A stretch of DNA of 64,000 nucleotides, from contig NZ_JAHKQD010000003.1 in NCBI RefSeq assembly GCF_018860915.1, positions 62,001 through 126,000 of the forward strand, given 5' to 3'. The notes under the pieces are model-generated. The model worked only from the letters and a program-made list of their open reading frames with translations, was not told the DNA's origin and did not search any database. Positions 1 to 64,000 of this stretch are shown here, one piece after another (positions within the stretch are counted from its first letter, which is position 1; each line of letters opens with the position of its first letter). Source of the DNA: Colwellia sp. C2M11 (lineage in GTDB: Bacteria > Pseudomonadota > Gammaproteobacteria > Enterobacterales > Alteromonadaceae). Position numbers and translations under genes: made by a program.

Positions 1-747
1 AATGGAAATTTTTTAATATGTGCACGAAAAGAAGAAAAGATATTACCTGCCCCTGTGATCAAAGATATGATAGAAGAAAAAGTCGCTTTGCTTGAGCAGG
101 AGCAAGGTCGCGGGGCAACAAAAAAAGAAAAAGAACAATTTAAAGAAGATATTGTTTTCGAATTATTACCTCGCGCTTTTTCTCGTATTTCAGATACTCA
201 CGCCTACATTAGTCCTAAAGATAACATTATCGTTATTAATGCAAGTGCTCGCGGTAAAGCAGAAGATTTACTTGCCTTACTCCGTAAAGTATTAGGCACA
301 CTACCTGTCACTACATTAGAGCCGGACGTCCAAGCTGACGAAACAATGACAGATTGGTTGGTAAAAAAAGATTTAGGCCCTAAGTTTCAATTAGGTATGG
401 AAGCTGAATTTAATGCACTAGGTGACGATGGTGCTGTCATCAGAGTAAAAAATCAAGATTTAGACAGCGACGAAATAAAGTCTCACTTAGATGCTGATAA
501 ATATATGGTAAAAGTGGCTCTTGAATGGGATGAATCATTATCATTTATACTTTGTGATGATTTATCTATTAAACGTATAAAGTTTTTTGACGTGATTCAA
601 GAACAAAATGACGATATCGACAGCGATGATATTGTTGCTAAGCTTGACGCAGACTTTTCACTAATGGCAGGAGAATTAAATCGATTCATTCACGATTTAC
701 TTGCAGAATTTTCATTGAAAACAACAGACTTATTAGAGAACGACTAA
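1..747 (+). CDS. rdgC: Recombination-associated protein RdgC (5' truncated by window edge)
   Basis: RdgC is a nucleoid-associated protein that forms a ring around duplex DNA and restrains RecA-mediated strand exchange. The frame is open from base 1; the residues upstream of the first GTG (base 55) include LICARKEEKILPAPVI, a typical internal RdgC segment, so the true start lies outside the window. About 248 residues are present against roughly 300 in the family, so some 55 N-terminal residues are missing. The rest (acidic, charged helices, C-terminal FIHDLLAEF) looks intact. It ends 41 bases before pgk on the same strand. Identity rests on overall resemblance to the family. Confidence 0.9.
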   Translation, partial: NGNFLICARKEEKILPAPVIKDMIEEKVALLEQEQGRGATKKEKEQFKEDIVFELLPRAFSRISDTHAYISPKDNIIVINASARGKAEDLLALLRKVLGTLPVTTLEPDVQADETMTDWLVKKDLGPKFQLGMEAEFNALGDDGAVIRVKNQDLDSDEIKSHLDADKYMVKVALEWDESLSFILCDDLSIKRIKFFDVIQEQNDDIDSDDIVAKLDADFSLMAGELNRFIHDLLAEFSLKTTDLLEND

Positions 748-788
748 CTTGTGTTAGTTAACAAGATTATTATTTATTTGGAGTAGAA

Positions 789-1967
789 ATGACAATTATC
801 AAAATGGCAGATGTGGAACTTACAGATAAACGCGTTTTAATACGTGAAGATTTGAACGTGCCGGTTCAAGATGGAGTAATTACCTCTGATGCTCGTTTAC
901 AAGCCGCATTACCAACAATAATTCAGGCCTTAGAGGCAGGCGCTAAAGTGATGGTTATGTCACACCTTGGCCGACCTACTGAAGGAGAGTTTGAAGATAA
1001 ATACTCACTTAAACCTGTTGCTGACTATTTAGCTGGTGCTATTAACTACCCTGTGCGCTTGGTAAAAGATTATTTATCAGGCGTTGATGTAGCATCAGGA
1101 GAACTTGTTATTTTTGAAAATGTTCGTTTTAATAAAGGCGAAAAAGAAAATGATGACGTTCTCGCTAAACAATTAGCAAACCTTTGTGATGTATTTGTAA
1201 TGGATGCTTTTGGTACAGCACATCGTGCGCAAGCAAGTACTCATGGTGTTGCTAAATATGCTCCTATTGCTTGTGGAGGTCCATTATTAGTTAATGAATT
1301 AGCTGCCTTAGCTAAAGCTATTGACAACCCTGCTCGCCCATTGGTTGCGATTGTAGGTGGTTCAAAAGTATCAACTAAATTAACTGTCTTAGATGCGTTA
1401 TCAAAAATCGCCGACACAATAGTTGTTGGTGGCGGTATTTCAAATACATTTGTTGCTGCTGCGGGCAAAGAAGTAGGTAAATCACTATATGAACCTGACT
1501 TAATTCCTGAGGCTCAACGCCTTTGTAAGCAAACAGAAATTGTATTTGCTGATGATGTAACCGTTACTCGTGATGGTTTTAGCGATTGGAAACATGATTC
1601 AGTAACAGAAATAAAATCATCATCAGACGTTGATGCACAAGATGATATTATCGATTACGGCCCAGCAACTTCAGCTAAAGTTGCTGAAATAATAAAAACA
1701 GCCGGTACTATTTTATGGAATGGTCCTGTTGGCGTATTTGAAATTGATGCATTTGCTAAAGGTACAGAAGTTATTTCTAACGCGATAGCTGATAGCTTTG
1801 CTTTTTCAATTGCAGGTGGCGGTGACACATTAGCCGCTGTAGATAAATATAATATTAAAGATAGAGTTTCTTATATTTCTACTGGTGGTGGTGCCTTTTT
1901 AGAGTTTTTAGAAGGCAAAAAATTACCAGCTGTAGAAATTCTAGAACAAAGAGCTAAAGAGCAATAG
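789..1967 (+). CDS. pgk: Phosphoglycerate kinase
   Basis: This cytoplasmic enzyme transfers the acyl phosphate of 1,3-bisphosphoglycerate to ADP in glycolysis, and runs in reverse in gluconeogenesis. The 392 residues match family length. The N-terminal signature REDLNVP is at residues 19-25 and SHLGRP at 58-63 (substrate side). The C-terminal nucleotide-binding lobe contains WNGPVGVFE and the glycine-rich GGGDTLAA. The start is supported by a GGAG eight bases upstream. It is the first of three glycolysis genes in the same direction, followed by two aldolases. Two large hairpins lie just after the stop and may separate or process the transcript. Confidence 0.98.
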
Positions 1968-1974
1968 ACATTTT

Positions 1975-2070
1975 CAAGTAGCGAACTTCCACACAGTTTA
2001 TTTACAGTGAAGTTTGCTACTTGTATTCATTCTTTAACAATTAAGCCTAATTTTTAAAGAATGAATACAA
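1975..2070 (+). terminator. Two consecutive long hairpins after pgk
   Basis: The first hairpin pairs CAAGTAGCGAACTTC (1975-1989) with GAAGTTTGCTACTTG (2009-2023), with one G-U pair. The second pairs bases 2021-2037 with 2054-2070, a perfect 17-bp stem around a 16-base loop. They share three bases (TTG, 2021-2023). Neither is followed by a clean T tract, so these may be RNA-processing or attenuator structures rather than a simple intrinsic terminator. Both stems are read directly from the sequence. Confidence 0.55.
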
Positions 2071-2170
2071 TCAACTATACTCAACAGTCTATACAAAAAA
2101 TGAGTAAGTTAACGCACCCCAACTAACAGAGCTTAAAGCAAAATGAAGCTCAAACCTGAAGGAGAATTAT

Positions 2171-3076
2171 ATGGCTTTAAATGCTTCAAGTATGGCATCA
2201 ATGCTTACAAAGGTTATCACAGAACATGGATTTATCGCCGCGCTTGATCAAAGTGGCGGTAGTACACCAAAAGCTTTAGCTTTATACGGCATAGAGGAAA
2301 ATGAATTCTCTAATGATGAACAAATGTATGACTTAGTGCATAAAATGCGCACTCGTATCGTCACTAACCCTGCTTTTACCGGCACACGTATTTTGGGCGC
2401 TATATTATTCGAAAATACGTTAGATAGAGAGTTTTCAGGTAAGCCTTCAGCGCAATACTTGTGGGAAGAAAAACAAGTTGTTCCTTTTCTAAAAGTAGAT
2501 AAAGGACTTTGTGAAGAGAAAAATGATGTGCAGTTAATGAAAGCCATGCCAGAGCTAGATTCATTACTGGATAAAGCGGTTTCTCAAGGGGTGTTTGGAA
2601 CAAAAATGCGCTCTGTTATTAAATTAGCTAACCAACAAGGCATTAATGATGTTGTTGCCCAACAGTTTGAGATTGCAAAACAAATATTAGCAAAAGGCCT
2701 AACTCCAATAATAGAGCCTGAAATTGATATTAACAGCCCTGAAAAATCATCAGCCGAAGCGTTACTTAAATCAGCATTACTTAACCAACTAGATAAGTTA
2801 CCTGACGATAAAAAAGTCATGCTCAAATTAACATTACCTAACACCGACAATTTTTATGATAGCTGTATTAACCATAAAAACACCATTAAAGTAGTTGCAT
2901 TATCAGGTGGTTATGATCGAGAACAAGCCAATAAGAAAGTTGCCGCTAATCCTAAAATGATCGCAAGCTTTTCTCGTGCGTTAACGCAAGGCCTTAGTGC
3001 TAAGCAATCAGAAGAAGAATTTACAGCAATATTAAATACCGCCATAGAAAGTATTTATAACGCTTCAAAAACCTAA
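2171..3076 (+). CDS. fda: Fructose-bisphosphate aldolase, class I
   Basis: It cleaves fructose 1,6-bisphosphate to dihydroxyacetone phosphate and glyceraldehyde 3-phosphate through a Schiff-base lysine, without metal. The 301 residues resemble the short bacterial class I family: AALDQSGGSTPKAL near residue 24, IIEPEIDI in the middle, and VMLKLTLP, whose lysine is the expected Schiff-base residue. The start follows a good GAAGGAGAA ribosome site. It sits between pgk and a class II aldolase gene, so the organism encodes both mechanistic classes side by side. The long upstream gap with hairpins suggests it can be expressed separately from pgk. Confidence 0.93.
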   Translation: MALNASSMASMLTKVITEHGFIAALDQSGGSTPKALALYGIEENEFSNDEQMYDLVHKMRTRIVTNPAFTGTRILGAILFENTLDREFSGKPSAQYLWEEKQVVPFLKVDKGLCEEKNDVQLMKAMPELDSLLDKAVSQGVFGTKMRSVIKLANQQGINDVVAQQFEIAKQILAKGLTPIIEPEIDINSPEKSSAEALLKSALLNQLDKLPDDKKVMLKLTLPNTDNFYDSCINHKNTIKVVALSGGYDREQANKKVAANPKMIASFSRALTQGLSAKQSEEEFTAILNTAIESIYNASKT

Positions 3077-3374
3077 TATAACTCTTCATAAGTCCAAGTA
3101 AGTTAACCCTATCTAACGGTATGGTTAACTTTCATACTTATTAATAACAATCAGCTAATATCACTTATTTTTCAACTACTTTTCTAGTAAATTTCTAGCA
3201 TCAACCCCGTATTTTCAGTCAAACCATCAAAACAACAACTTTTACTGCCTGAACAGTATAAATACTGTTATAATTTATTGATAAACACTGTTTGTTATAA
3301 AAATAATGATTCATAAACAGAAAAAAAACACCTTCACATTCAAAAATTTAATTGGCTAATATTAGGAGTAATCA
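3077..3374. other. Intergenic region between the two aldolase genes
   Basis: This 298-base AT-rich gap contains a 9-bp inverted repeat, AAGTTAACC (3100-3108) with GGTTAACTT (3123-3131), followed only by weak T content. The rest presumably holds the promoter of the class II aldolase gene, whose ribosome site is TTAGGAG just before 3375. No coding potential was noticed. Confidence 0.5.
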
Positions 3375-4439
3375 ATGGCTTTAATTTCAATGCGTCAAAT
3401 GCTAGATCATGCAGCTGAATTCAACTATGGCATTCCTGCGTTTAATGTAAATAATTTAGAGCAAGTGCGCGCAATCATGATTGCAGCAGACAAAACGGAT
3501 AGCCCTGTAATTCTTCAAGGATCAGCAGGCGCACGCAAATATGCTGGAGCCCCCTTTTTACGACACTTAATTTTAGCTGCTATTGAAGAGTTTCCTCATA
3601 TTCCAGTAGTAATGCATCAAGATCATGGAACATCGCCGAGTGTTTGCCAACGTTCTATTCAATTAGGTTTTTCATCCGTAATGATGGATGGCTCTTTAAT
3701 GGATGACGGTAAAACACCAAGCAGTTATGAATATAATATTGATGTAACACGTAGAACTGTTGAAATGGCACATGCTTGTGGTGTCTCTGTTGAAGGTGAA
3801 CTAGGTTGTTTAGGTTCATTAGAAACCGGTGAAGCTGGTGAAGAAGATGGCATTGGTGCAGTAGGTAAGTTAACCCTTGAACAAATGTTAACAGATCCTG
3901 AAGAAGCGGCTGATTTTGTGCAAAAAACGCAAGTCGATGCTTTAGCTATCGCCTGCGGTACATCACATGGTGCATACAAATTTACTCGCCCACCCACAGG
4001 TGACATTCTAGCAATTGATCGCATCAAAGCTATTCATACCCGTATTCCTAATACACATTTAGTAATGCATGGCTCATCTTCTGTACCACAAGAATGGTTA
4101 GCTATAATTAATGAATATGGCGGTAATATTCCGGAAACTTATGGCGTACCTGTTGAACAAATTCAAGAAGGTATTAAAAACGGCGTACGTAAAGTTAATA
4201 TAGATACTGATTTACGATTAGCCTCAACGGGCGCAACTCGACGCTTTTTAGCACATAACCCAAGTGAATTTGATCCACGTAAATTTTTAGCCGAAACAAC
4301 CAAAGCAATGTCTGATATCTGTGTTGCTCGTTATGAAGCATTTAATACAGCCGGTAATGCAAGTAAAATAAAACCTATCAGCCTTGATAGCATGTTTGAT
4401 TTATACCAAGCTGGTAAGTTAAACGCAATAATCAAGTAA
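3375..4439 (+). CDS. fba: Fructose-bisphosphate aldolase, class II
   Basis: This zinc-dependent aldolase acts in glycolysis and gluconeogenesis. The 354 residues carry the class II signatures: HQDHGT (Asp83, His84, metal and catalytic region), [17 protein letters not shown] and HGSSSVPQ. Length and the opening [15 protein letters not shown] match the group often called the Calvin-cycle subtype, which also occurs in heterotrophs. It follows the class I aldolase after 298 bases and is followed by a hairpin and a short intrinsic terminator. No Calvin-cycle genes are nearby, so central glycolysis or gluconeogenesis is the simplest role. Confidence 0.97.
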
Positions 4440-4445
4440 GACAAA

Positions 4446-4517
4446 TTAGCCTAGAATTTATAATAATGAGGTTCTAGGCTAATAAATCATTTATTTAAAG
4501 GGTTTTGGCCCTTTTTT
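4446..4517 (+). terminator. Hairpin plus intrinsic terminator after fba
   Basis: An 11-bp stem TTAGCCTAGAA (4446-4456) pairs with TTCTAGGCTAA (4472-4482). It is followed by a second short hairpin, AAAGGG-TTTTGG-CCCTTTTTT (4497-4517), ending in a T run. The second fits an intrinsic terminator for the class II aldolase transcript. Confidence 0.7.
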
Positions 4518-4825
4518 ACCTACAAAATTAATTTATTCAAATAGTTAATCATAAACATCATGCTTATTATAAAAATCACTTACCTGATGACAAGAGCGTT
4601 AATTGACTAACCTATTAACAATAAACTCAATCAAATTGCTATTAAACATCAAATCCTACTTTAAAATAATCAAAACTGCTTTATAATGAACTCTTTTAAA
4701 GTTTTGATTTAGCTCTAGCCGCAGTTATACCCGTCTACATGTTTGCTTATAAATCTACTTTTAATTGGTTCTAAGATGCTTCATACGACTTAGATATAAT
4801 ATTTCAAACTAAAAAAGATCTTAAC
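4518..4825. other. AT-rich intergenic region upstream of DUF481 pair
   Basis: About 300 bases without a recognisable gene, RNA or repeat. It presumably contains the promoter of the first DUF481 gene. No convincing Shine-Dalgarno sequence precedes the ATG at 4826. Confidence 0.4.
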
Positions 4826-5686
4826 ATGCCTCGTTTACTCATTGTGATATCATTTTTGTATTTATCTGTTAGTACTTATGCACAAGGAAGTAATTTTCAA
4901 AAAACAAATCCTGACACATCAAGTGCAACAGCAGCTGACATTTTATTTAGTCTAGAAACTCCTGATACCACTACCAACATTAGAACGCCGCCAATTTTTA
5001 CTGGCTCAATTGAACTTGGCTTCCTCTACAAAACGGGAAATACTAATAGTGGTGATGTAAAAACAGGCTTAGATTTTCGTTTTGAAAAAAGCGCCTGGTT
5101 AAGTTTATTAAATATCGACTTATTATTAAAGAAGGCAGATGTTGTCTATGATGATGGTGATACACACTTTGAAACGACCGATCACAAATGGACTGTATCT
5201 TCACAAACAAACTATAACTTAGATAATAAAGAACAAAATTATGTCTATGGCAACATTTGGTATGAAGAGAATGAATTCAGTAGCTTTGATTATCAAAGCT
5301 CGATATCAACTGGCTGGGGACGTCACTGGTATAGAAGTAACGAGGCTTCTCTTTGGGGAGATATAGGCCCTGGCTATAAACGCGATTTATACAAAGAAAC
5401 TGATACCGATGAGCAATTAACGGCAGATACTTTTATCGTTCAACTTCAAGCGTTATATATAAGAAAAATTGGCGATCATATTGAATTTAAAGAATATTTA
5501 AGTGCTAAACAAGCACTTGATACCGATGAAAACAGTATTTATAAGTCAGAGACAATAATCACAACAAAACTAATTTCTACGCTGCAATTAAAATTCACAG
5601 TTACCTTAGGCTACAACACCAAGGTAGATGAAGAGCAAAAGAATTTTGATACTCAAACAGCTGCCACACTCGTCTATAGTTTTTAA
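4826..5686 (+). CDS. DUF481 outer-membrane-type protein, copy 1
   Basis: DUF481 proteins (E. coli YdiY-like) are predicted outer-membrane beta-barrels of unknown function, some salt-induced. The 286 residues begin with a probable signal peptide (hydrophobic stretch to about residue 19, ending STYAQG). Then comes a Thr/Asn-rich linker, and from about residue 60 alternating strands with GFLYKTGNTNSGDVK, GWGRHW and DIGPG. The final residues LVYSF end in Phe, as expected for a porin-type C-terminus. It is followed after 87 bases by a clear paralogue, from which it differs mainly by a longer N-terminal linker. The substrate or role cannot be read from sequence. Confidence 0.85.
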   Translation: MPRLLIVISFLYLSVSTYAQGSNFQKTNPDTSSATAADILFSLETPDTTTNIRTPPIFTGSIELGFLYKTGNTNSGDVKTGLDFRFEKSAWLSLLNIDLLLKKADVVYDDGDTHFETTDHKWTVSSQTNYNLDNKEQNYVYGNIWYEENEFSSFDYQSSISTGWGRHWYRSNEASLWGDIGPGYKRDLYKETDTDEQLTADTFIVQLQALYIRKIGDHIEFKEYLSAKQALDTDENSIYKSETIITTKLISTLQLKFTVTLGYNTKVDEEQKNFDTQTAATLVYSF

Positions 5687-5773
5687 TATTATAAAAAATC
5701 AAACAAATTAACACATAATTAAAAGCGGTTTTTATATCCGCAAGAATGACTCAACTTTGAAAAGGAAACAGCA

Positions 5774-6556
5774 ATGAATCATAAATTAGCACTTTCAACC
5801 CTATGTATATTACCACTACTGTCATACACAGCAGCGGCAGAAGATGCAGCTGAAGCAAAATCACCTTATACAGCATCAGCTGAATTAGGTTTTTTATATA
5901 AAACAGGTAATACTAAAAGCGCTGATGTTAAAGCCGCTTTTAACCTTGGTTACGAGCAAGATAAATGGCGCTCTACACTTGCCTTCAATATTCTAGCTAA
6001 AAAAATTGAAACAGAAGATGATGAAGGTAATGAAGAATTTGAAACTACTGATAATAAATGGGATGTTTTAGGTCAAACTAATTACACCATTGGTGAAGAA
6101 GGTAAAAACTACCTTTACGGAAACCTTGCATATCAACAAGATAAATTTAGTGGTTATGAGTCACAAGGCTCTTTTTCTGCTGGTTGGGGTCGTCATTGGT
6201 TTGAAAACAAAACCTCATCATTTTTTGCTGATATTGGTCCAGGTATAAAATATGATGTAACTCGTGCAACAGATACACAAGCCTCAGAGAGCAACACTAA
6301 CTTTATTATTCAAGCACAAGCGCTTTACACACATAAATTCAATGAACATGTTCAATTTAAGCAATATTTTGTTGCTAGACAAGCAACAGAATCGGGTGAA
6401 AATAGTGTTTATAAATCTGAAAGCTCTATTACTGCTCAGCTAATTGATGCACTACAATTGAAATTTGCTATTCGCGTTGATTATGACAGTGAAGTTCAAC
6501 CTGAGTTTGAAAAAACGAACACTGAAACATCAATGACGTTAATTTACAACTTCTAA
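5774..6556 (+). CDS. DUF481 outer-membrane-type protein, copy 2
   Basis: This is a paralogue of the preceding gene, with 260 residues. The signal peptide reaches about residue 22 (SYTAAAEDA), and a predicted beta-barrel with GFLYKTGNTKSADVK, GWGRHW and DIGPG follows. The C-terminus LIYNF ends in Phe as outer-membrane barrels do. By eye the two mature proteins are identical at somewhat under half of positions, so the duplication is old. The start is well supported by AAAGGAAAC upstream. A 17-bp perfect hairpin follows the stop at 6593-6634. The function is unknown. Confidence 0.87.
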   Translation: MNHKLALSTLCILPLLSYTAAAEDAAEAKSPYTASAELGFLYKTGNTKSADVKAAFNLGYEQDKWRSTLAFNILAKKIETEDDEGNEEFETTDNKWDVLGQTNYTIGEEGKNYLYGNLAYQQDKFSGYESQGSFSAGWGRHWFENKTSSFFADIGPGIKYDVTRATDTQASESNTNFIIQAQALYTHKFNEHVQFKQYFVARQATESGENSVYKSESSITAQLIDALQLKFAIRVDYDSEVQPEFEKTNTETSMTLIYNF

Positions 6557-6592
6557 CCACTATATGGTTTTAGTAAGTTAACACTTCATTAC

Positions 6593-6634
6593 TACAGTTA
6601 CTATTGTTTACAGAATCAAACAATAGTAACTGTA
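6593..6634 (+). terminator. 17-bp perfect hairpin after DUF481 copy 2
   Basis: The stem TACAGTTACTATTGTTT (6593-6609) pairs perfectly with 6618-6634 around an 8-base loop. No T tract follows, so termination is plausible but unproven; RNA stabilisation is an alternative. Confidence 0.5.
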
Positions 6635-6742
6635 TAATATTAACTCGTTAAAATTCTCATATCCCCTCTCCCGCTCTATCCTTTTCATAAATACGTATGA
6701 ATAAGTTAATCAGTTTAACTATAAACAACTAATAGATTTTTT

Positions 6743-6839
6743 TAGTAATTATAACAACTAGTTATTGAAATAAACGCTTTGTATTTGGCCATTTTTTCTA
6801 CGTGTAAAATTGTTCACTTAATTAATGAAACTGGTATTA
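6743..6839 (+). repeat. Diverged half copy of a MITE-like intergenic repeat
   Basis: These 97 bases align, with about eight mismatches and no gaps that I can see, to the reverse complement of 43874-43970. Shared blocks include AACAACTAGTTATTGAAATA and TTCACTTAATTAATGAAACT. The other half of the element, ending in ATACCAATCTCACTAACT at 44037, is absent here. The copy lies in the gap between convergent DUF481 and isocitrate lyase genes. Confidence 0.8.
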
Positions 6840-6906
6840 TCAACAATCACCAGACAATATCCTAGTATTACGCCTGCTATCATGGCAGTACCTAAATTAC
6901 AGGCAC

Positions 6907-6934
6907 AAAAAAACGACCCGAAGATCGCTTTTTT
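6907..6934 (-). terminator. Intrinsic terminator of aceA
   Basis: Read on the minus strand, an A-flanked stem CGATC-TTCG-GGTCG (one G-U pair, UUCG tetraloop) is followed by seven T residues, 20 bases beyond the isocitrate lyase stop codon. This is a textbook rho-independent terminator and could work in both directions. Confidence 0.85.
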
Positions 6935-6953
6935 AGAATTAATATATTAGTGA

Positions 6954-8543
6954 TTAGTTAAATTGGTTAGATGTATTTTTCGCACCACCGGCTTTAAGTG
7001 CATTCTCACCAGCAAAGTATTCTTTATGGTCATCACCCATATCAGAACCAGACATGTTTTGATGTTTAACACAGGCAATACCTTGGCGAATCTCTTCACG
7101 TTGAACGTTTTTAACATAACCTAGCATACCTTGCTCACCGAAGTACTCTTTGGCTAAGTTATCTACAGATAATGCCGTTGTATGGTAAGTAGGTAGCGTG
7201 ATTAAGTGATGGAAAACATTCGCTTCACGTGCTGTATCAGCTTGGAAAGTACGAGTACGTTCATCAGCGATAGCTGATAGTTCAGTATTATCATATTCCG
7301 CACTCATTAAGTTAGCACGATCATAAGCAGAAACGTCTTTACCTTCTTCAACCATTGTATCGTAAGTCTGTTGACGGAAGTTAAGCGTCCAGTTAAAAGA
7401 TGGTGAGTTATTATATACAAGTTTCGCATCTGGATGAACTTTACGAACGTCATCCATCATTCCCGCAATTTCGTGTACAGTAGGTACTGCCGTTTCAATC
7501 CAAAGTAAATCAGCACCTGCATTAAGTGCACCAATACAATCGAATACACAACGTTCATGGCCTGTACCAGGACGGAATTGATATAAACCAGAAGGTAAAC
7601 GCTTAGGTCGAACTAATTTACCATCACGGTTAAAGCAAACATCACCTTCAGCCATATCAGCTACATCGATTTCTTCAACATCTAAGAAAGAGTTATAAAT
7701 ATCACCTGAATCACCTGGCTCTTTAACAACAGCAATTTCTTTAGTAAGACCCGCACCTTCTGAGTCAGTACGAGCAACGATTATACCGTTATCGATACCT
7801 AACTCTAAGAAAGCATGACGTAAGGCACGAATTTTCGCATGGAAGTCAGCATGAGGTACAGTAACTTTACCATCTTGGTGACCACATTGCTTTTCATCCG
7901 CTACTTGGTTCTCAATTTGAAGTGCACAAGCGCCAGCTTCAATCATTTGCTTAGCCATTAAATAAGTCGCTTCCGCATTACCAAAACCAGCATCAATATC
8001 AGCAACAATTGGTACAACATGTGTTACATGGTTATCAATTTTGTCTTGAATAGCTGCTTTTTCACTTTCTGATGTTGCTGCATCTAACTCACGGAAAAGA
8101 CCACCTAATTCACGAGCATCAGCTTGACGTAAGAATGTATAAAGCTCTTCAACTAAAGAAGCTACTGACGTTTTTTCATGCATAGATTGATCTGGAAGCG
8201 GACCAAATTCACTACGAAGTGCAGCAACCATCCAACCAGAAAGGTATAAATAACGACGATCTGTTTTGCCATCAAAATGTTTCTTGATAGAAATCATTTT
8301 TTGTTGACCAACAAAACCATGCCAGCAACCTAATGATTGTGTGTATTTAGTCTTGTCTGCATCAAATGCAGCCATATCAGCACGCATGATATCTGCAGTA
8401 TACTGAGCAATCTCTAAACCAGTTTTAAATCTGTTTTGTGTTCTCATACGAGCTACTGATTCAGGATTAATAGGATCCCAAGATGAACCTGCTTTTTCTT
8501 TTATTGCTTTAACTGCTTCAATTGCACTTTGATAATTAGACAT
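6954..8543 (-). CDS. aceA: Isocitrate lyase
   Basis: It splits isocitrate into glyoxylate and succinate, the first step of the glyoxylate bypass used on acetate and fatty acids. With the ATG at 8543 (GGAG six bases upstream) the protein has 529 residues; a longer frame would need a TTG at 8555. It belongs to the long bacterial ICL group rather than the roughly 430-residue E. coli type. The catalytic loop reads KQCGH (residues 218-222) where most ICLs have KKCGH, and Gln209 stands where most have His (ALQIENQ against the usual VHFEDQ). From memory these two Gln residues characterise Colwellia cold-adapted ICLs. Malate synthase G lies 2.7 kb away. Confidence 0.96.
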   Translation of the reverse strand: MSNYQSAIEAVKAIKEKAGSSWDPINPESVARMRTQNRFKTGLEIAQYTADIMRADMAAFDADKTKYTQSLGCWHGFVGQQKMISIKKHFDGKTDRRYLYLSGWMVAALRSEFGPLPDQSMHEKTSVASLVEELYTFLRQADARELGGLFRELDAATSESEKAAIQDKIDNHVTHVVPIVADIDAGFGNAEATYLMAKQMIEAGACALQIENQVADEKQCGHQDGKVTVPHADFHAKIRALRHAFLELGIDNGIIVARTDSEGAGLTKEIAVVKEPGDSGDIYNSFLDVEEIDVADMAEGDVCFNRDGKLVRPKRLPSGLYQFRPGTGHERCVFDCIGALNAGADLLWIETAVPTVHEIAGMMDDVRKVHPDAKLVYNNSPSFNWTLNFRQQTYDTMVEEGKDVSAYDRANLMSAEYDNTELSAIADERTRTFQADTAREANVFHHLITLPTYHTTALSVDNLAKEYFGEQGMLGYVKNVQREEIRQGIACVKHQNMSGSDMGDDHKEYFAGENALKAGGAKNTSNQFN

Positions 8544-8883
8544 AATATTCTCCAATGGTCTTATTTACATGAATCTAAGTTATATAACTAAAATTAGGTT
8601 AGTGTAACTTGCTATGAAAGCAACCACACCGGACAACAAAAATAATAACCAACCATCCACTATTTATGAAATATATAATTACTATTACCACCATTCACAC
8701 AAAAAATACAACATTCAAATTCTACATCAATAAAATTAAACCAATAAAATACAATGAATTAAAGCTTATTGAATATTAATTTTTATGACTTTTATATGAA
8801 ATAATCACGATTTATTATTGAACAAGACTAAAAATTAGCTTATATTCATTTAAATTATGAATCACGAGAGAGCTATCAAACTG
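8544..8883. other. Divergent promoter region aceA / LysR
   Basis: About 340 very AT-rich bases separate the divergent isocitrate lyase and LysR genes. Divergent placement of a LysR gene often means its operators lie here. I could not pick a convincing T-N11-A site among many candidates, and no gene is visible. Confidence 0.45.
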
Positions 8884-9825
8884 ATGAATATTTCTAAAAT
8901 TGATTTAAACTTACTAATTTATTTAGACGTACTACTTAGAGAAAAGAATGTAACTCGCGCTGCCGGTCAGCTTAATATTACTCAACCTGCAATGAGTAAC
9001 GGCTTAAAAAGGTTAAGAACGCTATTCAATGATCCTATACTAGTACGTACTTCTGATGGAATGTCTCCAACTGAAAGAGCAAGAGCGCTAGCGCCAGCGA
9101 TTAGAAAGATATTACTTGAATTAGAAAAAACGTTACAAGGCGAAGAAGAGTTTAATGAACAGCATAGTACCCGTGTATTTCGTATCATGGCCAGTGACTA
9201 TGCAGCCTCTACTCTATTACCTAAATTGCTAAAGCTTCTTAATAAAGTAGCACCTAATGTCACTATTGATATTATGACACCTAGTGATGTTACCTTTCAC
9301 GATGTTGAAGCAGGTAAAATTGATATGGCAATAAACCGTTTCGATGAACTACCTCAGTCTTTTCATCAAAAGTCGATATGGCGTGATTCCTTCTCTTGCT
9401 TAGTCAGTGCCGAAAACCCAATAGTTAGTAAATTCAACTTAAACTCTTACTTAGCGGCCAAACATGTTTGGGTATCAAAAACAGGTTTTGGTGTTGGGGT
9501 TGGAATGAATCCAAACGACGTACAAAAATTGGGTTGGGTTGATGAATCACTAGCAAGATTGGGTAAAAAGCGTGATATAAAGGTATTCACTCGAAACTAT
9601 CATGTTGCAATGCAACTTGCTTTTGAAGATAACCTGATTGCTACCTTACCAACAAAAGCGGCTATGTTACATAAAAGCGATGCTAATTATATTATTGTTA
9701 AACCGCCGTTTGAAATACCAGATATGGAATTAAAAATGATATGGAGCCCTTTACTTCATCATGATGCAAGCCATGTGTGGTTCAGACATTTAGTCATAGA
9801 AGCCGCAAGATTAGTACAAATGTAA
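8884..9825 (+). CDS. LysR-family transcriptional regulator
   Basis: It is a DNA-binding regulator with an N-terminal winged helix-turn-helix (about residues 5-65: LDVLLREKNVTRAAGQLNIT and the Q-P-A-M-S-N recognition segment) and a C-terminal periplasmic-binding-like effector domain. I prefer the ATG at 8884 (MNISKIDLNLL), which gives the normal LysR N-terminus with GAGAGA upstream; an in-frame ATG at 8857 would add nine residues. It is divergent from isocitrate lyase and 113 bases upstream of an LrgA/LrgB pair on its own strand. It could therefore control the glyoxylate bypass, the LrgAB transporter, or both. The effector is unknown. Confidence 0.9.
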   Translation: MNISKIDLNLLIYLDVLLREKNVTRAAGQLNITQPAMSNGLKRLRTLFNDPILVRTSDGMSPTERARALAPAIRKILLELEKTLQGEEEFNEQHSTRVFRIMASDYAASTLLPKLLKLLNKVAPNVTIDIMTPSDVTFHDVEAGKIDMAINRFDELPQSFHQKSIWRDSFSCLVSAENPIVSKFNLNSYLAAKHVWVSKTGFGVGVGMNPNDVQKLGWVDESLARLGKKRDIKVFTRNYHVAMQLAFEDNLIATLPTKAAMLHKSDANYIIVKPPFEIPDMELKMIWSPLLHHDASHVWFRHLVIEAARLVQM

Positions 9826-9938
9826 CACTAATCTATTAATTAACTTAGAGCTTGCTTATTTAGCCAGCTCTAAGTTAATAATGAACTTAATAATGTTGGA
9901 ATATACTCCCCAGCAGTTTTCTAATTAACTGAGTTAGA

Positions 9939-10313
9939 ATGAAAAATATTATTTATACCATTATAGCTATTAGTATTTGCTTAATATCTGGCAGAATGCT
10001 TTACAGTGTTATTGGCGGTTTACCAGCAAGTTTATATGGTATGGTACTCTATTGCATACTATTACAGTTAGGTTGGTTTAACCCAGATAAAGTTCAGCAA
10101 GCCAATCAGTGGGGAATAAAGCATATGGGTATATGTTTTATTCCTGCAGCTGTTGGGATAATTAATCATTTTGAATTATTTCAAAAACATGGCTACTCGA
10201 TAGTCGCAATAATTCTTGTGACTACCTTTATATTAATAAGCTTCGTTGGTATTTTAGTTGAAAAATATTTAACAACAAAATCAAAACCAGCTGCAGATGT
10301 AAAGGATTATTAA
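9939..10313 (+). CDS. lrgA: CidA/LrgA-family membrane protein
   Basis: This small integral membrane protein of 124 residues has about four hydrophobic segments (roughly 5-25, 30-48, 65-85, 88-108) and the family pattern GGLPASLYGMVLY near residue 28. CidA/LrgA proteins were described as holin-like, but LrgAB relatives are now linked to transport of small acids such as pyruvate and, in plant plastids, glycolate/glycerate. The LrgB partner follows with a one-base gap, so the two are translationally coupled. It lies in a neighbourhood of glyoxylate enzymes, which makes a C2/C3-acid transport role attractive but unproven. Confidence 0.85.
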   Translation: MKNIIYTIIAISICLISGRMLYSVIGGLPASLYGMVLYCILLQLGWFNPDKVQQANQWGIKHMGICFIPAAVGIINHFELFQKHGYSIVAIILVTTFILISFVGILVEKYLTTKSKPAADVKDY

Positions 10314-10314
10314 T

Positions 10315-11025
10315 ATGTCATTTGACAACATAAATCTAATCGATGCATTAATACTTACCTTGATGACGTTAGCACTTTATCAAAGTATTTCTTGGGCTCA
10401 ACAAAAATGGCAATTAATTTGGTTAAATCCAATGCTATTCTCTACTATTGTCATCATACCTTACTTATTAGTTAATAATATTGATTACCCTAGCTATCGT
10501 GATTCCACACAAGTACTAAACGCTTTATTAGAGCCTGCCACTGTTGCCTTAGGCTTCCCTTTATATCAGCAACTTCAGCATATAAAACGCTATTGGAAAG
10601 AGCTCATTGCAATACTTGCATTAGGTATATGTATTGTGATGATTATTAGCTTTTCCTTAACTATGTTATTAATTCATCAAACTGAAATTGCTATTGCGCT
10701 ATCATTAAAATCAGTAACTACTCCCATAGGGATAACCTTAACAGAGCGCTTGCAAGGTGATAGCTCTATCACCGCTTTTGCTATTATGATCGCAGGTTTT
10801 TCAGGTGCTATTTTAGGTCCTATTTGGCTAAAATTTATTAACATACGAAGCGATATTGCTATAGGGCTGGCTATTGGTACTGGTAGTCATGTTATTGGCA
10901 GTATTATTCTCTCAAAAAACAACCTTAATCAAGGTGCATATAGCTCAGTAGCATTAATCATATCTGCATTATTAACCGCCTTAATAATACCGATAATAGT
11001 TCCTTTATTGTTACCACTTTTTTAA
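10315..11025 (+). CDS. lrgB: LrgB-family membrane protein
   Basis: It is a partner of the preceding LrgA-like protein, with 236 residues and six to seven hydrophobic segments. Family-like stretches are EPATVALGFPLYQQL (residues 78-92), SLKSVTTPIGI, AGFSGAILGPIWLKF and GLAIGTGSHVIGS. The family is thought to form the transport or pore component with LrgA in the inner membrane. The stop is followed by about 180 bases before malate synthase G on the same strand. No terminator was seen between them, so read-through is possible. Confidence 0.88.
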   Translation: MSFDNINLIDALILTLMTLALYQSISWAQQKWQLIWLNPMLFSTIVIIPYLLVNNIDYPSYRDSTQVLNALLEPATVALGFPLYQQLQHIKRYWKELIAILALGICIVMIISFSLTMLLIHQTEIAIALSLKSVTTPIGITLTERLQGDSSITAFAIMIAGFSGAILGPIWLKFINIRSDIAIGLAIGTGSHVIGSIILSKNNLNQGAYSSVALIISALLTALIIPIIVPLLLPLF

Positions 11026-11207
11026 ATGTAAAAATCACTATAAATAGATTTGAAAAATAAATAAAAATACATTCACAAAATGAATAATAGTTATAATAAC
11101 ACTGTGTTTGCTAGTCCATGCTATTAACAATAGGATAGAGTGATTAAACTCAATGTTACTAACACCACCTAAACAGATTAAATGTCACCAGAATAAGCGA
11201 GGAAAAC

Positions 11208-13382
11208 ATGACTCAAAACGTAAAATTATCAGGCTTAACAATAAATCAAGAATTATTTGATTTTATTGAACATGAAGCTTTACCAGATACAGGAGTATCT
11301 TCAACACAGTTTTGGCAAGATTTTGCTCAAATTATTAATGACTTGTCTGGTGACAATAAAAAATTACTGGTTAAGCGTGAAGCATTACAAGAAAAAATTG
11401 ACCGTTGGCATCAAGATAACGTTGGCGAAAAATTTAACTTTGTAAATTACAAACAGTTTTTAACTGACATTGGTTATTTAGCTCCTGTTGTTGAAGATTT
11501 TTCGATCACTACAGAAAATGTTGATGCTGAGCTTGCTACAATTGCAGGGCCACAACTTGTTGTACCAATAATGAATGCTCGTTTTGCTTTAAATGCAGTA
11601 AATGCACGTTGGGGCAGCTTATATGATGCTTTATATGGTACCGATGTAATTAGTAACGATAATGGCGCAGAAAAAGCGGGTGCATATAACCCTGTTCGCG
11701 GCGCTAAAGTAATTAGTTACGCTAAAGATTTCTTAGATCAAGCAATTCCGCTAATTGATGGCAGCCATAAAGATGTCGTTGCTTACCACTTAAATGAACA
11801 ACAATTAATGGTTAGCTTAAGTAATGGTCAACAAAGCTCATTACAAAATAATGATGCATTTATTGGCTTTACTGGCAGTATCAGTAAGCCAAGTACCTTA
11901 GTATTTAAGCATAATAACTTACACCTTGAGTTAGTTTTTGATGCTAACAGTGAAATCGGTAAAGCAGATCCTTCAACATTAAGCGACGTGATTATTGAGT
12001 CAGCCTTAACAACAATTATGGATTGTGAAGACTCAGTTGCAGCAGTAGATGGCGAAGATAAAGTCATTGCTTATCGAAATTGGCTTGGTTTAATGAAGGG
12101 CAATTTAACGGAAAACATTACTAAAGGTGGTCAATCATTTACACGAAAAATGAATAGCGATAGACAATATCAATCGCTATCGGGTGATACAATCACACTT
12201 AAAGGGCGTAGCTTAATGTTTGTACGTAATGTTGGGCATTTAATGACAAATAACGCCATTATAGATGCACAAGGTAATGAAGTACCTGAAGGTATCTTAG
12301 ATGCTATGATTACGTCATTAATCGCTTTACATGACATTAAAGGTAATGGCTCATTAAGTAATAGTAATGAAGGCTCTATTTACATAGTTAAGCCTAAGAT
12401 GCACGGTCCTGAAGAAGTACAATTTGCCAATACATTATTTTCTCGTGTAGAAAAAGCTCTATTATTACCGCCAAATACCATAAAAATGGGTATTATGGAT
12501 GAAGAAAGACGTACAAGTGTCAATTTAAAAAACTGTATCCATGCAGCTAAAGAACGAGTGGTATTTATCAACACTGGATTTTTAGATAGAACAGGTGATG
12601 AAATTCACACATCTATGGCTGCAGGTCCTATGGCACGTAAAGCCGATATAAAATTAACACCCTGGATAGGCGCTTATGAGAATAATAATGTAGATGTTGG
12701 GTTAGCCTGTGGTTTTAGCCAAAAAGCTCAAATAGGTAAAGGTATGTGGCCAATACCTGATCAAATGGCTAATATGGTTGCCACTAAGATTAACCATGTA
12801 GAAGCTGGTGCAAATACTGCTTGGGTGCCTTCACCAACAGCAGCTACATTACATGCACTACATTACCACCGTATAGATGTATTCTCGCTACAAAAAGATT
12901 TAATGCAACGTGAAAGTGCTAATTTAGATGACATTTTAACAATTCCATTAGCACAAGATACTAACTGGAGCATTGATGAGATTACTGAAGAGCTAGATAA
13001 TAATGCCCAAGGCATATTAGGTTATGTAGTGCGTTGGATAGACCAAGGTATTGGCTGCTCTAAAGTACCAGATATTAATGACGTTGGTTTAATGGAAGAC
13101 AGAGCAACGTTACGTATCTCTAGTCAACATATCGCTAACTGGCTTTACCACAAAATTTGCACGCCAGAACAAGTACAAGCAAGCTTAGAAAAAATGGCAA
13201 AGATTGTTGATAGTCAAAATGCAGGGGATCCAAGCTATCAGTCAATGAGTACTGACTTTACAAATAGTATTGCTTTTAAAGCAGCTTCAGCACTCGTTTT
13301 CCAAGGTGCTGAACAACCAAGCGGTTACACTGAGCCATTATTACACCAGTTTAGGTTAGATAAGAAGGCAAGTATGAAGTAG
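11208..13382 (+). CDS. glcB: Malate synthase G
   Basis: It condenses glyoxylate with acetyl-CoA to malate, completing the glyoxylate bypass or disposing of glyoxylate from glycolate. The 724 residues match isoform G (about 720), not the shorter isoform A. Recognisable segments include [18 protein letters not shown], the Arg-containing [27 protein letters not shown] and [19 protein letters not shown]. The start has GAGGAAAAC upstream. Isocitrate lyase lies upstream on the other strand. A hairpin follows at 13406-13437. Confidence 0.97.
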
Positions 13383-13405
13383 TTAATTTGTTAATGCGTT
13401 AAGTA

Positions 13406-13437
13406 ATAATAGCCAGAAGTAAAACTCTGGCTATTAT
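13406..13437 (+). terminator. Hairpin after malate synthase G
   Basis: The 12-bp stem ATAATAGCCAGA (13406-13417) pairs with TCTGGCTATTAT (13426-13437) around an 8-base loop. No long T run follows, so it is a probable but not ideal terminator. Confidence 0.55.
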
Positions 13438-13616
13438 CGATATCAACAATACGACACGAATTAATAGGAACGAAGTAGCATAAATATTCTGATCTTAGCG
13501 ATTAAAACACTTTATCCTACTAAATATAACGCTTACCTTATTAATATAGTATTTACCTTTGTAAAAAAATATAGTTATAATGTATCTTTAAATTTCTAAA
13601 TTGGCGGGAGAACTAT

Positions 13617-13892
13617 ATGAAAACATTATTTTCACTATTATTGATTGTTTCAATCACAATAATTTCATGGTCAACATTTGCCAAAAGCAATTTAATACAA
13701 GTCAATACGCTTTATATTCAATCTTCATCAACGTCAGAGTCTATGGTATTAAAACCTTCATTATCGACTCGAACGGTTAACGAGAATATAGCTTTATCAT
13801 CAAACAATAGTAAATATAAGAACAACGAGTTCTTTGAAATGACTATGATTTTTAATGAAAAGCTACAACAATTTATTTCATCTTTCAAATAA
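13617..13892 (+). CDS. Small secreted protein of unknown function
   Basis: I do not recognise this 91-residue protein. It has a strong ribosome site (GGCGGGAGA before the ATG) and a clear signal peptide: MKT, a hydrophobic core to about residue 20, and a probable cleavage after STFA (near residue 23). The mature part is Ser/Asn-rich and low in complexity, ending in an amphipathic ETHMIF-like helix region rich in Phe and Lys (residues 78-91). No lipobox cysteine is present, so it is probably periplasmic or exported. It stands alone between malate synthase G and oxyR. Three degenerate copies of a roughly 15-base unit with core ACTTAA follow the stop. Confidence 0.6.
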   Translation: MKTLFSLLLIVSITIISWSTFAKSNLIQVNTLYIQSSSTSESMVLKPSLSTRTVNENIALSSNNSKYKNNEFFEMTMIFNEKLQQFISSFK

Positions 13893-14022
13893 TTGACTTA
13901 AAACTGTCGACTTAAGAATAGTCTACTTAAAATAAACACCTTCTGACTTACTTATCTACACAATACTCAAGCTACTACCATTCAAAACTAAATAGATAAT
14001 GAGTATTACATGATATTGCTAC

Positions 14023-14940
14023 TCACTTATTAAGTAAGTCAGATATTAACTCGCCTAAAGCCAAGAAAGACTGTTCTCTCATACTTGCTTTTCGCCATAT
14101 CATGCCTATTTCTCGATAAACATCATCTTCTATTGGTTTTATAGTTAATCCTTCTAATTTACCAACGCCTTTTTCTACCGCCATTTGAGGGAGAAATGTT
14201 ATGCCATGATGAAAAACCGTCATCTGAACCAAAGTTGCTAAGCTTGACGCTGAAAAACTGTTAATGCGACTGTAATCAGCTAGTTGACAGGCGGCAACGG
14301 TATGCTCTGTTAAACAATGTTCTTTTTTTAGTAAAAATATACTCTTTTGGGGCAAACTATCGTAATTTCGAGAATTTAACATACTAGCCACCAGATTTTT
14401 TTCACCTGCAATATAGAATTTATCTCTACCTAATATTCGCATTGAAAAGTTATGCTTGGGCATAGGAAAAGCTAAAATAGCACAATCAATCTCTCCTTGC
14501 TCTAGCTGTACCATTAAGTTATCAGTCGTATCTTCACACAAATAAAGCTCAAGTTTTGGCAATTGCTGTTGACACAACAAAACTAAATCTGTCAATAAGA
14601 AAGGGGCTATCGTCGGTATACAACCTATTCGGATGCTCCCTTCGTTTTGGCTTTCTTGTTGCTTAGCAAAAGTAACAAATTCATTAGCATTTAATAATAA
14701 TTGCTTTGCAAGTAAAACGACTTGCTTACCATGGCTAGTAAACACAAAGCTCTTATGATCGCGCTCTAATAATTGACATGAAAGTTGCTCTTCTAACTTT
14801 AAAATAGCACTGCTTAGGGTTGATTGACTCACAAATGAAGCTTGAGCAGCTTTATTAAAGTGTTTGTGTTTATCAAGTGCCAGTAAGTAATTTAAATGTT
14901 TAAGATTAGGCAACTTATTATTGAAGATATTATTTTCCAT
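14023..14940 (-). CDS. oxyR: OxyR-type hydrogen peroxide-responsive LysR regulator
   Basis: It is a LysR regulator with an N-terminal helix-turn-helix (FNKAAQASFVSQSTLSSAI, about residues 28-46). The redox signature is intact: Cys209 and Cys218 in the segment EHCLTEHTVAAC have exactly the nine-residue spacing of E. coli OxyR Cys199/Cys208, which form a disulphide on peroxide exposure. Segments such as IGCIPTIAPFLL and PKLELYLCEDTTDNLM also align well. I place the start at the ATG at 14940; a TTG at 14946 would add two residues. It is divergent from a parvulin gene. No catalase or peroxiredoxin gene is adjacent. Confidence 0.92.
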   Translation of the reverse strand: MENNIFNNKLPNLKHLNYLLALDKHKHFNKAAQASFVSQSTLSSAILKLEEQLSCQLLERDHKSFVFTSHGKQVVLLAKQLLLNANEFVTFAKQQESQNEGSIRIGCIPTIAPFLLTDLVLLCQQQLPKLELYLCEDTTDNLMVQLEQGEIDCAILAFPMPKHNFSMRILGRDKFYIAGEKNLVASMLNSRNYDSLPQKSIFLLKKEHCLTEHTVAACQLADYSRINSFSASSLATLVQMTVFHHGITFLPQMAVEKGVGKLEGLTIKPIEDDVYREIGMIWRKASMREQSFLALGELISDLLNK

Positions 14941-15258
14941 AGACAACGATTATATGATTTAAGCCTTGGCTTTATATTATACCAATTTCAATAATCAATA
15001 AATTACTCTCCTCTTATACTTAACGAAATGCAGTGAGATGATATTGCGCTAAATTATATTAATCCATTATTGCTTTAATGTATTAACTTTCCTTGCTCTA
15101 TTTTTTCTGCACACAGCAAGCTCTCTAATTAAATAAAGCAGGTGTCAGCCGCTCTAATTTGACACAAGAATAAATCGATACACCCGCTTTAAATCTATGA
15201 CTAGATACGTTATTGTTAGTGAAATTAATTCTCACTATAGTTATAAATAGGAAAAAGC
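14941..15258. other. Divergent promoter region oxyR / ppiC
   Basis: This gap of about 320 bases contains no gene. Bases 14979-14990 (ATACCAATTTCA) resemble the terminal sequence of the MITE-like repeat at 43872-44037, but the match is too short to claim a copy. It should contain the promoters of both flanking genes. Confidence 0.4.
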
Positions 15259-15537
15259 ATGTCTCAAGCAGCAGCACGTCATTTATTGGTTGATACCGAA
15301 GAACAATGTTTAGCATTAAAAGCCGATATTGAAAATGGAAAGGATTTTGCAGAAGTAGCACAAGAGCACTCAAATTGCCCATCTAAAGCACAAGGTGGCA
15401 GCTTAGGAACTTTTGGTCCAGGACAAATGGTTCCTGAGTTTGACAAAGTGGTCTTTTCTGCTCCACTTAATGAAGTTCAAGGTCCTGTAAAAACTCAATT
15501 TGGATATCATTTACTTGAAGTTACTGAACGTAGCTAG
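15259..15537 (+). CDS. ppiC: Parvulin-type peptidyl-prolyl cis-trans isomerase
   Basis: It accelerates proline isomerisation during folding of cytoplasmic proteins. The 92 residues form a single parvulin domain, almost exactly the size of E. coli PpiC (93). Family features are AAARHLLV at the start, FAEVAQEHSNCPSK, GGSLGTFGPGQMVPEFD and QFGYHLLEV at the end. There is no signal peptide or membrane anchor. The ATG at 15259 has GGAAAAAG upstream. A bidirectional terminator separates it from the convergent phosphate transporter gene. Confidence 0.95.
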   Translation: MSQAAARHLLVDTEEQCLALKADIENGKDFAEVAQEHSNCPSKAQGGSLGTFGPGQMVPEFDKVVFSAPLNEVQGPVKTQFGYHLLEVTERS

Positions 15538-15596
15538 TAAACATAATCTGACTTTTCCCCATTTGGTATTATATTAGATTATCATCTACAAACCAC

Positions 15597-15629
15597 AAAA
15601 AAAGCCGCATCAATAAATGCGGCTTTTTT
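15597..15629. terminator. Bidirectional intrinsic terminator ppiC / pit
   Basis: The stem GCCGCAT (15604-15610) pairs with ATGCGGC (15617-15623) around CAATAA, flanked by a 7-base A run before and a T run after. This symmetry serves both the plus-strand ppiC and the minus-strand phosphate transporter transcripts. Confidence 0.9.
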
Positions 15630-15664
15630 ATTACTATTATTGAGCTATCGATTAACTCAAGATA

Positions 15665-16930
15665 TTAAGCAAATATCCCTTTCATCATCCAGAAGAATAT
15701 AATGGATAATGCTGCGCCTACAGGCAATGTAATTACCCAAGAAATAACAATATTACGTACTACACCTAAATTAATTGCTGCAATACCACGTGCCATTCCA
15801 ACACCTAATACCGCACCTACTAAAGTTTGAGTAGTCGAAATAGGTAAACCTGCTCCTGAAGCGATAACGACAGTACATGCTGCAGCTAATTCAGCAGCAA
15901 AGCCACGACTTGGTGTTAAATGCGTAATGCCTTGACCAATAGTTGCAATAACTTTATGACCAAAGATAGCTAGGCCAGCAACAATACCAAAACCACCCAA
16001 TGGTAATATCCACCAAGCTATTGCTGATTTAGCTGAAATTGCACCGTCATTATCAACAATACTAACAACCGCAGCTAATGGACCAATAGCGTTAGCAACA
16101 TCATTCGAACCATGAGCAAAGGCCATACAACAAGCTGTAACAATCATTAATACAGCAAATACTTTCTCTACATTGGCGTAATGTGTTTTAAGCTCTGCAG
16201 ATTCATCAAACTTAATTCGACTAATGAAATATTTACCAATTAAAGCGACAACAACAGAAGTAATACCAGCATAAATAAAGGCATCACCCGTATCTATATG
16301 TAAATTTAAGTGTTTTAAACCTTTGGTAATTGTCACTAGCGCAAGAACAAAACCAGCAAAAAACATATACATTGGTACCCAACGCTTAGCTTGTACCAAC
16401 GGTTTATCTGTATCAAAAATCAGCTTTTGAGCACTGTTAAAGATAATAAATGCGATAACACCAGAGATTAATGGGGTTATTACCCAACTGCCTACAATAC
16501 CAAGCACTTTAGACCAAGTAACAGCATCAACACTCACGCCCATAGCAGCAAAACCTACAATAGCGCCAACAATAGAATGTGTTGTAGATACAGGCCAACC
16601 TAAAGCAGATGCAATAAGTAACCAAGTTGCCGCAGCAAATAGCGCTGAAATCATCCCAAAGACGAGTAATTCAGGTGAATCTATAAAAAAGCTAGCGTCA
16701 ATAATCCCTTTACGAATCGTTGAGGTAACTTCGCCACCCGCTAAATAAGCACCGGCAAATTCAAAGACCATAGCAATAATAATTGCTTGCTTAATAGTTA
16801 ACGCTTTTGAGCCAACTGAGGTACCCATCGCATTTGCTACGTCGTTAGCACCGATACCCCACGCCATAAACAAACCAACAATAGCGGCGATCATGACTAA
16901 AATAGAGCCTGAATTTTGTATAATTTCCAT
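15665..16930 (-). CDS. pit: Inorganic phosphate transporter, PiT family
   Basis: It is an inner-membrane, ion-coupled phosphate permease. The 421 residues carry about ten hydrophobic segments and the duplicated PiT signature: GANDVANAMGTSVGSKALT near residue 27 in the first half and AHGSNDVANAIGPLAAV near 268 in the second. It is shorter than E. coli PitA (about 500), matching the type co-encoded with DUF47 proteins. The upstream DUF47 gene ends 10 bases before its start, so the two form one operon. The three-repeat Pho box ahead of that operon implies induction by PhoB during phosphate starvation. Confidence 0.94.
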   Translation of the reverse strand: MEIIQNSGSILVMIAAIVGLFMAWGIGANDVANAMGTSVGSKALTIKQAIIIAMVFEFAGAYLAGGEVTSTIRKGIIDASFFIDSPELLVFGMISALFAAATWLLIASALGWPVSTTHSIVGAIVGFAAMGVSVDAVTWSKVLGIVGSWVITPLISGVIAFIIFNSAQKLIFDTDKPLVQAKRWVPMYMFFAGFVLALVTITKGLKHLNLHIDTGDAFIYAGITSVVVALIGKYFISRIKFDESAELKTHYANVEKVFAVLMIVTACCMAFAHGSNDVANAIGPLAAVVSIVDNDGAISAKSAIAWWILPLGGFGIVAGLAIFGHKVIATIGQGITHLTPSRGFAAELAAACTVVIASGAGLPISTTQTLVGAVLGVGMARGIAAINLGVVRNIVISWVITLPVGAALSIIFFWMMKGIFA

Positions 16931-16940
16931 CGGTTAAACC

Positions 16941-17621
16941 CTATTTTCTAGCTAAAAGAATTTCTAAACGTGCGCCTACACGTTCAGCAAGATCAGCTAA
17001 ATCACCAACCCAATCAAAAATTTGATATAAAAATATTACATCAACGGGATTTAACTCACTTTCTAAAGCAAGTAAATCTTTACGCAACACGATTTGCATG
17101 TTGTCAGTATCTTTTTCAATTTCGTCTAGTTGATTTATCATTTTTTCAACTAACTCTACTTCGCGTCCACGAAAGCCAGTTTCTAATAAATCATCTAATT
17201 CACTAATCGCTTCAGCTGCTTTTTCAGTTGCTTCAATACAGCGTGCTAAATAAGCATCAAATTGTGTGTGCAAACTTTCAGGAATCTCTAACTTTCTACC
17301 GAGAATACGCCCCGAAATATCTTTAGCTTTATTCGCTATTTTATCTTGCTGACTAAGTAGCTCAAGCAAATCAGCTCGATCTACCGGCATAAATAAACCA
17401 CCTGGCAGCTCTAATCGTAATTGTCGTTTCAATACGTCAGCATCTTGCTCTAATTTAGATAACTTGCGACGAACCTTGGCTGCTTCACTCCAGTTTTGTT
17501 CGCTACAAGCGTTAAAAAATGGAATAAGTTGATTGCTACATTTAACAACCAATTTGATATGTTTTACTAATGGTTTAATTGGGGACTTTGCAAAAACACC
17601 CAATATTGAATTGCTGGCCAT
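16941..17621 (-). CDS. DUF47/TIGR00153 PhoU-like protein
   Basis: Members of this family are helical, PhoU-related cytoplasmic proteins found beside PiT transporters; they are thought to regulate or assist phosphate uptake. The 226 residues are nearly all predicted helix and charged, with typical segments such as VRRKLSKLEQDADVLKRQLR (about 46-65), DRADLLELLSQQDKIANKAKDI and YQIFDWVGDLADLAERV near the end. It is the first gene of the operon, with the transporter 10 bases downstream. The Pho box about 185 bases upstream fits its position. Confidence 0.92.
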   Translation of the reverse strand: MASNSILGVFAKSPIKPLVKHIKLVVKCSNQLIPFFNACSEQNWSEAAKVRRKLSKLEQDADVLKRQLRLELPGGLFMPVDRADLLELLSQQDKIANKAKDISGRILGRKLEIPESLHTQFDAYLARCIEATEKAAEAISELDDLLETGFRGREVELVEKMINQLDEIEKDTDNMQIVLRKDLLALESELNPVDVIFLYQIFDWVGDLADLAERVGARLEILLARK

Positions 17622-17789
17622 GATATTTTCCAGTTATTATTTTCGTTGTAAATCAATTAATGTTGATCATACCGTATTTATTTAACTAAGTTAAACTTTC
17701 CTACACTACCAATTTGATTAAATTTGAGTGGAGAATAACTTAATCAAGTTGACATAATACAGTGAAATCGACCTATATACGCTTAATTT

Positions 17790-17838
17790 ATTTTAGCTTC
17801 GCAGAGTATATGACACTTATGTGACATTTTTATTACAG
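17790..17838 (-). promoter_or_regulatory. Pho box (three 11-bp repeats) and -10 of the DUF47-pit operon
   Basis: On the minus strand, bases 17838 to 17806 form three contiguous 11-base units: CTGTAATAAAA, ATGTCACATAA and GTGTCATATAC. The first 18 bases agree with the Pho box consensus CTGTCATAWAWCTGTCAY at 16 positions. Exactly 10 bases after the last unit comes TAAAAT (17795-17790), a good -10, which is the usual PhoB-activated promoter geometry. It lies upstream of the DUF47-pit operon and downstream of the aldehyde dehydrogenase stop. Confidence 0.75.
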
Positions 17839-17907
17839 AGGTAAAACTGATAGTTTATTATAAAATAATGTAGGGCGTTTTACCTTCTCATTAATAAAAG
17901 GAGAGTA

Positions 17908-19353
17908 TTATTTTAAAAATAGTTTATAAATAAGTTTATGAACTAATTTATTATAGGGAGGAAATGCAGTAGATGCCGTATTTATTTTACCTTTTTTAAA
18001 GACTGATTTTGCTTTGGAAAAAGTTAAAAAACCTTCATGGCCATGATAATGGCCCATACCTGAGGGGCCTATGCCACCAAATGGCATATCATCTTGAGCC
18101 ACATGCATTGCTGCATCATTTAAACAAACACCGCCAGCATGTGTTTTTTCAAGTACCATTTGCTGAATATCAGTATTATGACTACATAAATATAAAGCCA
18201 GTGGACGAGGCCTAGCATTTACATAAGCAATCGCATCATCTATATCCTTATAACTAACGATAGGTAAAATAGGCCCAAAAATTTCTTCCTGCATTAACAG
18301 CATTTCGTCATTTACATTATTAACTAACGTTAATGGAATTTTACCTGCCGACAAACAATCTTGCAGATTGTCATTACCTAATGGCGTTAAAATAGCTCCT
18401 TTAGCTCGTGCATCTTCTAGCCATTGGTTCAATCGCTGTAACTGCATATCATTAATTATTGCACCATAATCGTTATTATCAGCCACACTAGGGTACATTT
18501 TTATAAATTGTTTGCTTATCGCATGCTTTAATTCATCAACTCGTCGCTCAGGGCAAAGAAGATAATCAGGTGCGACACAGGTTTGTCCTGCGTTAAGCGT
18601 TTTAGCTAAAATAAAACGGGAGACAGCATCGTTAATCTCAATTTCATCATCAATAATTGTTGGTGATTTACCGCCTAACTCTAAAGTAACTGGCGTTAAA
18701 TTTTTAGCTGCTGCTGCCATAACAACTTTACCAACACGGGTTGACCCAGTAAAAATCAAATGATCAAAAGGTTGTTCAGAAAAGTGAGAGGCAACATCAG
18801 AGCCACCATTAATTACAGCCACTTTATCGTTTGAGAATATACTCAACAGCATTTCTTTTACTACATCATTTGTAGCAGGTGTAAATTCAGACATTTTAAT
18901 CATCGCTCTATTCCCAGCAGCAAGTGCGGTGGTCAAAGGGCCAAGCGATAAAAATAATGGATAGTTCCACGGTGTAATAATGCCAACAACCCCTAACGGC
19001 TGATACATAACAAAAGCTTTCGCAGGTTGAAAAAGTAACCCCACATGACGTTTTGATGGTTTCATCCATTTTTTAATATGTTTAATAGCATAATTAATAC
19101 CCATAATTGTAGGCATTAAATCAGCCATTTTACTATCGTCAATACTACGGCAGCCAAAATCCTTTGACAGGGCTTGAAGTAAAGCCTCTTGAGAGCTAAG
19201 AATAGCTGATTTTAATTTAACTAAATCATCTATACGTGCTTGTGCAGAAAGGTAAGGGTCATTTACAAAGGCTTTTTTTTGCATTAATAACACATTATCA
19301 ATTTGACTAATTTCTTGTTGATCGTCTAATGCACTATATAAATTTTTCGCCAT
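17908..19353 (-). CDS. Aldehyde dehydrogenase (coniferyl-aldehyde dehydrogenase type)
   Basis: This NAD(P)-dependent enzyme oxidises aldehydes to carboxylic acids. The 481 residues follow the ALDH fold: VGIITPWNYPLFL (about 122-134) and FTGSTRVGK in the cofactor domain, the general-base Glu in LELGGKSP, and the nucleophile Cys in NAGQTCVAPDYLL. The C-terminal PFGGIGPSGMGHYHG is typical of the class 3-like/coniferyl-aldehyde subgroup. The last residues (KLVHKLIYKLFLK) are basic and amphipathic, suggesting peripheral membrane contact. It is monocistronic, so the substrate is open; a fatty or aromatic aldehyde is likely. Confidence 0.92.
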   Translation of the reverse strand: MAKNLYSALDDQQEISQIDNVLLMQKKAFVNDPYLSAQARIDDLVKLKSAILSSQEALLQALSKDFGCRSIDDSKMADLMPTIMGINYAIKHIKKWMKPSKRHVGLLFQPAKAFVMYQPLGVVGIITPWNYPLFLSLGPLTTALAAGNRAMIKMSEFTPATNDVVKEMLLSIFSNDKVAVINGGSDVASHFSEQPFDHLIFTGSTRVGKVVMAAAAKNLTPVTLELGGKSPTIIDDEIEINDAVSRFILAKTLNAGQTCVAPDYLLCPERRVDELKHAISKQFIKMYPSVADNNDYGAIINDMQLQRLNQWLEDARAKGAILTPLGNDNLQDCLSAGKIPLTLVNNVNDEMLLMQEEIFGPILPIVSYKDIDDAIAYVNARPRPLALYLCSHNTDIQQMVLEKTHAGGVCLNDAAMHVAQDDMPFGGIGPSGMGHYHGHEGFLTFSKAKSVFKKGKINTASTAFPPYNKLVHKLIYKLFLK

Positions 19354-19566
19354 TATTAATTGCCTCTATGATTCGGAAATGCTGCGTTTTAGAATACATA
19401 GTATAGCGATAACAGCTGTTGCTATACTTGTTAAAAAATAGATAATTAACATTTTTATTTTATTAAACCATCTAAGCATACAATTTTATATAAGGCGATA
19501 GTTTTCATGGAAAATTATCTATTGCTATACTCACCATTATGGAATCATTAAAAGTAGAATAAACAT

Positions 19567-20001
19567 ATGAAAATTGAAAAGTTAATGAACCGCAGTTTAC
19601 TTACCCTTTCTATGGACTCTCCATTAAGTAAGGCCAAGGATCTGTTTGAAAATAACAACGTACATCACGCTATTATTACTGACGAGAATGGTTTATTAGC
19701 CGGTGTAATTACAGATAGAGATTTATATAAACATCTAAGCCCAACGGTTGGCACGAGCCATGAAACCTTCAGAGATACCGCTTTAATGCAAAAAAAGCTG
19801 CATTTAATAATGGCTCGCAATTTAATTACCATTCAAGCACAACAATCACTAAACGAAGCAGTCTTACTTTTATATGATAATAATGTGTCCTGCTTACCAG
19901 TAGTCAATAACCAGAATGAACCAATAGGAATTATTACTTGGCGAGATTTATTAAAAGTATTAGCATTGAGATATAAAGAGAAATTAGCAGCTAACATTTA
20001 A
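19567..20001 (+). CDS. Tandem CBS-domain protein
   Basis: This stand-alone CBS pair of 144 residues: CBS1 is about residues 1-60 (MNRSLLTLSMDSPLSKAKDL, then GVITDRDLYKHL) and CBS2 about 75-140 (MARNLITIQAQQSLNEAVLL, then IGIITWRDLLKVL). The IITDRD / IITWRD turns are the usual nucleotide-binding CBS motifs. Such proteins bind adenosyl nucleotides and often act as energy sensors, but this one lacks a fused output domain, so its partner is unknown. It lies alone between aldehyde dehydrogenase and the convergent pilU gene. Confidence 0.88.
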   Translation: MKIEKLMNRSLLTLSMDSPLSKAKDLFENNNVHHAIITDENGLLAGVITDRDLYKHLSPTVGTSHETFRDTALMQKKLHLIMARNLITIQAQQSLNEAVLLLYDNNVSCLPVVNNQNEPIGIITWRDLLKVLALRYKEKLAANI

Positions 20002-20047
20002 TAATTTAAAACTATTAAAAATTAGCAACTAAAATATAGTAAAGCGG

Positions 20048-21175
20048 TTAGTCAGTATAGTCGTCAAGCCCATCAAGTGTTACACCTGCGAGCCCTCCGG
20101 TACCACTTTGATCGTTACTTCGTAGTTTAATCATTAAACGTAAATCATTTGGAGAATCAGCATGATGAAGCGCATCAGCATAAGTAATTAAGCCTTCGTC
20201 ATATAAATTAAATAATGCTTGGTCAAAGGTTTGCATACCTTGTTCATTTGATTTTTTCATGACATCTTTGAGGCTACCAACATCCCCTTTTTTAATAAGC
20301 TCTGATACATAAGGCGAGTTTAATAAAATTTCAATCGCAGCAACCCGGCCATTACCATCTTGAGTTGGCACCAATTGCTGAGCAATAATCCCCCTAAGAT
20401 TCAATGCTAAATCAAATAATAATTTACCATGCTGATCAGCGGGTACTAAATGCATAATACGATCGATTGCTTGGTTTGCATTGTTAGCATGTAAAGTAGC
20501 AATACATAAATGACCTGTTTCTGCAAAACTTAATGCGTGTTCCATGATTTCTTTACTACGAATCTCACCAATCAGAATAACATCAGGCGCTTGTCGTAAA
20601 GAGCTTTTCAAAGCAGCATCAAATGATTCGGTATCCAAGCCGACTTCACGCTGAGTTATCATACTTTTACCATGTTCATGAACAAATTCCACTGGATCTT
20701 CAATAGTAAGAATATGTCCACGTGCATTACGATTTCGATAACCAATTAATGATGCCATTGACGTTGATTTACCAGTACCTGTACCACCAACAAAAAGCAC
20801 TAAGCCACGTTTTGACATCACAACATCTTTCAGCACAGACGGTAATCCAAGTTCATCGGCATCAGGTATTTCGGTAACGATACGACGAACAACCATACCT
20901 GCCATATCACGCTGCCAAAAAGCAGAAATACGAAAACGTCCTATTCCATCAATTGAAATGGCAAAATTACATTCTTTTTCTTCATCAAATTGACGAATCT
21001 GTTTTTCATTCATCGCGTTATGCACTAAAGCTAATGCATCTTTTGCAGTTAAAACCTGATCATCAATAGGCTGTAACTCACCATTAATTTTTGCACTAAC
21101 AGGTAACTTTGCGGTAACGAACATATCGGAAGCTTGTGCAGCAACCATTTTTTCTAATAACTGATGAAAAGCCAT
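20048..21175 (-). CDS. pilU: Type IV pilus retraction ATPase PilU
   Basis: It is a cytoplasmic hexameric secretion-type ATPase that assists PilT in pilus retraction and twitching. The 375 residues carry Walker A GGTGTGKSTS (about 129-138), an Asp/His box LTIEDPVEFVHEHGKS, the Walker B region PDVILIGEIRSKE and the His box ETGHLCIATLHANNA. A C-terminal tail beyond the PilT length (RLMIKLRSNDQSGTGG) is typical of PilU. It lies 32 bases downstream of pilT in one operon. Confidence 0.95.
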   Translation of the reverse strand: MAFHQLLEKMVAAQASDMFVTAKLPVSAKINGELQPIDDQVLTAKDALALVHNAMNEKQIRQFDEEKECNFAISIDGIGRFRISAFWQRDMAGMVVRRIVTEIPDADELGLPSVLKDVVMSKRGLVLFVGGTGTGKSTSMASLIGYRNRNARGHILTIEDPVEFVHEHGKSMITQREVGLDTESFDAALKSSLRQAPDVILIGEIRSKEIMEHALSFAETGHLCIATLHANNANQAIDRIMHLVPADQHGKLLFDLALNLRGIIAQQLVPTQDGNGRVAAIEILLNSPYVSELIKKGDVGSLKDVMKKSNEQGMQTFDQALFNLYDEGLITYADALHHADSPNDLRLMIKLRSNDQSGTGGLAGVTLDGLDDYTD

Positions 21176-21207
21176 TAATTATTCCTATCTTATTAATTAC
21201 ACATAAT

Positions 21208-22251
21208 TTAAAAGCTTCTGAACTGATTTTTATCAACGGCTTTTTCCATAGCCGAGCCTTTAGTAATAATGCCTCGACTAACTAAATTTTGTAAGCACTG
21301 ATCCATGGTTTGCATACCATTCGACATACCCGTTTGAATTGATGAATACATTTGTGCAATTTTATCTTCACGAATTAAATTACGAATAGCTGGCGTACCA
21401 ATCATAATCTCATGAGCGGCGACACGACCACCGCCCACTTTTTTAATTAACGTTTGAGAAATAACGGCTCTAAGAGACTCTGATAACATGGAGCGTACCA
21501 TCGCTTTTTCCGCTGCCGGAAAAACATCAATAATACGATCAATCGTTTTAGGAGCAGACGTTGTATGAAGGGTACCAAAAACCAAGTGCCCTGTTTCAGC
21601 GGCAGTCATGGCAAGACGAATAGTTTCTAAATCACGCATTTCACCGACAAGAATAACATCTGGATCTTCACGTAAAGCTGAACGTAATGCTGCCTCAAAA
21701 CTTAATGTATCACGATGTACTTCACGCTGATTAATCAAACACATTTTATTTTCATGTACAAATTCTATTGGATCTTCGATAGTTAAAATATGATCATTTT
21801 TCGAATCATTAATATAATCAACCATTGCCGCTAACGTTGTCGATTTACCTGAGCCTGTAGGACCTGTAACCAAAACTAAACCACGCGGCGTATCAGAGAT
21901 ATCCCTAAAAATATCAGGGCAACCTAAATCATCAAGAGATAATATTGTACTCGGGATAGTACGAAATACCGCTGCAGGCCCCCTATTTTGATTAAAAGCA
22001 TTAACCCTAAAACGAGCCAAATTAGGCACTTCAAAGGAGAAATCCACTTCTAACTTTTCTTCATATTCTTTACGTTGACGATCATTCATAATGTCGTAGA
22101 CTAATGCGTTAACATCTTTAGCGTCAAAAGCGGGTATATTAAGTTTACGAACATCACCATCAACACGAATCAAAGGCGGTGACCCGGTCGATAAGTGTAA
22201 ATCTGATGCTTCATGTTGCACACTAAAGGCAAGTAGTTCAGTAATATCCAT
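21208..22251 (-). CDS. pilT: Type IV pilus retraction ATPase PilT
   Basis: It is the main motor for pilus retraction, twitching and pilus-mediated DNA uptake. The 347 residues have Walker A GPTGSGKSTT (about 130-139), LTIEDPIEFVHENK, the Walker B region PDVILVGEMRDLE, the His box ETGHLVFGTLHT and the PilT-specific C-terminal AIRNLIRE motif. It is the first gene of a pilT-pilU operon and divergent from yggS, the conserved arrangement in many Gammaproteobacteria. Confidence 0.97.
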   Translation of the reverse strand: MDITELLAFSVQHEASDLHLSTGSPPLIRVDGDVRKLNIPAFDAKDVNALVYDIMNDRQRKEYEEKLEVDFSFEVPNLARFRVNAFNQNRGPAAVFRTIPSTILSLDDLGCPDIFRDISDTPRGLVLVTGPTGSGKSTTLAAMVDYINDSKNDHILTIEDPIEFVHENKMCLINQREVHRDTLSFEAALRSALREDPDVILVGEMRDLETIRLAMTAAETGHLVFGTLHTTSAPKTIDRIIDVFPAAEKAMVRSMLSESLRAVISQTLIKKVGGGRVAAHEIMIGTPAIRNLIREDKIAQMYSSIQTGMSNGMQTMDQCLQNLVSRGIITKGSAMEKAVDKNQFRSF

Positions 22252-22330
22252 AAAAAACCTCGGTGGTATTATTTATCAAAATATAGATGGTAAAAGTATC
22301 ACAGTCCAAAATAGCGATCGTTAGTATTTT

Positions 22331-22348
22331 ATACCAATCTCACAAACT
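22331..22348 (+). repeat. Isolated terminal sequence of the MITE-like repeat
   Basis: ATACCAATCTCACAAACT matches 17 of 18 bases of the element end found (reverse strand) at about 44020-44037. The rest of the element is not present. It lies in the pilT / yggS divergent promoter region, just before yggS. Confidence 0.5.
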
Positions 22349-22395
22349 GTTATTATCAATAAAAATATATCAGTCAAATGCTACTAACTAACATA

Positions 22396-23154
22396 ATGAA
22401 TAAAATTAACGAAAATATCCAAAAAATAAAATCAAAAATAGATCAGGCTTACCATGCAAGTTCTCGTGTTAATTTTCATCATCACGCGGATATTACCTCT
22501 AAGCAAGAAAATCTGTCATATTCCGATAGTAGACAAAATCCTATAACTTTGCTTGCCGTAAGTAAAACTAAACCTATAGCAGCAATAGAACAAGCTTACT
22601 TAGCTGGACAGCGTGATTTTGGTGAAAACTATTTACAAGAGGCAGTAGAGAAAATCACTAAACTGTCACATTTATCTAATATTTGCTGGCATTTTATTGG
22701 CCCTATTCAATCGAATAAAACCAAGCTTATCGCTCAAAACTTCAACTGGGTTCACAGTGTAGATAGAGCCAAAATAGCATTACGCTTAAATGAACATTTA
22801 AATGATTTAAATCAGCAAGTTCCTTGCAAAGATAACGCGCTAAACATTTGTTTACAAGTCAATATTAGTGAAGAGGCATCGAAATCTGGCATTATGATAG
22901 ATGAAGTATTTTCTTTGGCTGAAGTCGTTAATAATTGTGATAAACTCACCTTACGAGGATTAATGGCCATTCCAGAGAAAAATGCTGGAGAAACAAGTTA
23001 TGTAAAAATGCAGCACTTGTTTAACAAATTACAAGCCCAATATCCTACTGTAGATACGCTATCCATGGGAATGTCGAACGATTTAACGTTGGCTATTACA
23101 CATGGTTCCACTATGGTCAGAATTGGTACGGCCATTTTTGGAGAGAGAAGTTAA
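22396..23154 (+). CDS. yggS: YggS/PLPBP-family pyridoxal phosphate homeostasis protein
   Basis: It is a PLP-binding protein with an alanine-racemase-like barrel that maintains vitamin B6 and amino-acid balance rather than catalysing a known reaction. The PLP lysine lies in LLAVSKTKP; DFGENYLQEAVEK, WHFIGPIQSNK, LRGLMAI and SMGMSNDL are family hallmarks. I favour the ATG at 22396 (MNKINENIQKI) by comparison with the family; the ATG at 22378 is an alternative and neither has a clear ribosome site. Between the first helix and the PLP strand is an unusually long His/Ser-rich stretch (SSRVNFHHHADITSKQ). proC follows after about 100 bases. Confidence 0.93.
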   Translation: MNKINENIQKIKSKIDQAYHASSRVNFHHHADITSKQENLSYSDSRQNPITLLAVSKTKPIAAIEQAYLAGQRDFGENYLQEAVEKITKLSHLSNICWHFIGPIQSNKTKLIAQNFNWVHSVDRAKIALRLNEHLNDLNQQVPCKDNALNICLQVNISEEASKSGIMIDEVFSLAEVVNNCDKLTLRGLMAIPEKNAGETSYVKMQHLFNKLQAQYPTVDTLSMGMSNDLTLAITHGSTMVRIGTAIFGERS

Positions 23155-23253
23155 ATATAAGTCAGTACTTCCTCTGAAGAAAGTACCCTAAAAAAGTACT
23201 CTGACACAAGTAACCTAACAAAACGTATTCGCACAAAAAGGTAGATAATTTTC

Positions 23254-24066
23254 ATGAATAAAATAGCATTTATTGGCGCAGGTAATATGGCCCGTGCAAT
23301 CATTGTAGGGCTAATAAGCTCAGGTGTTGCAGCAAAAAACATTATGGTTGCCAATCCGTCTCCTGAGAAAAGAGTACAGCTAGCTAACGAGTTTGGCGTA
23401 CAACATACCAGTGATAATATCGAAGCGGCAACTTTTGCTGATATTATCGTATTAAGTGTAAAACCACATTTTATTTGTGATGTTTGTGAGCAACTTAGTA
23501 GTGCATTAGATATATCAAATAAATTGTTTATTTCTGTAGCTGCGGGTACAACAGTTGCTCAAATTCAACAGGCACTTCATTGTAATGCCGCCCTTGTTCG
23601 CGTTATGCCAAACACACCATCACAATTAGGTTTAGGCATGAGTGGCATGTTTGCTTCAAATGAAGTCAGTAAAGAACAAAAAGCTGCAAGTGATAAGTTG
23701 ATGTCTGCTGTTGGTAAAGTGATCTGGCTCCCAACTGAGGATAAAATAAATGATGTTATTGCTGTGGCAGGCTCTGCACCCGCTTATTTTTTCTTGTTTA
23801 TGGAAGCAATGGAAAAACACGCACAAACGCTAGGCTTTAGCGCAGAAGAAAGCAGAATGTTAGTACAACAAACTGCACTTGGTGCAGCACAAATGGTAGA
23901 GCATAGCAGTGCAGCAATTAGTACACTACGAGAAAATGTCACTTCAAAAGGCGGCACTACCTTTGCTGCTCTTGAGCAGTTTAGAGCAGATGGTATTGAA
24001 GAAATGGTCGGTAATGCAATGAATGCCGCAATAGCCCGAGCTGAAGAAATGGCAAAAGGCAACTAA
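23254..24066 (+). CDS. proC: Pyrroline-5-carboxylate reductase
   Basis: It reduces pyrroline-5-carboxylate to proline with NAD(P)H, the last step of proline synthesis. The 270 residues match the family. The Rossmann motif FIGAGNMARAII is at residues 5-16, then VLSVKPH, VRVMPNTPSQLG and the C-terminal dimerisation domain with AVAGSAPAYFFLF and VTSKGGTTFAALE. It sits between yggS and yggT, a frequent gene order in Gammaproteobacteria. Confidence 0.97.
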   Translation: MNKIAFIGAGNMARAIIVGLISSGVAAKNIMVANPSPEKRVQLANEFGVQHTSDNIEAATFADIIVLSVKPHFICDVCEQLSSALDISNKLFISVAAGTTVAQIQQALHCNAALVRVMPNTPSQLGLGMSGMFASNEVSKEQKAASDKLMSAVGKVIWLPTEDKINDVIAVAGSAPAYFFLFMEAMEKHAQTLGFSAEESRMLVQQTALGAAQMVEHSSAAISTLRENVTSKGGTTFAALEQFRADGIEEMVGNAMNAAIARAEEMAKGN

Positions 24067-24150
24067 CATTTCAAGTAACAAATAGAGTGTAGATTACAAT
24101 AAATACAATAGCAGTATACTAAGAGATTATATTGCTACTTAGGAGAAAAT

Positions 24151-24696
24151 ATGGAAGCAATTACATACTTATTAAGATTCGCTTTTGATGCCTTATTAAT
24201 AATTTTGATCATGAGAGTTTGGCTGCAATGGGTAAAAGCTGATTTTTATAATCCTTTAAGTCAGTTCGTTGTAAAAGTGAGTAATCCTTTGGTTGTGCCG
24301 GTACGCCGTATTGTACCTGGATTAGGTGGGATAGATTTAGCCACAATATTAATTGCATATGCTGTCGCCACTTTAAAGTTTTTTACCTTAGCAGCCATAA
24401 CAGGTCAAAGCTTAGGTTTATTAGCTTTTTATATCGGTTTGTTAGTGCTGTTAAAACAAGCGGGCTTTTTATTGTTTATGATAATGATTATTATGGCGGT
24501 AATGAGTTGGGTTGTTCAAGGTTATAACCCTACCCTAGCAGTATTCCATCAACTCACTGAACCATTTTTAAACCCTATTAGACGTATTATTCCTAATTTA
24601 GGTGGTTTAGATTTATCTATGATTGTTGCCTTTTTAGCGATGAATGTTATCAATATTCTCCTGTCAGGATCTTTACCCTACTGGGGAGCTTTATAA
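24151..24696 (+). CDS. yggT: YggT family membrane protein
   Basis: This inner-membrane protein of 181 residues is built of two repeated YggT units. Each ends in a related motif: NPLVVPVRRIVPGLGGIDLAT (about 50-70, first unit) and the matching NPIRRIIPNLGGLDLS segment in the second. About four to five hydrophobic segments surround these. The family is linked to osmotic tolerance or cell-division membrane processes in various bacteria, without a firm biochemical role. It has a good ribosome site (TAGGAGAAA). The neighbouring small gene yggU (DUF167), often next in this cluster, is not present. Confidence 0.92.
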   Translation: MEAITYLLRFAFDALLIILIMRVWLQWVKADFYNPLSQFVVKVSNPLVVPVRRIVPGLGGIDLATILIAYAVATLKFFTLAAITGQSLGLLAFYIGLLVLLKQAGFLLFMIMIIMAVMSWVVQGYNPTLAVFHQLTEPFLNPIRRIIPNLGGLDLSMIVAFLAMNVINILLSGSLPYWGAL

Positions 24697-24870
24697 CGCA
24701 AAATAGAGGTTCAGAGAGGCGTGGATATTATACTCATAAACATCTTAAATATAAACTTGAGGTGAGATAACTAGCACCGCCCATTTGAATTAATATAAAA
24801 AATAAAAAGTCTGTTTTATTACTATCTATTTAGAGCCGGCTATTTTTAAACCAACAAATCAGGAAATAAT

Positions 24871-25311
24871 ATGAATAATCTAATCGTTAAATTATTATTG
24901 GCGTTCACGATAAGCTTATTAGTTATATCGAGTGCTAACGCCGAAAACATGAAACCATTAGGCTCAATGAACGTTCATTACATGGCAATCGGTTCAACCT
25001 TTTTTACGCCTGAAATAGCTAAAGCTTACGGTATAACGCGTAGTCGCTATAATGGATTAGTTAATATTTCAGTACTTGATAATACAAAGGCAGGTCACCC
25101 AGCTAAAACGGTTAGTATTATTGGCCAAGCAAAAAATAATTTGGGCCAATTTAAAAACTTAGCGTTTGAAGAAGTAAAAGAAGGTGATGCTATCTATTAT
25201 TTAGCGCAAGTTAGCTATAACGATGAAGAAACATTGCATTTCACCTTGGAAATTAATGACGGTAAAGAACAGCAGACATTAACGTTTTCCCAAAAATTTT
25301 ATGTTGATTAA
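24871..25311 (+). CDS. DUF4426 secreted protein
   Basis: This periplasmic or exported protein of 146 residues has a signal peptide to about residue 24 (hydrophobic core, then SSANAEN). The mature part contains GSMNVHYMAIGSTFF, a pattern I associate with DUF4426, found in the yggT-rdgB interval of Alteromonadales and Vibrionales. It is predicted mostly beta. The function is unknown. The upstream AGGAAATA supports the start. Confidence 0.82.
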   Translation: MNNLIVKLLLAFTISLLVISSANAENMKPLGSMNVHYMAIGSTFFTPEIAKAYGITRSRYNGLVNISVLDNTKAGHPAKTVSIIGQAKNNLGQFKNLAFEEVKEGDAIYYLAQVSYNDEETLHFTLEINDGKEQQTLTFSQKFYVD

Positions 25312-25434
25312 ATCTATACCAAAAGAGAAGGTATAAAGGGCTTAGGGTCATAACCTTGAGAATATAACCTAGTACCGCTCTCTTTTTTCCCGTATTATTG
25401 CCGACAATTATTCATTTATATAGTCCTGTCATTT

Positions 25435-26037
25435 ATGCCTACAATAGTTTTAGCCACTGGCAACCAAGGTAAAGTTAAAGAGTTAGCTAGCCTGCTTAGT
25501 AAATATCAAATAGAAATAGTACCGCAAAGTAATTTTAATGTGCCAGACATTGCAGAAACAGGTACAACTTTCGTTGAAAATGCCATTATCAAAGCGCGCC
25601 ATGCAGCTAAAATAACAGGATTACCTGCTATTGCTGATGATTCAGGTTTAGAAGTTGATGCGTTAAATGGCGCTCCTGGTGTTTATTCTGCCCGTTATGC
25701 GAGTGATATTGTTGGTGATCACGTCACTGACAATGACAATATGAGCAAGCTTCTTAATGCATTAAAAGATACGCCTACTGAACAACGCAAAGCACGCTTC
25801 CATTGTGTATTGGTATATATGAAACATGAAAATGACCCTACCCCCATTATTTGTCATGGTATTTGGCAAGGTAGTATTAGCCACGAAAAAAAAGGCGAGC
25901 AAGGTTTTGGTTATGATCCTATTTTTTGGCAAGAAGACTTACAATTGTCCTCAGCACAATTACCCCGTGAAGTGAAAAATAAGCTAAGTCATCGTGGTCA
26001 AGCTTTAGCACAACTGATAAAAAAATTAGCCAAGTAA
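25435..26037 (+). CDS. rdgB: XTP/dITP diphosphatase RdgB (HAM1 family)
   Basis: It hydrolyses non-canonical purine triphosphates (XTP, dITP, ITP) and so keeps deaminated bases out of DNA. The 200 residues match the family: [16 protein letters not shown] at the N-terminus (substrate binding), [28 protein letters not shown] and LSHRGQAL near the C-terminus. It is followed by hemW after about 40 bases, the widespread rdgB-hemW order. Confidence 0.97.
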
Positions 26038-26079
26038 TTATAAAAACAATTTATTTGGCTTGTAACATAGAAATTAATA

Positions 26080-27300
26080 GTGAGTACTAACTTGTTAACA
26101 ACACCACCGCTTTCTTTATATATTCACATACCATGGTGTGTTGAAAAGTGTCCTTATTGTGATTTTAATTCCCATGCACTTAAATCAAAAATACCTGAAC
26201 AAGATTATGTACAGGCTTTGATCGCTGATTTAGATGCAGATATTGAGCGATTTAATTTACAAAAAAGACCACTACATTCTATTTTTATTGGTGGCGGAAC
26301 ACCTAGTTTATTTTCAGCGCAATCGATTGAAAGTTTACTGCAACAAGTATTTTCACGATTTATTAATGGTGCATTACAAAGCGCTGCACCAGAAGAATTG
26401 ATAGAAGTTACACTAGAAGCAAACCCAGGTACTGTAGAAGCAGATAAATTTATTGGCTTTGCCGAGGCAGGGGTTACTCGCTTGTCTATTGGCGTACAAA
26501 GTTTTGAATCAGAAAAATTAGTCAAACTTGGTAGAATTCATAATGTTGACCAAGCAAAGCAAGCTGCACAACTTGCTACAAATTCTGGTGTTCAAAGCTT
26601 TAATTTAGATTTAATGCACGGCTTACCTAATCAAAGTATCGAAAATGCTCTAGACGATTTAAAAACGGCGATTAACCTTAAGCCCGATCACCTTTCTTGG
26701 TATCAATTAACTATTGAGCCTAATACAGCTTTTTATTCTAAACCACCAAAACTACCGCAAGATGAAACCTTATGGAATATTCAAGACGAAGGCTTCAAAT
26801 TACTAACTGAGGCTGGTTATAAGCAATACGAAATATCAGCTTTTAGTTTAAAGCCGACGGAAAAAGACAATAAAAACAGCAAGCAATGCCAACATAATCT
26901 AAATTACTGGCGCTTTGGTGATTACCTTGGGATAGGTTGTGGTGCTCACGGTAAAATTACCAATGTTGAGTCAAACATTATTCAACGAACAGTAAAAGTA
27001 AAGCATCCTAAAGGGTACCTAGATTCAACTCGAGATCCACTAGATCACTTAACTACTGTCTCTCATGAAGAGTTACCATTTGAGTATATGATGAACCAAT
27101 TAAGATTATCTTCCCCTTTTACACTCAGCCATTATCAACAACGAACGGGGTTAGCTTCAACCACTATATTACCAATATTACAACAGGCACAAACTAAACT
27201 ATTAATGGAATGCCTTGATACTCCCCCTAATCAAGAAACATGGCAGGTAACAGCGCTTGGACATAGATATTTAAATGATTTACTGGAGCTTTTTCTTTAA
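26080..27300 (+). CDS. hemW: HemW, radical SAM heme chaperone
   Basis: It is a radical-SAM protein that binds heme and is thought to deliver it to respiratory enzymes; it was long annotated as oxygen-independent coproporphyrinogen oxidase. The 406 residues contain the cluster motif CVEKCPYCDF (CxxxCxxC, about residues 18-27), GGGTPSLFS, the GVQSF segment and GIGCGAHGK. Its lack of the extra HemN N-terminal region fits HemW. The start is GTG at 26080. The stop overlaps the tadA start by one base (TAATG), so the genes are coupled. Confidence 0.95.
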   Translation: MSTNLLTTPPLSLYIHIPWCVEKCPYCDFNSHALKSKIPEQDYVQALIADLDADIERFNLQKRPLHSIFIGGGTPSLFSAQSIESLLQQVFSRFINGALQSAAPEELIEVTLEANPGTVEADKFIGFAEAGVTRLSIGVQSFESEKLVKLGRIHNVDQAKQAAQLATNSGVQSFNLDLMHGLPNQSIENALDDLKTAINLKPDHLSWYQLTIEPNTAFYSKPPKLPQDETLWNIQDEGFKLLTEAGYKQYEISAFSLKPTEKDNKNSKQCQHNLNYWRFGDYLGIGCGAHGKITNVESNIIQRTVKVKHPKGYLDSTRDPLDHLTTVSHEELPFEYMMNQLRLSSPFTLSHYQQRTGLASTTILPILQQAQTKLLMECLDTPPNQETWQVTALGHRYLNDLLELFL

Positions 27301-27806
27301 TGACCACTGACAATGATCTAACTTTTATGCAACGAGCATATGAACTCGCCCAACAAGCAGAGCAACATAATGAAATTCCTGTTGGTGCCGTCGTTGTCTA
27401 TCAAGGAGATATTATCGGTGAAGGCTTTAATCAATCTATATTACGTAATGATCCCTCTGCTCATGCTGAGATGATCGCAATCCGCCAAGCAGGAAAATAC
27501 CTTAATAATTATCGACTATTGAACTGCACTTTGTATGTAACGCTTGAACCTTGTCCTATGTGTGCAGGTTTATTGGTACATAGTAGAATTCAGCGTTTAG
27601 TGTATGCAAGCCCCGACTTAAAAACAGGCGCTGCTGGAAGTATTTTCAATCTGGTAGGAACATCGCAACTAAACCATCAAATAGAGGTAGATGGTGGGAT
27701 TATGGTTGAGCAATGTAGTGAATTATTATCAGGCTTTTTTAAACGCAGACGTAGTGAAAAGAAATTAGCTAAGAAAGCATTAAAGCTTACATCAGAGTTT
27801 AAATAA
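27300..27806 (+). CDS. tadA: tRNA-specific adenosine deaminase TadA
   Basis: It converts the wobble adenosine (A34) of tRNA-Arg(ACG) to inosine and is essential for reading CGN codons in most bacteria. The 168 residues contain the zinc/catalytic motif HAEMIAIRQ and PCPMCAGLLVHSRI, with the usual C-terminal FFKRRR basic stretch. It overlaps hemW by one base. A hairpin at 27827-27854 follows the stop. Confidence 0.97.
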   Translation: MTTDNDLTFMQRAYELAQQAEQHNEIPVGAVVVYQGDIIGEGFNQSILRNDPSAHAEMIAIRQAGKYLNNYRLLNCTLYVTLEPCPMCAGLLVHSRIQRLVYASPDLKTGAAGSIFNLVGTSQLNHQIEVDGGIMVEQCSELLSGFFKRRRSEKKLAKKALKLTSEFK

Positions 27807-27826
27807 TTTATTACTTACCATAGTAA

Positions 27827-27854
27827 AAACAAAAGAATTAATTTTCTTTTGTTT
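27827..27854. terminator. Intrinsic terminator after tadA, shared with a minus-strand small gene
   Basis: AAACAAAAGAA (27827-27837) pairs with TTCTTTTGTTT (27844-27854) around TTAATT. The stem overlaps the end of the convergent 44-residue gene at 27838-27972, so it could terminate both transcripts. Confidence 0.65.
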
Positions 27855-27972
27855 GTTGTGCTGACTCTTGATTCACAACTTGATTGAAGAAAAATTGACG
27901 TCGTGAGTTTACTTTATGATGTTGTACTTTTAAATGTTTCTTTCTTGCAGTTGCTTGTCTTCTATTTTTCAT
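27838..27972 (-). CDS. Small basic protein, 44 residues, unknown function
   Basis: The frame runs from ATG at 27972 to TAA at 27840-27838 and begins MKNRRQATARKKHLKVQHHK; it ends in a Gln/Glu-rich tail. The protein is very basic in its first 26 residues (ten Arg/Lys plus three His), suggesting nucleic-acid or ribosome contact. A good ribosome site (AAGAGAG) sits seven bases before the ATG, and a shared terminator lies at the stop, so the unit looks like a real gene despite its size. A possible Pho-like direct repeat lies upstream at 28027-28048. I do not recognise the family. Confidence 0.6.
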   Translation of the reverse strand: MKNRRQATARKKHLKVQHHKVNSRRQFFFNQVVNQESAQQTKEN

Positions 27973-28026
27973 TTTATTCTCTCTTGTATTAGTAGTTAAA
28001 ATTAATTCGCACACATTATTGTCGAT

Positions 28027-28048
28027 AAATATGACACGAATATGACAA
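28027..28048 (-). promoter_or_regulatory. Pho-box-like direct repeat upstream of the 44-residue gene
   Basis: On the minus strand, two contiguous 11-base units read TTGTCATATTC and GTGTCATATTT; 14 of 18 positions fit the Pho box consensus. An AATAAT lies six bases downstream, not the usual ten. It is weaker than the 17806-17838 box and could be chance in AT-rich DNA. Confidence 0.3.
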
Positions 28049-28186
28049 AATACAAGTTAATTAAATTGTTCTAAGTAGTCGCTATTGCTGGATTTCGCAT
28101 GTATATAAATATGGAATCAGCTAATATCAGCAAAGAATAAGGCAAAGGATTAAATTAAAAAAAATAATACCATCGAAACAACACTT

Positions 28187-29677
28187 TTATTCAGCTGCTT
28201 CTTCTTCTAAACTTTTTTCTGCGGCGTCCATTGCTTCAACTTCTTCAATGGCTTTCTCAATAGCTTCTTTTGACTTGTCATCTAGCCAAGTTAGCGTATC
28301 GTAGTAACGGCGAATATTATCAACATAATGCACCGGCTCAGTTCCTCGAGCGTAACCATATTTGGTATTTTTATAATATTTCTTTTGTTGTAATAATGGT
28401 AAGCGAGCTTTTACTTCTACCCAGCGATCAGGATCACCGCCTTGTTGCTGTGTAATAATACGTGCATCATTTAAATGGCCAAAACCAACATTATAAGACG
28501 CTAACGCAAACCAAATACGATCTGGATTTGGAATTCGATCAGGCATTTTAGCTATCATGCGCTTGAAATATTTACTTCCACCACGAATACTTTGTTCTGG
28601 ATCTAAACGACTTTTGATCCCCATTTGTTTAGCCGTAGCTAACGTTAACATCATCATACCTCTTACACCGGTATGTGAACGAGCATGTGGCTTCCAATGC
28701 GATTCTTGATAACTAATTGCTGCCAGTAATCGCCAATCGATATCTTGACTATATTTTTGAAAAATATTTTGATATTCAGGTAATCTAGTTTTCACAGCCT
28801 TAATAAAAGTGCGTGTTTCTACGTAATTGAACTGCTCAATATGTCCATAGTATTTATCATCTAGCGCCAGCAAAGAACCATTGTGATGAACTTGACCAAA
28901 AAACTCGACTAAACTTGCTAAAATAGCGTCGTCAGTAGTTTTATTTACCATCCATGCTAAAGGCTCTGTTTCTTGAATAGTAAAACCGATACTAATTTCA
29001 GGATAATAGCGACGACTTGACGCCAGCGTATTACTGTCAACAATGGTATAATCTATTTCATCATTAAGTAATTTAGCCAATAACTCTTCACCGTCAAAAT
29101 CACTTGTTTCAATCCATTTAAGATCAGGATGAATTTGTTTAAGTTTATTTAAACTTTCTACATGGCTAGAGCTAGCTGTCACCATTAAAGTTCCTGTCAA
29201 ATCGCTTACTTCTCTAGGTCTTACATTACCTTGTTTAAAGACCAATTTTTGACTGACATTTGTATAGCTCGGGGCAAAATCAAAATCAAGCAAACGCTTT
29301 TCTGTTACTGCTAAGCCAGCAGCCAGCAGATCAACTTCTCCAGAGTTTAGCTTAGCAAAGAGTTCATCCAAAGAGTAACTTGGTACAATTTTTAACGAGA
29401 CATTTAAATAATCAGCATACTGTTTTGCCAATTCATATTCAAATCCTGCGTAGGCATCCATCTCCATGCCATTACCTTGAATATCATTACCTTGCGCATA
29501 AAAACTATTGGCACCATATAAAGTACCAATCGTGATATAACCACGCTCAATAATACGTTCAAAGGTTACTTTTTGATTTTTTTCACTACAAGAAACAAGC
29601 GCCCCAAGTAATAGAAAAGTAATAAATACCTTTTGTATTATTAATGACTTTTTTGAGTGACAATTTATAAATTTCAT
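28187..29677 (-). CDS. mltF: Membrane-bound lytic murein transglycosylase F
   Basis: It cleaves peptidoglycan glycan strands with formation of 1,6-anhydro ends during wall turnover. The 496 residues show an N-terminal hydrophobic segment ending [10 protein letters not shown] (possible lipoprotein or anchor), an ABC-type solute-binding-like domain (about 35-270: [26 protein letters not shown]), then an SLT domain with the catalytic Glu325 in [16 protein letters not shown] and [13 protein letters not shown] are typical. The C-terminal tail is highly acidic. It is divergent from purL and near tadA, the same neighbourhood as in E. coli. Confidence 0.95.
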
Positions 29678-29784
29678 AGTGTAATTGTGTCGTGTATTTC
29701 CTTGTTAGCCAAGCTCTTTTTTTAAAAGTTAAATTTTCATACAAACAGAAGCTTTTAACGCTTACTAAAAGTTGAGTTTTAAAC

Positions 29785-29807
29785 TATAATACGCGCGAAA
29801 TTTTCGC
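29785..29807 (+). promoter_or_regulatory. purL promoter -10 with adjacent operator-like palindrome
   Basis: TATAAT (29785-29790) is followed at once by GCGAAA-T-TTTCGC (29795-29807), a perfect inverted repeat placed where transcription would begin. The position suits a repressor site such as PurR, but the sequence lacks the central CG of the E. coli PurR consensus, so the regulator is uncertain. Confidence 0.4.
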
Positions 29808-29867
29808 TTAGGCTAAGCTCGATAGTTAGTCTAATCAAAAAACCTATAAAAACTTGGTGATTACCCT

Positions 29868-32800
29868 ATGACGATGCCTAAGACGACGTTAATTAAAAAC
29901 CTTCGTGGCGCTCCTGCACTTTCGGAATTCAGAGTTAAAAAGTTATTAACTCAATGTGAAGAATTACAGCTACCGGTAAATGATATTTATGCTGAATTTG
30001 CTCATTTTGCTCAACTTAAAGAAGAATTAAGTTCAAACGATGAGAATGTATTACAGCAATTACTTACTTATGGTCCTACCATTGAAGAACATCAACCTAA
30101 TGGTTTGTTTTTATTGGTGACTCCTCGTCCAGGCACTATCTCTCCTTGGTCATCTAAATCTACTGATATTGCACATAACTGTGGTCTTACTAACATCGTT
30201 CGTTTGGAGCGTGGTATTGCTTACTACGTATCAATAGAGGATGGTAAAACATTAACTTCAGCTCAAGAAGTACAATTAAATGCATTATTGCATGACCGCA
30301 TGATGGAAAGTATTTTCAATGACTTTGAGCAAGCAAGCTTATTATTTGCTAGCAGCGAACCAGGCAAGCTTACAGCCATTGATATTGAAAACGGTGGTAA
30401 GGCAGCTTTAGTTAACGCTAACGTTGAATTAGGCTTAGCACTTGCTGAAGATGAAGTTAATTATTTATTTGAAAACTTCACTAAATTAGGCCGCAACCCG
30501 CACGATATTGAACTATATATGTTTGCGCAAGCAAACTCGGAACATTGTCGCCATAAAATATTTAACGCTGATTGGACTATTGATGGCGTTAAGCAAGAGA
30601 AATCATTATTTAAAATGATTCGTAATACACACGAACTAAACAGCGATTACGTGCTTAGTGCTTATAGTGATAATGCTGCTGTAATGGTTGGTAATAAAGG
30701 TGGACGTTTCTTCCCTAATGCTGAAACAAATGTTTACGGTTATCACCAGGAAGATATTCAGGTATTGATGAAGGTTGAAACCCATAACCACCCTACTGCT
30801 ATTTCACCTTACCCTGGTGCAGCAACAGGTAGTGGTGGTGAAATTCGTGATGAAGGGGCAACAGGTGTAGGCTCTAAACCTAAAGCAGGTTTAGTTGGTT
30901 TTTCTGTATCTAATTTACGTATTCCTGAGTTTGTCCAACCTTGGGAAACCGATTTTGGCAAACCAAGCCGTATTGTTAATGCATTCGACATTATGATGGA
31001 AGGTCCATTGGGTGGCGCAGCATTTAACAATGAATTTGGTCGCCCTGCTATTTTAGGTTACTTCCGTACTTACGAAGAAGAAGTTAATTCATTCAACGGC
31101 GTTGAAGTACGTGGTTACCATAAGCCTATTATGCTTGCTGGTGGTTTAGGTAATATTCGTGATGAGCACGTACAAAAGCGTGAAATCGTTGTAGGTGCAA
31201 ACTTGATCGCTTTAGGTGGTCCGGCAATGAACATTGGTTTAGGTGGCGGTGCAGCATCATCAATGGCTTCAGGTCAATCCGCTGAAAATCTAGATTTTGC
31301 CTCTGTTCAACGTGAAAACCCTGAAATGGAACGTCGTTGTCAGGAAGTAATCGATAAATGTTGGCAACTTGGTGAAAACAATCCAATCGCCTTCATTCAT
31401 GATGTTGGCGCAGGTGGTTTATCTAATGCCTTTCCTGAATTAGTATCTGATGGCGGACGTGGTGGTGTATTTGAACTGCGTAATGTGCCAAATGATGAAC
31501 GCAGCATGGCACCACATGAAATTTGGTGTAACGAATCTCAAGAGCGTTACGTTATTGCTGTTTCAGATAAAAATTTAGCAACGTTTAAAAAAATATGTGA
31601 ACGTGAACGTGCACCATATGCAGTTGTTGGTCGTGCTACAGAAGAAGAACACTTAACGGTTACTGATTCACATTTCGCTGATGATGAAAAACTAAATACA
31701 CCAATTGATTTACCACTTGATGTTCTGTTAGGTAAAACACCTAAGATTATCAAAGATGTTAAGTCAGCAAAAGCCGTTGGAGATTGCCTAGATTTAAGTA
31801 AAGTTACATTAACTGATGCTGCAGATAGAATCTTAAGTCTTCCTACCGTTGCTGAAAAAACGTTTCTTATAACCATTGGTGATAGATCTGTAACCGGTAT
31901 GGTTAATCGTGATCAAATGGTTGGTCCTTGGCAAGTTCCTGTTGCCGATTGTGGTGTTACCGCATCAGCGCTTGATTCTTACCACGGTGAAGCGATGTCG
32001 TTAGGCGAACGTACGCCGGTTGCCTTATTAAACTTTGGTGCTTCTGCTCGCTTAGCTGTAGCTGAATCACTAACCAATATTGCAGGTACTGATATCGCTG
32101 GCTCTGACGGTGATAGATTAAACCGTATCAAACTTTCTGCAAACTGGATGTCACCTGCCGGTCACCCTGGCGAAGATGCTGGTCTTTATGAAGCGGTTAA
32201 AGCCATTGGTGAGGAGTTATGCCCTGCGCTTGGCTTAACTATCCCTGTGGGCAAAGACTCAATGTCGATGAAGACTCAATGGGAAGATGATGGTGTACAA
32301 AAATCAGTAACATCTCCACTTTCACTTATTATTACAGCTTTTGGTGCTGTTGAAGATATACGTAAAACAGTCACTCCAGAGCTTCGCTCTGATAAAGGTG
32401 CAACACGTCTTATCGCTATTGACTTATCTCAAGGCAAAAAACGCTTGGGTGGTTCATGTTTAGCACAAGTTTACAAACAACTTGGTAGTGAAACACCAGA
32501 TGTTGATAATCCAGAAATATTAAAAGGCTTCTTCAACGCGATGCAAACCTTAGTTCGCGCTGAAAAAGTCATTGCTTATCACGATATTTCAGATGGTGGC
32601 TTATTTACAACGATTAGTGAAATGGCATTTGCAGGCCATACAGGTGTTGATATTGATATCAGTAAGTTATCAAATGGTGCTAACGATGATTTAGCAACCT
32701 TATTCAATGAAGAGTTAGGTGGTGTAATTCAAGTACTTGACAGTGACATTGAAACAGTTAATTCTGTTTTAACTGAGCACGGTATTTTAGCTTGCAGTAC

Positions 32801-33857
32801 TGTAGTAGGTACGCTTAATGACGAAGACATTATTCGCTTTAGCCGTGACGGTGAAGTAGTACTGGAGAATTCTCGTACTTATTACCGCACTACTTGGGCA
32901 CAAACAACTTATAAAATGCAATCGCTGCGTGATAATCCTGAATGTGCTCAACAAGAACATGATGTTAAATTTGATACTGAAGATCCAGGCTTAAACACAA
33001 AGCTTACATTTGATATTAATGAAGATATTGTGGCCGATTTGATTGCTAAAGATGCTGCTAATTCTACTAATAGTGTGCTCACCAACCCACGCATTGCTAT
33101 TTTACGTGAGCAAGGTGTTAACTCCCATGTAGAAATGGCGGCATCCTTTGATAGAGCCGGTTTTGTAGCTATTGATGTGCATATGTCAGACATATTATCT
33201 GGCAGAACTGATTTAGCCGATTTTAATGGTTTAGTTGCTTGCGGTGGTTTCTCATACGGTGACGTATTAGGTGCTGGTGAAGGTTGGGCAAAATCAATTC
33301 TATTTAATACCAATGCACGTGCTATGTTTAAGGCTTTCTTTGAACGTGAAGATACCTTTAGTTTAGGTGTGTGTAACGGTTGTCAGATGTTATCTAATTT
33401 AAAAGAAATCATCCCTGGCGCTGAGCACTGGCCTCATTTTGTGCAAAACAAATCTGAGCGCTTTGAAGCACGTTTCTCATTAGTTGAAATTCAAGAAAGT
33501 CCTTCTGTATTATTTAAAGGTATGGCAGGTTCTCGTATGCCAATCGCTGTTTCACACGGTGAAGGTCATGCTGAGTTTAAATCTGATGAAGCAATTGATG
33601 CTGCAAATAATTCAGGCACAGTATCAATGCGTTTTGTCAATAACTACGGTGATGTTACTGAAACTTACCCTGCTAACCCTAACGGCTCAGTAGACGGTAT
33701 TACCTCATTAACAACGACTGATGGTCGTGTAACCATTATGATGCCTCATCCTGAACGTGTATTTAGAACGGTTGCTAATTCATGGCATCCTGATAGCTGG
33801 GGTGAAGATTCACCTTGGGTTCGCATGTTCCGCAATGCAAGAGCATTTATCGGCTAA
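29868..33857 (+). CDS. purL: Phosphoribosylformylglycinamidine synthase
   Basis: This large ATP- and glutamine-dependent enzyme converts FGAR to FGAM in de novo purine synthesis. The 1329 residues fit the single-chain form (about 1295 in E. coli). The N-terminal PurS-like region begins [16 protein letters not shown]. The synthetase core carries [29 protein letters not shown] and [14 protein letters not shown]. The C-terminal glutaminase domain has the nucleophile in [10 protein letters not shown] and a His-Glu pair in MPHPERVFR. Starts at 29868 or 29874 are both possible. A GC-rich hairpin follows the stop (33870-33909). Confidence 0.98.
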
Positions 33858-33869
33858 GTAATAACGAGC

Positions 33870-33909
33870 CAGCAGTGCTAACCATGTTGTTAAAACAAAA
33901 GCGCTGCTG
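33870..33909 (+). terminator. Hairpin after purL
   Basis: CAGCAGTGCT (33870-33879) pairs with AGCGCTGCTG (33900-33909), with one G-U pair, around a 20-base loop. No T tract follows, so it is a weak terminator candidate. Confidence 0.4.
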
Positions 33910-34010
33910 ACTTACATACGATTTACTTAAAAAATTTCAACTACAATAAATAATTAACGAGCAGTCACCAACCATTGTTCGTTAGTTTTTTATCAAATAA
34001 AGAGGCGATG

Positions 34011-34856
34011 ATGCAGTTTACCGATAGTCATTGCCATCTTGATTTCTCTGCCTTTGACGCTAACCTCTCTCAACTTCTACAGCAATGTGACACAAATAAC
34101 ATTCACCGTATTATTGTTCCTGCTGTTAAGCCAAGCCACTGGCAAAGAGTCATATCGTTAACAGAAAAAATCACACCAATAAATATAACATGCAGTTTAG
34201 GCTTTCATCCTTGGTTTGTTATACAACAAGATATTAACTTGCCAAAAAATTATGATGTTGCTTCACAGGAGCTTAAACTCAAGCAAGCGATCATCGATAA
34301 TCATAGCTCTCATCAGAATAAAATTGTTGCGATTGGAGAGTGCGGTATTGATATTTGCAAAGCAAAAACAAGTACAAGGAATGAAGATGAATATAATAAA
34401 AACATTCAATTACAAGAAGCGTTTTTTGAAATGCAATTAGGCATTGCAAAAGAAAATAATTTACCCGTTATTATTCATCACTGCCAATCACACCCACTAA
34501 TACTAGCGTTACTAAAACAATATAAACTGGCAAACGCAGGGGTTATACATGCATTTTCAGGAAGTTATCAACAAGCTAAAGACTATGTGAATTTAGGGTT
34601 TAAGCTAGGTATTGGCGGTACTATCACCTACCCTAGAGCTAAAAAAACAATTGATGCAGTAAAGCGTCTACCTTTATCCAGCTTATTATTAGAAACTGAT
34701 GCTCCGTCTATGCCCCCTTTTGGAACTCAAGGCAGCAATAACTCTCCGCTAAATGTACTTGCAGTATTTCAGGCTTTATCAGTGATAAGAGACGAGCCAG
34801 CAACAATGATTGCTGCACAGATAGAGCATAATGTTGAAGAGTTATTCTTTAGTTAG
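34011..34856 (+). CDS. TatD-family metal-dependent hydrolase (YjjV-like)
   Basis: TatD enzymes are TIM-barrel metal-dependent deoxyribonucleases or phosphoesterases. Metal-binding features are DSHCHLDF at the N-terminus, GECGIDI, IHHCQSHP, HAFSGSYQQA and LLLETDAPSMPPFG. I place the start at the second of two adjacent ATGs (34011), five bases after AGAGG; upstream in-frame codons to 33975 would add non-conserved residues. The location beside ytjB-serB-radA suggests the YjjV branch. Its last four bases overlap the convergent ytjB gene. Confidence 0.92.
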   Translation: MQFTDSHCHLDFSAFDANLSQLLQQCDTNNIHRIIVPAVKPSHWQRVISLTEKITPINITCSLGFHPWFVIQQDINLPKNYDVASQELKLKQAIIDNHSSHQNKIVAIGECGIDICKAKTSTRNEDEYNKNIQLQEAFFEMQLGIAKENNLPVIIHHCQSHPLILALLKQYKLANAGVIHAFSGSYQQAKDYVNLGFKLGIGGTITYPRAKKTIDAVKRLPLSSLLLETDAPSMPPFGTQGSNNSPLNVLAVFQALSVIRDEPATMIAAQIEHNVEELFFS

Positions 34857-35506
34857 TAGGTTTTAGGTGCTCTATAGCCTTGTCTACTAAATCGATTTAA
34901 ACCTCGTGTCAGGAGAAAACCGATAACGCCTGCGACAATAAGTAATAACCTGAACGATGTATGACTTTCATAGTTGTTATGCATTAACGCTGACGTTAAA
35001 TAAGACTTTTCTATCGTCAGTCGTAAATAGCCCTGAAGCTCTGTATTTCTAATTTCTTTAATAACGGGAACATATAGTTTACTTTTATCAAGTGACGGCA
35101 TCACTTCATCAATACCATAAAGATATTTAATCGTACTGCTAACTTCACCACTCGACTCGGACTTCAACAGTAACTGTCCAGTGTTATCATAAAAATGTAC
35201 ATGTTTAATATAATCAGCATCAGCAAGATTATTTACATAGGACTGTACTTGAGCATTACGTTCTATTTTGGAGATAGAATTACTATTATTCATTAAAATT
35301 ACTGAAATGCCGGCAATAGCTTGCCCTAAAAGTTTATCGGCAACTTGTTCAAAATGCTGCTCAATAATTTGATTATTTTTTTCTGTATTATCCACTAAAA
35401 ATACCAGCAGCAAGACTATAAGCAAAATAGCACTAACTAATTGCAGAATTTTATTATAAATTGACGATAGTTTAGGGTATAAAGGCTGTTCTAATTTATT
35501 CATCAT
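34853..35506 (-). CDS. ytjB: YtjB/AhpA (SMP) family membrane protein
   Basis: This inner-membrane protein of 217 residues has one N-terminal membrane segment (about 20-42), a periplasmic domain with PAS-like strands (YIKHVHFYDNTGQLLLKSES) and a second membrane segment near the C-terminus (about 184-202), then a short basic tail. This is the SMP/YtjB family, usually divergent from serB as here, and of unclear function. The tail-to-tail overlap with the TatD gene is four bases. Confidence 0.82.
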   Translation of the reverse strand: MMNKLEQPLYPKLSSIYNKILQLVSAILLIVLLLVFLVDNTEKNNQIIEQHFEQVADKLLGQAIAGISVILMNNSNSISKIERNAQVQSYVNNLADADYIKHVHFYDNTGQLLLKSESSGEVSSTIKYLYGIDEVMPSLDKSKLYVPVIKEIRNTELQGYLRLTIEKSYLTSALMHNNYESHTSFRLLLIVAGVIGFLLTRGLNRFSRQGYRAPKTY

Positions 35507-35553
35507 AAAAATGCATGGTATCGAAATACATGCACCTATAATAGAGAGTTAAC

Positions 35554-36573
35554 GTGTCTTTTTCTACTACTGTATCCTTTTCTACTGAAATATCATCATT
35601 ATCGCTTGAAAATCACTTTGCACAGAGTGAAATTAAAAGTAAATTACCTCTTGATTTTACTTTAAATGATGAGCGCTTAGCATTAAATGAAGGTCATAAT
35701 ATTGACTCATCAAAACCTGAATTAGTGGTGTTTTCTGATTTAACATTACAAAATTTACTATTATTGCAAGGTAATGGCTATTTTACTATTGATAGCTTAA
35801 TTGCAATAAACACCCGCAATAACCAGACAAGTTATCGTTTTAATGTGACTTGTACTGATTTCATTAAATCTCGCCAAGCCATTGCTGACTTTGCCTTAGC
35901 AAATAAAATAGAGGCGGCATTAATTCTAAATGCTCCAAAGCTTAATACACCAGGCTTATTAGTCATGGATATGGATTCAACCACCATTGAAATTGAATGT
36001 ATTGATGAAATAGCGAAATTAGCAGGTGTTGGTGAAGAAGTATCTGCGGTAACAGAATTAGCTATGCAAGGTCAATTAGATTTCTCTCAAAGCTTACATC
36101 AACGTGTTGCAACATTAGCTAATGCACCTGAGAAAATTCTTGCCGATGTAGCAAAAAACATTCCATTAATGGCGGGATTAGAAACATTAATTAGCGAGCT
36201 TAAAAAACATAATTGGCGTATCGCAGTCGCATCTGGGGGCTTCACTTATTTTGCTGATCACCTTAAGGATATGTTAGCTCTTGATGCAACTTTTGCTAAT
36301 GTATTAGAGATTGTTGACGGTAAACTCACCGGAAAAGTCTTAGGTAGTGTTGTCGATGCGCAAGTAAAGGCAGATTCATTAAATTTATTAGCAGATAAAT
36401 ATCAAATTCCTCATGCTCAAACCGTTGCTATGGGTGATGGCGCTAATGATCTTGTGATGATGGCTGCTGCTAACTTCGGCGTTGCATTTCACGCTAAACC
36501 CATTGTATTAGCACAAGCTGATAGTAGCATTAACCAACAAGGGTTAGATTGTTTATTACATTGGTTAGCCTAA
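35554..36573 (+). CDS. serB: Phosphoserine phosphatase
   Basis: It removes phosphate from L-phosphoserine in the last step of serine synthesis. The 339 residues contain an N-terminal ACT-like domain and a HAD domain with the nucleophile motif DMDSTTIEIECIDE (about 143), VASGGFTYF (motif II) and the motif III/IV segment MGDGANDLVMM. The start is GTG at 35554 after GAGAG. A TATAAT at 35537-35542 lies so close that a transcript from it would have an almost absent leader. A 12-bp hairpin follows the stop. Confidence 0.96.
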   Translation: MSFSTTVSFSTEISSLSLENHFAQSEIKSKLPLDFTLNDERLALNEGHNIDSSKPELVVFSDLTLQNLLLLQGNGYFTIDSLIAINTRNNQTSYRFNVTCTDFIKSRQAIADFALANKIEAALILNAPKLNTPGLLVMDMDSTTIEIECIDEIAKLAGVGEEVSAVTELAMQGQLDFSQSLHQRVATLANAPEKILADVAKNIPLMAGLETLISELKKHNWRIAVASGGFTYFADHLKDMLALDATFANVLEIVDGKLTGKVLGSVVDAQVKADSLNLLADKYQIPHAQTVAMGDGANDLVMMAAANFGVAFHAKPIVLAQADSSINQQGLDCLLHWLA

Positions 36574-36578
36574 CGAGA

Positions 36579-36604
36579 CGGCTCTATTATAAATAATAGA
36601 GCCG
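36579..36604 (+). terminator. Hairpin after serB
   Basis: CGGCTCTATTAT (36579-36590) pairs with ATAATAGAGCCG (36593-36604) almost without a loop. No T tract follows on the plus strand. Being symmetric, it may serve both serB and the convergent PilZ gene. Confidence 0.5.
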
Positions 36605-36643
36605 ATAACTGCACTCTACAGTCATTAAAATTCGAGGTATTAA

Positions 36644-39094
36644 CTATAATCGATGGCTGTACAAAACTTCATGCGTAATATCGATACATTGAATAGATGC
36701 AACAACACTCAAAATATCTTGCTCTATTTGTTTACTACGGTGTATAGCATAAGTGCTAATATAGCTAAGCTCAGCGTTTAAATATTCTAAATTAGGTGTG
36801 TTAGTACGTGATATTTTTAATTGAAAACTGAAGAAACTGCCTTTTTGGGTTGCTTGCTTGATAAAGTTTTTCCTCAACGCTGACGTATTCAACTCTCGCT
36901 CAAACTTTATACTCACCCCTTTATCAATTTGATCAACATTATTAGCAATAGAAATATAAAGAACATCAGTAATAGGCTCAGCATTTATTACCAGCTTCTT
37001 CAGGCAAGAATCAAGAAAGTTATCCTTATATAGCTTGGTTAATATAGGATAGAAATTGTAATAGCCTTTTCTATCACTAAGTATACGTAATCGCTCTAAA
37101 AAATCATTATCCTGATTATTGGTAACCAGCACTTCTACTTTGTAACGGCTACCACTTGTTTGTACAATTAATGTAGGAACTTCAATGCATTGAGAATAGT
37201 GTGTACGCAGTGATTCAGCTAAACCCGGCAACAATGAACTTCCTTCATCAGTGGTTAGCTTCTCTTTATTTTTCTCAATTAATAATTTAAAAAATGTGCG
37301 ACCTACATGCTGGTGTGATCTAATATAAACTTTGCAATTAAGCACTGTTTTTTTCTGATTAACTTTTATAACCTCATAAGGTAATTTTTTCAATTCATGG
37401 GATGAAGTTATCTTTTGTAGGCTTGGAAATGTCATGCTAATAACATCACCAGCACGAACCCCTACACCTTCACTTAGTACCAACTTAACACCTGAAACAG
37501 AGAAGTCGATAGAGTTCGCTTGCCATTCTTGTTTATTATTTTCCAATATAACCGGCGTTTTATAAATAAACCTAGGCTCTTGTCGCAAATTCTTATAGCT
37601 GATGCCTAACTGCTGAACAACCAATTTATTTTTTAAACGCTTATGTCCAAACTTTTTCAATTTATTTACATCTATTCCTTTATTTGAAAAACCTTGATAC
37701 TCAACAATAGAGGTTTGATGCGTAATATCACTAGCAACAACACCAAAGGACAATGAATCAATACAATTAATCACTTCTTTTGAAGGGGGTGGGTTTATAT
37801 ATTGTTCATCTGGATCTTGGCTATTTGATAAAATAAAAGGAGAGTGTATCGTTGACTTATCAATAGTAAAGTAAGTTAATTTGGTCACTGAAAAAGAAGC
37901 TCTTTTAGCTGCAAAAGTAAAAAACTCAGGGAAAAAGTCATTTTCTTGAGATAATTGCTCTTCATCTACAGTATAAAAATAGTCTTTACCTTGATGTTGA
38001 TGAATAAAGCTGTAAACCAACAGCGACTTACCTTGCTTATATCTTTTTAACAAACGAGGCAAGCGCGCTTCATTAACGAGTGAATGTAAATTAGAGTGGT
38101 GCTCTTCATCTTGCCAGTATTGAAAGGTAGGTTGATTATTGTTTGTTGTTAATACATAACGAGGAATAATTTGATTGCCGTTTAGTTGAAAATATATAGG
38201 TAACTCATTAATTTTGGGTAAAACATATTGTTCAAAGCTTCTAGATTGTAATGCCGCAATAGTATTTTCTAAATTAATTTTATATCTACGTTTATTAACT
38301 TGAATATAATCAAGTAAAAAGGTTTTAAAGTCATCATTTTCAAAATCATCTATACGTTGGCAACCAACAAGTTGGGTATTTTCATCACTGTAAATATTTT
38401 TTATTTGATATTCTAAACTGTCTCCGCGAGAAAATTGAAAGTCACTTTCAATATCTTTGAAAACGATTGTAATTTTTTGGTCTATATAAAGAGGTAACTT
38501 ACTATTCAATCGAAACTTTAATCCTGTCACGCTGATATCAATACTATTCACTGACTTTTTCTGATTATCGTCCAACGCTATTGCAAAAGGCACAACAAAA
38601 TTCATTCGTTCTTCCATTCGATTATATCGTTGACTACAAGGAACGTACTTAACAGGGTATTGAAGTTTCTCGATTGTTTTTTTAGGAAGTTCTACCTGTG
38701 CTTCTTTTGATTTTAGCTGATCTATATGCTGTTGTTCTTTCTGATAAATAACACGGAAATTATTTTCTGTATTTTTTACTGCTTCATAAACGCCGAAAGT
38801 ATAACCTTGATATTTATCTACATTTTCTTGAAATACATTAATAGCAATGTCATCTAAAAAGTGGCTTTGCCCACAATATTGAAATAACTTACAATCTCCG
38901 TTAACTAAACCACGTAAATCAATAGACCGAGTACAAGTGCTCGCTAAGCGTTTCAATTCCATTTTTAATAAGAATTTTTCCGTCTTAGTCATCTGTTTAG
39001 TCTGTTGAGTAAACTTGATATCAAAACTTGGCTTATTTACTTCACCGCGAAAGTTATGAATTATCTTTTGGTATTTTGAAAAGTCTTTGCTCAT
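36644..39094 (-). CDS. Large protein with two PilZ domains
   Basis: This 816-residue cytoplasmic protein has two recognisable PilZ (cyclic-di-GMP-binding) modules. The first has RMEER (159-163) followed by DISVTG (186-191). The second has RQEPR (504-508) followed by DFSVSG (530-535). Both match the RxxxR plus (D/N)xSxxG signature, so both may bind c-di-GMP. The remaining regions (about 1-150, 270-480 and 600-816) are unfamiliar, with no membrane segment. It is inserted on the opposite strand between serB and radA, neighbours in E. coli. Nearby pilT/pilU gives a possible, unproven link to surface motility. Confidence 0.85.
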   Translation of the reverse strand: MSKDFSKYQKIIHNFRGEVNKPSFDIKFTQQTKQMTKTEKFLLKMELKRLASTCTRSIDLRGLVNGDCKLFQYCGQSHFLDDIAINVFQENVDKYQGYTFGVYEAVKNTENNFRVIYQKEQQHIDQLKSKEAQVELPKKTIEKLQYPVKYVPCSQRYNRMEERMNFVVPFAIALDDNQKKSVNSIDISVTGLKFRLNSKLPLYIDQKITIVFKDIESDFQFSRGDSLEYQIKNIYSDENTQLVGCQRIDDFENDDFKTFLLDYIQVNKRRYKINLENTIAALQSRSFEQYVLPKINELPIYFQLNGNQIIPRYVLTTNNNQPTFQYWQDEEHHSNLHSLVNEARLPRLLKRYKQGKSLLVYSFIHQHQGKDYFYTVDEEQLSQENDFFPEFFTFAAKRASFSVTKLTYFTIDKSTIHSPFILSNSQDPDEQYINPPPSKEVINCIDSLSFGVVASDITHQTSIVEYQGFSNKGIDVNKLKKFGHKRLKNKLVVQQLGISYKNLRQEPRFIYKTPVILENNKQEWQANSIDFSVSGVKLVLSEGVGVRAGDVISMTFPSLQKITSSHELKKLPYEVIKVNQKKTVLNCKVYIRSHQHVGRTFFKLLIEKNKEKLTTDEGSSLLPGLAESLRTHYSQCIEVPTLIVQTSGSRYKVEVLVTNNQDNDFLERLRILSDRKGYYNFYPILTKLYKDNFLDSCLKKLVINAEPITDVLYISIANNVDQIDKGVSIKFERELNTSALRKNFIKQATQKGSFFSFQLKISRTNTPNLEYLNAELSYISTYAIHRSKQIEQDILSVVASIQCIDITHEVLYSHRL

Positions 39095-39301
39095 AGAATA
39101 ATATTATGTTTACTCTTATTGTTTAATAAAGAATTTCTTGAATAAAGTATAATGCAAGCTCAAATAGCATTATAATTTGAACGACTTAAATTCAGCTATA
39201 GTATTTAATACATCATCTTGCAGCTCTCTGCAACAATACAGATATAGCAATAACTAAGCAATTTTTGTGCCTATAACTAATAAACAACAAAGAGGGAATG
39301 T

Positions 39302-40672
39302 ATGGCTAAAGCTAAAGCCGCCTATGTCTGCACAGATTGTGGCTCTGAATATTCTCGATGGCTAGGTCAATGTAATGACTGTAAAGCTTGGAATACTATT
39401 TCAGAATTTAGACAAGCAAAACTACCTGCTCGTGGTGGAAACTTTGCTGGGTTTGCAGGTGCTGCGCACAATGAACAAGCAAAAGTCCAAACTCTTGACG
39501 CTATTGATTTGACAGATCTACCTCGATTTTCATCTGGCTTTGCTGAATTTGATCGCGTTCTTGGTGGCGGTATTGTACCTGGAAGCGCTATTTTGATTGG
39601 TGGGGAACCGGGCGCAGGGAAAAGTACTTTATTACTACAAACTATGTGTACTTTAGCGTCTAATATGCCGGCTTTGTATATCACAGGTGAAGAGTCATTA
39701 CAGCAAGTTGCAATGCGTGCTAAACGCTTAAGTTTACCTACAGATAAATTACAGATGCTTTCAGAAACAAGCGTTGAAAATATTTGTCAAATTGCCATAA
39801 AAGAGCAACCTAAGATTATTGTAATTGACTCTATTCAAGTAATGCACATGAGTGAAATACAATCTGCACCTGGTAGTGTTTCACAAGTCAGAGAAAGCGC
39901 CGCTTATTTGACACGTTTTGCTAAACAATACCATGTTGCTATATTATTAGTTGGCCATGTTACTAAAGACGGCTCTCTAGCTGGCCCTAAAGTACTAGAA
40001 CATTGTATTGATTGCTCGATTATGCTGGAAGGTAGTACTGATTCTCGCTATAGAACACTTCGTGGTAATAAAAACCGTTTTGGTGCTGTTAATGAATTAG
40101 GTGTATTTGCCATGACCGGCGAAGGGTTAAAAGAAGTTAAAAACCCTTCTGCTATTTTTCTTAGTCGCACCGAAGAACAAACGGCCGGCAGTGTTGTGAT
40201 GGTGTTATGGGAAGGAACTCGTCCTTTATTGGTAGAAATTCAAGCCTTGGTTGATCATTCTGCTTTAGGAAACCCACGCCGTGTTGCCGTTGGTGCAGAT
40301 CAAAATAGATTATCAATGTTACTGGCTATTTTACACCGTCATGGTGGTCTTCAGCTTAACGATCAAGATGTGTTCGTCAATGTTGTTGGCGGTATAAAAG
40401 TGACAGAAACCAGTATCGATTTAGCGTTAATTCTTGCATTAGTTTCTAGCTTTAAAGATAACGCCCTACCACAAGACTTAGTCATTTTTGGTGAAGTAGG
40501 TTTATCTGGAGAAATACGGCCGGTACCAAGCGGTCAAGAACGCATAAATGAAGCAGCAAAACATGGCTTTAAACGAGCCATAGTTCCTTTTAATAATATG
40601 CCTAAACAAGCGATAAAAGGTATGGAAGTCATTGGTGTCAAAAAATTAAGCGAAGCATTAGAGGTGATATAA
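39302..40672 (+). CDS. radA: DNA repair protein RadA
   Basis: It is a RecA-like ATPase that promotes branch migration of recombination intermediates. The 456 residues show the N-terminal zinc finger (CTDCGSEYSRWLGQCNDC, residues 10-27), Walker A GGEPGAGKST (about 100-109), the RadA-specific KNRFGAVNE motif and a C-terminal Lon-like domain (VFVNVVGGIKV through GEVGLSGEIRPV). The start has AGAGGGAA upstream. The cysteine spacing and all motors are intact. Confidence 0.97.
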   Translation: MAKAKAAYVCTDCGSEYSRWLGQCNDCKAWNTISEFRQAKLPARGGNFAGFAGAAHNEQAKVQTLDAIDLTDLPRFSSGFAEFDRVLGGGIVPGSAILIGGEPGAGKSTLLLQTMCTLASNMPALYITGEESLQQVAMRAKRLSLPTDKLQMLSETSVENICQIAIKEQPKIIVIDSIQVMHMSEIQSAPGSVSQVRESAAYLTRFAKQYHVAILLVGHVTKDGSLAGPKVLEHCIDCSIMLEGSTDSRYRTLRGNKNRFGAVNELGVFAMTGEGLKEVKNPSAIFLSRTEEQTAGSVVMVLWEGTRPLLVEIQALVDHSALGNPRRVAVGADQNRLSMLLAILHRHGGLQLNDQDVFVNVVGGIKVTETSIDLALILALVSSFKDNALPQDLVIFGEVGLSGEIRPVPSGQERINEAAKHGFKRAIVPFNNMPKQAIKGMEVIGVKKLSEALEVI

Positions 40673-40726
40673 ATGATAGTAAATCACCTTTTCTTATAAC
40701 ATTTACAAATATAAATTGGTTTATAC

Positions 40727-43030
40727 ATGAACAAAAAATTAGTCAGCTCTTTCTTTACTTCTTGTACTCTGCTTACATCAGTACTTATTTTTTCAAATAC
40801 AGTACATTCAGCAGAACAAGACACTACTCAAGTAGATAAAACAACAATGCCATTAACTATTGAACGTATTTATAGCTCTCCAGATTTAAATGGACAAACA
40901 CCTAAGTCGTTAAAGTTTTCCCCAGACGGCTCACGAGTGACCTATTTACAAGGGAAAAGTGACGATTTAAATCGTTATGATTTATGGGAATACAATCTTA
41001 AAAGCAAAAAAAATAACTTACTTGTCGACTCTCAGGTGTTATTTACTGGTCCGGAAATATTATCTGATGAAGAAAAAGCCCGTCGTGAACGTCAACGGGT
41101 TTATGGCTTTGGTATTATAGAATATACCTTTTCAAATGATGGTAATGCGCTATTATTTCCACTTAATGGTGATATTTACTACTACCATTTAGCAAGCAAA
41201 ACAGCGAAACGCCTAACCCAAACAGACGCATTTGAAACAGATGTAAAATTCTCTCCAAAAGGTAACTACGCATCCTTCATTCGTGATCAAAACGTATTCA
41301 TACTAAACATTAATACCGGTAAAGAAACACAATTAACCAAAGATGGTAAAGGTACAATAAAAAATGGCATGAGTGAGTTTGTTGCTCAAGAAGAAATGGA
41401 TCGAATGACTGGTTATTGGTGGTCTCCAGATGAAAAGCACATTGCTTTTTTACGTGTAGATGAAACACCAGTACAAACGGTAATACGCAATGAAATATAC
41501 GCAGAAGAAATCAAGTTAATTGAACAACGCTACCCTGCCACTGGCACCAATAATGTCACAATACAATTAGCGGTAACCGATATAAAAGGGAAAAAAATTC
41601 GTTTTGTTAAATTAGATGAAGCCGAGGGTGGTACATCGAAAGGAAATAAAAATGATATTTATATTCCACGTGTAAAATGGCTACCTGACAGCAAAGTTTT
41701 ATCTTATCAATGGCAGAGTCGTGATCAAAAAACCTTAAAGTTAAAAACCTATAACCTAAAAACACGTGATCAAAAAACATTAATTACAGAACATTCAGAT
41801 CATTGGATAAACCTACATAATGACCTCAAATTTTTAAATGATAATAAATCGTTTATTTGGGCTTCAGAACGAGATGGTTTTAAGCATTTATATCACTTTA
41901 CTAATGAAGGAGAGTTAATAAATCAACTAACTAAAGGAAACTGGGTAGTAGATGAAATTAACCAAATTGATGAAACTAATGGGCTGATTTATTTTACTGG
42001 TCGTGCAGACACTCCACTTGAACGTCACTTATACAGCGTACCATTACATGGGAACTCTCCTGAGCATGTCGCGCGCTTAAGTCAACGTAATGGTTTCCAT
42101 AACATCAGTTTTAGTAAAGATAACGCAAGTTATATCGATAGTTTCTCTAACATATATACACCTACCCAAGTGAGTTTACATGACGCTAATGGCAAGCACA
42201 TAACTTGGCTAGCGGAAAACAAAATAGATGCTACGCATCCTAGTAACCCATATTATGATGATTTAATTCAACCTAATTTTGGCACACTCACTAGCGACGA
42301 TGGTACAGCAACACTCTATTATAAATTATATACACCTAATGATATGGCTCCAGGTAAAAAATATCCTGTTATTGTTAATGTTTACGGTGGTCCTCACGTC
42401 CAGAAAGTTAAAAACGCATGGGAAGGAGCAGACTTTACTCAATACATGTTACAACAAGGCTATATTGTCTTCCAACTAGATAATAGAGGCTCTAATTTTC
42501 GAGGGACTGCTTTTGAATTTCCTATTTATGAAAAATTGGGGCAAGTAGAAATAGAAGATCAAATAACAGGTGTTAAATACTTACATGAATTACCTTTTGT
42601 CGATAAAGAGCGCATTGGTATTTATGGCCATTCATATGGTGGGTATATGGCATTAATGGCTCTTTTCAAAGCCGGTGATTACTTCAAAGCCGGTGTTAGT
42701 GGCGCGCCAGTAACTGACTGGTTATTATATGACACTCACTACACTGAACGTTATTTAAACCATCCAAGTGTTAATAACGAGGGTTATGATAAATCGAGTG
42801 TTTTCCCTTACGCTCCTGAATTAAAAAATCCATTATTGATTTATCATGGGATGGCTGATGATAATGTGTTGTTTACCAATACCACAAAATTGATTAAGAC
42901 ATTACAAGACGAAAATAAACAATTTGAACTAATGACATACCCTGGTAGCAAACACAGCATGAAAGGTAAAAAAGTAAAAGTTCATTTGAATAATACTATT
43001 ATGAATTTCTTTGATAGGCACTTTAAATAG
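40727..43030 (+). CDS. Dipeptidyl-peptidase IV-type S9 serine peptidase
   Basis: It is an exported prolyl-type exopeptidase that removes N-terminal dipeptides. The 767 residues begin with a signal peptide (cleavage near VHSAEQ, residue 29-30). The N-terminal beta-propeller covers about 40-500, with the Glu motif in FVAQEEMDRMTGYWWSPD. The alpha/beta-hydrolase domain has nucleophile Ser636 in GHSYGG, an Asp in GMADDNVLF and a His in GSKHSM. All catalytic elements are present. Marine bacteria use such enzymes to process oligopeptides in the periplasm. A strong terminator follows. Confidence 0.95.
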   Translation: MNKKLVSSFFTSCTLLTSVLIFSNTVHSAEQDTTQVDKTTMPLTIERIYSSPDLNGQTPKSLKFSPDGSRVTYLQGKSDDLNRYDLWEYNLKSKKNNLLVDSQVLFTGPEILSDEEKARRERQRVYGFGIIEYTFSNDGNALLFPLNGDIYYYHLASKTAKRLTQTDAFETDVKFSPKGNYASFIRDQNVFILNINTGKETQLTKDGKGTIKNGMSEFVAQEEMDRMTGYWWSPDEKHIAFLRVDETPVQTVIRNEIYAEEIKLIEQRYPATGTNNVTIQLAVTDIKGKKIRFVKLDEAEGGTSKGNKNDIYIPRVKWLPDSKVLSYQWQSRDQKTLKLKTYNLKTRDQKTLITEHSDHWINLHNDLKFLNDNKSFIWASERDGFKHLYHFTNEGELINQLTKGNWVVDEINQIDETNGLIYFTGRADTPLERHLYSVPLHGNSPEHVARLSQRNGFHNISFSKDNASYIDSFSNIYTPTQVSLHDANGKHITWLAENKIDATHPSNPYYDDLIQPNFGTLTSDDGTATLYYKLYTPNDMAPGKKYPVIVNVYGGPHVQKVKNAWEGADFTQYMLQQGYIVFQLDNRGSNFRGTAFEFPIYEKLGQVEIEDQITGVKYLHELPFVDKERIGIYGHSYGGYMALMALFKAGDYFKAGVSGAPVTDWLLYDTHYTERYLNHPSVNNEGYDKSSVFPYAPELKNPLLIYHGMADDNVLFTNTTKLIKTLQDENKQFELMTYPGSKHSMKGKKVKVHLNNTIMNFFDRHFK

Positions 43031-43069
43031 CTTCTATTTAAAATTACGTAACATTATTTTCATTTTATA

Positions 43070-43105
43070 AAACGGCAAGTACTTAAGTTACTTGCCGTTT
43101 TTTTT
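43070..43105 (+). terminator. Intrinsic terminator after the S9 peptidase
   Basis: AACGGCAAGTA (43071-43081) pairs with TACTTGCCGTT (43089-43099), loop of seven, followed by a run of T. It is a classical rho-independent terminator. Confidence 0.9.
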
Positions 43106-43250
43106 ACTCTCTATTTTTTGCGTTTTCAACGCATAATACCAAGCATTTTTCATGCCTTAAATGTAATCAAAAGTGTGATAAAAAATGTATAATTTTTAGT
43201 TACATTTAATTGCATTTATCTACCATATTACTATTGCATTTTTATGACGA

Positions 43251-43299
43251 GAGGAGGATTATGAAGATGTAAAGAATGATTAGTTTACGATTAAGATGA
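43251..43299 (+). promoter_or_regulatory. hpf leader with strong ribosome site and two tiny ORFs
   Basis: A near-perfect Shine-Dalgarno GAGGAGG (43251-43257) precedes ATG AAG ATG TAA (43261-43272), a three-codon frame. A second seven-codon frame (MISLRLR) runs 43276-43299. hpf starts at 43315 with its own AGAGG. Whether the mini-frames are translated is unknown. Confidence 0.35.
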
Positions 43300-43314
43300 C
43301 CAAGAGGTAAGATT

Positions 43315-43653
43315 ATGAATATTAAAATTTCTGGACACCATGTTGAAATTACAGAAGGTATTAAGCAATCTATCGAGAATAAATTCGCGAAAATCTCTAA
43401 GCATTATCCGTCAATCATGACATTAGAATCAACCATTACTGTTGAGCCGCATCAACAAAAACTTGAAGTAACCACTTTGTATGAAGGTGAGCAAGTTACC
43501 GTAAATGCATCAGATAAACAGTTGTATGCTGCAATTGCTAAAGTAGCGAAGAAACTCGAAGTTTCACTGGCTCGTCGCAAAGGTGTATTATCGGCCAAAT
43601 TCAATAAAAAGTTTGTTGTACCACAAACAGACCTATATCAGGCATCAACCTAA
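43315..43653 (+). CDS. hpf: Ribosome hibernation-promoting factor (HPF/RaiA family)
   Basis: It binds the ribosome decoding region in stationary phase and promotes inactive ribosome dimers or blocks translation. The 112 residues are the short form without the C-terminal dimerisation domain: MNIKISGHHVEITEGIKQ at the N-terminus, then a beta-alpha-beta fold and a basic helix KKLEVSLARRKG. The AGAGG seven bases upstream supports the start. It stands alone, not beside rpoN. A strong terminator hairpin lies about 140 bases downstream. Confidence 0.9.
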   Translation: MNIKISGHHVEITEGIKQSIENKFAKISKHYPSIMTLESTITVEPHQQKLEVTTLYEGEQVTVNASDKQLYAAIAKVAKKLEVSLARRKGVLSAKFNKKFVVPQTDLYQAST

Positions 43654-43794
43654 AGTATTTTAAAATTAACCTTATAACGTTAATAAGTACTACGAGTAAA
43701 TAATTAGTTTTAAACTCAAATATTTATTTAATGTACAAGTTAGTTAAACTATTCCTATTATTTTAATTAATTATTAACAAGTAAACCTACATAA

Positions 43795-43831
43795 AAAGCT
43801 GTACTCTGATCAACAGAGTACAGCTTTCTTG
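43795..43831 (+). terminator. Terminator hairpin after hpf
   Basis: AAAGCTGTACTCTG (43795-43808) pairs perfectly with CAGAGTACAGCTTT (43814-43827) around ATCAA, followed by a broken T tract (CTTGTTTT). Confidence 0.8.
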
Positions 43832-43871
43832 TTTTGACTGATTAAAAATATTTTAAATCACATTCAGGTTA

Positions 43872-44037
43872 ACTAATACCAGTTTCATTAATTAAGTGAA
43901 CAAGTTTATACGTAGAAAAAATTGCCAAATACAAGGCATTTATTTCAATAACTAGTTGTTCTAATTATTAAATAAATAACGATGTAGTTGGTGATTTTAG
44001 CAAGTAGAAATGATCACATAGTTAGTGAGATTGGTAT
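43872..44037 (-). repeat. MITE-like element with imperfect terminal inverted repeats
   Basis: Read on the minus strand, the element runs from ATACCAATCTCACTAACTAT (44037 downward) to a terminus whose reverse complement is ATACCAGTTTCATTAATTAA (from 43876 upward). The two ends agree at about 20 of 26 bases as inverted repeats. About 165 bases, no coding capacity. Half of it (43874-43970) recurs at 6743-6839, and an end sequence recurs at 22331-22348. No clear target-site duplication was found. It lies between convergent hpf and metH. Confidence 0.7.
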
Positions 44038-44112
44038 AAAGCACATATACTTCACAAGAGTGCAACAAAGTTTAACATTCAAGATTAATAGCATGCTCGT
44101 TTATTTAACTTA

Positions 44113-47100
44113 TTACTCTGGCTCGTAGTCTAAATTGGCTGATAGCCAACGTTCAGCTTGTGGCATGGTCATTTCTTTGCGCGAGGCATAGTTTTCAACT
44201 TGGTCTTTAGCTACTTTAGCTACAGCAAAGTATTTGGCATCTGGATGAGCAAAATAGAAACCACTTACCGCTGCACCTGGCCACATGGCAAAGCTTGAGG
44301 TTAGTTCCATGCCAATGTTATTTTCAACATCAAGTAGTTCCCATAACAAGCCTTTTTCAGTATGTTCAGGACATGCAGGGTAACCTGGCGCTGGGCGAAT
44401 ACCTTGATATTTTTCACGAATTAGATCGTCATTTTCCAAATTTTCGTCTGGCGCATAACCCCAATATTCTTTACGTACTTGCTCATGTAAATATTCGGCA
44501 GTTGCTTCTGCTAACCTATCGGCTACCGCTTTAATGAGTATGCTGTTGTAGTCATCATTTTCTGCGTCAAATGCTTTCACCAATTCGTCACAGCCAAAAC
44601 CAGATGAAACAGCAAAACCGCCTATGTAATCATTAATTCCAGACTCTTTAGTGGCAATATAGTCAGATAAACAACGGTTAAACTGTCCTGCTGGTTTTTT
44701 ACTTTGTTGACGTAATTGATGAAACTTAGTAATTGGCGTTTCACGTGCTTCATCAGCAAATAACACAACATCATCTTTTTCACGATAAGCCGGGAATAAA
44801 CCAAATACCGCTTTTGCCGTTAACTTTTTATTGTTAATAACGTCATCAAGTAATGCATTAGCATCATTAAATAATTTAGTAGCTTCATGACCGACAACTT
44901 CATGTTTTAAAATAAGTGGGTATTTACCTGATAACTGCCAAGTCATAAAAAATGGCGTCCAATCAATGTAGTTACGCACAATACTTAAATCAATATTATC
45001 AAGTACAGTAACACCTAAGTTCTTCGGTTTAGTCGGCGTGTAATTTTCAAATGAGATTGGCGCTGCATTAGCACGAGCATCTTCAAGGGAAATTAAACTT
45101 GAGCGTGGACCCTTTTTATAATGACGTTCACGAACTTTCACATACTCTTCTTTTTGACGCTGCATAAAGGCAGGTCGTAGCTCATCAGAAAGTAACGCAC
45201 TTACTACCGATACTGAACGTGAAGCATTAGGAACATACACTACAGGGTGTTCATATTGTGGCTCAATTTTAACAGCTGTATGAGCTTTCGACGTTGTTGC
45301 ACCACCAATCAGTAATGGTAACTCAAAGTCTTGACGTTTCATTTCTTTAGCTACATGCACCATTTCATCAAGAGACGGTGTGATCAAGCCTGATAAACCA
45401 ATAATGTCGACTTTTTCTTCTTTGGCTACACGTAAAATATCTTCACAAGAAACCATCACGCCTAAGTCAATAATGTCATAGTTATTACACTGAAGCACAA
45501 CACCAACAATGTTTTTACCGATGTCATGTACATCGCCTTTAACGGTAGCTAATAATACTTTACCGTTTGACTTAACCTCGGTTTTTTCTGCTTCAATAAA
45601 GGGATTCAAATGCGCAACCGCTTGTTTCATTACACGAGCAGACTTAACCACTTGTGGTAAGAACATTTCGCCGGCACCAAATAAATCGCCTACCACATTC
45701 ATGCCGTCCATTAACGGACCTTCAATCACATCGATAGGTCGTTCGGCAGCTAATCGTGCCTCTTCAGTATCTTCAATGATAAATTCATTAATGCCTTTTA
45801 CTAGCGAATGCTCAATACGTTTTACTACAGGCAATTCACGCCATGACAAATCGGCTTTATTGTTTTGGCTGCCCGCTTGACCACGATAGTTTTCAGCAAC
45901 ATCAAGTAAACGCTCAGTGGCACCATCATCACTATTGCTGATAACGTCTTCTACCGCGTCTTTTAAATCTTTGGGTAGGTCAGAATAAATGGCGAGTTGG
46001 CCTGCATTTACAATCCCCATATCCATACCGTTTTTAATGGCGTAATAAAGAAATACTGCATGAATAGCTTCGCGAACAGGGTTATTACCACGGAATGAAA
46101 ACGATACATTTGATACACCACCTGAAATCATAGCATAAGGTAAATTATCTTTAATATCTTTAACCGCTTCAATGAAATCAACCGCGTAGTTGTTATGCTC
46201 ATCAATTCCGGTAGCTACCGCAAAAATATTAGGATCAAAAATAATATCTTCTGCGGGGAAACCAATTTCATCAACCAAAATATGATAAGCTCGATGACAA
46301 ATTTCGTATTTACGTGCGCGCGTGTCGGCTTGACCTTCTTCATCAAACGCCATAACAATAACAGCAGCACCGTAACGTCTTAATAATTCAGCTTGCTCGC
46401 GGAAGTTATCTTCCCCTTCTTTTAAGCTGATAGAGTTAACTATGCCTTTGCCTTGTATACACTTTAAGCCTTCTTCTAAAATATCCCATTTAGATGAATC
46501 AAGCATGATTGGTACTTTGGCAATATCAGGCTCACCGGCAATGAGGTTTAAGTAACGTACCATCGCAGCTTTTGAGTCCAACATGCCTTCATCCATGTTG
46601 ATATCAATAATTTGCGCGCCGTTTTCTACTTGTTGTAGTGCTACAGCAATGGCTTCATCGTATTTTTCTTCGGTGATTAAACGTTTAAACACGGCAGAGC
46701 CAGTAACGTTAGCTCTTTCGCCCACGTTAACAAATAACGAATCTTTTTCGATGGTTAACGCTTCTAAACCAGATAAGCGACAAGCAATTTTACGTGCCTC
46801 TATTTTACGCGGTGCAATATTCGCAACCGCTTCAGCCATACCTTTAATATGGGCAGGTGTTGTACCACAACAACCACCAATAATATTTAAGAAACCCGCT
46901 TCAGCCCATTCAGCAACATGGGTATTCATGTCTTCAACGCTAAAGTCGTATTCACCAAAAGCATTAGGTAAACCTGCATTCGGATGTGCAGAAACCGCGA
47001 AATCAGAGATTCGGCTTAGTTCAGCAACATATTGACGTAATTCAACAGGTCCTAAAGCACAATTTAAACCAAATGAAATCGGCTTAGCGTGACGTAAAGA

Positions 47101-47805
47101 GTTATAAAACGCTTCGGTCGTTTGACCGGATAATGTACGACCAGAGGCATCGGTGATTGTGCCTGAAATCATTACCGGTAAACGCACACCTAACTCTTCA
47201 AAAACTACTTCAACAGCAAAAATGGCGGCTTTAGCGTTTAAGGTATCGAAAATGGTTTCGATAAGAATAATGTCACTGCCACCTTCAATTAAGGCTTTAG
47301 TTGATTCTATGTATGCTTCTTTTAATTCATCAAAAGTAACGTTACGAAATGCAGGATCATTCACATCAGGTGAAATTGAACAGGTACGGTTTGTTGGACC
47401 TAAAACACCGGCAACAAAACGAGGACGTTCAGGGTTTTTTTTGGTGTATTCATCTGCTGCTGCACGGGCAATTTTAGCCGCTGCAAAGTTAATTTCAGCG
47501 CTGTACTCTTCCATATCATAATCGGCCATAGCAATCGTAGTGGCGTTAAATGTATTGGTTTCAAGAATATCTGCACCGGCTTCAAGGTATTCAAGGTGAA
47601 TCGCTTTTATGATATCAGGCTGAGTAAGCACTAACATATCATTATTGCCTTTAACATCCGTATGCCAATCAGCAAATCGCTCTGCTCTAAAATCTTGTTC
47701 TTCAAACTTATAGGCTTGGATCATTGTTCCCATAGCACCATCAAGAATTAGAATATTTTTAGCCAATTGCTGTTCGAATAAAGCGAATGAAGGATGTTTT
47801 TTCAT
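44113..47805 (-). CDS. metH: Cobalamin-dependent methionine synthase
   Basis: It transfers the methyl group of methyltetrahydrofolate to homocysteine via cobalamin. The 1230 residues carry all four modules: the homocysteine/zinc domain (about 1-330: [24 protein letters not shown]), the pterin domain (about 345-620: [11 protein letters not shown]), the cobalamin module with the Co-ligating DVHDIGKNI, and the AdoMet activation domain near the C-terminus ([12 protein letters not shown]). The metA gene ends 57 bases upstream on the same strand, so metA-metH is an operon. MetJ-type boxes lie upstream of metA. Confidence 0.98.
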
Positions 47806-47862
47806 GGTGTATCGGTTTCCTATGGATAAATCTTTAAATCAAATTTGGGATATCTACAAAAC

Positions 47863-48810
47863 TTAAATGACGGTATCTGGATGTATTGCTTTGATATTAG
47901 AAGCATCCAATTTATATGGGGTAATTTGATAAACATAATAATTAAGCCAATTAGTAAATAATAGACTACCATGACTTCGCCAAGAACCAATAGGAGGATT
48001 ATTTTGGTTATCGTCTTTATAATAATTTTTAGGTATCGCCGTGCCACTATCATTTAAGCTATCACGTAAAAATTCTTCGTGTAAAGTAGAGGTATCATAT
48101 TCAGGATGGCCTGTTAAATAAACTTGTTGCTTATTTTTACTCGCAGCTAAATAAACTCCAGCTTCTTCAGATTCTGCTAAGACTTTTATTTGTGAAATAC
48201 TTTCATAATCTGATTTATCAATGTAGCCATAGCGAGAATGCGGCACATTAAAATTTTCATCAAAGCCACGCGTTAAAGGTTCTTTTTCATCAAGTGCTTT
48301 GTGATTAAAAATTCCCGATAATTTGTTTTTTCTTAAATGGCGATTCAAACCATAGTGATGGTACAGCGCGGCATGTGCAGCCCAACAAGAAAACATTGTT
48401 GAAGTAACATTTTTTTCTGCCCAATCAAAGACTTCACATATTTTATCCCAAAAAGTAACTTGTGAATAATCAAGTAAAGCTAACGGCGCTCCAGTAATAA
48501 TTAAACCATCATATTGTTTATGTTTTACATCATCAAATAAATGGTAAAAGGTATCTAAATGCTCTGTTGGGGTATTTTTCGATTCATTGGCATTAATACG
48601 AATAAACTCTATATTTATTTGTAATGGGGTATTCGACAACATGCGCAGTATTTGCACTTCTGTTTCAATTTTATTTGGCATTAAATTCAAAATAGCGACT
48701 TGCATTGGGCGTATTTCTTGAGAAATGGCCCTATGTTCAGACATAACAAAAATATTTTCTTTATCTAACACTGATAATGCAGGTAATTGATCTGGAATTT
48801 TAATTGGCAT
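47863..48810 (-). CDS. metA: Homoserine O-acyltransferase (MetA family, probably succinyltransferase)
   Basis: It activates homoserine with an acyl-CoA as the first committed step of methionine synthesis. The family start MPIKIPDQLPA is at 48810, with AGGTG upstream; the longer frame to 48837 adds nine unconserved residues. 315 residues. The nucleophile lies in FSCWAAHAALYHHYG, and PHSRYGYI and GHPEYDTSTL are typical. The acyl-specificity position 111, Gly in E. coli (succinyl) and Glu in acetyl-using enzymes, is Ala here (GAPLALLDY). A small residue favours succinyl-CoA, but this is inference. Confidence 0.95.
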   Translation of the reverse strand: MPIKIPDQLPALSVLDKENIFVMSEHRAISQEIRPMQVAILNLMPNKIETEVQILRMLSNTPLQINIEFIRINANESKNTPTEHLDTFYHLFDDVKHKQYDGLIITGAPLALLDYSQVTFWDKICEVFDWAEKNVTSTMFSCWAAHAALYHHYGLNRHLRKNKLSGIFNHKALDEKEPLTRGFDENFNVPHSRYGYIDKSDYESISQIKVLAESEEAGVYLAASKNKQQVYLTGHPEYDTSTLHEEFLRDSLNDSGTAIPKNYYKDDNQNNPPIGSWRSHGSLLFTNWLNYYVYQITPYKLDASNIKAIHPDTVI

Positions 48811-48881
48811 AACGCACCTATGACGAAGAAAAAGCAAACAAAGTATAGAAAAACTATACTTACAATACTACTTAGATTGCT

Positions 48882-48913
48882 AGATATGTCAACATCTAAA
48901 CGTTTAGATGGCT
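48882..48913 (-). promoter_or_regulatory. MetJ-type operator upstream of metA-metH
   Basis: Four contiguous 8-base boxes resemble AGACGTCT: AGATATGT, CAACATCT, AAACGTTT and AGATGGCT (5, 5, 6 and 6 matches of 8). The centre contains the perfect 16-bp palindrome ATCTAAACGTTTAGAT (48894-48909). It lies about 70 bases before the metA start, suiting repression of the metA-metH operon by MetJ-SAM. Confidence 0.7.
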
Positions 48914-49519
48914 AAATAGATTAAACCTATATATTATCGTATTGAATTTGTAAAATGTCATTTAAAAAGAGAATACCGCCAAGAGCGAGAATGAAGCTGA
49001 GCAAGCCCTGTGAATCAGCTATGGACTTTAATTATATGTTTATGCGATTTGTAAGTAGTAAATTTTTTTTAATTGTATGCATATTCACAACAACATGACT
49101 TACCATCTTAAAACAATAAATGTATCTTCTTTAGTAAGGGCTTTCTTTGTTTATAAAAATTTACAAATATAAGAGACCAATCGGTCTGATATAAAATAGA
49201 TTTACAAGCATTTATTTTAAGCTTTTGATCAATCCGATATAGGGCTAGATCATGCTAATGAAGCAGGATCGTTTTAGGGTAATCTAATGAGCTACAAGCC
49301 ACGGTTGCATTCTATTGTATGGAAACTCACTTTATTGCATTTAAAAAGTGCATTTGTATTAATTCAAAATATTACCTCTTTTGAGTAGTGATCAATATAA
49401 GATAAATAGCCTCTCACTTTAATGCAAGGGAACTCCCTCTCTTCAATAGACTCTTCCTCTCTTACAAGTTACTCTCTTATTAATTCTGTAAAATTTTGTT
49501 TTAAATCAAGGACAACTTA
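48914..49519. other. Left border of the accessory island, no convincing gene
   Basis: About 600 bases between the metA promoter and the first island gene. I see tiny unconvincing frames (35 codons at 48991-49098; 33 codons at 49287-49388). There is an inverted repeat AGACC-AATC-GGTCT (49174-49187) that looks like a TetR-family operator without an adjacent TetR gene, and a pyrimidine-rich CTCT stretch (49431-49480). It may contain remnants left by insertion of the island. Confidence 0.4.
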
Positions 49520-50602
49520 ATGCAAGAAAATATGGATATGGCATTTGCTTACCCGAAATACCTTGAGGAACTTGTAGAAAGGCTAGTAAAGAGAAACTGG
49601 CTCGTACATAACTTTCCAAAAGTAGATAATACTGATGTATATAATTTCGCTAACTATCGGCAAAACAAGCTCGTCAACAATGTAATTTACACTGTTTACC
49701 TAGATGTAAATATTTATCAGTTTATTATAAATTCGATTAAAAAGAATTCACCTAAAGAAGAGTTTAAAGATGCTATAGCACTAGTTGCATTCTGCCAAAT
49801 TGCAGAAATCGAGCTAGATCCGACATATGCTGTTTATGAAAAATTAAATTATAGTAATGATCAGGCACTCCTTGATGAGTTAACTACCGATCTAGAATTA
49901 TTTCAAAGAATAAACAATACAAGTAATGAGCTTTTAGCTCAGTATTCACTAGGATTCATTGAAAAATTCACGCCCTCTGAGGGGCACAATGTTGAGCATG
50001 AGAAAGTCCAGAAAGGGCTAACTAAGTATCGTAGATTGATTGAATGGGACTCGATGTATTTAATGATTCTTTACATCACAAATACATCCCTAATAGATGC
50101 TCTTAATAAAAAGTCCAAGCTGAAGAAACTAATAGAATGGATGATAAAAGAGTTTAGACTTTCATTGGTAGTAATCGTGTTCGCGATTATATATTTTGGT
50201 GATAAGCCACTTAGAAGGATGATGAAGGTTAAGCTAAACGATTCACCTGAAAGAAAATTGAAAAGCTTGTTTAATATGACTTGGGATCTTTATACCCTAA
50301 ATAGGTATTTCAGAATGTGGACAGAAAGAGAACCGCAACAAGAAGGTATATATGCCAGCAATGACAAGGTATTCAACGAGATTTTACGTGGTTCAATTGA
50401 TGTGCAAAATTCGGAAGAACTCACTCACTTTGAAGGTCACATAGACAAAAAGGACATTCAATTTATTTCTGAGATGACAATGAACCAGAATCATAGCCAC
50501 GAAAGAATGTATGATTCTGAAGAATGGTCGCATGAATATAGAGCAAGACTGATTAAAAAACACGAAAAATTATTAGGTGTTGATAGTAAAGCTACATCAT
50601 AA
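49520..50602 (+). CDS. Uncharacterised protein, possibly PIN-like nuclease
   Basis: I do not recognise this 360-residue protein with certainty. It opens with helices, then a strand ending in Asp (VYLDVNIYQFI; Asp62, Asn64), a helical segment with conserved-looking FCQIAEIELDPTYAVYE (91-107), an acidic EWDSMYLMILYI (175-186) and a hydrophobic stretch ending YFGDKP (Asp228). An early Asp-x-Asn after a hydrophobic strand plus later acidic residues is how PIN-domain RNases look, so a PIN-like fold is my guess. The hydrophobic run 214-226 could instead be a membrane segment. A DUF2971 gene follows after 16 bases. Confidence 0.6.
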   Translation: MQENMDMAFAYPKYLEELVERLVKRNWLVHNFPKVDNTDVYNFANYRQNKLVNNVIYTVYLDVNIYQFIINSIKKNSPKEEFKDAIALVAFCQIAEIELDPTYAVYEKLNYSNDQALLDELTTDLELFQRINNTSNELLAQYSLGFIEKFTPSEGHNVEHEKVQKGLTKYRRLIEWDSMYLMILYITNTSLIDALNKKSKLKKLIEWMIKEFRLSLVVIVFAIIYFGDKPLRRMMKVKLNDSPERKLKSLFNMTWDLYTLNRYFRMWTEREPQQEGIYASNDKVFNEILRGSIDVQNSEELTHFEGHIDKKDIQFISEMTMNQNHSHERMYDSEEWSHEYRARLIKKHEKLLGVDSKATS

Positions 50603-50618
50603 TTTATAAGGATTTAGA

Positions 50619-51197
50619 GTGATTTTATACAAATATAGAAATTTGGAAAATTTGAGATTTTTAATAGACATATTTATGAATCAGAGGCTTTATGCAGCTC
50701 ATTACACTGAAATGAACGATCCTATGGAAGGACATTATTTTCATCGGTCCGGCAGTTTAAATCCAGAATTTAAGTCAGCATTGAAGGGTGAGAAGTCAAG
50801 TTATGGAATTTGTTCTCTTTCAGAAATCGCTAATAATGACTTAATGTGGGCGCATTATGCTGGAGGTCATACTGGGATTTGTATTGGAGTTGAAGTCTGC
50901 CCAAATAAATATGAAATAGAAAAGGTAATGTATGACGGATTAAGCGCTTTAACAAATAAGCTCGAAAATGAGCCTGCGGAAGCAGCCAAAAGGGTTCTGT
51001 CACATAAGCTTGAAATATGGGATTATGAAGAGGAACACAGGGTATTTGTTCAATATTCAAAATTTGTAGAATTAGAAATAAAAGAGGTCATATTTGGCCG
51101 TAGAGCTAAAGATAAAGACTTTTATAAAAAACTAATCTTAGCATTTTGCCCTAATGTCATATTTAAAGAAGAGTTAGAACTAGAGCGTAAGTTTTAA
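50619..51197 (+). CDS. DUF2971 family protein
   Basis: DUF2971 proteins are small cytoplasmic proteins of unknown function, frequent in accessory and defence regions. The 192 residues start at GTG 50619, with AAGGAT upstream. They contain the family pattern: LYKYRNLENLRFL at the N-terminus, YAAHYTEMNDPMEGHY (the NDP motif), ICSLSEIANNDLMWAHYAGG, GICIGVEV and the acidic EEEHRVF near residue 145. It lies 16 bases after the preceding gene, so the two form an operon. The pairing hints at a joint role, perhaps nuclease with partner, but nothing proves it. Confidence 0.82.
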   Translation: MILYKYRNLENLRFLIDIFMNQRLYAAHYTEMNDPMEGHYFHRSGSLNPEFKSALKGEKSSYGICSLSEIANNDLMWAHYAGGHTGICIGVEVCPNKYEIEKVMYDGLSALTNKLENEPAEAAKRVLSHKLEIWDYEEEHRVFVQYSKFVELEIKEVIFGRRAKDKDFYKKLILAFCPNVIFKEELELERKF

Positions 51198-51278
51198 TTT
51201 CTTTGATTGGTCAAGCGATTCATGATTGCGTTTTAAATATTGTGTTCTGATAGATAATGAGACGAATCTCAATAATTA

Positions 51279-51348
51279 GTTGTAGTTTAAACCTGAACTG
51301 ACACCCTAAAAACGGGTAACTGTCAGATCAAGTCTGAGCCACTACAAC
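51279..51348. repeat. Imperfect inverted repeat / hairpin element beside an island gene
   Basis: The element is bounded by GTTGTAGT (51279-51286) and ACTACAAC (51341-51348), with inner pairs CTGACA/TGTCAG and CCC/GGG around an A-rich loop. The reverse complement of 51279-51302 matches 52558-52581 at 19 of 24 bases (GTCAGTTCA-N8-CTACAAC). The element ends exactly at the stop codon of the minus-strand gene 51349-52458. Confidence 0.6.
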
Positions 51349-52458
51349 TTAAAAGCCTATTGGAACTATGCTTTCTACCCCAAACGCTTTTCCCAATAAC
51401 ACCTGGTTTTGATTAATATTATTAATATGCTCACCTAAATTTGAAAAAACTTGAAATTGTTTATGGGCTTTCTTGTATTGATGATAATCAATTGCTTGTT
51501 TGATAAAAGTTTTTAAACCACCTGTCTCAACAGATACAAGAGAACTAGATATGTCTGTTGATGTGATTTTTCTTCTAAGCAAGTTAGGCTTCTTAAACTC
51601 TCCAGCAGTTAGCGCTTCCCAAGCTCTATTCCAATCTGCAACAATTTCTTCTTGCTCACCAATATTTTTGGATATTTGCACTTTATTTGTAAATTTATGG
51701 CGTAACGTTCTAAACTCTTTAAACTCCTCCCGCATATCAGCAAGCTTTCCAACCATATCCTCACTTGATTTACATCGGCTCAATAGCAATGACATAAAAG
51801 GTGGAATATATTTAATTTCAGATATAAAAGGAGTAGATATAGATTCTGATAATCTTACAAACCTTTGGTTATGCTGGGTCGCATAATCAAAGTAGTTTTT
51901 TAAAACAGCATCCCTTTTATCTTTCTTTTGTAGAGCAAATTCAGAAACAGAGTTTAACGAAAGTGGCAACATATTCACACTGTCTGTTAGTTCTGCCATC
52001 TCGTTAGTATAGCACCAATGCCACATTCTAAGTTGAGTTAAGAAGTTTGACTCCAACAATTCCTTACTAGTTTGATCTGTCTCAGCACTTTTAATAATAT
52101 CTAAGCCAATACCTGGATCGTGTTGTATTTGCCAAATCTTATTTTCTTTTGATAACTCTTCAAAAGCCAAAGCGTGTAGATCTGCATCTATAGAAATATG
52201 ATCCGTCATATCTGTAGAGTGAAATAATTCTTCCTTATCAATAAATCGAATAGTTCCTGAGTGTCTTCGATTTAACTCCTTTACGATTCGATTTTTTTTG
52301 TAATTTTCGGACAAAACCACTTCATCAAATAAGATTACTGAAGAAATAAAAGTCTCTACTCTAGAGACTAACTCTACAGATAGCTTTTTATAGAGTTTGC
52401 TTGATAGACAATCAAATGCGTCTATACTCCAATTTGATAATACTGCTGAGTTGTTCAT
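51349..52458 (-). CDS. Uncharacterised island protein
   Basis: I do not recognise this 369-residue protein. It appears cytoplasmic, mostly helical and charged, without signal peptide, membrane segment or nucleotide-binding motif. Notable segments are SSVILFDEVVLSENYKKN (about 40-57), HALAFEELSKENKIWQIQHD, YIPPFMSLLLSRCKSSEDM near 215 and a charged EEFKEFRTLRHKF region. The hydrophobic strand VILFDEV followed by acidic sites is compatible with a nuclease or sensor, but this is weak. It stands alone, flanked on both sides by copies of a repeat (51279-51348 and 52558-52581), as if it were a separate insertion. Confidence 0.65.
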   Translation of the reverse strand: MNNSAVLSNWSIDAFDCLSSKLYKKLSVELVSRVETFISSVILFDEVVLSENYKKNRIVKELNRRHSGTIRFIDKEELFHSTDMTDHISIDADLHALAFEELSKENKIWQIQHDPGIGLDIIKSAETDQTSKELLESNFLTQLRMWHWCYTNEMAELTDSVNMLPLSLNSVSEFALQKKDKRDAVLKNYFDYATQHNQRFVRLSESISTPFISEIKYIPPFMSLLLSRCKSSEDMVGKLADMREEFKEFRTLRHKFTNKVQISKNIGEQEEIVADWNRAWEALTAGEFKKPNLLRRKITSTDISSSLVSVETGGLKTFIKQAIDYHQYKKAHKQFQVFSNLGEHINNINQNQVLLGKAFGVESIVPIGF

Positions 52459-52557
52459 TTAATTTCCCTATATTTAATTTATTTTAATATTTATTACTCG
52501 GAAGTAATGTGCTTATTACTTCTGGTTAGATTTGGTGAAGCTCTGATATTTAAAAGC

Positions 52558-52581
52558 GTCAGTTCAACATTGAGCTACAAC
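52558..52581. repeat. Second copy of the island repeat end
   Basis: GTCAGTTCA-N8-CTACAAC, identical in fixed blocks and spacing to the reverse complement of 51279-51302, and similar to 51322-51348 on the same strand. It sits three bases from the stop codon of the AlbA_2-like gene. Confidence 0.55.
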
Positions 52582-52584
52582 AAG

Positions 52585-53748
52585 TTAAATACGTTCACCG
52601 TAATTAACCCAATAAGCCCATTCTGAAAAAAGCCTTTCAGATGTGTGACGATTAATTGTTTTATTTTTGGTCATCGCGTCAGAAATCATTTCATCATTCT
52701 CTTTAATAAATGAATCAAAATCATTTTTTAGTTTTTTGCATACGTGCGTTAATGATTGCTCTGAATCCAAAATTAAGAATGGTAAGTGAATAATTGGTGG
52801 CTTTATTTGACTTTCAATAGGAGTAGAGAAAGACCTTTCGTTAGGTGTTTCAATTTCCAATGCTCTTATATGTTTGAATAGGCTATATTCTACAGTACCT
52901 TTTGTATAATAAAATAAGTCACAATAGCAATTGGTAATACAACCATCATCTTTTTCTGGGTATGTTAAGAACTCAATACTTGGAAAGGGAATACATAAAT
53001 TCTCACTGTTAAAGCGTATTACTGGTATTTTGTGCAACTCTACTTTTTTGTATTTTAGGTGATAATAATACTTACTAGGTTTTTCAAATAAAATTTCTTG
53101 CCACCAAAATTTTCCACCTGATGATTCACCATCTCCAATCTCGATAGTATAATCTGGATCTATGTCGTAAAAAGCTCCGTTTATTCCGTCATATTTCCAG
53201 TTTTCAAAATCTAGCAATAAATCTACAAACCGTTCAGAAGCTTTTTTATCTAATCCAAATTGTTCACGCCACATAGCTTCAATTTCATACGGGTTGGCAC
53301 TACTATCCTTTGGCGTATTAGTATCTTCCACTCTAGAATAAACAGTTCCAGAGCGAACACATCTGCCTTTTTTATTTTCATCACGCGTTAAAAAATATGG
53401 CTTAAACCTTTCATTTTTTATCACAAGAATATCTAACTCTAAGGCTTTAACTTTAATGGTCTTAAGCTCTATTGTTGGTATATTATTTTTGGCAAAACTT
53501 TTTGTCTGAAGGTAACTAATGATATCTGCTTGTGTTGGGCGATACACGCTCCCCGCTAAACCAATAACCTCACAATTATCATTTACACCAAAAATTAAGT
53601 AACGATCACTATCACAAAGCACGTTAGCCATGCATAAAATATCATGGAGAAGATCTACTAGATTAGAATGATGTTGCTGTTTAAAATCCCACCACTGTCC
53701 TTCTCTATTTTCCGACAGCAGTTGTTCAATGAGTTCTTTCATTTTCAT
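52585..53748 (-). CDS. AlbA_2/Schlafen-like domain protein
   Basis: The N-terminal part (about 1-140) resembles the AlbA_2 (Schlafen-type, divergent AAA_4) domain: REGQWWDFKQQHH, then LLHDILCMANVLCDSDRYLIFGVND and the GLAGS segment, with VRSGTVYSRVEDTNTP further on. Proteins with this domain include transcription regulators and nucleases and are common in defence regions. The C-terminal 240 residues are unfamiliar. 387 residues. It is the last gene of the five-gene minus-strand operon, 33 bases after the 90-residue gene, so it probably belongs to the same system. Confidence 0.72.
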   Translation of the reverse strand: MKMKELIEQLLSENREGQWWDFKQQHHSNLVDLLHDILCMANVLCDSDRYLIFGVNDNCEVIGLAGSVYRPTQADIISYLQTKSFAKNNIPTIELKTIKVKALELDILVIKNERFKPYFLTRDENKKGRCVRSGTVYSRVEDTNTPKDSSANPYEIEAMWREQFGLDKKASERFVDLLLDFENWKYDGINGAFYDIDPDYTIEIGDGESSGGKFWWQEILFEKPSKYYYHLKYKKVELHKIPVIRFNSENLCIPFPSIEFLTYPEKDDGCITNCYCDLFYYTKGTVEYSLFKHIRALEIETPNERSFSTPIESQIKPPIIHLPFLILDSEQSLTHVCKKLKNDFDSFIKENDEMISDAMTKNKTINRHTSERLFSEWAYWVNYGERI

Positions 53749-53781
53749 CCATATATCTATGAGCTTTATGATTACAATTAA

Positions 53782-54054
53782 TTATTTTGTTTCATCTTCA
53801 GATGAAGATTCAACATTTATCATGTCATGAAAATTGTTCATCATATTTGCTTGAAGTCTGGCACTTTCGTTAATGGTTAAAAGATCAATTCTCCCGTTTG
53901 GAAGCATTTTTACTTTGTTTAAACTATCCATCACATGTGATGTACCCTGCATAAAGTGCATTTTCCCTTGATACCCTTGTTCTTTAAGTAAGTTGAAATT
54001 ACGCTCAAATTCCAATCTATTTCTAGGTGTCTTCATGTCTGTCATTTTACTCAT
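53782..54054 (-). CDS. 90-residue protein between the STAND and AlbA_2-like genes
   Basis: I do not recognise a domain. It is a soluble, Met- and Asn-rich protein starting MSKMTDMKTPRNRLEF, with a middle GKMHFMQGTSHVMDSL and a basic/hydrophobic LPNGRIDLLTINESARL (about 51-67), ending in a Ser/Glu-rich tail. The ribosome site AGGAAG five bases before the ATG is strong, and the gene begins nine bases after the 1934-residue gene. Its place right after an MBL and trypsin-STAND pair recalls the small third component (Avs1C) that I remember in AVAST type I loci. Homology to that component is not established here. Confidence 0.65.
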   Translation of the reverse strand: MSKMTDMKTPRNRLEFERNFNLLKEQGYQGKMHFMQGTSHVMDSLNKVKMLPNGRIDLLTINESARLQANMMNNFHDMINVESSSEDETK

Positions 54055-54063
54055 TTCTACTTC

Positions 54064-57000
54064 CTAATTAATCATCGATACTTCTAGGGTTTTACGGTTA
54101 ATGAAAAATTGTGTCGTAAAATTGTATTCTACACGCCAAAATATTTCCCAACCTTTTTGAGATAATAGATCCAATTTTTCACTTGTCATCATCAATCGAT
54201 TCCCCTCTCGAATAGGTCTTCCCAATTGTTCTGAATCCCAACTACGTCCTTCAATCCAATGACTCTCACTAATGTCATTAAGTTTGACTTTACCTGCAAA
54301 ACCTTGAACTCCCAAGTTAATAAATGAAGGTGTTACTCTTCCTCCTGTATAATTAATTCCTGGAGCACAATTAAACAAGAAACATTCATTTTTTCTTTTG
54401 TTAAGCTCATGAATATCTTTAACAAAAGGGTGTTGATTAGCTTGAAACTCTGAAGGTTCAAGACTAACTTTTGAATTACTTAAGAGAACTGATATTTCAA
54501 TCATCTTAGGGCTACTATCATGAGGCACAACCACTTCAAAATAATGTAAGTATTCATTATCACCCTCCTTAAGGAAATCCATGGGGTTTTGTGAAGAACT
54601 AGAAAGAAACTTAATTATTTTTTCATTTAAGCCATTCTGACTATAACTCTGTATGCTTTCATCTGGAAAATTGGGGTTAAACTGCCTTAATGCAGAGATA
54701 ACAGAATTAATATTTTCTTCTGTAACTCTATGTTGAATAATCTGATTTATTATGGGCATTAACTGGTCATTTATAAATTTTCTATTTTTTCCTAAGTTAT
54801 ACCCTTTATGAATTTTGTCATTGATTCTGACGATTTCATCGAACCCTAAGCATGGAGAGTTTTGAACCAATAGCTTACTTAGCGAAATAAGATCTGAATC
54901 CTTCCATACTCCAATTTTTGTTAATCTAGATAAGATATAAGTTAGTGAATCACCTAAGCTGCTAATATCTATTTCGTTTTCAATTTTCCCATTTATATCT
55001 ACTGGTTTACTATTAAAAATTGCGTTATCTAGTGATACATCCTCTTCCAACAAAGAACTATCAAGATTGTTAATACATGCGACTATAAGAGACCACGTAT
55101 GCTTTATGACTAAATGTTTACAGCTCTCAATTCTGCTAAATAATGACTGTATATTTACATGAGATTTGATTTGGCTAACATCTTCTATCGCTAATGAGTA
55201 GATTATTCCAACTGCAATCTCAGGTGATAGTGCTTGTATACCTGTTAATGAGTGCTCAGCTAAAATAGGTAGATAAATATCTGGTTCAAACCTCGAAATA
55301 GATTTAATTATGCTAGGTGCTCTCGAATATATGGCTGGAGATGGGTGATCGATGAAATTAAGTAAAAAGCCCATTAATTCTTGATCATTAAAGATAGTTT
55401 TTGAATTTTCAAAGTCCATCCACTCAAAATCCTCAACAATATGGTTTGGTGGGGATACCATAATTTTTATATGTTCAATAATACTCTCATGTAACTGTTC
55501 AACCTTTTCAGGAGACAATACATTGCTAAACTTTGAAATTAATTTATCTACTATTAACCAGTCAGTTGCATGTGGTTCATCGATAATAAGAGGCGTTAAT
55601 ATTTCTAATAATTCATTTTCATCGCATAATTTAGATAGCTCTGCAAATGCTTGATCATTTTGACCAAGGTTTCTCGACCAAACACCCCACCCTGAATCCT
55701 GTATCGCTCTTAAAGATAATAGTAATTCTTGCTTACTTGTTTTTTCGTCCTCGATATCTGAAGCTTCTTTGGCAAGCCCATAGTGAATATCAAACTCTTT
55801 TAACCCTTGGGATGTTCCAAAAGTTCCTGGTAGGTAAATTGAATTACCAATGTCATCTTCTCCCCTGTCAACGAGAGTCACATCTTCATGTTCAACTTCT
55901 GTAGGAGTAGATTCAGGTATTGTTGGAACTTCCACATCAATTTTGTTCTTATGGATCTGTATTATCAACTCATCAAAATGACGCTGTTCAAGATGCTTAT
56001 TAAGCCCACTAATAAATTGATTTCTTATAGCGAACTCCATATCAGAAATCAAAATTCGAATAATTCTATTCATGTAGAAATTTGATTGTATTGTGTTGCT
56101 ATTATTAATAGTGTTGGCAAAAATTTCAGAGAAGCGACTGATATACCTATCATCTCCAATAAGGAATAGTTCACTAATAGCCCATTGCAAGCTAAGTTGT
56201 ATGCCCTTTGTATTTTCTAATATGTTTAATATTCCACTTTGTTCATCAATTTTTCTTACTCCAGTATCGTAACTTGCTCCTTTATATAAACTATCAATTT
56301 GATTTGATTCAGCCCTATGCAAAATTAATTTAGGCTCAAGAGGAATGGTCTCATTTTGAAAGTATTTTATAGCTGTAGATAACTTTCCTGATGAACATAA
56401 AGAACCAATGAATTCTTCCTTTTCCATCCGTATATAACGCTGGAAAGTCATTTCACCTGCGGCAAAGTCTAAAATAGGAGCCAGTTCTTTTGGAGACCAT
56501 GAAGCGTTATGGCGCTTAAGCATACTTAAAGAAGAATTAATTAATCCTAACTGATCTTCTTTATACCATGATGGCCCCATCGAAGAATTTAGTAACTCTT
56601 GAAAACATCCGTCAGCGCGACTACTACCTAATGCTCTATAATGCGTAGCTAATAAGACTAATTCTTGACATCTATCCCAACGATTTTGAATACCTAATAA
56701 AACGTGGTCTTCAAGTTTCTTTAGTAACTGGAATATATGTTTTTTGTGCTCTATTTGGGGGAGCAAGTTCTTTGCTATTGTGTGAATAGTTTCTCTAAAA
56801 CCTTCAGAATATACACCTAACTGTTTATCTGAATGTTCATAGATAAAATCTAAATACTTACTTAAATTTTGTTTTGAATATAAAGAGAAAAATTCTAAGA
56901 TAGAATTATAAATAAAAGGAAGAGCCTCCTCTACTAACATGTATGAACGTTCAAATTGTGAACGTGTTAGTAAGTCAAACTTAAGAATAGGTAAAACCTT

Positions 57001-59868
57001 TTCTAACATGTCTACAGACAATTGTTCTGATTCTTGGGAAGTAACTTTTAGTTTCCAAGCGGAACCTAAAAGGTAACCAATATAAGAAACAATACTTTCT
57101 AACGACTTTTCCCATTCTGTTTCGGTGAATAATTCCAAATCAGGGGGCGAGTAATGTTCATCTAAAAAACCTTTATATTTAGAGTTTGATAGTACACTGC
57201 CAAGCCAGTTATGATTTAGGTCAACTCCATTACTTTCTCTAAAATCAGGTATTTCCTTAAAAGTAGCCCCACTAATTAACCCTTCCAATATGTCATATTT
57301 GATTGATACCCCATCCAATAACCTTACAATCATGGGAGAATCTTCTTCATCTGGTTTATATTTTGTTAAACCGTATTCTATATCTTTAACAATATCACCA
57401 AGATCCACTTGGATTCCTGAAATATCAGAGAAATGATCTACATGGTTATACGCCTGTATTAGAGTCATGGTAATAGAATTATCAATAGGTATTTCTCTTC
57501 TTTCCAACTCTTCTATTGGCGTATAAATATTATGATGAAGTAATAACAAGGCAGTATTATGTCCCAGAATATAAAGGAGTATTTTATGCTTCTGCTCTTG
57601 TTCTTCCTCACTTCCTTCTGATGAGCTAGTTAAAAATTTATGAAGTAATTGTATTACCTTTAAAGAACTTTTAGTTGGTGTGCTTGACAACAAACAATTA
57701 TTTATAGAAGCTGATGTAAAGAAATTTAGCATATCCTCATATGCAATTGAGCCTTTTTCATATTCGCTCATGAAATAACTATGTATAGCCGAATGAATAA
57801 ATTCAGCTTCTTCAAAGTTATTTTCCATAATTAGTTTGTACTGAATATAAATAAGGTCTTCTGTTGAAACTAACGGCATAGATTCACGGAATAAATGATG
57901 AAGTGCTTCTTTAGGCTTTTTCAAAGCAATTAAGTATTCAGCTAACTCCATTGCATTCAAGGCAAATACATTGTTATATCGAAACTTGATCCGTTGTGAA
58001 AGTAAAAGCAATTTAGTCACAGATATAAAACAGCCTGTTTGCAAATAAAAAGAAAGTGCATCTTTTAGGTCTGCAAGAATCAAACCTGGCTCAACAAAGT
58101 TGTGCGAGCAATTATCGGCCCAGTCTTGATTACAAAAATCTATGGTTTCGTTTCTGATTTCAATTGTTGCTCTCAAAAGGTGATGAAGTATATTCCTTTG
58201 AGAATAGGAGATATCAATATGTTTTTTACAAAAAAGGGATATTTGTGATTGAAAATCTTCTTCAAGAGCCTTTGTTTTCTTATTTACAAAGGTTATAAGT
58301 GAAGCATGATATGCAAAGATGTTTTCTTTATTTGTTAAAAAATGACTAATTAAATCAAGGTTTTTATCTAAAGATATTCTCATACTCGCTGGAACCGTTT
58401 CAATAAGCGATTTATGTGATATGCATTCCCTAAAACGGGTGATTAATGATATTAGATAAAGCAATTCGTCTTTCTTTACAATATCTTGCCAGAGGCTTTC
58501 ATAATAGACCTCAATCTCACCGCTAACTTGAGGTAACCTATCCAGCCATTTATTGATTTCTTGTTCTCCATCGACTGGCATATTGGTTCTAACGTACTCA
58601 ATTAAATATCGAAGATAGAGTGGATGGTATTCTGAGCATTTCCCCATTTTATTACGAAGTTCAAATGCTAGTTCAGGTAGTTCTTTATTGATAAGTCTTA
58701 AGCATGTATTTACAGGTAATGGAGTTACTAATATTATTTTTTTATCATCTTGAATTATATGCTTAGGAGGAAGGCTGCTTTCATTTTGACCGACAATTAC
58801 GAAAATAATATTTTTAGGTAAAGTAACTGGTAAAGCAGAAAAAAACTCTTCTATTTTATTTGATTTGAAAAGCTCATCTATGCCATCAACAAAAATAACG
58901 CATTTAGTTTGTTTTGCCGCATATTTTTCTGACAACTTTTGTAATAAATCTAATATTGTTGTAATCCATTGATTAATATCTCTCTCTGATTTCTGCGGGA
59001 TAGCGTTATACAAATCCGCAACAACTCTATCCTCTAACCATTCTAAGAACTTTAAGTGATTCATTCTTAACGAAAGAAGGTTTTCCTTACCTTTTTCAAG
59101 CAGAAAATACTTTCCAAGAACTACAATGTCACTTTTAGCATAACCTACCGACTCAACAATAGTCGTTTTACCAGACCCAGGATGCCCCTTGAGAAAGAGG
59201 TAACCTGAATCTAAAGAGGTGATCTTATTTGTTAACTTATCTACAACAGGGGTATTTAATTCAAAACCACTCTCATCTCCCAAACTTTCTTCTTGAGATT
59301 CATATGTAATATAATTTTTATCTAGTAACGTAGCTATTTTGCATACACTTATAGCGCCTAACGTACCATCTAGTTCTTTTGTAATTACACCAATGGTTGT
59401 ATCACTAACCATCAAAGGGGCACCCGATAGACCCTCTATGCATTCATTACTCTGGTTATATTCCAAATCTAACTCATAATTCGATCTTTCAATATTCACA
59501 TTCGATCTAGCAACTATTCCATCCAGTTTAGCGCCTGCATTCAATTTTCCTCCAGGAAAACCAAAAGTACTCCAGGTAGAATTATTTCTAATGACTTGAT
59601 TGGATAGTTTTAAAAAGTACTCTATATCTAACGGTTGTATTAACTCTAAAATGGCTATATCAAGGCTTTCATCGAAGTCCTTTAATCTGACTTCTAATGG
59701 CTCACTAGATATTTCATCTAGCTCAACGAAAATTACAGTAGTATTTTCTTCTACATTTTCGACTGTATGATATGCTGTCAAAAGCTCTTTGTTTGAAACA
59801 AGAAAAGCTGTACCTACATCGTCATTACAATAAATTCTACCTACATACTTTTCTAAATAATTTTGCAC
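54064..59868 (-). CDS. Trypsin-like protease fused to STAND/AAA NTPase and helical repeats (Avs-like)
   Basis: This is the core of the island, 1934 residues. Residues about 1-185 are a trypsin-like serine protease with an intact triad: His34 (LLTAYHTVENV), Asp70 (DESLDIAILEL) and Ser148 (EGLSGAPL). Residues about 205-480 are a STAND-type NTPase: Walker A GHPGSGKTT (228-236), Walker B VIFVDGIDE (324-332), and a sensor-like NIIFVIVGQNE. The rest to about 1700 is helical, TPR-like sensor-style sequence; the last 200 residues look more beta-rich (RVTPSFINLGVQGFAGKV). The start is GTG at 59868 with AAAGGA upstream, five bases after the MBL gene. Such fusions act as antiviral NTPase sensors; the trigger here is unknown. 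Confidence 0.85.
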   Translation of the reverse strand: MQNYLEKYVGRIYCNDDVGTAFLVSNKELLTAYHTVENVEENTTVIFVELDEISSEPLEVRLKDFDESLDIAILELIQPLDIEYFLKLSNQVIRNNSTWSTFGFPGGKLNAGAKLDGIVARSNVNIERSNYELDLEYNQSNECIEGLSGAPLMVSDTTIGVITKELDGTLGAISVCKIATLLDKNYITYESQEESLGDESGFELNTPVVDKLTNKITSLDSGYLFLKGHPGSGKTTIVESVGYAKSDIVVLGKYFLLEKGKENLLSLRMNHLKFLEWLEDRVVADLYNAIPQKSERDINQWITTILDLLQKLSEKYAAKQTKCVIFVDGIDELFKSNKIEEFFSALPVTLPKNIIFVIVGQNESSLPPKHIIQDDKKIILVTPLPVNTCLRLINKELPELAFELRNKMGKCSEYHPLYLRYLIEYVRTNMPVDGEQEINKWLDRLPQVSGEIEVYYESLWQDIVKKDELLYLISLITRFRECISHKSLIETVPASMRISLDKNLDLISHFLTNKENIFAYHASLITFVNKKTKALEEDFQSQISLFCKKHIDISYSQRNILHHLLRATIEIRNETIDFCNQDWADNCSHNFVEPGLILADLKDALSFYLQTGCFISVTKLLLLSQRIKFRYNNVFALNAMELAEYLIALKKPKEALHHLFRESMPLVSTEDLIYIQYKLIMENNFEEAEFIHSAIHSYFMSEYEKGSIAYEDMLNFFTSASINNCLLSSTPTKSSLKVIQLLHKFLTSSSEGSEEEQEQKHKILLYILGHNTALLLLHHNIYTPIEELERREIPIDNSITMTLIQAYNHVDHFSDISGIQVDLGDIVKDIEYGLTKYKPDEEDSPMIVRLLDGVSIKYDILEGLISGATFKEIPDFRESNGVDLNHNWLGSVLSNSKYKGFLDEHYSPPDLELFTETEWEKSLESIVSYIGYLLGSAWKLKVTSQESEQLSVDMLEKVLPILKFDLLTRSQFERSYMLVEEALPFIYNSILEFFSLYSKQNLSKYLDFIYEHSDKQLGVYSEGFRETIHTIAKNLLPQIEHKKHIFQLLKKLEDHVLLGIQNRWDRCQELVLLATHYRALGSSRADGCFQELLNSSMGPSWYKEDQLGLINSSLSMLKRHNASWSPKELAPILDFAAGEMTFQRYIRMEKEEFIGSLCSSGKLSTAIKYFQNETIPLEPKLILHRAESNQIDSLYKGASYDTGVRKIDEQSGILNILENTKGIQLSLQWAISELFLIGDDRYISRFSEIFANTINNSNTIQSNFYMNRIIRILISDMEFAIRNQFISGLNKHLEQRHFDELIIQIHKNKIDVEVPTIPESTPTEVEHEDVTLVDRGEDDIGNSIYLPGTFGTSQGLKEFDIHYGLAKEASDIEDEKTSKQELLLSLRAIQDSGWGVWSRNLGQNDQAFAELSKLCDENELLEILTPLIIDEPHATDWLIVDKLISKFSNVLSPEKVEQLHESIIEHIKIMVSPPNHIVEDFEWMDFENSKTIFNDQELMGFLLNFIDHPSPAIYSRAPSIIKSISRFEPDIYLPILAEHSLTGIQALSPEIAVGIIYSLAIEDVSQIKSHVNIQSLFSRIESCKHLVIKHTWSLIVACINNLDSSLLEEDVSLDNAIFNSKPVDINGKIENEIDISSLGDSLTYILSRLTKIGVWKDSDLISLSKLLVQNSPCLGFDEIVRINDKIHKGYNLGKNRKFINDQLMPIINQIIQHRVTEENINSVISALRQFNPNFPDESIQSYSQNGLNEKIIKFLSSSSQNPMDFLKEGDNEYLHYFEVVVPHDSSPKMIEISVLLSNSKVSLEPSEFQANQHPFVKDIHELNKRKNECFLFNCAPGINYTGGRVTPSFINLGVQGFAGKVKLNDISESHWIEGRSWDSEQLGRPIREGNRLMMTSEKLDLLSQKGWEIFWRVEYNFTTQFFINRKTLEVSMIN

Positions 59869-59873
59869 TTTAA

Positions 59874-61097
59874 TTAGTCCTTTATAAAAGTAAATGCTTC
59901 GTCTGCACCTGAAATATACACGCTGTAATTGTATGTTTCTTTTAATTTTTCGTTATCAAAATAATTAGATGTATCCGTTTCATAATTGAAAATCACCTTT
60001 CGATTAACACTTGTTTTTCGGCCTACAATTCTAGCAATAGTAGCTAAATCAGGGTGGCCAAACTTATAGCTGTTAGTTGAAATAAAGTATGTATCTGAAT
60101 CTATAAGGCTTAATAAGCTCGGACTGGTATTTTTATGTGAGCCATGGTGAGCTACTTTAATTGCATCAAACCATAATTGTTCTTGTTGATATTTATTTTT
60201 TAACGCTCGTTCTATTATTGATGGGTGTGAATCCCCCAAAAAAAGAAGTTTTTTATTTCCATACTCCAAGACAAACGAAATTGAACTACCGTTTGTAGGG
60301 CTATCATCTTCTTCAAAAACCTCAGCCATCAACTTTTCTATATTGATTCCTTTACTAGATATATTTTTGTTTATGTTCTTTTTTATCGGTTTTTCATGAG
60401 AAACTAAAAACTCAAATGCATCATCGAAAAATTGATTATCCAGTGCAGAACTACTAACTCCTAGCTTCCTTAACTCCTTTTTCCAGAATATCATTAGCTT
60501 TTGCAGTTTAGGTTTATCTGGAGAAAGAAGAATTAATTTCACATTTTTTGAAAGCTCTATATCTGTACCATTCTCGACACAAACTGCGTCATGGTTGAAT
60601 TGTGCATTCCAGTCATAACCACCTTTAAAAATAAGAGAAGCTAAAGATGAACCTTGTTTACCACTGATATCTTTATTGTGGTTTTGAACAATGGTTTCAT
60701 CATTTTTATATCCATTAATATTTATTTGCTGGAGTATCCTTTGATCCTTTAACGACAGTTTGTTTTCATTAGTGGGACTATTTTGAATATGTCGGTAACT
60801 ATTGTGCCAAATGTTTTTAATATTAATTTTTTTAGATAATTCATTAGCTTCTAACAAGGACAATGACCCCGATATATGATCTGAATCTATATGAGTAACA
60901 ATTAAAAAATCTAAAGATTTATTCTTTGTCTTGAGTTCAGTTAATTTTGATTTGATATGATCTTCATAAGTACCTTTAAACCCTGTATCGATCAAAATAT
61001 CTAAGCTATCTTCTTCTACTGAAACCCAAAAGCTGTCACCATAGGACGCAGGAAACATAGTAATGCTTAAGCTATTAACTTTAGGAATGTTTGTCAT
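59874..61097 (-). CDS. Metallo-beta-lactamase-fold protein (ComEC/Rec2-type)
   Basis: This 407-residue hydrolase of the MBL fold has no signal peptide or membrane segment. The metal site is complete: THIDSDHISG (His69, Asp71, Asp73, His74), later LLFLGDSHP (bridging Asp) and KVAHHGSHKN (His pair). The C-terminal TNSYKFGHPDLATIA resembles the C-terminal MBL domain of ComEC/Rec2. Such proteins cleave nucleic acids or other phosphoesters. It has GGTGA before its ATG and is coupled to the trypsin-STAND gene (five-base gap). In AVAST type I systems an MBL protein is paired with a protease-STAND protein, as I recall. Confidence 0.85.
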   Translation of the reverse strand: MTNIPKVNSLSITMFPASYGDSFWVSVEEDSLDILIDTGFKGTYEDHIKSKLTELKTKNKSLDFLIVTHIDSDHISGSLSLLEANELSKKINIKNIWHNSYRHIQNSPTNENKLSLKDQRILQQININGYKNDETIVQNHNKDISGKQGSSLASLIFKGGYDWNAQFNHDAVCVENGTDIELSKNVKLILLSPDKPKLQKLMIFWKKELRKLGVSSSALDNQFFDDAFEFLVSHEKPIKKNINKNISSKGINIEKLMAEVFEEDDSPTNGSSISFVLEYGNKKLLFLGDSHPSIIERALKNKYQQEQLWFDAIKVAHHGSHKNTSPSLLSLIDSDTYFISTNSYKFGHPDLATIARIVGRKTSVNRKVIFNYETDTSNYFDNEKLKETYNYSVYISGADEAFTFIKD

Positions 61098-61130
61098 TTA
61101 TTCACCATTGGAACATATGGATTGTCTAGT

Positions 61131-61721
61131 TTAAAACGAATCAGGGTATAGCTTACGCTGCATATTATCTCTTGATTTAGTTAATAATTTTTTACAGCTT
61201 TCAAAAACACTTAAAACAGTATCCCAATACTTATCATCAAGTATTTGCTCTTTTTGATTGCCCGAATAGTATTTCAGGCTACAGCCCTTTTCAGTATCAT
61301 GCTGGACTTTGCCATGTGCAAAAGCGTTGCGCCAATTCATGATAGTATTTAATTGTTTAGTTAATTGCTCTTTCTCACTTCCCTTGATGAACCTCTTTGA
61401 GTTAAGAATTTTAATGAACAAAGACTTCTTACTTGAAAAAGACATAATTGTTGATTTTAAAAGTTCATTTTCAAATAAATGCCTACGTGCATCAGGTTCA
61501 TTGAATGGCCCCATAAAATAAGTCATAAGAAAGCTTTCTAACTCTTGCTCAATAGATGTTGTAGCATAAAGAATTTTACCGCCATTGTTTCTGGCAACAC
61601 GCATACTCTCTTGTATTTCAGTATTTATGATAAAGCCTATATCTTTATCAATTATCCCTTCTTTCGTAAATTGGATAGTCGCTGATACTGTCTGGGTTAT
61701 AGGTAATTCAATCTCTTTCAT
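61131..61721 (-). CDS. HEPN-like protein with RX4H motif
   Basis: This small helical protein of 196 residues contains NWRNAFAHGK, with Arg131 and His136 in the RX4H arrangement of HEPN ribonucleases. An upstream helix (ATTSIEQELESFLMTYF, about 53-69) resembles the first helix of HEPN domains. N-terminal residues 1-35 look beta-rich (ETHV-free, QTVSATIQFT). HEPN proteins are RNase toxins or effectors in many defence systems, although some HEPN-like folds only mediate assembly. It is the first gene of the five-gene operon, 33 bases before the MBL gene. A weak ribosome site precedes the ATG. Confidence 0.7.
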   Translation of the reverse strand: MKEIELPITQTVSATIQFTKEGIIDKDIGFIINTEIQESMRVARNNGGKILYATTSIEQELESFLMTYFMGPFNEPDARRHLFENELLKSTIMSFSSKKSLFIKILNSKRFIKGSEKEQLTKQLNTIMNWRNAFAHGKVQHDTEKGCSLKYYSGNQKEQILDDKYWDTVLSVFESCKKLLTKSRDNMQRKLYPDSF

Positions 61722-61812
61722 AATGTGTCTTAATTTACGTTATTTTCTCTTTTCTTACCTTGAACCCAAGTAACTGACCTATTAATACTGTCTATATACA
61801 ATTATATTAAAT

Positions 61813-61845
61813 AAAAAAAACCTTTGCTAAAGTAGCAAAGGTTTT
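61813..61845 (-). terminator. Intrinsic terminator of recA
   Basis: On the minus strand CCTTTGCTA-CTT-TAGCAAAGG (61841-61821) is followed by eight T residues (61820-61813), about 45 bases after the recA stop. It marks the right border between recA and the accessory operon. Confidence 0.92.
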
Positions 61846-61888
61846 ATAGATAAATTCACTCAAACTAGATTGAGGTTACATAATAGTA

Positions 61889-62929
61889 TTACTCTTCTAC
61901 TATGTCTAAGCCTTCCGGTTCAACTTTCTTGGCATCAATATTCTTACTCAGAAATAGCTCTCTTAATTTAGCATCAACATCTTTCGCCATTTCTGGGTTT
62001 TCTTCAAGATACTTAGCGGCGTTTGCTTTACCTTGTCCAATACGCTCACCATTACAGCTATACCAAGCGCCAGCCTTTTCAACAAAACCGTTTTTAACAC
62101 CTAAATCAATTAATTCACCTAAGCTGTTAATACCTAAACCATACAGTATTTGGAATTCAGCTTGTTTAAAAGGTGGAGCAATTTTATTTTTTACAACTTT
62201 GACACGCGTTTCATTACCAATAATTTCATCACCATTTTTAACCGCACCAATACGGCGTATATCTAATCGAACCGAGGCATAAAATTTAAGTGCATTACCA
62301 CCAGTAGTTGTTTCAGGGCTACCGAACATAACACCAATTTTCATACGAATTTGGTTAATGAAGATAAGCATAGTATTAGATTTTTTCAAATTACCCGTTA
62401 ACTTACGCATAGCTTGCGATAACATACGCGCTTGTAATCCCATATGTGAATCACCCATGTCACCTTCAATCTCAGCTTTAGGTGTAAGAGCAGCTACAGA
62501 GTCAACTACAATAACGTCGATAGCACCAGAGCGAGTTAACATATCAACAATTTCAAGTGCTTGCTCACCGGTATCAGGTTGTGAAATAAGTAATTCATCA
62601 ATGTTAACACCAAGCTTCTCAGCATAAATAGGGTCAAGTGCATGCTCAGCATCAATAAAAGCACAAACTTTATTATTACGCTGCGCTTCAGCAATAACCT
62701 CTAAAGTTAATGTTGTTTTACCACTTGATTCTGGACCATAAACTTCAACAACTCTTCCCATAGGTAAACCACCGGCGCCTAGGGCAATATCTAGACCTAA
62801 CGAACCAGTTGAAATAGTTTCTACATCCATTGTAGTATTGTCGCCAAGCTTCATTATTGAACCTTTACCAAATTGTCTTTCGATTTGGCCTAGGGCTGCT
62901 GCTAATGCTTTTTCTTTATCGTCTTTCAT
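61889..62929 (-). CDS. recA: Recombinase RecA
   Basis: RecA is the homologous-recombination ATPase and co-protease for LexA. The 346 residues match family length. Walker [10 protein letters not shown] is at about 64-72, then [26 protein letters not shown] (Walker B region), loop 2 [20 protein letters not shown] and the acidic C-terminal tail ([10 protein letters not shown]). A LexA box lies 52 bases upstream of the start. It is divergent from mutS. It is not involved in the accessory operon downstream, separated by its terminator. Confidence 0.99.
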
Positions 62930-62980
62930 AATTTACTCCACTAATAACGTCTGGTACGTCGTTTTGATAGAGCAAGTATA

Positions 62981-62996
62981 CTGTATGGTCGTACAG
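62981..62996. promoter_or_regulatory. lexA box: LexA (SOS) box of recA
   Basis: CTGTATGGTCGTACAG keeps the CTGT-N8-ACAG frame of the LexA operator, with TA on both sides (TACTGT...ACAGTA). It lies 52 bases before the recA start, so recA is SOS-inducible. Confidence 0.93.
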
Positions 62997-63268
62997 TATC
63001 AAGTTTTTTTATAATTTATTTTACTTAAATTAAAAAAAATAAAAACCTATACTTTTAACTTATTGATATAAAAGATTAAAAACAACATCAATAACTTTTG
63101 AATTTTTGACTTAAAAAAGTTACTAATTTGATTTACCACTGTTTACACAGTAGTTTATAGCTAAGCTAAATTTAAAGTTTTTATAAAAATAATTCATAAT
63201 TTTATTTGTTAAATATGGCATAATCCTCTTTCACCAACCTTATTGATTCTATGAGTTGCAGCATTTAA
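62997..63268. other. Divergent promoter region recA / mutS
   Basis: Very AT-rich sequence between the LexA box and mutS with poly-T/A tracts. It presumably contains the mutS promoter. No gene, repeat or structured RNA was recognised. Confidence 0.4.
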
Positions 63269-64000
63269 ATGACCACAACAACGCAAGACCTTTCTTCACA
63301 CACCCCTATGATGCGTCAATACCTAACAATAAAAGCAGAATTCCCTAATATTCTGATTTTTTATCGTATGGGTGATTTCTACGAACTATTCTTTGATGAT
63401 GCAAAAAAAGCCGCTGACTTATTAGATATTTCATTGACAGCACGCGGTAAAACAGGCGGGAACGCTATTCCAATGGCAGGCGTTCCTTACCATGCGGTAG
63501 AAAATTATTTAGCTAAACTAGTTCAACTGGGAGAGTCCGTTGCTATATGTGAACAAATTGGTGACCCTGCAACAAGTAAAGGCCCAGTAGAACGTAAAGT
63601 AGTCAGAATTATAACGCCAGGTACAGTGAGTGATGAAGCGCTTTTATCTGATAGGCAAGACAACTTAATTGTTGCTATTACTGAAAATAACGCTAAGTCT
63701 AAAAAAGCTTCCGATCCAAGTTTCGGTTTAGCTTATTTAGATATGACTAGTGGCCGTTTTGTCATTACAGAGCCGCAAACAAGTGAACAATTACAGGCAG
63801 AATTACAACGCCTTTCACCTGCTGAATTACTTTACTCAGAAACGCTTTCATCACTGCAACATGTTGATCAATATAAAGGATTACGCCGACGTCCAGAATG
63901 GGAGTTTGATCTTGAAACATCAGTGGCTTTACTTAATAAGCAGTTTGGAACAAAAGAGCTAACTGGGTTTGGTGTTGATGATAAATTATTAGGTTTATCT
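63269..64000 (+). CDS. mutS: DNA mismatch repair protein MutS (3' truncated by window edge)
   Basis: MutS recognises mismatches and small loops in DNA. The window contains the first 244 residues from ATG at 63269 (the frame stays open to base 64000). The mismatch-reading Phe-x-Glu motif is present in [14 protein letters not shown], followed by [24 protein letters not shown] and CEQIGDP. About 600 residues, including the ATPase, lie outside the window. The recA-mutS divergent arrangement is common in Gammaproteobacteria. Confidence 0.97.

Follow-up and report, generated by a model that had tools for sequence, protein, structure and literature searches.

Hachiman (HamMAB), protease-Lamassu, DRT and canu systems combine an MBL nuclease with a partner protease, which is trypsin-like or, in the case of canu, a caspase (PMC12799240). 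Activation by cleavage has been shown for Hachiman and Avs1, is supported for canu and has been proposed for protease-Lamassu and DRT (PMC12799240). In the Avs1 system of Erwinia piriflorinigrans (EpiAvs), a phage protein, the terminase, acts as activator and Avs1a is then cleaved (PMC12799240).

We analysed a 64,000-nucleotide stretch of DNA (the window) containing five ORFs in the same orientation on the minus strand, separated by intergenic gaps of 33, 5, 9 and 33 bases; on this arrangement the ORF list agrees with the initial annotation. The middle three genes matched Avs1a, Avs1b and Avs1c over near-full length in PADLOC. They are flanked by a HEPN-like gene in front and an AlbA_2 gene behind.

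Identity of the three-gene core

The first gene of the core, avs1a (59874-61097, minus strand), encodes an MBL-fold nuclease of 407 aa, probably a gated pro-nuclease, recognized by both PADLOC (350 bits) and NCBIfam (457.7 bits, cut-off 420). It is followed by avs1b (54064-59868, minus strand), which has a GTG start and encodes a protein of 1934 aa with a trypsin-like protease, a STAND NTPase and a long C-terminal region (PADLOC 971.9 bits, residues 9-1919). Directly behind it lies avs1c (53782-54054, minus strand; 90 aa), also recognized by PADLOC (82.4 bits) and NCBIfam (93.7 bits, cut-off 70). The initial annotation had labelled the core AVAST type I and suggested a PADLOC run; all three genes scored as Avs1a, Avs1b and Avs1c in PADLOC, and two of the three exceeded the NCBIfam cut-off, so that the label held. 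The same avs1a-avs1b-avs1c order occurs in four annotated plasmid loci. Judged from their sequences, the middle three genes make up an AVAST type I system (Avs1abc) belonging to a divergent clade, and their identity points to an anti-phage function of the locus.

The locus has in common with EpiAvs (L082) the three-gene order, an MBL protein with both gate isoleucines, the trypsin triad, the STAND NTPase and avs1c. It differs in that its Avs1b belongs to another clade and scores under the NCBIfam cut-off, and in that the core is flanked by HEPN and AlbA_2. For the locus as a whole, we consider it highly probable that an Avs1abc core acts as in Erwinia and that HEPN and AlbA_2 are separate, non-conserved neighbours.

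Hachiman, protease-Lamassu, DRT and canu have other sensors, and only the trypsin and MBL parts of the present locus match such models. On the trypsin part of the large protein, LmuA scored 63.9 bits and RT-protease 45.5 bits. The MBL protein, too, had matches of this kind, to RTasMBL (158.1 bits) and to a model that goes by the name LmuA (314.9 bits), as if the trypsin-STAND protein belonged to another protease system, of Lamassu, Hachiman or DRT type, rather than to Avs1. This is scarcely credible, as the matches cover approximately residues 2-185 of the large protein whereas the Avs1b match (972 bits) spans nearly all of it, the MBL protein scores higher as Avs1a, and avs1c comes next in order. 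Moreover, none of the nine proteins scanned with PADLOC matched a Hachiman, LmuB or reverse-transcriptase core gene. We thus ruled out a Lamassu, Hachiman or DRT label for the large protein, its matches being confined to the trypsin part.

Core proteins and proposed mechanism

The trypsin-like domain of Avs1b (Pfam Trypsin_2, 36.8 bits, cut-off 27.6) covers residues 19-153 (59410-59814, minus strand) and contains the triad H34, D70 and S148. The NTPase region matched Pfam NPHP3_N (31.3 bits, cut-off 24.8), with the Walker A motif at residues 228-236 (59161-59187, minus strand) and the Walker B motif at residues 324-332 (58873-58899, minus strand). The triad and both Walker motifs are located where the initial annotation had placed them. 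In an alignment of 55 Avs1b rows including that of the window (out of 71, the 16 shorter than 1700 aa being omitted), His34, Asp70, Ser148, K234 and D328 were identical in all 55, as were G228, G231 and G233 of Walker A. Among solved structures, the profile of the N-terminus resembles HtrA/trypsin-type proteases; the initial annotation had also read long helical repeats in the 1934-aa protein, and among the Pfam repeat families none matched it at E up to 0.1.

In the Avs1b tree, the window protein and three marine relatives form a clade whose nearest neighbours are Bacillota, apart from Erwinia. Marine gammaproteobacteria thus have a divergent clade of Avs1 that stands closer, by tree, to the systems of Bacillota than to that tested in Erwinia. 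Identity to the window Avs1b was at most 27% in 47 of the 54 other rows, and the full-length NCBIfam match reached 940 bits, under the curated cut-off of 1500; the trigger and details may therefore differ from those of the Erwinia system. This cut-off is a naming threshold, and the records of two plasmid proteins whose genes sit between annotated copies of avs1a and avs1c also give them just the name 'serine protease'. A family search in the window's genome and 60 kin recovered one full-length Avs1b, that of the window itself; at E up to 0.001, 41 of these 61 genomes gave a match of some kind, which outside the window's genome was partial and mostly limited to the trypsin stretch.

The MBL protein matched Pfam Lactamase_B (53.3 bits) and, among PDB entries, chains of ComEC type match its profile. 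Its metal-site residues were invariant in all 66 aligned rows (66 of 67 kept, including the window; a 480-aa row, L052, was omitted). Both gate isoleucines are present: Ile144 (codon 60666-60668, minus strand) aligns with the EpiAvs1a cut site Ile134 and is isoleucine in 62 of 66 rows, and Ile246 (codon 60360-60362, minus strand) aligns with EpiAvs1a Ile234, a position occupied by isoleucine in 44 and by valine in 14 of the 66. The pro-nuclease cut sites thus appear to be retained in this divergent Avs1.

Sensing, proteolysis and DNA cleavage most likely proceed in this locus as described for Erwinia Avs1, from which we carry them over by analogy. In the Erwinia system that was tested, the bound phage protein is the large terminase subunit; here too, the long C-terminal part of Avs1b would bind a protein of the phage, upon which the STAND NTPase would assemble and the fused trypsin-like domain would turn active. 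The active protease would cleave Avs1a in its predicted gating loops, behind Ile144, Ile246 or both, and the MBL DNase released in this way would degrade DNA and stop the infection, with Avs1c as a conserved small partner. HEPN and AlbA_2 would be separate defence-type genes sharing the island and possibly the transcript.

HEPN and AlbA_2 genes flanking the core

The gene in front of avs1a (61131-61721, minus strand) lies outside the core and encodes a HEPN-like protein of 196 aa with a probable RNase-type toxin domain. The HEPN assignment is weaker than those of the other genes: the profile match to Pfam HEPN_RiboL-PSP, at 24.5 bits, is under the cut-off of 28.4, but the RNxxxH motif (RNAFAH, residues 131-136; 61314-61331, minus strand) was invariant in four of four aligned rows (the window protein and three homologues). 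A single-sequence structure model was dropped as evidence (mean pLDDT 41); a PDB search with this low-confidence model gave 279 matches at E up to 10 and none at E up to 0.001. HEPN had no match in phage records, and none of the 34 stretches matching its pattern in viral contigs was confirmed. Among plasmids it matched four records, of which the surroundings of two were examined, together with those of the one genome homologue besides the window; no Avs1 gene occurred in the examined flanks of these three loci.

The gene behind avs1c (52585-53748, minus strand) encodes a Schlafen-type AlbA_2 protein of 387 aa (Pfam SLFN_AlbA_2, 40.6 bits) that matched PADLOC PDC-S50 over residues 2-358 (287.9 bits), PDC-S50 being a candidate family name only. 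It had no match among PDB sequences, and three stretches matched its pattern in viral contigs, none confirmed. Plasmid matches amounted to 24 records, of which the surroundings of three were examined, as were both genome homologues besides the window. None of these five loci, unlike that of Pseudoalteromonas aurantia 208 (L021), had an Avs1 gene in the examined flanks. Of all the homologue loci, L015 and L130 start close to the homologue and have one short flank (L015 was supplemented by L133). Class-wide genome searches (369 genomes each) matched only the window's own genome.

Tight spacing alone suggests a five-gene system, and this is how the initial annotation had read the locus. Comparison with relatives corrected this over-reading by revealing three fixed genes: the AVAST type I core survived, and the extension to HEPN and AlbA_2 effectors found no support. 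Two peptide patterns, searched for exactly, matched 79 stretches in genomes, of which 67 were confirmed as Avs1 loci; because the patterns were exact, this search under-samples diverged Avs1. HEPN occurred in none of the 71 other Avs1 loci (six without an examinable immediate upstream neighbour) and AlbA_2 in one, with a 93%-identical Avs1b (six without an examinable immediate downstream neighbour). Neighbours that never co-occur with the core, which the initial annotation had named as evidence against its reading, are what this sample gave for HEPN and very nearly for AlbA_2. The neighbour scan considered same-strand genes within 200 bases and used 25 of the 34 found upstream and 18 of the 23 found downstream (the remainder were <90 aa), with the window's own gene added to each set. 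Some Bacteroidota Avs1 loci have recurrent neighbours in common, so lasting Avs1 partners are possible in principle.

The gene in front is swapped even among close relatives: here it is HEPN, in P. aurantia it is a NERD nuclease, another Pseudoalteromonas has a broken copy of NERD, and Thalassomonas has neither gene. The homology shared with L021 and L023 stops at position 61119, in the gap that separates HEPN from avs1a, and L022 and L023 are devoid of both HEPN and AlbA_2. On these comparisons, the fixed parts look like the three core genes, the outer two having come and gone separately. We detected no terminator-like site in the two 33-base gaps flanking the core, so that one transcript fits; 51 promoter-like sites were found against 61.8 expected from shuffles, a count below the shuffle expectation and hence uninformative. 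We infer that the flanking genes may be co-transcribed with the core and that HEPN and AlbA_2 are passengers.

A true five-gene variant, in which the activated Avs1b protease or the whole operon would also control the HEPN RNase and AlbA_2 in a joint attack on DNA and RNA, could account for the short gaps on one strand, for the retention of AlbA_2 next to the core in one close relative (at 95% identity), and for another nuclease, NERD, in the front place of two relatives. It could also draw on the PADLOC listing of MBL and HEPN as DRT parts, a model on which the window HEPN is weak (RTasHEPN, 15 bits). We sought a link between AlbA_2 and proteases and found a trypsin-like gene by motif in one of the five AlbA_2 loci without Avs1 (L014). 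In that locus a stand-alone gene carrying trypsin-like motifs precedes the homologue by 148 bases, which could hint at such a link. This gene did not match the Avs1b trypsin-domain profile, nor any Pfam family at E up to 0.01; it matched PADLOC LmuA weakly (32.5 bits), and its distant matches include annotated trypsin-like peptidases. The rarity of both genes across Avs1 loci and their absence from L022 and L023 make the five-gene variant quite unlikely. Furthermore, AlbA_2 travels in L021 with an unrelated divergent pair (49520-51197), and neither HEPN nor AlbA_2 contains an Ile-small-small-Lys/Arg site of the first-gate type; this test is weak, as the pattern would miss the second site of Erwinia too. 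It is also improbable that the Avs1 core is a platform with exchangeable flanks (HEPN or NERD in front, AlbA_2 behind), at least one of them switched on as a second Avs1b substrate. Protease control of the flanks, if real, would add new enzyme classes to the immune nucleases that are activated by proteolysis.

For a layered defence, in which HEPN and AlbA_2 would each act as an independent defence or toxin gene and respond to a trigger of its own, co-expressed with Avs1 but without direct contact, we see about even chances. The 288-bit match of AlbA_2 to a PADLOC candidate family and the position of one HEPN homologue 77 bases behind the Thoeris genes ThsB and ThsA (L017) are consistent with it; against it, both genes are missing from two of the three close Avs1 relatives. 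It differs from the passenger reading solely in selection for expression with Avs1.

The genomic island

The core and its neighbours lie in a 12.9-kb genomic island (48930-61813) between metA (47863-48837; assigned by Pfam HTS) and recA (61889-62929). The island is absent from the sister genome G011, where the flanks align at 83% and 90% and the alignment ends are ~28 bases apart (L122, positions 4360 and 4388). At the ends of the island, we found no convincing repeats that would identify a mobile element.

Three further genes are encoded in the island. A 369-aa gene (51349-52458, minus strand) is of unknown family, with no Pfam, PADLOC or NCBIfam match. On the plus strand, a 360-aa gene without family match above cut-off (49520-50602) precedes a DUF2971-type gene (50619-51197; DUF2971 23.6 bits, PADLOC candidate PDC-S31 209.8 bits). 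The locus of P. aurantia 208 has a NERD nuclease gene in place of HEPN, lacks the 369-aa gene and is located near Tn7-like genes; it shares with the window a 93%-identical Avs1b, the AlbA_2 gene at 95% identity and the divergent 360-aa/PDC-S31 pair.

The AVAST type I core

All five minus-strand reading frames of the initial annotation were confirmed, with their lengths and their gaps of 33, 5, 9 and 33 bases: a HEPN gene (61131-61721, 196 aa), an MBL gene (59874-61097, 407 aa), the large protease-STAND gene (54064-59868, 1934 aa), a small gene (53782-54054, 90 aa) and an AlbA_2 gene (52585-53748, 387 aa). The combination of MBL, protease-STAND and small ORF had been read as AVAST type I, and PADLOC bore this out, matching the MBL protein to Avs1a (350 bits), the 90-aa protein to Avs1c (82.4 bits) and the 1934-aa protein, over residues 9-1919, to Avs1b (971.9 bits). 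In NCBIfam, Avs1a and Avs1c both passed their cut-offs and Avs1b gave a full-length match of 940 bits, under its cut-off of 1500. The order avs1a-avs1b-avs1c is identical in four annotated plasmid loci, in two of which the middle gene is likewise named merely 'serine protease', and a scan of GTDB genomes yielded 67 Avs1 loci. When compared with solved structures, the Avs1b profile retrieved proteases of the HtrA and trypsin types, and that of Avs1a had ComEC-type competence proteins among its six matches.

The residue positions initially assigned in the 1934-aa protein proved correct by alignment, and Avs1b His34, Asp70, Ser148, Lys234 and Asp328 are unchanged in all 55 aligned rows (window included), as are MBL His69, Asp71, Asp73, His74, Asp289, His317 and His318 in 66 of 66 rows. 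Passages of a recent study (Science 2025, PMC12799240) describe the MBL enzyme as a pro-nuclease carrying two inserted loops, its trypsin-like partner as cleaving behind isoleucines, I134K and I234K as cut-site mutants of EpiAvs1a, and the phage terminase as what EpiAvs responds to. In the corresponding Erwinia piriflorinigrans locus, the longest ORF carries the cut-site isoleucines as I143 and I243; a TTG start at codon 10 would give the numbering 134 and 234. Window Ile144 aligns with the first site (Ile in 62/66 rows) and Ile246 with the second (Ile in 44/66, Val in 14/66), which is therefore less strictly isoleucine.

In a FastTree phylogeny of 55 Avs1b sequences, the window protein surely groups with those of L021 (Pseudoalteromonas aurantia 208), L023 (Pseudoalteromonas) and L022 (Thalassomonas), to which it is 93%, 87% and 84% identical, respectively. 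This group adjoins Bacillota sequences and lies outside a separate 26-row clade that includes 21 named Pseudomonadota, Erwinia among them; the tree program issued a long-branch warning, and this deeper placement is likely. Identity to the window protein is 34% for four Bacillota rows, one of them plasmid-borne, and does not exceed 27% for the remaining 47. The known Avs1 mechanism is the best account for the core in the window, where sensing, cleavage and DNA degradation would proceed as in Erwinia, and the trigger in the window's clade may differ from that of Erwinia.

The HEPN and AlbA_2 genes and the neighbours of Avs1 cores

The proposal that the HEPN and AlbA_2 genes are parts of an Avs1 variant was not supported by the co-occurrence analysis. 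Among 71 other Avs1 loci (67 genomes, 4 plasmids) searched by tblastn with E up to 0.01, the window HEPN was found in none and the window AlbA_2 in one, L021. Titles and abstract openings of the openly licensed papers found on Avs1/AVAST and AlbA_2 contain no description of either gene as an Avs1 part, and the words HEPN, Schlafen and Avs1c are absent at least from the main text of PMC12799240. Among 197 genomes of kin (the window's genome counted), HEPN occurs in two and AlbA_2 in three. We examined the homologues from these genomes and from part of the plasmid records (3 of 24 for AlbA_2, 2 of 4 for HEPN), and the fetched flanks contained no Avs1 gene for either the five AlbA_2 homologues (43-60% identity) or the three HEPN homologues (34-39%). 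One of the latter, from a plasmid of Vibrio pectenicida, follows the Thoeris genes ThsB and ThsA macro at a distance of 77 bases (L017:7593-9561) and is possibly a roaming accessory RNase gene. These various surroundings place the HEPN and AlbA_2 genes each in several settings.

Judged by this distribution, both genes would be passengers. A hint against this comes from an Alteromonas plasmid (L014), where a stand-alone gene with trypsin-like motifs (8097-8852) precedes an AlbA_2 (PDC-S50-type) homologue (9001-10158) by 148 bases, in a fetched stretch without any Avs1 gene; this is one of five loci, too few to build on. Neither 33-base gap (HEPN-avs1a, avs1c-AlbA_2) contains a terminator-like site, which keeps co-transcription with the core plausible. 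HEPN and MBL proteins also figure among the PADLOC models of reverse-transcriptase-associated components; against the HEPN model of this kind the window protein scored only 15 bits, and PADLOC detected no reverse transcriptase among the nine proteins scanned.

Immediate neighbours could be examined on each side in 65 of the 71 loci. At a distance of up to 150 bases, an ORF on the same strand precedes avs1a in 28/65 and follows avs1c in 23/65, figures that are inflated by short ORFs and cover differing families. Among 26 upstream genes (window counted), no Pfam family occurred in more than three, for the 25 of 31 families listed; one more single-member HEPN family is possible among the other six. 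Among 19 downstream genes, SLFN_AlbA_2 occurred in two (window and L021) and a HEPN/RES N-terminal domain in one. Clustering of 46 neighbour proteins joined the window AlbA_2 with that of L021 alone. Recurrent neighbours, mostly in Bacteroidota loci, do count against Avs1 being devoid of lasting neighbours: a 262-263-aa gene (82-96% identical) directly behind the avs1c genes of four Bacteroidota loci, where it may be a lasting partner; a 203-aa gene common to two loci; and an ATPase-type gene in front of avs1 in three (two 96% identical, the third 28%), probably the AAA_14/DUF4143 family of the upstream scan.

Tandem avs1c-like genes (two or three) occur in 29/31 Bacteroidota Avs1 loci by profile and 25/31 by tblastn, and in 0/27 from genomes of named Pseudomonadota. 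One avs1c (L043) that tblastn detects was overlooked in the count by profile. Another locus (L047) has no avs1c by either search, its contig stopping just behind the avs1b match.

The island between metA and recA

A sister genome (G011) aligns on either side of 48930-61813 with alignment ends ~28 bases apart, so that this island was either inserted between recA (61889-62929) and metA (47863-48837) or lost by the sister. It lies directly behind the recA terminator. Of eight relatives for which the recA region was retrieved, three (L122, L126, L127) have metA next to recA and no island in between, and five share with the window recA alone or recA plus the mutS side. Pfam revealed no integrase among the eight island genes, the window contains no tRNA gene, and the island ends show no convincing terminal repeat.

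The window matches L021 at 95% over 52584-61119 and 96% over 49340-51181, and L023 at 89% over 53782-61119; both alignments break off at 61119, in the gap that separates the HEPN gene from avs1a. The front gene of L021 encodes a NERD protein of 259 aa that bears a zinc ribbon. L023 retains this gene as fragments spread over several frames, nothing in L022 matches it, and a further locus (L034) matches only its zinc-ribbon end, downstream. In L021 the AlbA_2 gene travels with a divergent pair (49520-51197 in the window), and the shared unit is thus the island block, not an Avs1-AlbA_2 pair. In L021 (1-19160) the block lies near TnsA-, TniB- and TniQ-like genes, a setting in which a Tn7-like element may carry it.

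A 369-aa protein (51349-52458), encoded between AlbA_2 and the divergent pair, is missing at that place in L021 and has no Pfam, PADLOC or NCBIfam match. The pair itself, a 360-aa gene (49520-50602) and a DUF2971/PDC-S31 gene (50619-51197), is 96% shared with L021 and is a candidate two-gene defence unit.
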